From Flavobacteriaceae bacterium (GTDB lineage: Bacteria > Bacteroidota > Bacteroidia > Flavobacteriales > Flavobacteriaceae): a stretch of DNA of 35,135 nt. This document shows positions 1 to 35,135 of the stretch, one piece after another. The translations under genes and the position numbers were made by a program. Within the stretch, counting starts at the first letter, position 1; every line of letters starts with the position of its first letter. A model generated the notes under the pieces. That model did no database searches, was not told the origin of the DNA, and saw only the letters and a program-made list of their open reading frames with translations. The stretch covers positions 15,388 through 50,522 of the forward strand of contig NZUH01000012.1 in the NCBI GenBank assembly GCA_002697255.1. Direction: 5' to 3'.

Positions 1-1521
1 ACGAATATATGGTTTAGATAATATGTTATTTTCAGCATCATTATTATCAACCTCCCCCGTATTTATTTCTGAAAAACCCTCTGTTTTTGAATCAAAATCA
101 TCACCTGACATATTTTCATCGAATAGAGACCATTCAATAGAGTTAAAATCTTCTTCTAGATCATTAATTTTTAAATCCCCATCTTTATAATCGTTAACTT
201 CTATAGGTTCATTTACATCTGTATCTAAAATTTTCGGAATAGATTCTTTACCAAAATCTTCTTCTTTAAAATTAATTGATTTATCTATATCATGTTCATC
301 TTCAAATTCTAAGACATGTACAATTTTTTCATCATTTAAATCGTTTATACCATGATTAATGTCATCATTTTTTTCTTCTGTCTCGTCCAAATCATTCTCT
401 ATTTTTAAACCTTGTAGTGTATTGCTGCTATTATCTGTTTGGTTTAAACTGTCATTAGAATAAGAATTTGAAAATAAATTGTCTTCAGCAAGCTTATGAA
501 TAATTTTTTCTGGTTCTGTATTAGAAATCTCGTTTTGTTGTTCAGGATTAAATCCAGTTGCTATTACTGTTACTGAAATTGAATCTTCAAGCTCTGAATC
601 TTCACCTACCCCCATAATTATATTAGCTCCTCCACCTGCTTGATCTTGAATATATTCATTTATTTCGCCTATCTCGTCAATGGTAATCTCTTGATTTCCT
701 GAAACAATTAATAATAAAACATTTTTTGCTCCAGAAATTTTATTATCATTCAGAAGCGGAGAGTCAAGAGCGTTGGAAATTGCATCATGAGCCCTATTAT
801 TTCCTGAAGATGATCCTGCACCCATAATAGCTGTACCACTATTACTTAAAACAGTTTTCGCATCTTTTAAATCAATATTTTGCGTATAATGATGCGTTAT
901 AACTTCAGCTATACCTTTAGATGCAGTTGATAAAACTTCATCAGCTTTTGAAAAACCTGCCTTAAAGCCTAAATTTCCATAAACTTCTCTCAATTTATTA
1001 TTATTTATTATAATAAGTGAATCTACATGATCCCTTAAATTTTCAATCCCAATTTGAGCCTGTTCATTTCTAATTTTTCCTTCAAAACTAAAAGGAGTAG
1101 TAACTATACCTACGGTTAATATATTCATTTCCCTTGCCATTTTTGCTATTACCGGTGCTGCTCCAGTACCTGTTCCTCCGCCCATGCCAGCAGTAATGAA
1201 TACCATTTTTGTATTTGTACTTAACATGGTCATTATATCTTGAGAACTTTCTAATGCTGCCTTTTCTCCAACTTCAGGATTTGCTCCAGCACCAAGACCC
1301 TCGGTTAAATCTACTCCTAATTGTATTTTATTTGGAACTCCACTATTATTCAGTGCTTGAGCATCGGTATTGCAAATTATAAAATCAACCCCTTTAATTC
1401 CCTGCTTAAACATATGATTTATTGCATTACTTCCACCTCCACCAACTCCAACTACCTTGATTACATTTGATTGATTTTTGGGTAAATCAAAACTTATTCC
1501 AATATCTATATTTTCCTTCAT
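1..1521 (-). CDS. ftsZ: Cell division GTPase FtsZ (partial, C-terminus beyond window)
   Basis: FtsZ is the tubulin-like GTPase that polymerises into the cytoplasmic Z ring. The ATG at 1521 gives [20 protein letters not shown]. It is followed by the glycine-rich nucleotide loop GVGGGGSNA (about residues 25-33) and the tubulin signature GGGTGTG (about residues 111-118). The globular part ends near residue 320 (VIATGF). The next ~185 residues to the window edge are a very acidic Asp/Glu/Asn/Ser-rich linker with no stop codon, so at least 507 codons are present and the conserved C-terminal peptide that binds FtsA lies outside. It starts 24 bp after ftsA and is the last visible gene of the dcw operon. 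Family assignment is certain; only the end is unknown. Confidence 0.97.
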
Positions 1522-1545
1522 ATTATAGTTTGTTTATTTTATTAA

Positions 1546-2877
1546 TTATTCAGCATTATCTAGAAAATCTTTAACCTTTTCTGTAAGCTTATCTAAAAAA
1601 GATTCTCTCTGTATTTTATTTTTAATTTCTTTTGGAGACTCATTATCTTCTAAAACTTCTAAATTATCAGATTCATTATTTTTATCTTCCACTTTTTCTG
1701 TCGAACTAATTTGATCTACTTTATCTAGTCCATCCATTAATAGCCCAACTGCAGTTGCATACAAGGGACTTGTAACTGACTTGTCCGTATCTCCAGCTAA
1801 ATGTTCATTTGGGTAACCCACTCTTGTATCCATCCCGGTAACATATTCTACTAATTGTTTAAGGTGTTTTAATTGACTTCCTCCGCCTGTCAAAACAATA
1901 CCTGCTATTAATTTTTTCTTTTGATCTTCATGACCATAGTTTTTTATCTCCAAGTAAACCTGTTCAATAATCTCAACAGTCCTAGCGTGAATTATTTTTG
2001 ATAAATTTTTTAAAGAAATTTCTTTTGGATCTCTTCCTCTTAAGCCAGGGATAGAAACAATCTCATTTTCTCTGTTTTCTCCAGGCCATGCTGAACCAAA
2101 TTTTACTTTTAGTAGTTCAGCCTGTTTTTCAATTATAGAACACCCTTCTTTTATGTCCTCAGTTATTACATTACCACCAAATGGAATAACAGCAGTATGT
2201 CTAATTATACCGTCTTTAAAAATCGCTAAATCAGTTGTACCGCCACCAATATCTATTAAAGCAACACCAGCTTCTTTTTCTTCATGATTTAAAACGGCAT
2301 TTGATGATGCCAGTGGTTCTAAAGTAATTCCACCAAGATCTAATCCAGCACTCTTTATACATCTGCCAATATTTCTTATAGAGGAAACTTGACCTACTAC
2401 CACATGGAAATTTGCCTCTAATCTTCCACCATACATACCAATTGGCTCCTTAATTTCTGCTTGACCATCAACTTTAAATTCTTGAGGAAGAACATGAATT
2501 ATTTCTTCACCTGGAAGCATTACAAGTTTATGGACCTGATTTACAAGCATCTCTAAATCATTTTGATCAATAACTTGTTCTGAATTATTTCTTGTAATAT
2601 AATCACTGTGCTGTAAGCTTCTTATATGCTGGCCAGCAATTCCAACGGTTACAGCCTCTATTTTACAACCTGAAATATCCTCGGCCTGCTGTACAGCGTG
2701 CTGAATTGATTGAATCGTTTGAGTAATATTATTTACAACGCCTCTGTGAACTCCTAAACTTATGGATTTACCAACACCTAAAATTTTAATTTTATTATAT
2801 TCATTTATTTGACCTATCATGGCAACAATTTTTGTTGTACCTATATCTAAACCAATTGAAATAGTATTTTCTCTCAT
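1546..2877 (-). CDS. ftsA: Cell division protein FtsA
   Basis: FtsA is the actin-like ATPase that tethers FtsZ filaments to the inner membrane and recruits later division proteins. The 443-residue product starts with the phosphate-1 motif LDIGTTK (residues 10-16) and has the phosphate-2 motif IDIGGGTTD (208-216). Between them lies the SHS2-type 1C region typical of FtsA rather than MreB. The C-terminus (about residues 424-443) is an amphipathic helix with alternating Leu/Phe and Lys/Asp/Glu, the expected membrane anchor, preceded by a charged linker of about 40 residues. It sits 5 bp after ftsQ and 24 bp before ftsZ, the standard order. Confidence 0.96.
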   Translation of the reverse strand: MRENTISIGLDIGTTKIVAMIGQINEYNKIKILGVGKSISLGVHRGVVNNITQTIQSIQHAVQQAEDISGCKIEAVTVGIAGQHIRSLQHSDYITRNNSEQVIDQNDLEMLVNQVHKLVMLPGEEIIHVLPQEFKVDGQAEIKEPIGMYGGRLEANFHVVVGQVSSIRNIGRCIKSAGLDLGGITLEPLASSNAVLNHEEKEAGVALIDIGGGTTDLAIFKDGIIRHTAVIPFGGNVITEDIKEGCSIIEKQAELLKVKFGSAWPGENRENEIVSIPGLRGRDPKEISLKNLSKIIHARTVEIIEQVYLEIKNYGHEDQKKKLIAGIVLTGGGSQLKHLKQLVEYVTGMDTRVGYPNEHLAGDTDKSVTSPLYATAVGLLMDGLDKVDQISSTEKVEDKNNESDNLEVLEDNESPKEIKNKIQRESFLDKLTEKVKDFLDNAE

Positions 2878-2882
2878 AAAAT

Positions 2883-3593
2883 TTAATTTTTAATTGCAAC
2901 AATTTGATTTTCAAATTGAAGATTTATTTCTCTATATTTTAATAATTCTTTTTTCTCTTCTAACCTTTTGTAAAATCCTTTAAGGTTTTTAATCTTTTCA
3001 TTTATTCTTATATCTTTTCCAAGAAAAATATTTGTATCAAGTCCTCTAAACTTTACACTCAAATTATCTTGTTTATCAATAATTATCTTCGAAATTCTTT
3101 CATTTAAAAAATTATCATTTTGAGTTATAAATGAAATTTTTGCAAGAAATTTAAGACTTGATTTTTTTTCATATCCTATTATTAATGGTACTTTAACCGA
3201 TTGTAATTTTGACAAATTCATAAAGGTTAAATTTTCACTTAAATAGAACATCGAATCATCAGTAATTATTCTTGCTATAGGTTTATTTTGTTTAATTTCT
3301 ATATTTAAATTTCCCCCCACAGTTTTGGAAATTTGAGACTTTTCTACATAACTAATACTGTCAATGATTTTTTCTAAAGAGAATAAAACCTTAGACCCCT
3401 TAATTTTATTTAAATTAGGATCAATAACTTTTAATATTGAATCGGATGAAATAAAATACTGGGATTTAGGAAGTATTGATATTTTTATATCATCAATATT
3501 TCTGTTATTATTGATTACATTGGACGAGTAGAACAAGCCGATTGAAAATATCAACATAATGATTAATAATATTTTATCCCAATTAAATTTCAT
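2883..3593 (-). CDS. ftsQ: Cell division protein FtsQ
   Basis: FtsQ is a single-pass divisome protein that links cytoplasmic Z-ring proteins to the septal synthase through its periplasmic domains. The 236-residue product has a short cytoplasmic N-terminus, one membrane segment (about residues 8-25), then a POTRA-like region (about 35-105) and a beta domain. Sequence similarity within this family is weak, so the call relies largely on position between murC and ftsA, on topology and on size. The start codon lies 11 bp inside the end of murC, which suggests translational coupling. Nothing else in the dcw layout could fill this slot. Confidence 0.88.
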   Translation of the reverse strand: MKFNWDKILLIIMLIFSIGLFYSSNVINNNRNIDDIKISILPKSQYFISSDSILKVIDPNLNKIKGSKVLFSLEKIIDSISYVEKSQISKTVGGNLNIEIKQNKPIARIITDDSMFYLSENLTFMNLSKLQSVKVPLIIGYEKKSSLKFLAKISFITQNDNFLNERISKIIIDKQDNLSVKFRGLDTNIFLGKDIRINEKIKNLKGFYKRLEEKKELLKYREINLQFENQIVAIKN

Positions 3594-4935
3594 ACTCTAA
3601 TTCATTTTTAATTTTTATTATCTCTTTAGAAATATCACCAGCCCCTAATGTTATATTAACCCTATTTCCGATTCTCTTTAAATTCTTAGATATATCACTT
3701 TTTTTTGATAATATTTTAAACTCCGTATCAATTTTATCTAGTAGTATTTGCGAATTAACCTCTTTGATAGGTTCTTCACGTGCAGGGTAAATATCAAGCA
3801 AAATAACCGAATCAAATTTTGACAATTCATAAGCAAATTCGTTTATTAAATCTCTAGTTCTGCTGTAAAGATGTGGCTGAAAAACAACAGATATTTTTTC
3901 TTCAGGAAAAATATTGCTTAAGGAAATATAAATTTGATTTATCTCCTCAGGATGATGTGCGTAATCGTCAATTAAAATATTTTTTTTAGTATTTAAATGA
4001 AAAGAAAATCTTCTTTTTATACCCTCAAAAGTCTTTAATGCATCAATAATTTCATTTTCAGAAACACCAAGTTCAAGTGCAATCGCAATAGCTGCTGATG
4101 CGTTTATTATATTATGGTTTCCTGTCAAAGATAATTTCACATTAATAACATTATTATTTTTATGTATAAAATTAAATTTACTAGTGTTAGGACCTACCTG
4201 TATATTTTTCACATAAAAATCAGAAGAAATATTTTCTCCATAGGTATAAGAGTCAAAATTTAAATTTTCATGAGTTAGTAAAAAACCATTATCTGAGATG
4301 TTTTTGACAAATTGATTAAACGCACTAATAATATTATCCTCATTCATATATATATCTAAGTGATCAATATCCAAAGAAGTTATACAGGCATAATTTGGGG
4401 ACAACTTTAAGAATGACTTATCATATTCATCAGCTTCAACCAAAATATATTCTTCACCGTTATATATAAAATTAGAATGATAGTTTTCCATAATTCCTCC
4501 AACAAATGCTGTAAATGAAATATTTGCTGTTTTTAATATATGTGCTAAAATTGAGGTTGTTGTAGTTTTACCATGGGTTCCAGCTATAGCAATACATTTA
4601 CTTTTTGCAGAAATTTCTTGAATAATATCAGATCTCTTAAAAATTTCAAAATCTTTATTGATAAAATAGTTTAATAAACTATTCTCGCTTGAAATTGCTG
4701 GGGTATAAATTATCAGAGTACCTTCCTTCTTTAAAAATGAGTATCTATTATGATTATTTTGAAGATTGTAAATTATTTTAGCACCTTTTCTGATAAGTTC
4801 ATCAGTAATTTCAGACTCTTCCCTGTCATATCCATATACTGTCTTATTTTTTTGAATAAAATATTTAGCTAATCCACTCATTCCAATCCCTCCTATTCCG
4901 ATTAATAAAACATTATTTATAAGCTTTAAATTCAT
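3583..4935 (-). CDS. murC: UDP-N-acetylmuramate--L-alanine ligase MurC
   Basis: MurC is the cytoplasmic ATP-dependent ligase that adds L-alanine to UDP-MurNAc, the first amino acid of the stem peptide. The 450-residue product has an N-terminal Rossmann-type UDP-binding motif GIGGIGMSGLA (about residues 13-23) and the Mur ligase P-loop GTHGKTTTT (119-127, Lys123). The GTHGKT form, rather than GTNGKT or GSNGKT, is typical of MurC and Mpl. Later conserved pieces include EADEYDKSF and DDYAHHPEEI, the latter characteristic of MurC. It overlaps murG by 4 bp and ftsQ by 11 bp, so the three are probably co-translated. Confidence 0.96.
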   Translation of the reverse strand: MNLKLINNVLLIGIGGIGMSGLAKYFIQKNKTVYGYDREESEITDELIRKGAKIIYNLQNNHNRYSFLKKEGTLIIYTPAISSENSLLNYFINKDFEIFKRSDIIQEISAKSKCIAIAGTHGKTTTTSILAHILKTANISFTAFVGGIMENYHSNFIYNGEEYILVEADEYDKSFLKLSPNYACITSLDIDHLDIYMNEDNIISAFNQFVKNISDNGFLLTHENLNFDSYTYGENISSDFYVKNIQVGPNTSKFNFIHKNNNVINVKLSLTGNHNIINASAAIAIALELGVSENEIIDALKTFEGIKRRFSFHLNTKKNILIDDYAHHPEEINQIYISLSNIFPEEKISVVFQPHLYSRTRDLINEFAYELSKFDSVILLDIYPAREEPIKEVNSQILLDKIDTEFKILSKKSDISKNLKRIGNRVNITLGAGDISKEIIKIKNELEYEI

Positions 4936-6026
4936 AAAACAATTAATTTTTTAATTTCCTTAACAATGTCCTTTGAAGCATCGACGTAAGCTAATTTTTT
5001 TATATTTTTTGATAATTTGTTTCTAAGTTCAGCAGATGAATTAAGGATACTGATTTGTTTTTTTAATTCAGTTTTCAAATCTTTTTCTTCAATTAAAATT
5101 GCCGCGTCATTTTCTACAACTGATTTTGCATTTTTGAATTGATGATTTTCAGCTACATTCGGTGAGGGAATAAAAATTACAGGTTTACCAACAACCGATA
5201 ATTCAGAAACAGAGCTAGCGCCTGCTCTAGAAATTATAAAGTCAGAGGCAGAAAAAGCTAATTTAATATCTTCTATATAACTATATAATTTTATATTTTT
5301 TGAATCAAAAGCATCTTTATACTTATCAAAATATAACTTTCCACATTGCCATATAACCTGAATATTTAAATACTCTAAATAATCTATAATCAAAAAAATA
5401 TTTTTATTTATTTCCTTTGAACCCAAGCTACCTCCAACAACAAGCAATGTTTTCTTGTTTATATCTAAATTATAGTAATCAATGGCATGGTCAAATGAAT
5501 CTGAACTAAAATAAATATCAGATCTAATTGGGTTTCCAGTAATTACAATTTTTTTCTCGGGAAAAAATTTATCTAAATTTTTATAAGCAACACAAATAGT
5601 ATTTACTTTTTTTGACAAAATTTTATTTGTGATTCCTGGATATGAATTTTGTTCCTGAATTAAAGTAGGTATTCTTAAAATATTGGCAACAAATAAAACA
5701 GGCCCACTAGCATACCCACCAGTACCAACAACTATTTCAGGTCTAAATTTTTTAATTATTACGATGGATTGAAAAACACTAACAAGTAACTTTACAGGAA
5801 CAATAATATTTTTAAAAAAATTAGTTCTGTTAAATCCAGAAATCCATAGTCCCAAAATATTAAAACCATATTTAGGAACAATATTCATTTCCATTTTATT
5901 CCTCGCTCCAACAAATAATATTTCATAATTTTTATCAGTAGAAATTAATTCTTTTGCAATAGAGATTGCAGGATAAATATGTCCTCCTGTACCTCCACCT
6001 GAAAATATTATTTTATTTCTTTTCAT
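4932..6026 (-). CDS. murG: UDP-GlcNAc:lipid I GlcNAc transferase MurG
   Basis: MurG is the peripheral inner-membrane glycosyltransferase (GT28) that converts lipid I to lipid II by transferring GlcNAc. The 364-residue product has the N-terminal signature SGGGTGGHIYPA (residues 9-20) that binds the acceptor diphosphate. The second conserved glycine-rich stretch, VVGGSLGSKEIN, lies near residue 195. The UDP-GlcNAc site motif, SRAGASSVSEL, followed by PSPNVAENHQ, lies near residues 265-295. It is directly adjacent to ftsW (no gap) and overlaps murC by 4 bp. Confidence 0.96.
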   Translation of the reverse strand: MKRNKIIFSGGGTGGHIYPAISIAKELISTDKNYEILFVGARNKMEMNIVPKYGFNILGLWISGFNRTNFFKNIIVPVKLLVSVFQSIVIIKKFRPEIVVGTGGYASGPVLFVANILRIPTLIQEQNSYPGITNKILSKKVNTICVAYKNLDKFFPEKKIVITGNPIRSDIYFSSDSFDHAIDYYNLDINKKTLLVVGGSLGSKEINKNIFLIIDYLEYLNIQVIWQCGKLYFDKYKDAFDSKNIKLYSYIEDIKLAFSASDFIISRAGASSVSELSVVGKPVIFIPSPNVAENHQFKNAKSVVENDAAILIEEKDLKTELKKQISILNSSAELRNKLSKNIKKLAYVDASKDIVKEIKKLIVL

Positions 6027-7220
6027 TTATATTGTTTCCTTTAATATTTCGAGCGGATTATCTTTATCAGAAGTTTCTGAATTTTCTACAGATCCGCATT
6101 TAACGCTTTGTATTATACCAATGGCTACACATGTCATCCATATTGAAGTACCTCCACTGCTAATAAGTGGAAGAGGCTGTCCTGTTATTGGAAATAATTC
6201 TACTGATACACCTATATTAATCAATGCTTGGAATACGATAGGTATACCAAGTCCAATCACCAGTAAAGAGCCAAAAATAGTTTTGGATTTATTAGAAATA
6301 ATTATAATTCTAAATAATAGTAATAGATAAACCAGTAGAATAGATATACCTCCAATTAAACCAAATTCTTCAACTATTATTGCAAAAATAAAGTCTGAGG
6401 AAGATTGAGGAAGGAAATTCTTTTGAACACTTTTTCCAGGCCCTAAGCCTCTTATACCTCCAGTTGCAATGGCAATTTTAGCTTTTTCTATTTGATAATT
6501 ATCTTTGTTTTGATCTTTATTTACAAAATTTTCAATTCTGTTTTTCCATGTATCTACTCTGTTCGGAAAAACCTCAGGATAGGCCTTGGCTGTTAAAATA
6601 AATAATGTTAATATAACTAAGGCTGAGGAAATTAATAAAAACAAATATTTTTTAGGATACCCCCCAATATAGCATAATAAAATAATCATAAAAAATAATA
6701 TAGCAGTTGTTGAAAAATTTGCTGGTAAAATCAATATTAGTATCAACAAAGCAGGTATCCAAAGTGGAATTATTGACTGAGAAAATCTTATTTCTAAATC
6801 CTTAATTTTAGCAAGATATCTAGACACATAAATCATTAAAATGACTCCAGCTAGAGTTGAAGGCTGAAAAGTAAAGCCAACTATAGGGATTTTAATCCAG
6901 CGACTTGTATTTGTTAACGAATTTGATATTTCAGGTTGAAATAGTGTATATATAAGTAATACAATAACTACAGGCAGCATAAGAATAGAAATACCTCTAA
7001 AATATCTGTATGGAATTTTTTGTAAAAAAAACATAAAAGTGAATCCAAGAGATAAATGAATAAGGTGTTTAAAAAGAAAATTTATTGTATTTCCACCACC
7101 TGAAATATATGCCAAATTACTAGCAGCACTATAAACCGGTAAAAAAGAAAATCCAGCAAGCAATAATAATACTGCCCACAAGGTTTTATCACCACGAATA
7201 TTTTCTAAAAATTGATTCAT
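6027..7220 (-). CDS. ftsW: Septal peptidoglycan polymerase FtsW (SEDS family)
   Basis: FtsW is the polytopic SEDS glycosyltransferase that polymerises lipid II at the septum together with its class B PBP, here FtsI. The 397-residue product is dominated by hydrophobic helices and carries the conserved extracellular stretch GLGPGKSVQKNFLP followed by SSSDFIFAIIVEEFG. Asp276 in SSSDF corresponds to the essential aspartate of the family. The C-terminal part has GQPLPLISSGGTS, also diagnostic. RodA is the main alternative, but location between murD and murG in a dcw operon favours FtsW. Start and murD stop share one base (TAATG arrangement). Confidence 0.94.
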   Translation of the reverse strand: MNQFLENIRGDKTLWAVLLLLAGFSFLPVYSAASNLAYISGGGNTINFLFKHLIHLSLGFTFMFFLQKIPYRYFRGISILMLPVVIVLLIYTLFQPEISNSLTNTSRWIKIPIVGFTFQPSTLAGVILMIYVSRYLAKIKDLEIRFSQSIIPLWIPALLILILILPANFSTTAILFFMIILLCYIGGYPKKYLFLLISSALVILTLFILTAKAYPEVFPNRVDTWKNRIENFVNKDQNKDNYQIEKAKIAIATGGIRGLGPGKSVQKNFLPQSSSDFIFAIIVEEFGLIGGISILLVYLLLLFRIIIISNKSKTIFGSLLVIGLGIPIVFQALINIGVSVELFPITGQPLPLISSGGTSIWMTCVAIGIIQSVKCGSVENSETSDKDNPLEILKETI

Positions 7221-8548
7221 TATAATTTTCTAACAGCTGATTTAAATTGTCTTCCCCTATCTTCAAAATCTTCAAATAAATCAAAACTTGCACAGGCTGG
7301 TGACAAAAGAACAGTATCTCCAGCACTTGAGATTTTATAAGCTTCATCAACGGCATCTTTCATTGATTTAGTTTCAATAATTAACTCTACATTATTTTCA
7401 AAATGATGAATGATTTTCATGTTATTTAAACCAAGGCATATGATTGCTTTAACTTTATTTTCAACAAGTTTTATTAATTCAGAATAATCATTTCCCTTAT
7501 CAATTCCTCCTACTATCCATATGGTTGGAGTTTCCATTGACTCCAGCGCATAATAAGCAGCATTAACATTAGTAGCTTTAGAGTCGTTAATATAACTTAC
7601 CTTATTAATAGTTAAAACGTTTTCTAGTCTATGCTCAACACCCTGGAAATGCTCTAAGCTTTTCCTGATTGTTTCTTTTCGAATCTTTAATAAATTAGCA
7701 ACTGTAGCCGCAGCCATAGCATTTTTAATATTGTGATTCCCCTTAATTAAAAAATTGTTTGTAGGCATATTAATTTTATTTTTTTCAATTGTTATGTTTA
7801 TTTTATTATCTAAATAATAAGCTCCTTGGTTAACTATATTATTTGTTGAAAAAGGAATTAATTTAGAATTAATTTTATTTGATTTTATATAGTTGTTAAT
7901 TACTTCACAATCAGAATTGTATATCAAATAGTCATTGAAATCCTGATTTTTTACGATTTTAAATTTTGAATTTATGTAAGCTTTATAATTTTCGTATCTA
8001 TCTAAATGATCTGGTGTAATCCCTGTCAATACAGCTATATGAGGTTTAAAATTTTCAATACCATCTAGCTGGAAACTACTTAATTCTATGACACTGTATT
8101 TATAAAATTTATCACACACCTTAGAAAAACTATTACCAATATTACCAGAAAGAGAACAGCTAATATTAGCATCTGAAATCAACTTATTAATTAAAGTTGA
8201 TGTAGTAGTTTTACCGTTACTTCCTGTAACTCCAATTATAATAGAAGAAGAAAAACTGTAAGCAAATTCTATTTCTGAAATAACTTTAATCCCTATAGAT
8301 TTGAAATAATTAATAATCTTTGAATCTTCTGGAATTCCAGGACTCTTAATAACTAAATCTGTTTTTTTTGCCATTGCAAAATCGTGTGAATTTTCTTCAT
8401 ATTGAATATTTAATTTTTCTAATAATCTCTTAGCTTCATGATTTATTTTTCCATAATCAGAAACAAAAACCTCAAAGAAATTTTTTTTAGCTAGTTCTGC
8501 ACTACCCAAACCACTTTCCCCTGCGCCAAGAATTATTACTTTTTTCAA
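7220..8548 (-). CDS. murD: UDP-MurNAc-L-Ala--D-Glu ligase MurD
   Basis: MurD adds D-glutamate to UDP-MurNAc-L-Ala in the cytoplasm. The 442-residue product begins with a dinucleotide-type motif (GAGESGLG, residues 8-15) for the UDP moiety. It has the ATP P-loop GVTGSNGKTTT (Lys113), the pieces ITPDHLDRY and KGNHNIKNAMAA, and the third-domain signature YINDSKATN that is diagnostic for MurD. It abuts mraY with no gap and shares one base with ftsW. Length and domain order are ordinary for the family. Confidence 0.96.
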   Translation of the reverse strand: MKKVIILGAGESGLGSAELAKKNFFEVFVSDYGKINHEAKRLLEKLNIQYEENSHDFAMAKKTDLVIKSPGIPEDSKIINYFKSIGIKVISEIEFAYSFSSSIIIGVTGSNGKTTTSTLINKLISDANISCSLSGNIGNSFSKVCDKFYKYSVIELSSFQLDGIENFKPHIAVLTGITPDHLDRYENYKAYINSKFKIVKNQDFNDYLIYNSDCEVINNYIKSNKINSKLIPFSTNNIVNQGAYYLDNKINITIEKNKINMPTNNFLIKGNHNIKNAMAAATVANLLKIRKETIRKSLEHFQGVEHRLENVLTINKVSYINDSKATNVNAAYYALESMETPTIWIVGGIDKGNDYSELIKLVENKVKAIICLGLNNMKIIHHFENNVELIIETKSMKDAVDEAYKISSAGDTVLLSPACASFDLFEDFEDRGRQFKSAVRKL

Positions 8549-9760
8549 TTATCTTATTTTAAGAGTTATTATTGACAGAATAGCTAGTATTATCCCAACT
8601 ATCCAAAATCTTGTTACTATTTTACTCTCGTGATATCCTTTTTTCTGAAAATGATGATGTAAAGGTGACATAAGAAAAACTCTACGACCTTTTCCGAATT
8701 TTTTTCTGGTATACTTGAAATAAAAAACCTGTATCATTACAGATAAATTTTCTATCAAAAAAATTCCACATATTAACGGGATTAACCACTCTTTTCTGAC
8801 AGCAATAGAAATTACTGCAATTATCCCCCCTATTGTTAAGCTTCCAGTATCACCCATGAAAACTTGAGCCGGATATGTATTATACCATAGAAATCCTACT
8901 AATGCACCTGCAAAGGCAGCGATAAATATTGTTATTTCACCTATTCTAGGTATATACATAATATTTAAATATTCAGAAAAAATTATATTACCTGAAACCC
9001 ATGAAAATACCCCTAATGTTAGGACAATTATGGCTGATGAACCTGCAGCTAATCCATCTAATCCATCTGTAAGATTGGCTCCATTAGACACGGCGGAAAT
9101 TATTAGTACAACAAAAAATATAAAAACAATCCAGGTATATGGTTCCAAATTTGGACTTATCCAAGTTATTAAATCTGAGTAATCAAACACATTATCTTTT
9201 ACAAATGGAATTGTTGTCTCTGTAGATTTATATTCCTCAAATACATTTATTGGGTTTATGTTCGTTTTAGGTCCATTTTGATCCTTAACGGTTACCTCTG
9301 GATGAAAGAATAGGGTAGCTCCAACAAATAATCCTAAACCTAATTGACCAATAATTTTATATTTCCCTCTTAATCCCTTTTTATTATTTTTGAATAATTT
9401 TATATAATCATCAATAAAACCAATTATTCCCATCCATAATAAAGTTATTATCAATAATATTATATATATATTGTTAAGTTTAGCAAATAACAAAACTGGA
9501 ACAATTGTAGCTAATAAAATAATCAGGCCACCCATTGTGGGTGTTCCTTGTTTTTCATTCTGACCCTCTAGACCTAAATCTCTAATGGACTCACCGATTT
9601 GTTTTTTACTTAAAAAATCGATTATTTTTTTTCCGAAAATAGTTGAGATTAATAAAGATAAAATTACCGCTGCAGCTGCCCTAAATGAAATATAAGTGAA
9701 TAAAGATGCACCAGGAATTTGATATTGATTTTCTAAATATTCAAAAAGATAATATAGCAT
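8549..9760 (-). CDS. mraY: Phospho-MurNAc-pentapeptide transferase MraY
   Basis: MraY is the multi-span inner-membrane enzyme that transfers phospho-MurNAc-pentapeptide to undecaprenyl phosphate, giving lipid I. The 403-residue product has the TPTMGG motif (73-78), the catalytic aspartate pair FIDDYIK (Asp117-Asp118), [10 protein letters not shown] (Asp232, Asp235) and the histidine box HHHFQKKG (His368-370). About ten hydrophobic segments are visible. A loop of roughly 55 residues after about residue 150, rich in Asn/Thr/Pro, makes it longer than E. coli MraY; such an insert is usual in Bacteroidota. It lies 4 bp after murE. Confidence 0.96.
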
Positions 9761-9764
9761 ATTT

Positions 9765-11222
9765 TTATTTTTTTTGATTTAATAAATTTTTAACAATATC
9801 AAAATCATCAAATTGTATTTTGATTCCTTTTATCTCTTGATATGATTCATGACCTTTTCCAGCAATCAGAATTATATCATTTGATTCTGCTAAATAACAA
9901 GCTGTTTTAATTGCTTCCTCTCTGTTAGTAATTGAAATAAATTTTTTTTCATTTATGACTTTCACTCCATTTATCATCTGCTGAATAATAGATTCCGGAT
10001 CTTCGTTTCTAGGGTTATCACTAGTGAAAATTACCTTTGAGCTTAATGAAGTAGCAATATCTCCCATAATAGGTCTCTTAGATTTATCTCTATTTCCCCC
10101 ACATCCAACTACAGTAATCAGATTATTACTTAAAGATTTTATTTCGTTAATGGAAAGCAATATGCTTTCAAGCGCATCGGGAGTATGGGCATAATCAATT
10201 ATAGCGTTAATTTCATTTTTTTTAAATAATTGAAATCTTCCGTTAACAGCTTTTAATTTACTTAAGCCTTTTAAAATATTTTCTTTTGGAAGACCTAAAA
10301 TTACAGCTGTTGAATATACAGCTAGAATGTTAAAAACATTAAATCGTCCTATTAGTCTAGACCAAACATCAGAATTATCAATTTTTAATAACATTCCATC
10401 AAATGATGATTCCAAAACTTTTGCTTTAAAGTCAGAAACTGAATTAAGAGAATAGGTGAATTTGTCAGCATTTGTATTTTGCAACATAAACATGCCGTTT
10501 TTATCGTCATTATTTGTGAGTGCAAAAGATGAATTAGTTAAATTATCAAAAAATTGCTTTTTAGTGTCTCTGTAATTTTTAAAGTTTTTATGATAATCTA
10601 AGTGGTCATGGGTTAAATTAGTAAATATACCCCCTTTAAAATTCAAACCTTTTATTCTACTTTGATCTATCCCATGTGAACTAACCTCCATAAAACAATA
10701 TTTAACACCATTTAACACCATTTTATTCAGATAATTATTTATCGCAAGTGAATCAGGAGTTGTTTGATTAGATTTAATAATATCATGATCTATCATAATT
10801 TTAATAGTCGATATCAATCCTGATTTAATACCTAAATTCTTATAGAGCTCATACAATAAGGTAGATACAGTAGTTTTACCATTAGTTCCGGTTATACCAA
10901 TAAGATTTATTTTGGATGATGGATTGTCATAGTAATTTGAAGATATAATAGAAAGTGCATCTCTTGATGAATTAACTTTAATGTAAACAATGTCATTCAA
11001 TATTTCAGTGGGTAAATTTTCACAAATAATACAGATTGAACCATTTTTAATAGCTTTATTTATGAAATTATGTCCGTCTACATTAACCCCATTGACAGCT
11101 ACATACATATCATCGTTTACTATTAGTTTAGAATTAAACTCAACTTTGTTAATTTTGATTGATGTATCACCAATTATATCTATAATATCAACCTTATATA
11201 ATATTTCTCTAATCAGCTTCAA
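9765..11222 (-). CDS. murE: UDP-MurNAc-tripeptide synthetase MurE (meso-DAP adding)
   Basis: MurE adds the third stem-peptide residue to UDP-MurNAc-L-Ala-D-Glu. The 485-residue product carries the P-loop [10 protein letters not shown] (Lys116) and the substrate motif DNPR (402-405). DNPR marks enzymes that use meso-diaminopimelate rather than lysine, so the cell wall is predicted to be of the DAP type. Other family pieces are [10 protein letters not shown] and [12 protein letters not shown]. It overlaps the end of ftsI by 4 bp, and mraY follows after 4 bp. The DAP specificity is inferred from the motif. Confidence 0.96.
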
Positions 11223-13210
11223 ATCAATTTTATTTTGATAATTTCACCCTTTTTTATACTTGATCCAGCTTTGTTAATTTGCTGAATATTATTGCCTGAA
11301 CCCTCAACTATAACTTTAAATCCCGCATTTTCTAAAAACGGAATTATATCGATCAAATCATATTTTGTTAAATCAGGCATAATCATATTTTCTAAAACTG
11401 CAAGATCATCCTTCAATATTTTATTAGAAACTGAGCTAAATTTTAGATCATAATTTTCAACACTTGGAATATTTGTATATATTTTTTGTGCAATTTCTTT
11501 AAAAACTGGAGCAGCAACTATATTTCCATAGTAACCTCTACTTTTATTTGGTTTGTATATTACTACAATACACGAGTACATTGGATTTTCAACAGGAAAA
11601 AATCCTGCAAATGATGAAATATATAAATCATCTGATTTCCAATACTCAGTTTTACTTGTTCCTGTTTTTCCCGCCATAGAAAAGTCTTCTGTATATATAT
11701 TATGAGCTGTACCATGTTTCTTTTTTATTACGTTTTTCATTAATTCTTTAACAATACTTATTGTCTCTATGCTACAAATACTATCAGAAATAATTTCGGT
11801 CTCAAATTTTTCAATTTCTCTATCTAAATTCTTTACAGATTTAATAAACCTTGGCTTAACCATTACTCCATTATTAGCTATTGCATTATAAAATGTCAAT
11901 GACTGGAGAGCAGTCAATGAAATACCATATCCAAAAGCCATCCAAGGCAAAACCAAACTATTCCAATTTTTTTTATCAGAGGGGTGAATGAATTTAGGTA
12001 TGCCTACTCCAATAAATGGTAAGTCCAGTTTTTGATTAATTTTCATTTTAAAAAGTCCGTCGATGAAGATTTCAGGATTATCCTTATAATTTTCATTTAT
12101 TATTTGAGCAAATGCAGTATTAGAAGATACTTCAAATGCTTTTGCAACAGAAATTTTACCGTATCCGCCAATCTTTGAGTCAGTAACCTTTTTTCTATGA
12201 AAAGTGATGGAACCATTTTTTGTGTCAATTAAGTCGGAGGTGTCAACAACCTTATCTTCTAGAGCTCTAATTAAAGCCATTAATTTAAATGTTGATCCAG
12301 GCTCATATAATTCGCCAACAGCATAGTTTAATTTTTCGTAATATTTACCCTCAGAAGTTCTGCCCAAATTTGAAATTGCTTTAATTTCACCGGTATTTGT
12401 TTCCATTACTACTACACTTCCATGTTCTGCCTCGTATTTTTCTAACTGTTTAAGTAAAGCGTGATGAGCAAAATCTTGAATTTCAATATTCAAAGTTGTG
12501 TGTAGATCATAACCATCTACAGGCTCAATTTCATTATAATCAAAAACAGGTTTCCACTGACCTAATCCTATTTTTTGAGAAAATACACTTCCGTTTTTGC
12601 CTTTTAAATATTTAGGCCCAAAATAACCATCTAAACCTGGTCTCATAGAATTACCAAAATCATCATACCTCTCGTAACCAACGGTTCTTTGGGCAATTCC
12701 TCCAATTGGATAATCTCTTTTAGTAAATGTTTTAGCAATAAATCCACCTTTATTTGCACCCAAATCAAATAAAGGAAAACCATTAAATTTTTTATAATCT
12801 AGATAACTCAAATCTCTAGCAATTAACAAATACCTGTTTTTATCTTTTCGAGCTTTTCTTAATTTGTTAGAGTAAAATTCTGAGGAGTTATTAAAGTACA
12901 TCGATAATTCATCAGCTAAAAGATCTATATATTTTTCAAAATTCTGATTCGATGGAGCCACAGCATCAAATCTTATATCATATTTAGGCACAGAGCTAGC
13001 TAATAATTTTTTAGAATCTGAATATATATTGCCTCTATTAGCAGGTATTTCAATATTTTTAAATTCTCTTTTTTCAGAAATATTTATATAATAATCCCCG
13101 TTAAAAAATTGTATCTGAATTAACCTAAAAATAATAGCAAAAACGATAATAATTAGTAAAAAACTAATCATATAAATTCTTGTTGTTATTTTCTTTTTAG
13201 TTACCGGCAT
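11219..13210 (-). CDS. ftsI: Septal transpeptidase FtsI (class B PBP with C-terminal PASTA domain)
   Basis: FtsI (PBP3) cross-links septal peptidoglycan in partnership with FtsW. The 663-residue product has one membrane segment (about residues 13-33), a class B dimerisation/pedestal region, and a penicillin-binding domain. That domain contains the nucleophile motif STFK (Ser306, Lys309), an SSNT (SxN) motif and KTGT (515-518). The last ~60 residues form one PASTA domain (MPDLTKYDLIDIIPFLENAG and on), common in Bacteroidota FtsI but absent from E. coli. It overlaps the ftsL-like gene by 14 bp and murE by 4 bp. Confidence 0.95.
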   Translation of the reverse strand: MPVTKKKITTRIYMISFLLIIIVFAIIFRLIQIQFFNGDYYINISEKREFKNIEIPANRGNIYSDSKKLLASSVPKYDIRFDAVAPSNQNFEKYIDLLADELSMYFNNSSEFYSNKLRKARKDKNRYLLIARDLSYLDYKKFNGFPLFDLGANKGGFIAKTFTKRDYPIGGIAQRTVGYERYDDFGNSMRPGLDGYFGPKYLKGKNGSVFSQKIGLGQWKPVFDYNEIEPVDGYDLHTTLNIEIQDFAHHALLKQLEKYEAEHGSVVVMETNTGEIKAISNLGRTSEGKYYEKLNYAVGELYEPGSTFKLMALIRALEDKVVDTSDLIDTKNGSITFHRKKVTDSKIGGYGKISVAKAFEVSSNTAFAQIINENYKDNPEIFIDGLFKMKINQKLDLPFIGVGIPKFIHPSDKKNWNSLVLPWMAFGYGISLTALQSLTFYNAIANNGVMVKPRFIKSVKNLDREIEKFETEIISDSICSIETISIVKELMKNVIKKKHGTAHNIYTEDFSMAGKTGTSKTEYWKSDDLYISSFAGFFPVENPMYSCIVVIYKPNKSRGYYGNIVAAPVFKEIAQKIYTNIPSVENYDLKFSSVSNKILKDDLAVLENMIMPDLTKYDLIDIIPFLENAGFKVIVEGSGNNIQQINKAGSSIKKGEIIKIKLI

Positions 13211-13514
13211 TAATAATAATTTTTATTGGAGGCTTCTTTGACACTTTAATTCCCTTATTAAATAATTTACTCTTGACATTTGATTCCATTTTTAATGTCA
13301 TCAATAAAGTACGAGTAGCAACAAATTCTGACCTCATTAATTTTATTTCTTCATTTAATTTGGCAATTTCATAAACTTTCTTATCAACAGAGTGAGAAGA
13401 TGAAATCATAATAATGGATAGTATTAAAAAAAGAAAAATATAAAACCAATTAGAGGTGGACTTCTCGTCAACTAAAAAAGAACCCCTAATTATATTTAAA
13501 ATCTTATCTTTCAT
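13197..13514 (-). CDS. FtsL-like small divisome protein
   Basis: This 105-residue protein has a charged cytoplasmic N-terminus with Lys/Arg, one strong membrane segment (about residues 23-41), and then a heptad-like helical stretch rich in Leu/Met/Glu/Lys. That is the architecture of FtsL, the bitopic protein that forms a complex with FtsQ and FtsB and activates FtsWI. Primary sequence is poorly conserved, so the call depends on topology and position between rsmH and ftsI, where Bacteroidota keep an FtsL-like gene. The gap to rsmH is 3 bp, and the end overlaps ftsI by 14 bp. Confidence 0.8.
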   Translation of the reverse strand: MKDKILNIIRGSFLVDEKSTSNWFYIFLFLILSIIMISSSHSVDKKVYEIAKLNEEIKLMRSEFVATRTLLMTLKMESNVKSKLFNKGIKVSKKPPIKIIINAGN

Positions 13515-13517
13515 TAT

Positions 13518-14423
13518 CTAATTTTTTTGAGCAATTCTTAGTTTTGCACTTCGTGATCGTTTATTAAACTTTAATTCTTCATTACATGGACTAATTAAGG
13601 ATCCCACTTTTTTGAAAGGAACAGAAAAGTTTCCGTAAAAATCTTTTTCAATTTCTTTTTCAAAACTGCCGTTTTTAATAAATCTTTTAACAAGCCTATC
13701 TTCAACTGAATGATATGATATTATACATAACCTTCCACCTGGTAATAATAATTCACTTGATTGCTTCAGTAGAGATTTTAATACTCCAATCTCATTATTC
13801 ACCTCAATTCTTATAGCCTGATATATTCTGGAAAGACTTTTATTAAAATAACGTTCAGGAAATAGAGGCTTTAAAATAGAATTAAACTGAAAAGTTGTTT
13901 TTATTTCTTTTTCTATTCTTTTATTACAAATTTGTTTAGAGATCTTTTTTGAGTTTTTTAGATCCCCAAAATCATATAATATATTTGATAATTTTTCTTT
14001 AGAATATTTATTAATTACGCGAAATGCATCTAATGAACTTTCTTTATCCATTCTCATATCTAAAGCTGAATCATATCTGTAGGAAAAACCTCTTTTTGGT
14101 TTATTAATTTGATAAGATGAAATACCTAAATCTGCAAGTATTCCATTTACTTGAGTAAATCCAATATTTTTTAAAAATTTTTTCATGTATGTAAAATTTT
14201 CATTTATAAAATGAAATCTATTATCTTTAAAAACATTCATAAAAGTATCAGGATCTTGATCAAATGAAATTAATTTTCCATTTTCTGAAAGATGTCCTAA
14301 AATCTCTTTGCTATGACCTCCACCTCCAAATGTCACATCTACATAAATCCCTTTATCATTTATATTTAAACCCATTACAGATTCTTTGAGTAGTACTGGG
14401 TCATGATAACTATTCATCATCAC
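13518..14423 (-). CDS. rsmH: 16S rRNA (cytosine-1402-N4)-methyltransferase RsmH
   Basis: RsmH (MraW) methylates N4 of C1402 in the decoding centre of 16S rRNA using S-adenosylmethionine. The 301-residue product shows the N-terminal motif YHDPVLLKES, the SAM-binding glycine run DVTFGGGGHSKE (about residues 29-40), ILADLGISSYQ, the RGFSYR motif, and the C-terminal ISYHSVEDRLVK and KRSRSAKLRIA signatures. Three ATG codons open the frame (MMMNSYHDP), so the exact start is uncertain by two codons. The first overlaps the end of mraZ by 14 bp, as is common for this pair. Confidence 0.96.
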   Translation of the reverse strand: MMMNSYHDPVLLKESVMGLNINDKGIYVDVTFGGGGHSKEILGHLSENGKLISFDQDPDTFMNVFKDNRFHFINENFTYMKKFLKNIGFTQVNGILADLGISSYQINKPKRGFSYRYDSALDMRMDKESSLDAFRVINKYSKEKLSNILYDFGDLKNSKKISKQICNKRIEKEIKTTFQFNSILKPLFPERYFNKSLSRIYQAIRIEVNNEIGVLKSLLKQSSELLLPGGRLCIISYHSVEDRLVKRFIKNGSFEKEIEKDFYGNFSVPFKKVGSLISPCNEELKFNKRSRSAKLRIAQKN

Positions 14424-14865
14424 TACCCATAACTTCTTCTGCTAACTGAGCAAAATCATCTCTAGAATCAACTATTGCACTTTCATAACTTTGTTTATCC
14501 CATATTTCAATTATATTTACTGATGATGACAATACAATATCTCTTTTGATATTTGAAAACTCAATTAAATCTTTGGGTATTAATAATCTTCCGTTATTAT
14601 CAAGCTCAATAAATTTTACTCCAGCCGTAAATCTTCTAATAAAATCATTATTTTTCTTCTTAAATCTGTTAAGAGAATTCACCCTTGAAATTAAATCCTC
14701 CCATTGAGAAATAGGATAAAGCTCTAAACAGCTCTGAAATACAGCTCTTTTTAATACAAAACCTTTTTTAATAACAGATGCCAATTGTTTCTTAAATGCT
14801 GAAGGAATAAGAACTCTGCCTTTAACATCAACTTTACACTCGTATGTTCCAATTAGATAATTCAA
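14410..14865 (-). CDS. mraZ: Transcriptional regulator MraZ (start reassigned to TTG)
   Basis: MraZ is a DNA-binding protein of the AbrB-like fold that controls its own dcw operon. Two copies of the family motif are seen: DVKGRVLIP near the N-terminus and DNNGRLLIP in the second half. The longest frame opens at a GTG at 14913, but this adds a 16-residue hydrophobic Leu/Asn/Ile tail and puts the start codon inside the repeat operator. The TTG at 14865 gives MNYLIGTYECKVDVKGR, matching the usual N-terminus and the usual length (151 residues here). I therefore prefer TTG 14865. There is no Shine-Dalgarno to decide it. The end overlaps rsmH by 14 bp. Confidence 0.9.
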   Translation of the reverse strand: MNYLIGTYECKVDVKGRVLIPSAFKKQLASVIKKGFVLKRAVFQSCLELYPISQWEDLISRVNSLNRFKKKNNDFIRRFTAGVKFIELDNNGRLLIPKDLIEFSNIKRDIVLSSSVNIIEIWDKQSYESAIVDSRDDFAQLAEEVMGSDDE

Positions 14866-14905
14866 GTTTAATAACAGTTTAGATATAATCAAATTTAATA
14901 AAAAA

Positions 14906-14935
14906 TTTACCACATTTTACCACATTTTACCACAT
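14906..14935 (-). promoter_or_regulatory. Probable MraZ operator: three perfect 10-bp direct repeats
   Basis: Three head-to-tail perfect copies of TTTACCACAT on the plus strand (14906-14915, 14916-14925, 14926-14935) read ATGTGGTAAA on the mraZ strand. MraZ proteins are known to bind short direct repeats at 10-bp spacing just upstream of mraZ (TGGG-type in E. coli, GTG-type in mollicutes). Here the repeated GTGG core at 10-bp period fits that pattern. The block ends 40 bp before the preferred mraZ start. Role as operator is inferred from position and period. Confidence 0.8.
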
Positions 14936-15066
14936 TGTTAATAAAAATTAAATAAAACTGCTATTTAATGCATCAAAAGAGTATTATTTAATAATAAAAC
15001 ATTGTTAATCAAGTGGTTAGTTTGTTAATTCAATTAATTAACATTACCTGTTGATTAATTGTTAAT
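14935..15066. repeat. Four direct copies of TTGTTAAT in the mraZ/hydrolase divergent spacer
   Basis: The octamer TTGTTAAT occurs on the plus strand at 14935-14942, 15002-15009, 15022-15029 and 15059-15066. The third copy is also the left arm of an inverted repeat: TGTTAAT at 15023-15029 and ATTAACA at 15037-15043, separated by 7 bp. The 190-bp spacer between mraZ and the hydrolase gene (14938-15127) contains no open frame worth calling. The copies may be binding sites for an unidentified protein or just AT-rich drift; no known consensus was recognised. Confidence 0.55.
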
Positions 15067-15103
15067 GAAATACATTAATTCACGAATTATCAGTAAAAAT
15101 GAT

Positions 15104-15111
15104 TATTTTTG
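15104..15111 (+). promoter_or_regulatory. Candidate -7 box for the hydrolase-engB operon
   Basis: TATTTTTG matches the Bacteroidota -7 consensus TAnnTTTG and lies 16 bp before the ATG of the hydrolase gene. No TTG is present at the expected -33 position, so this is a half-match only and the leader would be very short. Confidence 0.35.
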
Positions 15112-15127
15112 ACATATAAATTGAATA

Positions 15128-15895
15128 ATGGTACATAACATAATAGAAGAAAAAGAATATAAATATATAGAAGAAGGAGAAGGGTTTCCCATTATTATTC
15201 TTCATGGTCTTATGGGTAATCTTAGTAATTTTAAAGAAGTTACAGATTTTTTTAAATCTAAAAATTTCAAAGTTATTATGCCTGTTCTTCCAATTTATGA
15301 TTTACCAATATTAAAAACATCGGTCAAAGAACTTGCTAAATTTTTGGATCGGTTCATCGCCCATAAAAAAATTAAAGAATTTGTATTAATGGGTAATTCT
15401 TTAGGTGGACATATCGGCCTTTATTACACGAAAATATTCAACAAGGCCAAAGGATTAGTTCTAACAGGAAGTTCCGGATTGTATGAAAAAGGAATGGGTA
15501 GTGGTTACACTAAAAGAGGCGACTATGAAGTAATCCGAAAAAAAGTTGAAGAAGTTTTTTTCGAACCTGCAGTAGCCACAAAAGAATTAGTTGATGAAGT
15601 ATTTCAAGTGGTTAATGACAGAAGTAAGCTAATCAAAATCTTAGCAATGGCAAAAAGTGCCATCAGACACAATATGGCACAAGACCTTCCTTATATGAAA
15701 CTTCCTGTGTGTGTAATTTGGGGTAAAAACGATAATGTAACTCCTCCCGAAGTGGCTGATGAATTCCATAAACTATTACCAAATTCAGATCTTTTTTGGA
15801 TCGATAAATGTGGACACGCACCCATGATGGAACATCCCTCCGTTTTCAACAATATATTATTCAAATGGATTTCATCGAAAATTCTAAGTAAATAA
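15128..15895 (+). CDS. Alpha/beta hydrolase
   Basis: This is a 255-residue cytoplasmic alpha/beta-hydrolase fold protein without a signal peptide. Visible elements are the oxyanion-hole motif LHGLMG (about residues 25-30), the nucleophile elbow MGNSLGG (Ser91), a likely acid in GKNDNVTPP (Asp202) and the catalytic histidine in CGHAPMMEHP (His230). The triad is therefore complete. The substrate cannot be read from sequence: esterases, C-C hydrolases and haloperoxidase-like proteins share this pattern. The stop codon shares a base with the ATG of engB (TAATG), so the two genes are probably co-translated. Confidence 0.88.
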   Translation: MVHNIIEEKEYKYIEEGEGFPIIILHGLMGNLSNFKEVTDFFKSKNFKVIMPVLPIYDLPILKTSVKELAKFLDRFIAHKKIKEFVLMGNSLGGHIGLYYTKIFNKAKGLVLTGSSGLYEKGMGSGYTKRGDYEVIRKKVEEVFFEPAVATKELVDEVFQVVNDRSKLIKILAMAKSAIRHNMAQDLPYMKLPVCVIWGKNDNVTPPEVADEFHKLLPNSDLFWIDKCGHAPMMEHPSVFNNILFKWISSKILSK

Positions 15896-16521
15896 TGAAT
15901 ATTAAGACTGCGAAATTTGTGGTTAGCAATCAAAATGTTAAAGATTGCCCAAAAGAGAACATCCCAGAATATGCTTTTATTGGAAGGAGTAATGTTGGTA
16001 AGTCTTCATTAATAAACATGCTGGCAAACAATAAAAAATTAGCTAAAACCTCCTCTAAACCCGGAAAAACAAGACTTATTAACCATTTTAAAATTGACTC
16101 TTCTTGGTTTCTTGTAGATTTACCTGGTTATGGATATGCAAAAGCATCTAAAACTGAAAAAAAACAATTTCAAAAATTAATAACCGATTATTTCATCTAC
16201 AGAAAACAACTCATTAATGCCTTTATCCTAGTAGACGTCAGACATGAGGCACAAAAAATAGATATAGAGTTTATGAGATGGCTTACGACTAATGACATTT
16301 CATTTTCGATTATTTTTACAAAAATTGATAAACTAAAACAGAGCGGAAATCCAAATGAAGGAGTCGAATTTAAAGTAGAAGAATATAAAAAAGTTCTGCT
16401 GGAAAATTGGGAATTTTTACCAAAAATATTTTTAACATCTAGTGTGAAACATATTGGAAAAGAGAATATTATGGGATATATAAATACTTTAAACCAGTCT
16501 ATTTCTCAAAATAAATTCTAA
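15895..16521 (+). CDS. engB: Ribosome biogenesis GTPase EngB/YihA/YsxC
   Basis: EngB is a small essential GTPase needed for late assembly of the large ribosomal subunit. The 208-residue product has the circular set of G motifs: G1 GRSNVGKSS (30-38), G3 DLPGYG (75-80), G4 TKID (142-145) and G5 TSSVK near residue 183. GRSNVGKSS and DLPGYGYA are diagnostic for this subfamily among TrmE-Era-EngA-EngB GTPases. It starts on the last base of the upstream hydrolase stop codon and ends 10 bp before a convergent phosphatase gene. Confidence 0.95.
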   Translation: MNIKTAKFVVSNQNVKDCPKENIPEYAFIGRSNVGKSSLINMLANNKKLAKTSSKPGKTRLINHFKIDSSWFLVDLPGYGYAKASKTEKKQFQKLITDYFIYRKQLINAFILVDVRHEAQKIDIEFMRWLTTNDISFSIIFTKIDKLKQSGNPNEGVEFKVEEYKKVLLENWEFLPKIFLTSSVKHIGKENIMGYINTLNQSISQNKF

Positions 16522-16531
16522 TCCTTTTGTA

Positions 16532-17884
16532 CTATTTAATAATATTAGAAATAGTTTTTAAACCCGTTGAAAATTCTTTTGTAATAACTGCTTTGTCATA
16601 CAAGCTTCCTAGAGTTGTGTAGGCACTATAAATCAATTTGTCATTTTCAACACTAATCACTTGGAAAAACTGAGTTTGTTCCCCCAATTTATCAACTTGA
16701 TAGCCATCGGCTTGATAATTTTCAATTTGACCTTTGTCAGATGCGTATTGTTTTGGACCACTTACAGAGGTAACATATAAGGTTTTAAAATTTCCAGACT
16801 GATCGATATTCGGTGATTTAACAGGTATATGTCCCCTAGCGTATGTATGATCATGACCATTAAGCACGAGATCAACTCCATACTTATCAAATAATGGTTT
16901 CCATACTTTCCTCGCATATTCAAAATCTCTACCCTCAGCTGGAGAAAAAACAGAATGATGACTAGTAACTATTTTCCATTTTGCATCTGTATTACTTAAC
17001 TTTTCTTTAATATATTCGGTTTGCTTCTCTAGATGACCTGTAGAATTAAGTACTACTATAAGTATGTCTTGGTACTCAACCGTATAAACAGTTTCATGAA
17101 GTCTACTATCCAAAATCTCTTCTTCTGGTAAGTTGAATTGAGGTCTCCACTGGATAGACAATCTTCTGGGTAATGACCCTTCATATCCGTCAAACCTTTG
17201 AAACTCATGATTACCCACTACGGGAATTGCTGTCCATTGGCTATGAATAAATCCTCCTGCTTTAAACCATTGAGCCCACTCATTGTCTTTATGAGCAGTA
17301 TCTACTAAATCTCCGGCATGAATAACAAATGATGCATTTGGAGCAGTTTGATAAGCCATCCTAATAACCCTTGACCAGTGATTTAAAATATCATTTTGTG
17401 CATCTCCAAAATAAACAAATTGTGTTGGACTGTAATAATTATTGGCTGTTTTGAACTGAATCCACTCCGACCAATTTTCAGCAGAACCAACTCTGTAAGC
17501 ATATAATGTGCTTGGCTTTAAATTTTCAAATATTACACTATGATAATTTACAATCAAAGATTTATTTGATTTATATATTCCTAAATCAAATTCTTCTGTT
17601 AATGCAATATAAGAAATAGCTTCATTAGAAAATTTAGAATTAAGACCAGCAATAGCTATTTGAGCTTCACCTTTTTCTACAGAGGAATCTGTTCTCCATG
17701 TCACAGCTCTTGTTGTGGATGGATCTCCGTTAAAAGTTAAAATAATTCTGTCTGGATCTTTACTTGGAATTTCCCAATGATGTAAACCATCATGTTTCTG
17801 GGCATGAGGGTGTGAATGTTTCTGAGCATTGAGGTTAAATAAAAAAACTACTGAAAGTACAGGAACGTAAAGGAATTTAATCAT
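16532..17884 (-). CDS. Secreted purple acid phosphatase-like metallophosphatase
   Basis: The 450-residue product has a signal peptide (hydrophobic residues about 4-20, cleavage likely after Ala20 in NLNAQ). Next is a short His-rich segment (six His in about 18 residues), a fibronectin-like N-terminal domain of purple acid phosphatases (RAVTWRTDSS), and a calcineurin-like dinuclear-metal domain. Metal-ligand motifs are all present: GDAQ (Asp161), GDLVD (Asp192), GNHE (Asn225-His226), SHHS, and GHDH (His344, His346). It should hydrolyse phosphomonoesters or diesters in the periplasm or outside. No T9SS C-terminal domain or lipobox is visible. Its 3' end faces engB at 10 bp. Confidence 0.88.
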   Translation of the reverse strand: MIKFLYVPVLSVVFLFNLNAQKHSHPHAQKHDGLHHWEIPSKDPDRIILTFNGDPSTTRAVTWRTDSSVEKGEAQIAIAGLNSKFSNEAISYIALTEEFDLGIYKSNKSLIVNYHSVIFENLKPSTLYAYRVGSAENWSEWIQFKTANNYYSPTQFVYFGDAQNDILNHWSRVIRMAYQTAPNASFVIHAGDLVDTAHKDNEWAQWFKAGGFIHSQWTAIPVVGNHEFQRFDGYEGSLPRRLSIQWRPQFNLPEEEILDSRLHETVYTVEYQDILIVVLNSTGHLEKQTEYIKEKLSNTDAKWKIVTSHHSVFSPAEGRDFEYARKVWKPLFDKYGVDLVLNGHDHTYARGHIPVKSPNIDQSGNFKTLYVTSVSGPKQYASDKGQIENYQADGYQVDKLGEQTQFFQVISVENDKLIYSAYTTLGSLYDKAVITKEFSTGLKTISNIIK

Positions 17885-17906
17885 CTTTATATATTTACGA
17901 TGTAGT

Positions 17907-17914
17907 CAAAAATA
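17907..17914 (-). promoter_or_regulatory. Candidate -7 box for the phosphatase gene
   Basis: On the minus strand this reads TATTTTTG, matching TAnnTTTG, 22 bp before the ATG. No TTG is found at the -33 position, so only the -7 half is supported. The 95-bp spacer from 17885 to 17979 separates this gene from the divergent mlaE-like gene. Confidence 0.4.
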
Positions 17915-17979
17915 ACAATTTATAATATATTTTTATTAATATTTTATTGTAAATTATATATTCAAATTATAGAAGGAAA

Positions 17980-18717
17980 ATGACTTTTTTACATAATATC
18001 GGGCTCTATATAATTATGCTACAAAAAATGTTTCAAAAACCTACCAAATGGAAGGTCATGAAAGAGCTAATTCTAAAAGATACAGAAGATACAGTAATCA
18101 ATTCACTTGGAATAATTTCATTTGTTTCTTTTTTCATTGGAGGTGTAATTACAATTCAACTTGCTTTGAGCACTACTGGATCTTTTTACCCGAATTATCT
18201 GGTAGGATATGCAACCAGAGAGACAATAATTCTTGAATTTGCCCCGACAATCATATCAATAATAATGGCAGGAAAGGTTGGATCTTTTATAACATCTAGT
18301 ATTGGGTCAATGAGAGTTACTGAACAAATTGATGCTTTAGAGGTAATGGGTATAAATTCTATAAACTACTTAATTTTTCCAAAAGTAATTGCTCTTCTAT
18401 TATATCCTTTTTTGATTTCTATTGCAATGTTTTTAGGAATTTTAGGTGGAATGGGTGCATGTGTGTATGGTGGCTACAGCACAATGAGTGACTTCATAGA
18501 AGGTATCCAAACTGATTTTATCCCATTTCATATGATATATGCATTTATAAAGACATTTGTATTTGCATTTATTTTAGCTACTGTACCTTCTTTTCATGGG
18601 TATTATATGAAGGGAGGCGCATTGGAAGTAGGAAAAGCCAGCACTACTTCATTTATATGGACATGTGTGACGATTATTATTTTTAATTTTTTAATAACCC
18701 AAATGCTTCTTGGATAA
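17980..18717 (+). CDS. MlaE-family lipid ABC transporter permease
   Basis: The 245-residue product is an MlaE/TTG2-type permease: an N-terminal amphipathic segment, then about five membrane helices. It carries the conserved stretch EFAPTIISIIMAGKVGSFITSS followed by MRVTEQIDALEVMGI, the coupling region that contacts the ATPase. These systems move phospholipids between the membranes of diderm bacteria. A GAAGGA sequence lies 5 bp before the ATG, one of the few Shine-Dalgarno-like sites in this window. The stop shares one base with the start of the ATPase gene. No MCE (MlaD) gene follows, so the periplasmic partner must be encoded elsewhere. The motif is spelled here in overlapping parts: EFAPTII, MAGKVGSF, MRVTEQIDALEVMG. 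Confidence 0.92.
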   Translation: MTFLHNIGLYIIMLQKMFQKPTKWKVMKELILKDTEDTVINSLGIISFVSFFIGGVITIQLALSTTGSFYPNYLVGYATRETIILEFAPTIISIIMAGKVGSFITSSIGSMRVTEQIDALEVMGINSINYLIFPKVIALLLYPFLISIAMFLGILGGMGACVYGGYSTMSDFIEGIQTDFIPFHMIYAFIKTFVFAFILATVPSFHGYYMKGGALEVGKASTTSFIWTCVTIIIFNFLITQMLLG

Positions 18718-19478
18718 TGATATCAGTGAAAAATCTTAAAAAATCGTTTGATAATAATCCCATTCTTAAAGGAATTTCTTGTGATTTTGAAAAGGGAAAA
18801 ACAAGCCTAATAATTGGTCAAACAGGATCAGGTAAAACTGTATTTTTAAAATGCTTACTTGGTTTACATAAATATGAAGAAGGAGAAATTATATTTGATA
18901 ATAATAATTTAGAGTCAATGAATGATCTTGAAAAAATGACTCTCAAATCAAATATTGGCACCGTATTTCAAGGTAGTGCTTTATTTGATTCTATGAATAT
19001 CGAAGAAAATGTAATGTTTCCGTTAAAAATGTTTAAAGAAATGCCTTTTGATGAAATGCAAGACCGTGTTAATATAGTTTTAAAAAGGGTTGAACTATTA
19101 AACAGTAATAAAAAAATGCCAAGTGAAGCATCTGGAGGAATGCAAAAAAGAGTTGCAATTGCTAGAGCAATTGTGAACGAACCAAAATATTTATTTTGCG
19201 ATGAACCAAATTCTGGACTTGACCCAAAAACAGCTATAGTTATCGATAATTTAATAAATGAAATAACCCAAGAGCAAAATATCACTACTATTATTAACTC
19301 ACATGATATGAATTCAGTAATGGAAATCGGAGAAAAAATAGTTTTTTTAAAGAATGGAAATCTTGAATGGGTTGGGAGTAAAAAAGATATCTTTAAAACA
19401 AAAAATAAAGCTGTCACTGACTTTGTCTACTCTTCTGAGCTATATAAAAAAGTCAGAAAAATGTATTTAAAAAGTTAA
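18717..19478 (+). CDS. MlaF-family ABC transporter ATP-binding protein
   Basis: This 253-residue ATPase would power the MlaE-type permease encoded just before it. It has Walker A GQTGSGKT (34-41, Lys40), a Q-loop (VFQGSALFDS), a signature ASGGMQKR (138-145), Walker B YLFCDEP (Asp162-Glu163) and an H-loop histidine (His196). The Gly-Gly-Met form of the signature and the SALFDSMNIEENV stretch are typical of MlaF-like proteins. The first signature residue is Ala where Leu is usual. The stop codon is immediately followed by the stop of the convergent nucleotidyltransferase gene, with no spacer. Confidence 0.93.
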   Translation: MISVKNLKKSFDNNPILKGISCDFEKGKTSLIIGQTGSGKTVFLKCLLGLHKYEEGEIIFDNNNLESMNDLEKMTLKSNIGTVFQGSALFDSMNIEENVMFPLKMFKEMPFDEMQDRVNIVLKRVELLNSNKKMPSEASGGMQKRVAIARAIVNEPKYLFCDEPNSGLDPKTAIVIDNLINEITQEQNITTIINSHDMNSVMEIGEKIVFLKNGNLEWVGSKKDIFKTKNKAVTDFVYSSELYKKVRKMYLKS

Positions 19479-19898
19479 TTATTTTATTTCTTTTATTCCT
19501 GTAAGCGAAGAAGAGCTTCTGATTTTATCACCAAGACCATCTATCATTTTAATATCATATTCTTTACAAACTGAGGTTTCAGGAACCTCTTTGGTAGAAC
19601 GGTCACCCCCATTTGCAAAAATATCAGGCTTAAGTGCTTTCAAGGACTTACACACAGTTCTGTCTTCATCGATAGAAAGATAGACTTCATCCACACATCT
19701 CAAAGACTCAACAATCTTAACTCGATCATTTTCATCCATAAAATACTTTCCTTTCTTTAATTTACACTGATGGTTATTATTTATAATAACAACAAGTGAA
19801 TCCCCTAAAGACTTGGCCATTTCAAGGTATTCTAAATGACCAACATGAATTGGATCAAAATAACCACTTACAGCTACTCTAATATTTTTTTTTTTCAT
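19479..19898 (-). CDS. Small cytidylyltransferase-like nucleotidyltransferase (RfaE2/TagD type)
   Basis: The 139-residue product is a single-domain HxGH nucleotidyltransferase. The motif GYFDPIHVGHLEYL holds the catalytic histidines (His18, His21), and a C-terminal RSSSSL stretch (127-132) matches the ISSTxI/RTSSxL phosphate-binding motif of the family. Relatives include glycerol-3-phosphate cytidylyltransferase (TagD) and the HldE C-terminal ADP-heptose domain. The GGDRS motif near residue 97 is shared by these. Substrate cannot be decided from sequence. The start lies 20 bp inside the end of the SprT-like gene, so it is probably the last gene of the pdhA-led operon. Confidence 0.8.
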   Translation of the reverse strand: MKKKNIRVAVSGYFDPIHVGHLEYLEMAKSLGDSLVVIINNNHQCKLKKGKYFMDENDRVKIVESLRCVDEVYLSIDEDRTVCKSLKALKPDIFANGGDRSTKEVPETSVCKEYDIKMIDGLGDKIRSSSSLTGIKEIK

Positions 19899-20484
19899 GA
19901 TTAATTATAATTTCTGCGTTTGCATTAAACAAATATATCCTATTAGTTTGAATTTCTATGCATTGATATCTTTTCCTTAGTTTTTTTAAAAAAATATATT
20001 CTCGTCCATTTATCGCGGTAAACTTTGAATTTATTTTTAAATCTGAAATATAATTTTTCTTTTCTAGATTAAATTGATTTAAGACAAGGCATAATCTAGA
20101 ATCAGAATCTGTACTTGCTTTTGGATTTATAGCATATCGAGCAAGTGGCTTTAAAATTTTATCAGGAAAAATTTTATCATTTAATACAGGTAATAATATT
20201 TTTTTGAACGTCCTCTTCCACTCTATTCCATGAGGCTTAACATTAAAACCATAATCCTTAAAAACTAAAAAATGTGATATTTCGTGTAAAAGAGTGATTA
20301 AAAAACGATAAGGATTTAAATCAGAATTTATTGTAATTTTTTTATATCCATTTTTATCAACGGAGAAATCACCATGCTTAGTTTTTCTGTTTTTTTTAAG
20401 CTTAATTAAAATATCTTCATTTTCAAAAATACCTCTAACATAATCTTTAGAGTAGATTGGTATTTTTTCTAAAACATCGTTCAT
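19879..20484 (-). CDS. SprT-like zinc metalloprotease-domain protein
   Basis: The 201-residue product has an HEISH zinc motif (His67, Glu68, His71) and the downstream HGIEWK (His85), which together are the SprT/Spartan signature (HExxH plus HGxxW). SprT-domain proteins are putative metallopeptidases; in eukaryotes Spartan cuts DNA-protein crosslinks, but the bacterial role is unsettled. After the catalytic core (about 30-100) there is a C-terminal part of about 100 residues, rich in Lys/Asn/Ile. Only one Cys lies in the SRLCLVL stretch and one near YQCIEI, the sites where other members bear a zinc ribbon. It starts immediately after the short-chain dehydrogenase gene. Confidence 0.85.
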   Translation of the reverse strand: MNDVLEKIPIYSKDYVRGIFENEDILIKLKKNRKTKHGDFSVDKNGYKKITINSDLNPYRFLITLLHEISHFLVFKDYGFNVKPHGIEWKRTFKKILLPVLNDKIFPDKILKPLARYAINPKASTDSDSRLCLVLNQFNLEKKNYISDLKINSKFTAINGREYIFLKKLRKRYQCIEIQTNRIYLFNANAEIIINHEKKKY

Positions 20485-21165
20485 TTAAGGAGTAGTTGAA
20501 GATACGGAAACTATTTTTCCGTTTAAAAACATATATCCATCAACTGAAAATTGGTAAATGTAATTTGCCATTTCGATTGCTGATGTTGATGCTTTAAAAT
20601 CCGGAAAAGCTTTTTTCAACATTTTTGTCTCAACAGATCCAAGTGCCAAGGAATTAAAATGAATTTTTCTATCCTTATACTCTTCTGCTAACATTTCTGT
20701 CAAAATATTTAGCGCTGCTTTACTAGAACTATACGCAGATAAACCTGAAAACTTCATGCTACCCTGAACACCTCCAATCGAACTTATATTAACCACATTT
20801 GAAGACTCAGACATAAATCTTATTATCTTTTTAGTAAGCATTGCTACTGAAAAAACATTAGTCGAATACACATCCTGAAAATCCTTAAGAGTTGTTTCTT
20901 CAAAAGGCTTATTAACCAGGTACCCTGCGTTATTAATTAATATGTCGATATTTTTAAAAGAACTCAAATACTTGTCAAGTAAATTGTAATCCTCTGATTC
21001 TGTTAGATCAAGATCAATTGGCATAACTCCTTTTAAATTCAATATTCTTAAGGCATTGTTGTTTCTCGAAATCGCCAATACATTATGTTTTTTTTCAGAA
21101 AATAGTTTGACTAACTCAAAACCAATTCCAGAACTTGTACCAGTGATAATTACATTTTTAGACAT
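20485..21165 (-). CDS. Short-chain dehydrogenase/reductase
   Basis: The 226-residue product is a classical SDR: nucleotide motif TGTSSGIG (8-15), structural NNAG motif in ILINNAGY, and catalytic YxxxK (Tyr145, Lys149) preceded by the serine stretch NISSIGG. It would use NAD(P)H to reduce or oxidise a carbonyl or hydroxyl substrate. The substrate cannot be predicted. The basic or acidic residue deciding NADP or NAD preference was not resolved; the SRNN stretch after strand 2 leans to NADPH. It lies 20 bp after pdhC and directly before the SprT-like gene. Confidence 0.9.
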   Translation of the reverse strand: MSKNVIITGTSSGIGFELVKLFSEKKHNVLAISRNNNALRILNLKGVMPIDLDLTESEDYNLLDKYLSSFKNIDILINNAGYLVNKPFEETTLKDFQDVYSTNVFSVAMLTKKIIRFMSESSNVVNISSIGGVQGSMKFSGLSAYSSSKAALNILTEMLAEEYKDRKIHFNSLALGSVETKMLKKAFPDFKASTSAIEMANYIYQFSVDGYMFLNGKIVSVSSTTP

Positions 21166-21185
21166 AGTAAAATAGTTGTGTTATG

Positions 21186-22793
21186 CTATATAAGCATAGA
21201 TAATGGGTTTTCTATGAGTGGCTTTAATGATTGTAAAAACTTTGCACCGGTTAATCCATCCACAACTCTGTGATCACATGCTAAAGTTAGTTTCATCGTG
21301 TTGCCAATCACAATTGAACCATCTTTAACAACTGGTTTCTCTACAATTGAGCCTACTGAAAGGATAACTGAATTTGGAGAGTTAATAATAGATGTAAAAC
21401 TTTCAATACCAAACATACCTAAATTTGATATGGTAAAAGTACTACCTTGCATCATTTCAGGTGTTAATTTTTTATCTCTAGCCATACCTGCCATTTCTTT
21501 TACCGATCGGCTAATATCAGCAACTGTCATTTTATCTGCATTTTTAATCACTGGGACTATTAAACCTTCTTCAACGCCAACAGCTACACCAATATTGACA
21601 AAATTATTATATCTAATCCTGTCGTCAAACCATTGAGAATTTACACTTGGATTGTTTCTAAGCGCAACTGCACAAGCCTTAACAATTATATCATTAAAAG
21701 AAATTTTTGTATCTGGAATAGCATTACACTGCTTTCTAAAGGCAATAGTTTCTGACATATCAAGCTCAATATTTAAATAATAATGAGGCGCAGAAAATTT
21801 CGATTCAGAGAGTCTTTTAGCAATCACTTTTCTCATCTGAGAATGATTTACTTCATTGAAATCTTCTGAGCTAAGAGTTGATTTTGGAGAGTGTTCAGAA
21901 ATATTCTCTTTGGCTGGTTCTTTATAGTTCTCAATATCTGACTTGATGATTCGTCCATTTTCTCCAGAACCTTTCAAAACACTAATATTAATACCTTTTT
22001 CTTTTGCTAATTTTTTAGCCAAAGGAGAAATAAAAATTCTGTCAGAGTTTACCTGAGTAATCTGAGATTTGTTTTCTGAAACCTGATCCACTTTTTTAGA
22101 TTCTAGCATTATTTCAGGTAACTCAACATCATTACTTGATTCAATTTTTTTTATAGGAGCATTAAGATACTTTGAAATATCCTTTCCGTTAGGGCCTATA
22201 ATTGCTAACAAGGAATCAACCTTCGCAGAATCTCCTTCTTGCAAGCCAACATGTAGTAATGTGCCAGAGTAAAAAGCCTCAAACTCCATCGTAGCCTTGT
22301 CAGTCTCAATTTCAGCTAAAATTTCACCTTCTTCAACCGAATCTCCAATATTTTTAAACCAGGCAGCTACAGTTCCCTCCTCCATAGTGTCACTTAGCCT
22401 AGGCATTGTAATTACATGTACATCTTCCTCAGAAGTGGTGTCACTATCATTAATTTTTTCTGAATTTTCACTGTTGACAGAAGAGTCAATTACTTCATCT
22501 ACCTGACTAATTTCTTTTTTTGAACCATTCCCTAAAATAGAATCAATGTCTTCACCAGGATCACCAATGATTGCCAATGGCGCATCAACTTTAGCAGTCT
22601 CATTTTCATTTATACCAATATACAGAATTGTGCCTTCATAAAATGACTCAAACTCCATTGTAGCTTTATCTGTTTCGATTTCAGCCAATATTTCACCTTC
22701 CTCAACCTTATCGCCAACCTTTTTAAACCAGGCAGCAACGGTTCCCTCTTCCATTGTATCACTCAAACGAGGCATTTTTATCAGCTCAGCCAT
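21186..22793 (-). CDS. pdhC: Pyruvate dehydrogenase E2, dihydrolipoamide acetyltransferase (two lipoyl domains)
   Basis: E2 is the core of the pyruvate dehydrogenase complex and passes acetyl groups from E1 to CoA. The 535-residue product holds two N-terminal lipoyl domains (about 1-78 and 124-203) with lipoylation lysines Lys43 and Lys166, each in ETDKATMEFE. An E3/E1-binding domain follows (about 250-285, ISPLAKKLAKEKGI). The C-terminal catalytic domain contains HRVVDG (His508, Asp512). Linkers are Ser/Glu/Asn-rich rather than Ala/Pro-rich. It begins 2 bp after pdhA. The E1 beta gene is not in the window; Bacteroidota often keep it elsewhere. Confidence 0.95.
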   Translation of the reverse strand: MAELIKMPRLSDTMEEGTVAAWFKKVGDKVEEGEILAEIETDKATMEFESFYEGTILYIGINENETAKVDAPLAIIGDPGEDIDSILGNGSKKEISQVDEVIDSSVNSENSEKINDSDTTSEEDVHVITMPRLSDTMEEGTVAAWFKNIGDSVEEGEILAEIETDKATMEFEAFYSGTLLHVGLQEGDSAKVDSLLAIIGPNGKDISKYLNAPIKKIESSNDVELPEIMLESKKVDQVSENKSQITQVNSDRIFISPLAKKLAKEKGINISVLKGSGENGRIIKSDIENYKEPAKENISEHSPKSTLSSEDFNEVNHSQMRKVIAKRLSESKFSAPHYYLNIELDMSETIAFRKQCNAIPDTKISFNDIIVKACAVALRNNPSVNSQWFDDRIRYNNFVNIGVAVGVEEGLIVPVIKNADKMTVADISRSVKEMAGMARDKKLTPEMMQGSTFTISNLGMFGIESFTSIINSPNSVILSVGSIVEKPVVKDGSIVIGNTMKLTLACDHRVVDGLTGAKFLQSLKPLIENPLSMLI

Positions 22794-22795
22794 GA

Positions 22796-23794
22796 TTAAA
22801 TTTTATGTTTTAAAAAAGGATAATTAGCTTCTTCATACACTGCATCATACATCAAACTCTTATCTGGATAGGAAGAATTTTCTGCAAATTCTTCGCACTC
22901 TTTAACTTTTGCTTTTACACTTGCATCAATTTCTTCAATTTGCTTCTTAGAAGCATATTTTTTAGAGAGAATTAACTCTTTTACCTTTGTTATTGGGTCA
23001 ATTTTTTTATAATCTGCAACTTCATCTTTTGTTCTATAGTGTTGAGCATCACTCATAGAATGGCCACGATATCTATATGTTTTCATTTCTAAGAATGTAG
23101 GACCTTCTCCGTTTCTCGCGCGACTAATAGCTTCGTCAACTGCCTTGGCAACTTTTACAGGGTCCATACCGTCAACTGGACCACAAGGCATTTCATATCC
23201 TAAACCTAATTTCCATATATCAGTAGTATTTGAAGTTCTTTCAACGGATGTACCCATAGCATATCCATTATTTTCACAGATAAATACAACTGGTAATTTC
23301 CATAACATTGCCAGATTAAATGTTTCATGTAGTGAACCTTGTCTAGCTGCACCATCACCAAAATAACAAAGTGTAACAGCATTTTTATTATGGTATTTGT
23401 CACCAAAAGCAATACCAGCTCCTAAAGGAATTTGACCACCTACAATACCATGACCTCCGTAAAATCTATGTTCTTTTGAAAATATATGCATTGAACCTCC
23501 TAAACCCTGAGAAGTACCGGATGATTTTCCATACAATTCAGCCATTACCTTCTTAGGATCAACCCCCATTCCAATGGGTTGAACATGATTTCTGTAAGCA
23601 GTTATCATTTTATCTTTTGATAAATCCATTGCATGAAGCGAGCCAGCTAGTACAGCTTCCTGTCCATTATAAAGATGTAGAAATCCTCTAACTTTTTGCT
23701 GAATATACACTGCAGCAAGCTTATCTTCAAACTTTCTCCAAAATAGCATATCCTCATACCAGGACAAATATATATCTTTTGTGATTTTTTTCAT
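22796..23794 (-). CDS. pdhA: Pyruvate dehydrogenase E1 component, alpha subunit
   Basis: E1 alpha binds thiamine diphosphate and, with E1 beta, decarboxylates pyruvate. The 332-residue product shows the TPP motif GDG at 146-148 followed by ENNGYAMG (Asn175, Asn176), spaced as in the family, and the loop YRYRGHSMSDAQHYR. The N-terminal LHLYNGQEA and GGSMHIF motifs are typical of heterotetrameric E1 alpha. It is the first gene of a probable operon, behind a good promoter, with pdhC 2 bp downstream. Branched-chain oxoacid E1 alpha is the nearest alternative, but the PGQEA/NGQEA and length fit pyruvate. Confidence 0.94.
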   Translation of the reverse strand: MKKITKDIYLSWYEDMLFWRKFEDKLAAVYIQQKVRGFLHLYNGQEAVLAGSLHAMDLSKDKMITAYRNHVQPIGMGVDPKKVMAELYGKSSGTSQGLGGSMHIFSKEHRFYGGHGIVGGQIPLGAGIAFGDKYHNKNAVTLCYFGDGAARQGSLHETFNLAMLWKLPVVFICENNGYAMGTSVERTSNTTDIWKLGLGYEMPCGPVDGMDPVKVAKAVDEAISRARNGEGPTFLEMKTYRYRGHSMSDAQHYRTKDEVADYKKIDPITKVKELILSKKYASKKQIEEIDASVKAKVKECEEFAENSSYPDKSLMYDAVYEEANYPFLKHKI

Positions 23795-23812
23795 TTGTTA
23801 TAATTGGAGTAA

Positions 23813-23842
23813 CAAAAATAGCATATAGATTGTCTAAAGCAA
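23813..23842 (-). promoter_or_regulatory. pdhA promoter, Bacteroidota -33/-7 type
   Basis: On the minus strand TTG (23842-23840), a 19-bp spacer and TATTTTTG (23820-23813) match the Bacteroidota consensus TTG-N19-TAnnTTTG exactly. Transcription would start near 23807, about a dozen bases before the pdhA ATG at 23794. Confidence 0.78.
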
Positions 23843-23875
23843 AAGACATGATAAAATATTTTACAAAAGAAAATA

Positions 23876-25129
23876 TTAATACTCTACATAGCTGTTAGAG
23901 CCAAAATCAAAAGTTAAAGAAAATCTGAGTGTGTTTTCTAGTGGACTAGGAACTCTTGAAGCAGAAAAAAGATATGATAAATCAACTCGAGTACCAGAAA
24001 ATTTAAATCCAGCGCCCAGTGCTAAAAATTTTCTGGCACCTTTCTCTTCACTCTCGTTAAAATAACCTGCTCTCAAAGCAAAAGAATCATCATATACATA
24101 TTCGGCTCCTAATGCCCAAGTAAATTCCTTCAACTCTTCAGTAAAACCACCAGGAGCATCAGAAAAAGACTGAAAAACTCCAGACATAAAATCAACATTT
24201 GGATTCTCACCTTGAAATATTACCGGTTCGTTTGAAACTAAATCACCTAATTCATCAATTTCTTCATCATATACCCCATTTTCATTAATATCAGAGTAAT
24301 TATACTCTTTTCCTAATATTGGATTAGTTGGAACTAATAATTTTGTAATCTCCGCAGTTAAAGAAACTTTATTGTATTGATCCAGAATAAAATCAAATCC
24401 AGTACCAACTCTCAAATTAGTTGGTAAAAATGTTTCTTGACCAGATTCGTCATACTTGATTTTTGGACCTAGATTTTGAATTATTAAACCCGCCCTCCAT
24501 CTGCCATCAATATCTCCATATAACTGTTCTTCTCCTTGATAATAAGCTGAAAGATCAACAGCATAAGAACTTGCTGCTTTAGCTGTTTCGTCTACGGCTT
24601 GAATACGTAAATCGGATCTTAAATATCTTAATGCAACACCCATTGAAAACTGATCTGCTAATCTTAATGAATATGAAATATCCATTGTTAACTCGTTAGG
24701 CTTTTCGATTAGTGCTTGAGAAAATTCATCCTGAATTATTTCAATTTCACCTAATGAAAAATACCTTAAGCTTACCGCAAAAGCACTTCTTTCATTAATC
24801 CTATTAAAATAAGTTAAATTTCCAAGTGAAATATCATTAACTAATTTACTTAGATATGGAGTGTAACTTAATCCAAAACCAGATTTAGTTTCTGAAAATA
24901 CATATTTTGAAGGATTCCAGAACTGAGAATAAGTATCAACAGAAGTTGCAACCCCCATATCACCCATACTAGCAGCTCTTGCATCAGATGCAATCAATAA
25001 AAAAGGAACACCGGTAGTAATTACTCTACTGTCATTTTGATTTGGGATAATTACAGTTGAGCTGGTTTGTGAATTTAATTTTAAAACACAAAAAATAAAA
25101 AGGGTTAAAATAATTTTTTTAGTATTCAT
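23876..25129 (-). CDS. porV: Type IX secretion outer-membrane protein PorV
   Basis: PorV is a FadL-like 14-stranded outer-membrane barrel that receives cargo from the SprA translocon and delivers it to the PorU attachment complex. The 417-residue product has a signal peptide (about residues 1-20, ending LNSQT), then the PorV/PorQ family start GVPFLLIASDARAASMGD. The following FWNPSKYVF stretch and repeated amphipathic strands end with an aromatic at the C-terminus (SNSYVEY), as in barrels. An extra acidic loop, DINENGVYDEEIDELGD, resembles known PorV loops. It is 20 bp downstream of porU. PorQ is less likely given this neighbour. Confidence 0.93.
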   Translation of the reverse strand: MNTKKIILTLFIFCVLKLNSQTSSTVIIPNQNDSRVITTGVPFLLIASDARAASMGDMGVATSVDTYSQFWNPSKYVFSETKSGFGLSYTPYLSKLVNDISLGNLTYFNRINERSAFAVSLRYFSLGEIEIIQDEFSQALIEKPNELTMDISYSLRLADQFSMGVALRYLRSDLRIQAVDETAKAASSYAVDLSAYYQGEEQLYGDIDGRWRAGLIIQNLGPKIKYDESGQETFLPTNLRVGTGFDFILDQYNKVSLTAEITKLLVPTNPILGKEYNYSDINENGVYDEEIDELGDLVSNEPVIFQGENPNVDFMSGVFQSFSDAPGGFTEELKEFTWALGAEYVYDDSFALRAGYFNESEEKGARKFLALGAGFKFSGTRVDLSYLFSASRVPSPLENTLRFSLTFDFGSNSYVEY

Positions 25130-25149
25130 AAGTTTGCAAATATAATATT

Positions 25150-28100
25150 TTAAAGTATAACTAGTTTTTCAATTTTAGATACATTTTTATCTACAGATTC
25201 TGAGCGAATAGTGAGCTTATAAATATAAACACCCTTTGCAACTTTATCTCCAAAATCATCTCTTCCATCCCAGCTAAAATCTCTAGAAAAATTGGTGTTT
25301 CCAGATGAGTCTGTTATACCATTAATGGTTTTAACTAATCTTCCTGAAATAGTAAATACCTGTATAGTAACGTTTAAATTAGTAGAACTATTGTGATTAA
25401 ACCAGAATTCAGTGTAATTAATAAACGGATTTGGATAATTTAATAAATTTTCAATCACTAAATCTTGATCTTCATCAAAAACAATAAATTCAATTTCAGA
25501 TTCTGATGAATTATTATAAACATCCCATGCTTTTAATCTTAAAGTATGTAGACCAGGCACTAAATTATTTAGAGGAAAATTTACAGTCCCGTTTTGATAA
25601 TCATCCAAATTTGCTTGATAATATTCATTTAATCTAAAAGATTTAGTGTCATCATTATCTAAAACAGCGATTATATCATGCCCCACACCACTTGACGTAT
25701 TTATTCCGTTTAAATCAAATAATTTAACGATAAGATTAGGATTTTCGTTTGTTATTCCTCCACTAACAAACGACTCATCGTTCATAAAAAGATCTATTTC
25801 AGGTCCCAAATTATCTTCTTCAGCATTTTCATTAATGCCTCCTATTAATACAGATAAATCATAACCGTTTTTATCGTTTAAATTATTATTTTCTTTAGCA
25901 TAAAAACTAAATTTTCCGTAATCAACTTGCATACCAACATCTTTAGGTATTACAAAATTTAACTCAAATAGTCCATCAGTAATAGTTGACTTTCCCCTAA
26001 ATAACACTTCACCTAAAGTGTTAAAGTTTAATATAATTGGATTACCTGAATTATCTGTTGTACCGTCATTAGCTAATGTTGATCTATTAATCTCTTTATC
26101 AAAAACAGTTGCAATTAGCTCACCTTGAAATAAATCATTGATTGAACCATTACTATTAGTCATCTCACCAGATATTTTTACAAGATCTAAACCTCTCAAA
26201 GATGAATCAAAATCTTGAATCATTATATCATTAATTTTTGTAATATTTATATCTGGTTTAGGTATTGCTAATTTCATTGCTGGATCTCCGATAAAAAATA
26301 CAAGTCTCCTCTGGTCTGAATTGGAAATTGAAAGATCAGTTTTGGTTAATCTTAAAGCTTCTGCCATCGAAGTGTAATTATCAGAATTCAAAGAAAAAAG
26401 ATAATTTTCTAAGGTAAGATTAAAGTTTACCCCAACGGAAACAAAAATCTGTCTAGTTGTGGTTATCAAAGCAATCGAACCCCCATATTTATTCCAATAT
26501 AAAAATTCACCGGCTGTATCTCTGTTGGGGTTATCAAATTTTGTGAATTCACAGGTTACAGAAACAAAACAATTAAATTTATTATTATTGTTAATTTCAG
26601 CAGCGTCAATTTTATCAAAAATTCTTTCCCTAGCAAGTCCATCTTCACCTCCATGACCAAAATAATTTATTACAAGCGCACCCTGCTTCATGCCATTAAT
26701 TATTTGATTATTTACTTCAGGATATCTTTCACCACCAGATGATGTCTCCTGATTAAACGCATCTATTAAAATTTTTTTTGTATTGAAAAAAGGTTTATTC
26801 TGAGTAATTAAATCAGCAATATTATTTGATGTTGATTGAATAATATTTTCCCAAGGCTCATCAACATCGTCTGAAATCACAATAATTCTATTTCTCCAAT
26901 CACCATATGAATCTTGAGAATAATAAGACTCTATTTTATCAATTAAATCAATTGCTTTTTGATTAGAATCAGCTAATATTCTGCCTACAGCTATATCTAA
27001 TTTATTAGAACTAGTCATTGATCCTTCGTTAAAGTCCATCATTCCAAAAAAATCATCTGAAATATATGAGCTTGAAAGACTAAAACTATTTAACGAATGC
27101 CAGGAAGGTATTATATTGGTGTTATTTGGAATTCTGTCTTTGTAATCAAATGATGCATCTCCAAATAAACATAGATACTTTAAACTATTTTCATTGTTTT
27201 CATTACTGTATACATATCTAACAAAGTTTCTGATGGCAGAAATATCTTGATTTCCAGAACTAAATTCGTTGTATATTTTTTCTACATCTACAACTTTGAC
27301 ATTTAAATTATTTTTAACCCTATTTATTTCAGCAAGTCTTTCTGCCTGTAGAATCATATCTGATCTAGCAATAATCAAATAATCTATCGGTTCGATTAGA
27401 TTTTGGTCGTTAAAAAAAATTTCTTCTTTTAAATTTTGATTACTTATTTCAGGTTCATTTTCAAAAAAAGGCTCAAAATAAAAACTTTCATCAAAAGCAA
27501 TGAATTTATTTGATTCAGAGTAAAATGATTTAAAACTGATCATGTTTGATTCTGAACTTGTTAATTCAAAAATATTTGAATTATCTGAAACATTCCATAT
27601 GTGCTTAACATTTAAAGCATTACCAATTTCATAAGTTACAATTTCAGGCTGTTTCTCTAAATTTTTATTTTGAAATAATAATTGACCTCCGTTAAAATTT
27701 AAAAATGATCTACCTTCTAATGAAATATAATCAAGGTAAGCTGATGAGCTTGGATTGCCGTTATTGTTATAATCCAACGAAACATTCAATGTTGATGAAT
27801 TTACATTAATTTCATTTGAATAACCAGCTCCAGACGCAAGAATAGGATCACCAATTGAGCCAAAGACTAATGTTGTAATTGGTGAATTATTAAGATTGAT
27901 TGACATTGAAGTTGATATTTCAGATGTAGCAGCTGCATATAATCTAAGACTCACAGGATATTCAGTAATTAAGTCGTCTAACTCAAATTGGTAATTTTTA
28001 ATGTTTTCAAAATCAAACCTGTCCCCAAACCATCTTCTGCCAATTTTGGCAAGATTATACTCGTCAACTTCATAGAATTTATAATTTGTGTAATAATTTA

Positions 28101-28983
28101 TATTTAGATCAGAATTACCCTCAGGTTCAATAAGTTGATTTAATCTTAAACCATTTTCAGTACCTATAGAAATAAAATAAGAAATATTGTTCTCATATAA
28201 ATTTAAATTTGTATCATTTTCATCGTTATAACCTTCAGGACCAATACCGTAAAAAAGTATATAATCCTCAGAATCAAAAACCCCATCCTCTTCCCCAACA
28301 ATTTTAATTGTATTTTCAATAGGGTCTGTTGGAAAGTCATCTTGATTTTGTAAGGACAGCATTCCACCCTTTCCGCTAAAAATTTTTATTTTTTTAGGAT
28401 CAATGTTATTTGTATTAATCCCCAAATCATTTAAAAATTCTTTGTCAATTTTATGAATACCGGTATTATTTATGTAAAACTTATACCAATTACCACTACT
28501 TAACTTTGATGATTCAATTGAAGTTTTTAATTTTTTATTTTTTTTCAAATAATCATAACTAACAGAAAAATTTTCAATTTTTTTATATGTGCCATCCGAA
28601 AAAATTATTGGAGTTATTTCTAAAAAAGCCAGAATTTGATTTTTTGAAATTGAAGAATTTAAATTGACATTAAAATCATTTGGAAAAATTATTTTATCCA
28701 AACCACTAAAATTTTTAATATCTATAGTAGAGTATTTTACGTCTCTTATTTCAACCGATTTGGGATCAATCAATTTTGATTCACTCCACTGATTAATTAA
28801 TTTAAATTTTTCTTGAATAGAATATTCAATTTTAAAATTTTTAGTATCAGGTAAATTAACCGATATTTTACTAATTTCATATACAACAGACCCACCCCAT
28901 TCAACATTAAAATTAATTGTTTCTTTAGCTAAGATATAAGGTGTAAAAAATAAAAAAAATAAAACTACAGGTCTCATAAACAC
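25150..28983 (-). CDS. porU: Type IX secretion sortase PorU
   Basis: PorU is the surface C25-family (gingipain-like) cysteine peptidase that removes the C-terminal signal of T9SS cargo and attaches the cargo to the surface. The 1277-residue product begins with a signal peptide (hydrophobic residues about 3-18). It has a long N-terminal region and a C25 domain with catalytic His777 in NYFGHGGEDG and Cys811 in VSVTCEFTKF, 34 residues apart, as expected of gingipain-type enzymes. The C-terminus (about residues 1190-1277) has YPNPF and DGRDDFGDKVAKGVYIYKL, a type A T9SS sorting domain, as known for PorU itself. porV follows after 20 bp. Confidence 0.95.
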   Translation of the reverse strand: MFMRPVVLFFLFFTPYILAKETINFNVEWGGSVVYEISKISVNLPDTKNFKIEYSIQEKFKLINQWSESKLIDPKSVEIRDVKYSTIDIKNFSGLDKIIFPNDFNVNLNSSISKNQILAFLEITPIIFSDGTYKKIENFSVSYDYLKKNKKLKTSIESSKLSSGNWYKFYINNTGIHKIDKEFLNDLGINTNNIDPKKIKIFSGKGGMLSLQNQDDFPTDPIENTIKIVGEEDGVFDSEDYILFYGIGPEGYNDENDTNLNLYENNISYFISIGTENGLRLNQLIEPEGNSDLNINYYTNYKFYEVDEYNLAKIGRRWFGDRFDFENIKNYQFELDDLITEYPVSLRLYAAATSEISTSMSINLNNSPITTLVFGSIGDPILASGAGYSNEINVNSSTLNVSLDYNNNGNPSSSAYLDYISLEGRSFLNFNGGQLLFQNKNLEKQPEIVTYEIGNALNVKHIWNVSDNSNIFELTSSESNMISFKSFYSESNKFIAFDESFYFEPFFENEPEISNQNLKEEIFFNDQNLIEPIDYLIIARSDMILQAERLAEINRVKNNLNVKVVDVEKIYNEFSSGNQDISAIRNFVRYVYSNENNENSLKYLCLFGDASFDYKDRIPNNTNIIPSWHSLNSFSLSSSYISDDFFGMMDFNEGSMTSSNKLDIAVGRILADSNQKAIDLIDKIESYYSQDSYGDWRNRIIVISDDVDEPWENIIQSTSNNIADLITQNKPFFNTKKILIDAFNQETSSGGERYPEVNNQIINGMKQGALVINYFGHGGEDGLARERIFDKIDAAEINNNNKFNCFVSVTCEFTKFDNPNRDTAGEFLYWNKYGGSIALITTTRQIFVSVGVNFNLTLENYLFSLNSDNYTSMAEALRLTKTDLSISNSDQRRLVFFIGDPAMKLAIPKPDINITKINDIMIQDFDSSLRGLDLVKISGEMTNSNGSINDLFQGELIATVFDKEINRSTLANDGTTDNSGNPIILNFNTLGEVLFRGKSTITDGLFELNFVIPKDVGMQVDYGKFSFYAKENNNLNDKNGYDLSVLIGGINENAEEDNLGPEIDLFMNDESFVSGGITNENPNLIVKLFDLNGINTSSGVGHDIIAVLDNDDTKSFRLNEYYQANLDDYQNGTVNFPLNNLVPGLHTLRLKAWDVYNNSSESEIEFIVFDEDQDLVIENLLNYPNPFINYTEFWFNHNSSTNLNVTIQVFTISGRLVKTINGITDSSGNTNFSRDFSWDGRDDFGDKVAKGVYIYKLTIRSESVDKNVSKIEKLVIL

Positions 28984-29066
28984 AAAAACGGTTTAGAACA
29001 ATTATTATTATTTAGAAAAATAAATTAATAAAAATAATATAATATTAAGATTAAGTTGACGTTTAA

Positions 29067-29080
29067 TTGATATAAATCAA
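29067..29080. promoter_or_regulatory. Perfect FNR/ANR-type palindrome in the porU/gldJ spacer
   Basis: TTGAT-ATAA-ATCAA is an exact match to the FNR-type consensus TTGATnnnnATCAA; the symmetry extends one base on each side (29066-29081). It sits about 55 bp upstream of the predicted gldJ start of transcription, a distance used by Crp/Fnr activators, and in the spacer shared with porU. Function is inferred; no Crp/Fnr gene lies in the window. Confidence 0.45.
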
Positions 29081-29093
29081 TACGGTATAATAA

Positions 29094-29123
29094 TTGTATC
29101 ATTAGATTTAATTATTATATTTG
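29094..29123 (+). promoter_or_regulatory. gldJ promoter, Bacteroidota -33/-7 type
   Basis: TTG (29094-29096), a 19-bp spacer and TATATTTG (29116-29123) match the Bacteroidota sigma consensus exactly. The predicted transcript start near 29128-29130 leaves a leader of about 26 bases before the ATG at 29156. The rest of the 172-bp divergent spacer (28984-29155) is AT-rich; no convincing porU promoter was found in it. Confidence 0.78.
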
Positions 29124-29155
29124 AAATCTCAAGTAATGAGCATATAAAATTTAGT

Positions 29156-30799
29156 ATGGATAAAAAATTAAAATTTTACGCGTCAATTTTATTTAGTATG
29201 GTATTGCTTTTTTCGTTTGAAAGCTGCAACAAATCCCAGTTTTCCCCAAATAGAAATATTTCTCAAGGAACTGGTTGGGATATAAATTCAAAAAAAGGCG
29301 GATTTCAATACAATACAAACTTTAAAGGTCAAGAAGCTCCTCCAAATATGGTACTTGTTGAAGGTGGTACTTATACAAAAGGAAAAGTTCAGGATGATCC
29401 GATGAGAGATTGGAATAATACTCCTAATCAACAACATGTACAATCTTTTTACATGGATCAAACTGAAGTAACAAATAAAATGTATCTTGAATATTTAGAT
29501 TGGCTTAAAAGAAATTTCCCTCCATCTGAATCTAAATTCAGAGATATTTATAAAAATGCCTTACCTGACACATTGGTGTGGAGAAACAAACTTGGATACG
29601 CTGAGGATATGGTTAACAACTATTTAAGACATCCTGCATTTGCTAATTATCCTGTAGTAGGTGTAAGTTGGTTACAGGCTTACGAATATTCTGAGTGGAG
29701 ATCTGATAGGTATCAAGAATTAGTGCTAGAAAGAAATGGGTTTTTGGTCAGAGACGCAAAAACAGATAGTGTAAATAGCCAAAGTTCTTTTAGTTTAGAT
29801 ACATATGTTATTGATCCGAATTCAACCTATGGTGGCAATTCAAATGTCTTAAGGGGTAAACAAACCAGAACTCCAGATTCTTTACTTCCAAAATCAGCTA
29901 GTAGAGAATCAGGATTTATAACTCCTAAATTTAGACTTCCCACTGAATCTGAATGGGAGTATGCAGCATTAGGTTTAACTGAAATGAGAGAATTTAATAA
30001 CTATTCCGGTAGAAAAAAGTATCCTTGGAAAGGACAGTATACCAGAACAGGGCAAAGAAGAAATTTGGGTGATCAACTAGCTAATTTTAAAAATAGTGAT
30101 GGAGATTATGGCGGAATTGCAGGGTGGTCAGATGATGGTGCTGATATAACGAATCAGGTTGGATCTTACAATGCTAATTCGTTTGGATTATATGACATGG
30201 CAGGAAATGTAGCAGAATGGGTAGCTGATGTCTACAGACCTATTGTGGATGATGAATTTAATGATTTCAATTATTTTAGAGGAAATGACTATAAGAAATT
30301 TAAAATAGATGAAAATGGTGTTGTTATAGCATCTGAAGCTCAATACAAAACACTTCCAAATGGCAAAAGAATAGCGATTGTGCTTCCTGGAGAAATCGAA
30401 AGAACTGACTTGGATGATGAAGATACTAGATACAGGACTCAATTTGATAAAGGCTATAATATTAATTTTAGAGATGGAGATAATTCTTCATCTAGAAGAT
30501 ATGATAGAGCTGATGACGAAGAATCTAGTTCTCAAATAATGTATAAATCTCCTGATTATAACGATACCAACTTAGATAATGATGTATTTGATTATGATTC
30601 TGATATTTCAAAAACAACACTTATTAATGATCAAGTTAGGGTTTTCAAGGGCGGTTCTTGGAAAGACAGAGCCTATTGGTTAGATCCTGCTCAAAGAAGA
30701 TTTTATCCACAAGATCAAGCTACTGACTTTATTGGATTTAGATGCGCAATGTCACGTTTAGGCTCAAAAACTTCAAGTAAAAAGAAAACTAGAAATTAA
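29156..30799 (+). CDS. gldJ: Gliding motility lipoprotein GldJ
   Basis: GldJ is an outer-membrane-associated lipoprotein needed for gliding and for T9SS function; in Flavobacterium it stabilises the GldK/PorK ring components. The 547-residue product has a lipoprotein signal with lipobox FESC (Cys24) and a short linker. It then has a formylglycine-generating-enzyme-like (FGE-sulfatase) fold: MVLVEGGTYTKG, DQTEVTNKMY, RLPTESEWEYAA, GLYDMAGNVAEWVADVY and FIGFRCAM. GldK is similar but GldJ is favoured by the N-terminal GTGWDINSKKGGFQYN and by the porU/porV neighbours. An acidic, Asp/Ser-rich insert (about 420-485) precedes the last FGE segment. Confidence 0.94.
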   Translation: MDKKLKFYASILFSMVLLFSFESCNKSQFSPNRNISQGTGWDINSKKGGFQYNTNFKGQEAPPNMVLVEGGTYTKGKVQDDPMRDWNNTPNQQHVQSFYMDQTEVTNKMYLEYLDWLKRNFPPSESKFRDIYKNALPDTLVWRNKLGYAEDMVNNYLRHPAFANYPVVGVSWLQAYEYSEWRSDRYQELVLERNGFLVRDAKTDSVNSQSSFSLDTYVIDPNSTYGGNSNVLRGKQTRTPDSLLPKSASRESGFITPKFRLPTESEWEYAALGLTEMREFNNYSGRKKYPWKGQYTRTGQRRNLGDQLANFKNSDGDYGGIAGWSDDGADITNQVGSYNANSFGLYDMAGNVAEWVADVYRPIVDDEFNDFNYFRGNDYKKFKIDENGVVIASEAQYKTLPNGKRIAIVLPGEIERTDLDDEDTRYRTQFDKGYNINFRDGDNSSSRRYDRADDEESSSQIMYKSPDYNDTNLDNDVFDYDSDISKTTLINDQVRVFKGGSWKDRAYWLDPAQRRFYPQDQATDFIGFRCAMSRLGSKTSSKKKTRN

Positions 30800-30820
30800 C
30801 AGATCCAAACTTTTATAAAA

Positions 30821-30850
30821 AATCCTAATAAATTTATTAGGATTTTTTTT
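30821..30850 (+). terminator. Rho-independent terminator after gldJ
   Basis: A perfect 24-bp palindrome (12-base arms, AATCCTAATAAA and its complement, 30821-30844) runs into a T tract (30843-30850). It lies 21 bp after the gldJ stop and only 11 bp before the murF ATG. It is the clearest terminator in the window. Confidence 0.85.
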
Positions 30851-30861
30851 AAATTTAATTT

Positions 30862-32142
30862 ATGTCAATTGATGAAATTTATAGAATTTTTAAAGAATGT
30901 AGTGGGGTAACAACTGATTCTAGAAGTACAAAAGAAAATAATTTATTTTTTGGTTTAAAAGGAGATAAATTTAATGGTAATGAATATGCAAGAAAAGCAA
31001 TCGAAAACGGAGCAAAATATGCCATTATTGATGAAAAAACACACGATGTTGACAATAGATATATTTTAGTTAAAAATTCTCTTGAAACACTTCAAAAGTT
31101 ATCCAATTTACACAGGAAAAAATCAAATGTTAAAGTAATCGGAATTACTGGGAGTAACGGAAAGACCACATCAAAAGAGTTAATTAATATTGTACTATCT
31201 ACAAAGTATAAAACTTGTTTTACAATTGGAAATTTAAATAACCATATAGGAGTTCCTTTGACTCTTTTAAATCTCACTAAGGATTCAGAAATTGCAATAA
31301 TCGAAATGGGTGCTAATCATATTGGAGAAATAAATTTGTTATGTAATATATGTGACCCCGATTATGGATATATAACAAACTTTGGAAAAGCTCATCTTGA
31401 GGGATTTATTGATATGAATGGAGTTATAAAAGGGAAAAAAGAACTATATGATTATATTATTTCTAAAAACGGAATGATTTTCCTAGACAATGATAACGCT
31501 AAACAGAAAGAAATTATAAAAGAATATTCTAACGTGTATAGTTTTGGTAAATCTAGCGGGGATATTTTATATAATGTATGTACAACCCAACCAAACATCA
31601 ATATAGACATAGAAAATATAACAATTAAAAGTTCACTTTTTGGAAACCATAATATAGAAAATATAATGGCAGCAGTGACTATTGGTAGATATTTTAAAAT
31701 TGATTATGAAAAAATCAAAAATGAAATTTCTAATTATATTTCCTCAAATAACAGGTCTCAAATAATTATCAAAGGATCTAATAAAATAATTTTAGATGCC
31801 TATAATGCTAATCCAACCAGTATGATTTTAGCTATCAAATATTTTGAAAAATTAAATAAAAAAAATAAAATTTTAATACTTGGTGACATGTTTGAATTAG
31901 GAAAAAATTGGTTAAAATATCATCAGGAAATTTCTGATTATTGCAAAACATTTAAAAAAGAAAAGATATATTTAATTGGAGAGCTATTTTTAAAAACTGA
32001 AAAAAATAAGAACTTTGATTATTATAAAAATATTGATGAATTAATTAAAGAAAATAAATTGTCAAATATTTTTGATTCGCACATACTGATTAAAGGGTCC
32101 AGAGGAGTTAAGCTTGAAAAATTGATCCAATATATTGGCTAA
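30862..32142 (+). CDS. murF: UDP-MurNAc-tripeptide--D-Ala-D-Ala ligase MurF
   Basis: MurF adds D-Ala-D-Ala to complete the cytoplasmic UDP-MurNAc pentapeptide. The 426-residue product has the N-terminal UDP-binding stretch TDSRSTKENNLFFGLKG, the P-loop GITGSNGKTTSKE (Lys101) with the KTTSKE or KTTTKD form typical of MurF, and then NLNNHIGVPLTLL, EMGANHIGEI and DAYNANPTSM, all diagnostic. It is the one cytoplasmic Mur ligase absent from the dcw operon. A strong terminator stands 11 bp before its ATG, so it needs its own promoter or read-through. Its stop codon overlaps that of the convergent yjbQ gene. Confidence 0.96.
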   Translation: MSIDEIYRIFKECSGVTTDSRSTKENNLFFGLKGDKFNGNEYARKAIENGAKYAIIDEKTHDVDNRYILVKNSLETLQKLSNLHRKKSNVKVIGITGSNGKTTSKELINIVLSTKYKTCFTIGNLNNHIGVPLTLLNLTKDSEIAIIEMGANHIGEINLLCNICDPDYGYITNFGKAHLEGFIDMNGVIKGKKELYDYIISKNGMIFLDNDNAKQKEIIKEYSNVYSFGKSSGDILYNVCTTQPNINIDIENITIKSSLFGNHNIENIMAAVTIGRYFKIDYEKIKNEISNYISSNNRSQIIIKGSNKIILDAYNANPTSMILAIKYFEKLNKKNKILILGDMFELGKNWLKYHQEISDYCKTFKKEKIYLIGELFLKTEKNKNFDYYKNIDELIKENKLSNIFDSHILIKGSRGVKLEKLIQYIG

Positions 32143-32552
32143 CCTCCTATAACTGTAATTATAATTTTTCTTTTACTTGCTTTATTTCTATGTTCACAAA
32201 GATATATCCCTTGCCAATTACCTAACATGGGGATCCCATTGTTAATAGGAAATAAAACAGAGGTGCCAAGTAAACTACTCTTAATATGCGATGTCATATC
32301 ATCTGGTCCTTCTAAAGTATGCTTAAAATGAGTTTCATTTTCAGAAACTAATTTATTAAAATGAGTTTCAAAATCGTCTCTAACAAAAGGATCAGAGTTC
32401 TCATTAATTGTTAGGCTAGCAGAAGTATGTTTAATAAAGACATGAACAATACCAGTTAGTAAAGGAAGTTCATTAAAAATACTATTTGAAATTATATGAA
32501 AACCTCTATTAAATGGGCCTATTTGGATTTCTTTCTGAAAATTCATTTCCAT
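32139..32552 (-). CDS. yjbQ: YjbQ family protein (UPF0047)
   Basis: The 137-residue product belongs to the YjbQ/UPF0047 family, small trimeric metal-binding proteins. E. coli YjbQ has weak thiamine-phosphate synthase activity, but the true role is unsettled. The family signatures are clear: KHTSASLTINENSDP (His42), HTLEGPDDMTSHIK (His78, His89) and GNWQGIYLCEHR (111-122), where Asn112 replaces the more usual Thr. Two starts are possible (Met1 and Met3). It is convergent with murF, with a 4-bp overlap, and divergent from the efflux operon. Confidence 0.92.
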   Translation of the reverse strand: MEMNFQKEIQIGPFNRGFHIISNSIFNELPLLTGIVHVFIKHTSASLTINENSDPFVRDDFETHFNKLVSENETHFKHTLEGPDDMTSHIKSSLLGTSVLFPINNGIPMLGNWQGIYLCEHRNKASKRKIIITVIGG

Positions 32553-32580
32553 GAAATTAAAAATAAATTTTAATTAATAA

Positions 32581-32598
32581 TTAACAATTTGGTGTTAA
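32581..32598. promoter_or_regulatory. Inverted repeat over the efflux-operon promoter
   Basis: TTAACA and TGTTAA form perfect 6-bp arms around a 6-bp centre. The right arm overlaps the candidate -7 box of the membrane-fusion gene, the place where a repressor such as a TetR protein would bind. No regulator gene is adjacent, so function is inferred only. Confidence 0.35.
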
Positions 32599-32603
32599 AT
32601 TTG
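32596..32603 (+). promoter_or_regulatory. Candidate -7 box of the RND efflux operon
   Basis: TAAATTTG matches TAnnTTTG 14 bp before the ATG of the membrane-fusion gene. At the -33 position, 19 bp upstream, the sequence is TTA rather than TTG, so the promoter is near-consensus. Confidence 0.45.
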
Positions 32604-32617
32604 CGATTATTTGAATT

Positions 32618-33724
32618 ATGAAAAAATATTTAATATCCTTTGGGGCAGGAATTTTAATTTTACTATTTGCTTATTTTATTTCTGATGTAATTTTAAACTT
32701 AAAAAAAGATAATACTTCTGACGTTTCTGAAATTTCTAAACTAGTTTCAGTTATTGAGGTTAAAAACTCTTCAAATTCAATTAAGCTTTCAGTAGATGGA
32801 CGATTAAAGTCTAAAGATAAGATTGATATTTATAGCGAGGTTCAAGGCATAGTTAAGTTTAATAAAAATATTTTTGAGGAGGGTGAAGTGTTTAAAAAAA
32901 ATGATTTGATATTATCCGTTAAATCAAATGAATTTTTGTCTTCAGTTAAACAGGCTAGAAGTGAATTTCAAAAATTAATAGCTTCGATTTTACCAGATAT
33001 AAAAATTGATTTTAATGAAAATTTCAATGATTGGGAAAGATATTTTAAAGAATTTAATATACATGAAAAAGTTCCCACACTTCCAAATTCAAAAAGCGAA
33101 AAAGAAAAATTCTATTTAGTTGGAAAAGGAATTCAATCCATGTATTACAAAGTTTTAAGCTTAGAAGAAAAGCTTAAAAAATTTAATATTTATGCACCGT
33201 TTAACGGCACATTATCTAAAACATATATTTCTGAAGGAACTCTAATTAACCCTGGCATGATTTTAGGCTCGTATATTAGCACATCTAATTTTGAATTAAT
33301 CACCAATATTCCCTCAAAGTATTCTGATTTTATTTCAAAAAACCTTCAAATAACATTTATGATAAAAGATAAAACATATAAAGGTGTTGTTAAAAGAATA
33401 AATAAAAATATTGATGAACTTTCTCAAACAGTTAGCATTTATATTGAATTTATAAATAAAGATTTAAAGGACGGTATGTATGTTAGCACAAAGATTCCTT
33501 TAAATATAAATAGTGAAGGTTTTTCAGTTTCAAGATCAATTTTAATTAATGATTCATTTATTTATGTAGCTGAAAATGATAGCGTAGTTGGAATCAGAAA
33601 TGTCAAACCAATATATTACGATGACGATTCTGTTATAATTTCAGGGTTAGATAACGGAACAAAGATTATTTCATCTTATATTCCAGGGATTTATAAAGGA
33701 ATGAAAATAAAAATCTCAAATTAG
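32618..33724 (+). CDS. RND efflux periplasmic adaptor (membrane-fusion protein, HlyD family)
   Basis: The 368-residue product is the periplasmic adaptor that links an inner-membrane RND pump to an outer-membrane channel. It has an N-terminal membrane anchor (about residues 5-27, no lipobox). The first half of the lipoyl-like domain (IYSEVQGIVKFNKN) is followed by a short helical hairpin, the second lipoyl half (FNIYAPFNGTLSKTYISEGT) and beta-barrel domains. The hairpin is short compared with AcrA, about 100 residues. The stop (TAG) shares its G with the GTG start of the pump gene. The substrate cannot be read from sequence, and no TolC-like gene is in the window. Confidence 0.9.
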   Translation: MKKYLISFGAGILILLFAYFISDVILNLKKDNTSDVSEISKLVSVIEVKNSSNSIKLSVDGRLKSKDKIDIYSEVQGIVKFNKNIFEEGEVFKKNDLILSVKSNEFLSSVKQARSEFQKLIASILPDIKIDFNENFNDWERYFKEFNIHEKVPTLPNSKSEKEKFYLVGKGIQSMYYKVLSLEEKLKKFNIYAPFNGTLSKTYISEGTLINPGMILGSYISTSNFELITNIPSKYSDFISKNLQITFMIKDKTYKGVVKRINKNIDELSQTVSIYIEFINKDLKDGMYVSTKIPLNINSEGFSVSRSILINDSFIYVAENDSVVGIRNVKPIYYDDDSVIISGLDNGTKIISSYIPGIYKGMKIKISN

Positions 33725-35135
33725 TGAGAAAAATAATAGCTTATTTTGTTAAGTATCCAAAAGCAGTAAATATTCTCGTAATGTTTTTTATTGTTTTTGG
33801 AATTTCTGGTGTGCTCGCATTAAAATCATCATTTTTTCCGTTAATTGACTCAAAATTTATATCCATAAATGCAATCTATCCTGGAGCATCTCCTCAAGAA
33901 GTTGAAGAGGGTGTAATATACAAAATAGAAGAAAATTTAAAAGGAGTTGCAGGTATAGTTAGGGTTACTTCTACTTCTAGGGAGAATTCTGGAACCATTT
34001 TGGTTGAAACTAATGAAGATTTTGAATTAGATGCAATTCTCTTTGAAGTAAAAAATGCAGTCGATAAAGTTCCGTCATTTCCCTCTGATCTTGAACCAAT
34101 AGTTATAACTAAAATCGAAGAACAACAACCTACTTTGATATTTTCATTAACAGGTGAAAACATTGATTTAAAATCACTAAAAAATATTTCAAAAAATATC
34201 GAAAAAGATATTAGAAATATTGAGGGTATTTCTCAGATTTCTATTTCAGGTTTTCCTGAGGAGGAAATAGAGATTTCGGTTACCGAAGAAGATTTGTTAA
34301 GATATAATTTGTCCTTTGAAGAAGTCATTAACTCAGTTTCAAGAACAAATATTCTTGCTACCGGTGGGACTATAAAAACAAATAAGGAAGAATTTTTAAT
34401 AAGAGCAAGTAATAAAAGTTACTATGCAAATGAACTTAAAAATATTATTGTAAGATCTTCTCCAGATGGTAAAAAAATAAGATTAAGCGATATTGCTAAA
34501 ATTAAGGATCAATTTTCTGAAACCCCTATATCAGCATTGGTTAATAATGAAACTGCAATAATTTTATCTGTTACAAGTACAAATAATGAAGATATGATGG
34601 ATTCTGCAAATCGAATTAATCAATATATTGATGATTTTAACTTGGTCAATACTAATTTAAAATTAACATCTCTTAAGGATTATTCAATTGCATTACGTCA
34701 AAGAACTAATCTCCTACTTGAAAATGGAGGTTTAGGTATTTTATTGGTATTGTTATTTTTATCCCTGTTTTTGAATATAAGACTTGCATTTTGGGTAGCA
34801 TTTGGCTTACCTATATCATTTCTAGGTATGTTAATTTTTGCTGGTGAATTTGATATTACAATAAATTTAATGTCACTTTTTGGGATGATTGTTGTTATTG
34901 GTATTTTAGTTGATGATGGAATTGTTATTGCAGAAAATATATTTAGACATTATGAAGAAGGGAAAAGTCCAGAACAGGCAGCTGTTGATGGGACAATGGA
35001 GGTTCTTCCAGCAATTGTTTCAGCAATTATAACAACCCTTATAGCATTTTCAACTTTATTATTACTTGCGGGTGATGTTGGAAACTTTTTTGGTGAAGTT
35101 GCGATGATTGTAATATTAACATTGATTGTATCCCT
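33724..35135 (+). CDS. RND efflux transporter permease (partial, continues past right edge)
   Basis: This is the start of an AcrB/MexB-like proton-driven RND permease, with 470 codons visible and no stop. I chose the GTG at 33724, which overlaps the adaptor's TAG stop by one base and gives MRKIIAYFVKYPKAVNILVM, the usual RND N-terminus and first membrane helix. The periplasmic porter region follows (YPGASPQEVEEG near residue 57, a family hallmark). Helices 2-4 are present, with GILVDDGIVIAEN near residues 396-408; its Asp pair matches the proton-relay aspartates of AcrB. It is a probable two-gene operon with the adaptor. Pump substrate is unknown. Confidence 0.92.
   Translation, partial: MRKIIAYFVKYPKAVNILVMFFIVFGISGVLALKSSFFPLIDSKFISINAIYPGASPQEVEEGVIYKIEENLKGVAGIVRVTSTSRENSGTILVETNEDFELDAILFEVKNAVDKVPSFPSDLEPIVITKIEEQQPTLIFSLTGENIDLKSLKNISKNIEKDIRNIEGISQISISGFPEEEIEISVTEEDLLRYNLSFEEVINSVSRTNILATGGTIKTNKEEFLIRASNKSYYANELKNIIVRSSPDGKKIRLSDIAKIKDQFSETPISALVNNETAIILSVTSTNNEDMMDSANRINQYIDDFNLVNTNLKLTSLKDYSIALRQRTNLLLENGGLGILLVLLFLSLFLNIRLAFWVAFGLPISFLGMLIFAGEFDITINLMSLFGMIVVIGILVDDGIVIAENIFRHYEEGKSPEQAAVDGTMEVLPAIVSAIITTLIAFSTLLLLAGDVGNFFGEVAMIVILTLIVS

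Follow-up and report, generated by a model that had tools for sequence, protein, structure and literature searches.

The operator of the Escherichia coli mraZ gene, reportedly described by Eraso and colleagues in 2014, is said to consist of TGGGN repeats. In Mollicutes, the MraZ site is AAAGTG[T/G], a result of Fisunov et al. 2016 as cited in PMC8475190. In Burkholderia cenocepacia, the mraZ site consists of 7-nt repeats with a 3-nt spacer in the MraZ-bound fragment, and a GTG motif is reportedly common to distant bacteria (PMC7761207). A literature search, conducted mainly outside subscription papers, yielded no binding or expression data for MraZ of Bacteroidota, including Flavobacterium.

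In this work, we compare the region before mraZ in a flavobacterial genome with these systems. The window, by which we mean the whole 35,135-nucleotide stretch of DNA that was analysed, belongs to a 1.5-Mb draft genome. Its nearest named relatives are isolates of the AG series, filed as uncultured Bacteroidetes and presumably marine single cells, and a Flavobacteriaceae MAG. What we regard as new here, no description having been found in the literature search, is the promoter geometry of Bacteroidia and a box that abuts the operator and recurs at replication genes.

The mraZ gene and the dcw cluster

The genes relevant to this work are located as follows.

14410..14865, minus strand: mraZ, TTG start, 151 aa, identified by PF02381, TIGR00242 and similarity to E. 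coli MraZ
1..14423, minus strand: the remaining dcw cluster, downstream of mraZ (rsmH, ftsL, ftsI, murE, mraY, murD, ftsW, murG, murC, an ORF at the ftsQ position, ftsA and ftsZ), identified mainly by profile matches and cluster order

Judged by its sequence, the window gene is a true MraZ. Its product scores 88.3 bits against PF02381 (cut-off 23), in two Pfam stretches, and 102.1 bits against TIGR00242 (cut-off 98.35). It matches E. coli MraZ with E=5e-20 and 26% identity over 130 positions, and solved MraZ chains with E values of 4e-16 to 6.5e-15. The genus alignment shows no variation in DxKGR and DxxGR, the motifs of the two half-domains, and both line up with their counterparts in E. coli MraZ. 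The most plausible start is the TTG at 14865, because same-genus relatives share the frame from there; in one of them (L009) the open frame starts one codon earlier than the window TTG.

The count of 13 dcw genes from mraZ to ftsZ, given in an earlier sequence-only reading of this DNA, is correct according to Pfam and NCBIfam matches and cluster order. Individual mur names were assigned from cluster order and Mur-ligase matches, ftsZ, which runs off the window edge, was named by eye, and the 236-aa ORF at the ftsQ place (2883-3593) had no Pfam or NCBIfam match. The divergent neighbour of mraZ is an alpha/beta hydrolase at 15128. Elsewhere in the window, type IX secretion genes occupy 23876-30799, encoding PorV (23876-25129), a C25-peptidase protein (25150-28983), which we take to be of the PorU type, and an FGE-sulfatase-domain protein (29156-30799), which we assume is possibly GldJ.

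Tandem repeats before mraZ and their conservation

14906..14935, minus strand: MraZ-type tandem repeats, three copies of ATGTGGTAAA on the mraZ coding strand, identified by sequence and conservation in relatives

Three exact copies of TTTACCACAT lie at 14906-14915, 14916-14925 and 14926-14935, with zero mismatches and zero gaps, and a gap of 40 bp separates them from the mraZ TTG start. The sequence-only reading had reported three perfect 10-bp repeats 40 bp ahead of mraZ, and its positions, exactness and gap were all borne out. The 35-kb window contains no other exact copy of TTTACCACAT; matches with at most one mismatch number 7 against 4.07 expected from shuffles, so a lone near-copy is unremarkable and it is the exact tandem that matters. 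The general marks of a MraZ operator are present, namely at least three direct repeats with a GTG core and a 10-bp period, directly 5' of mraZ, in an orientation kept in relatives, next to a gene whose MraZ product has both half-domains. All three window repeats have a GTGGT core, without the GGG of the TGGGN operator of the E. coli type.

Across 191 mraZ upstream regions, GTGG occurs at least twice at a 10-bp period in 164, against a mean of 0.25 in 20 rounds of dinucleotide shuffles, and at least three times in 129, against 0 in such shuffles. For at least two copies, the periods of 7-9 and 11-13 bp gave 0-5 regions each and the opposite strand gave 1.

MraZ was present in 19/21 genus, 117/120 family, 119/147 order, 139/149 class and 135/148 phylum genomes, the order, class and phylum draws overlapping one another. 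Relatives do carry the repeats before mraZ, as had been anticipated. GTGG recurs three times at exactly 10 bp in all 18 readable genus loci (17 genomes, G002 being counted twice), in 47/51 family loci, several of which belong to one genus (g120), and in 19/27 order loci, 44/75 class loci (G380 counted twice) and 3/21 loci from other classes of the phylum. At least two GTGs at a 10-bp period were found in 18/18, 50/51, 27/27, 69/75 and 18/21 loci of the same five tiers. Of the loci from the order, class and phylum draws, 80 were chosen from the matches non-randomly and mostly as one per family, and the loci given by searches are best matches. Among the named records (the best 80 loci, mostly of Flavobacteriaceae and partly genomes already in the genus tier), the GTGG triple is present in 79/79 loci with enough upstream DNA, L306 being too short. 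The upstream counts exclude L120, L122 and L133, whose start was not located, the duplicates L036, L037 and L137, and L015 and L024, whose upstream DNA is too short. In two genus loci (L012 and L017), A replaces T before GTG in all three units. In the family, the repeats average 1.58 bits per column and the two flanks 0.22 and 0.40.

The exact pattern GTGGN6GTGGN6GTGG is nearly confined to mraZ. Of the 120 family genomes, 103 contain it, all of them among the 117 with mraZ, and 103 of its 115 matches lie 38-103 bp before the MraZ match; of the 12 elsewhere, 7 belong to one genome's array. The pattern is absent from all 3 family genomes that gave no MraZ match, but as one of these is 66% complete and another 8% contaminated, the joint loss of mraZ and the triple rests mainly on the complete genome G043. 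The exact triple is missing from 14 of the 117 family genomes with mraZ, of which at least three (L047, L049, L069) keep a degenerate one. At this resolution, MraZ appears from its sites to serve its own operon only. A larger MraZ regulon was searched for in the window genome, where the pattern gave two overlapping exact matches at mraZ and two three-mismatch matches elsewhere; since the reversed-pattern control also gave two, there is no evidence for such a regulon.

The repeat core

The commonest unit in the named records is GTGGTAAA (147 of 237 units). The base after GTGG is T in 100% of the units in the genus, 92% in the family, 42% in the order, 52% in the class and 12% in the other classes; units without this T mostly have G, and in the order tier also A. 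GTGG[T/G]A is common to the class Bacteroidia, and E. coli K-12 has GTGGG units at the same 10-bp period and in the same repeat layout before mraZ. The proposal that this lineage has a core variant of its own did not hold, because T and G follow GTGG in other Bacteroidia orders and GTGGG occurs in E. coli; a lineage-private core is ruled out by these units. Going by the unit sequences, the range of cores is a shared one, with this lineage at its T end.

Promoter geometry

The sequence-only reading overlooked two neighbours of the repeats, a -7 box and a TTWTYAACA box, both conserved equally with them. TAnnTTTG is the consensus of the Bacteroidota -7 promoter element.

14890..14897, minus strand: TAAATTTG, a TAnnTTTG match that begins 16 bp past the GTG of the last repeat, identified by match to the consensus

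The distance from the last GTG to the start of this element is 16 bp in all 18 genus loci and 15 or 16 bp in all 50 family loci, and the element stands at the corresponding place in 79/79 named-record loci. It was found in 18/27 order and 14/69 class loci, and the relaxed form TAnnTTT[GA] in 48/69 class loci, 38 of them at 14-16 bp. Counted from the -7 element, the GTGs of the three window repeats are 16, 26 and 36 bp upstream, and the family profile has no TTTG at the -33 place; by these positions, the Bacteroidia operator is taken to occupy the place of the -33 element.

In other classes of the phylum, TAnnTTTG was found in 0/18 loci. A scan without shuffle control revealed a TTGACN-type promoter in 10/21 loci of these classes, whose -10 ends 0-11 bp upstream of the first GTG (L197, one of the ten, has a single GTG); the remaining 11 had no promoter found or showed another distance. 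In E. coli, the repeats begin 7 bp after a -10-like box. The operator thus seems to lie upstream of the promoter core in Bacteroidia and downstream of it in E. coli and part of the other classes, apparently on opposite sides, because it stands before the -7 element in the former and after the -10 in E. coli and the 10 other-class loci.

A second conserved box

14936..14944, minus strand: box TTATTAACA, which abuts the first repeat and starts 11 bp before the first GTG, identified by sequence and relatives

Measured back from the first GTG, TTWTYAACA begins at a distance of 11 bp in 18/18 loci of the genus and of 11 or 12 bp in 47/50 loci of the family. Named records have it in 77/79 loci. In the order it was found in 22/27 loci, at 10-11 bp in 16 of them, and in the class in 37/69, at 11-12 bp in 29; the other classes of the phylum gave 0/18 at mraZ. 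Its column conservation in the family is 1.53 bits, close to that of the repeats; in the class tier it is 0.51 bits against 1.21 for the repeats, partly because the spacing of the box varies.

The DnaA box consensus is TTATNCACA, and TTATCCACA is a canonical DnaA box. The window box TTATTAACA departs from the DnaA-box pattern TTWTNCACA. Of 130 exact TTWTNMACA boxes at mraZ, 123 have A and 7 have C at position 6, the choice of A or C being imposed by the search pattern and few other variants having been listed. The C6 form is what we take to be the canonical DnaA box. The distance between TTWTYAACA and the repeats varies by 1 bp, which suggests that the box is read separately from MraZ. Probably a second protein binds there.

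The box at replication genes and candidate origins

The same motif recurs in pairs before genes of DNA replication.

L220-L222, L224-L227, L230, L231, L233, L255, L256, L258, L260: hup upstream loci with a TTATYAACA pair
L228, L232, L254, L259, L288: dnaB upstream loci with box pairs 19-21 bp apart
L376, about 2062-2091 and 1656-1684, window genome: TTWTYAACA-type pairs near the ribonucleotide reductase small-chain and dCMP deaminase genes

All 14 complete Flavobacteriaceae genomes have a TTATYAACA pair, 20-21 bp apart, 131-147 bp before the start of hup (HU), and 4 of the 14 have such a pair 19-21 bp apart before dnaB; HU and DnaB were identified by Pfam in one locus each and otherwise by sequence motif. 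A pair search with at most one mismatch was positive in at least 110 of 120 family genomes and the reversed-pattern control in 33, so many mismatch-containing matches are due to chance. Of 9 pair loci additionally taken up from this search, 8 lie before hup and 1 before dnaB. The window genome has no exact N11 pair and two 1-mismatch pairs, one near the dCMP deaminase/ribonucleotide reductase locus and one between tgt and transketolase. It also carries two TTTTTAACA boxes about 100 bp before the ribonucleotide reductase small-chain gene with an ATP cone, an arrangement that is similar in G020 of the same genus. In G097, five TTWTYAACA boxes lie in the nrdBA promoter region (L442, about 5973-6237; G097 1235972-1236236).

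The origin comparison covered two genomes, G087 and G097. According to a Prevotella paper, the oriC of Bacteroidetes is commonly distant from dnaA (PMC4755523). The densest motif cluster in 520 contiguous kb of G087 lies in the 700-bp rnr-rpiB spacer, and the local GC-skew minimum is 10 kb away; in 620 kb of G097 it lies in the nrdBA promoter, with the local minimum 7 kb away. Among 300 letter permutations of the motif, an equally dense cluster arose in 8 (G087) and 1 (G097), and a top cluster at most 11 kb from the minimum in 6 and 8, the 11-kb radius having been set after the distances were known; both conditions were combined in none. G097 also has the homologous rnr-rpiB spacer, with a single exact match to the motif and many near ones, about 200 kb away from the minimum. 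The motif shows no genome-wide enrichment (35 against 54 expected in 200 kb of G087; 14 against 22 in G097). For clustering of the motif at the replication origin, these data are suggestive only.

L406, about 16591-17301 (G087 1236590-1237300): AT-rich rnr-rpiB spacer with many DnaA-like boxes, a candidate replication origin

At dnaA itself, the promoters carry a C6 box, TTGTTCACA or TTATTCACA, beside ATTTG in 10/10 readable genomes. This suggests, on sequence grounds, autoregulation through a DnaA-type box that adjoins a -7-like element. The stretch TTGTTCACATATTTG (in 9 loci) or TTATTCACAAATTTG (in 1) stands 109-131 bp before the dnaA match (L234-L239, L241, L243, L245, L246).

Three other candidates were set aside. 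Canonical TTATNCACA pairs as a shared element were found in 2 of 14 complete genomes, as three matches with no common place noticed. The dnaA neighbourhood as the origin was rejected, no TTWTYAACA cluster being found within 1.5 kb before dnaA in 10 loci, a scan from which four other genomes with dnaA at the contig start were left out. Three successive TTATYAACA copies in G034 are part of a coding repeat.

Mechanism and alternative explanations

The tandem repeats are very probably the operator of MraZ, a known kind of switch. This reading draws on the repeats themselves, their period and orientation, their fixed place relative to mraZ and the -7 box, their near-uniqueness and their co-occurrence with mraZ. 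The earlier proposal of a MraZ operator with a 10-bp period and a GTG core is supported by comparison (18/18 genus loci, 103/117 family genomes with mraZ), and support of the same, comparative kind favors the probable autoregulation of the dcw cluster suggested with it. The perfect tandem identity in the window genome might point to a functionless product of chance slippage, but the class-wide conservation of the repeats, on one strand and at one period only, and the shuffle, period and strand controls rule this origin out and make it hardly conceivable.

As an MraZ operator, the repeats would be contacted by a ring-shaped MraZ at one GTGG per helical turn and on one DNA face, as in known MraZ operators, and MraZ would act back on the promoter of its own gene and, through it, on the dcw cluster. 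Bound MraZ may repress by covering the -33 or upstream part of the promoter and excluding RNA polymerase, because the GTGs stand 16 to 36 bp ahead of the -7 element, at the expected -33 place. Operator position agrees with repression, activation or both. That MraZ activates instead of repressing in Bacteroidia, its operator replacing the -33 box upstream of the -7 element, appears improbable. Its upstream place before TAnnTTTG, opposite to that after the sigma-70-like -10 of E. coli and 10/21 other-class loci, and the family profile without TTTG at the -33 place agree with activation; however, an operator over -33 is equally compatible with repression, and PMC8475190 gives an increase of 2-3 log2 for the remaining dcw genes in an mraZ mutant of Mycoplasma genitalium.

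The neighboring box invites two further explanations. It may be the site of another regulator of hup, dnaB, nrd and dcw, or an upstream promoter element, and not a DnaA site, a reading to which we give a little less than an even chance. The prevalence of A6 (123/130 boxes) in a family with canonical boxes at dnaA and the 1-bp shift in box-repeat spacing argue for it, but no candidate protein emerged and the natural C6 variants are DnaA boxes. Alternatively, the locus could be a composite dcw switch in which MraZ would bind the repeats and DnaA the adjacent TTWTYAACA box, tying division-gene expression to replication; we consider this doubtful. In its favor are the fixed position of the box and its conservation equal to that of the repeats, the 7/130 canonical C6 boxes, the recurrence of the motif before hup (14/14), dnaB (4/14), nrdBA (G097) and the ribonucleotide reductase small-chain gene (window genome and a same-genus genome), the dense boxes of the G087 rnr-rpiB spacer near the skew minimum, and the DnaA motif RDHATV, found in 14/14 genomes against RDHTTV in E. 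coli. However, the A6 motif is not simply the family DnaA box, because the dnaA promoters carry C6 boxes. The densest G097 cluster is a gene promoter, with the rnr-rpiB spacer far from the minimum, the A/T-rich motif is unenriched genome-wide, and origins were looked at in two genomes, the window genome having no exact N11 pair.

In a broader form, TTWTYAACA would be occupied by a DnaA-like protein and GTGG by MraZ, and the two might compete or cooperate before the dcw promoter; hup, dnaB and ribonucleotide reductase would be under the control of the same box. We think this tentative idea somewhat likelier to fail than to hold. If true, Flavobacteriaceae and related Bacteroidia would couple division of the cell to its replication through a single DNA element; no description of a cell-cycle regulon via TTWTYAACA (dcw, hup, dnaB, ribonucleotide reductase) was found in the literature search. 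The second conserved box offers a testable lead on the timing of division-gene expression in Bacteroidota.

Comparison with known systems

The TTWTYAACA box shares the TTWTN.ACA frame with the DnaA box TTATNCACA, which 7 of the 130 boxes at mraZ match exactly, but differs from it by A at position 6 in the other 123. The Mollicutes site (PMC8475190) resembles the window in its GTG-core direct repeats in the mraZ promoter and differs in its core and promoter type. The B. cenocepacia site (PMC7761207) has the same 10-bp period; in contrast to the window, it comprises four repeats, downstream of the -10 and over the transcription start. The E. coli operator, as read from its sequence, likewise has three direct repeats with a 10-bp period and a GTGG core before mraZ, whereas its units are GTGGG instead of GTGGT and follow a -10-like box, those of the window preceding the -7 box; no TTWTYAACA box was seen in the E. 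coli mraZ upstream stretch inspected. These comparisons would extend the MraZ operator to the whole class Bacteroidia, with a different promoter type.
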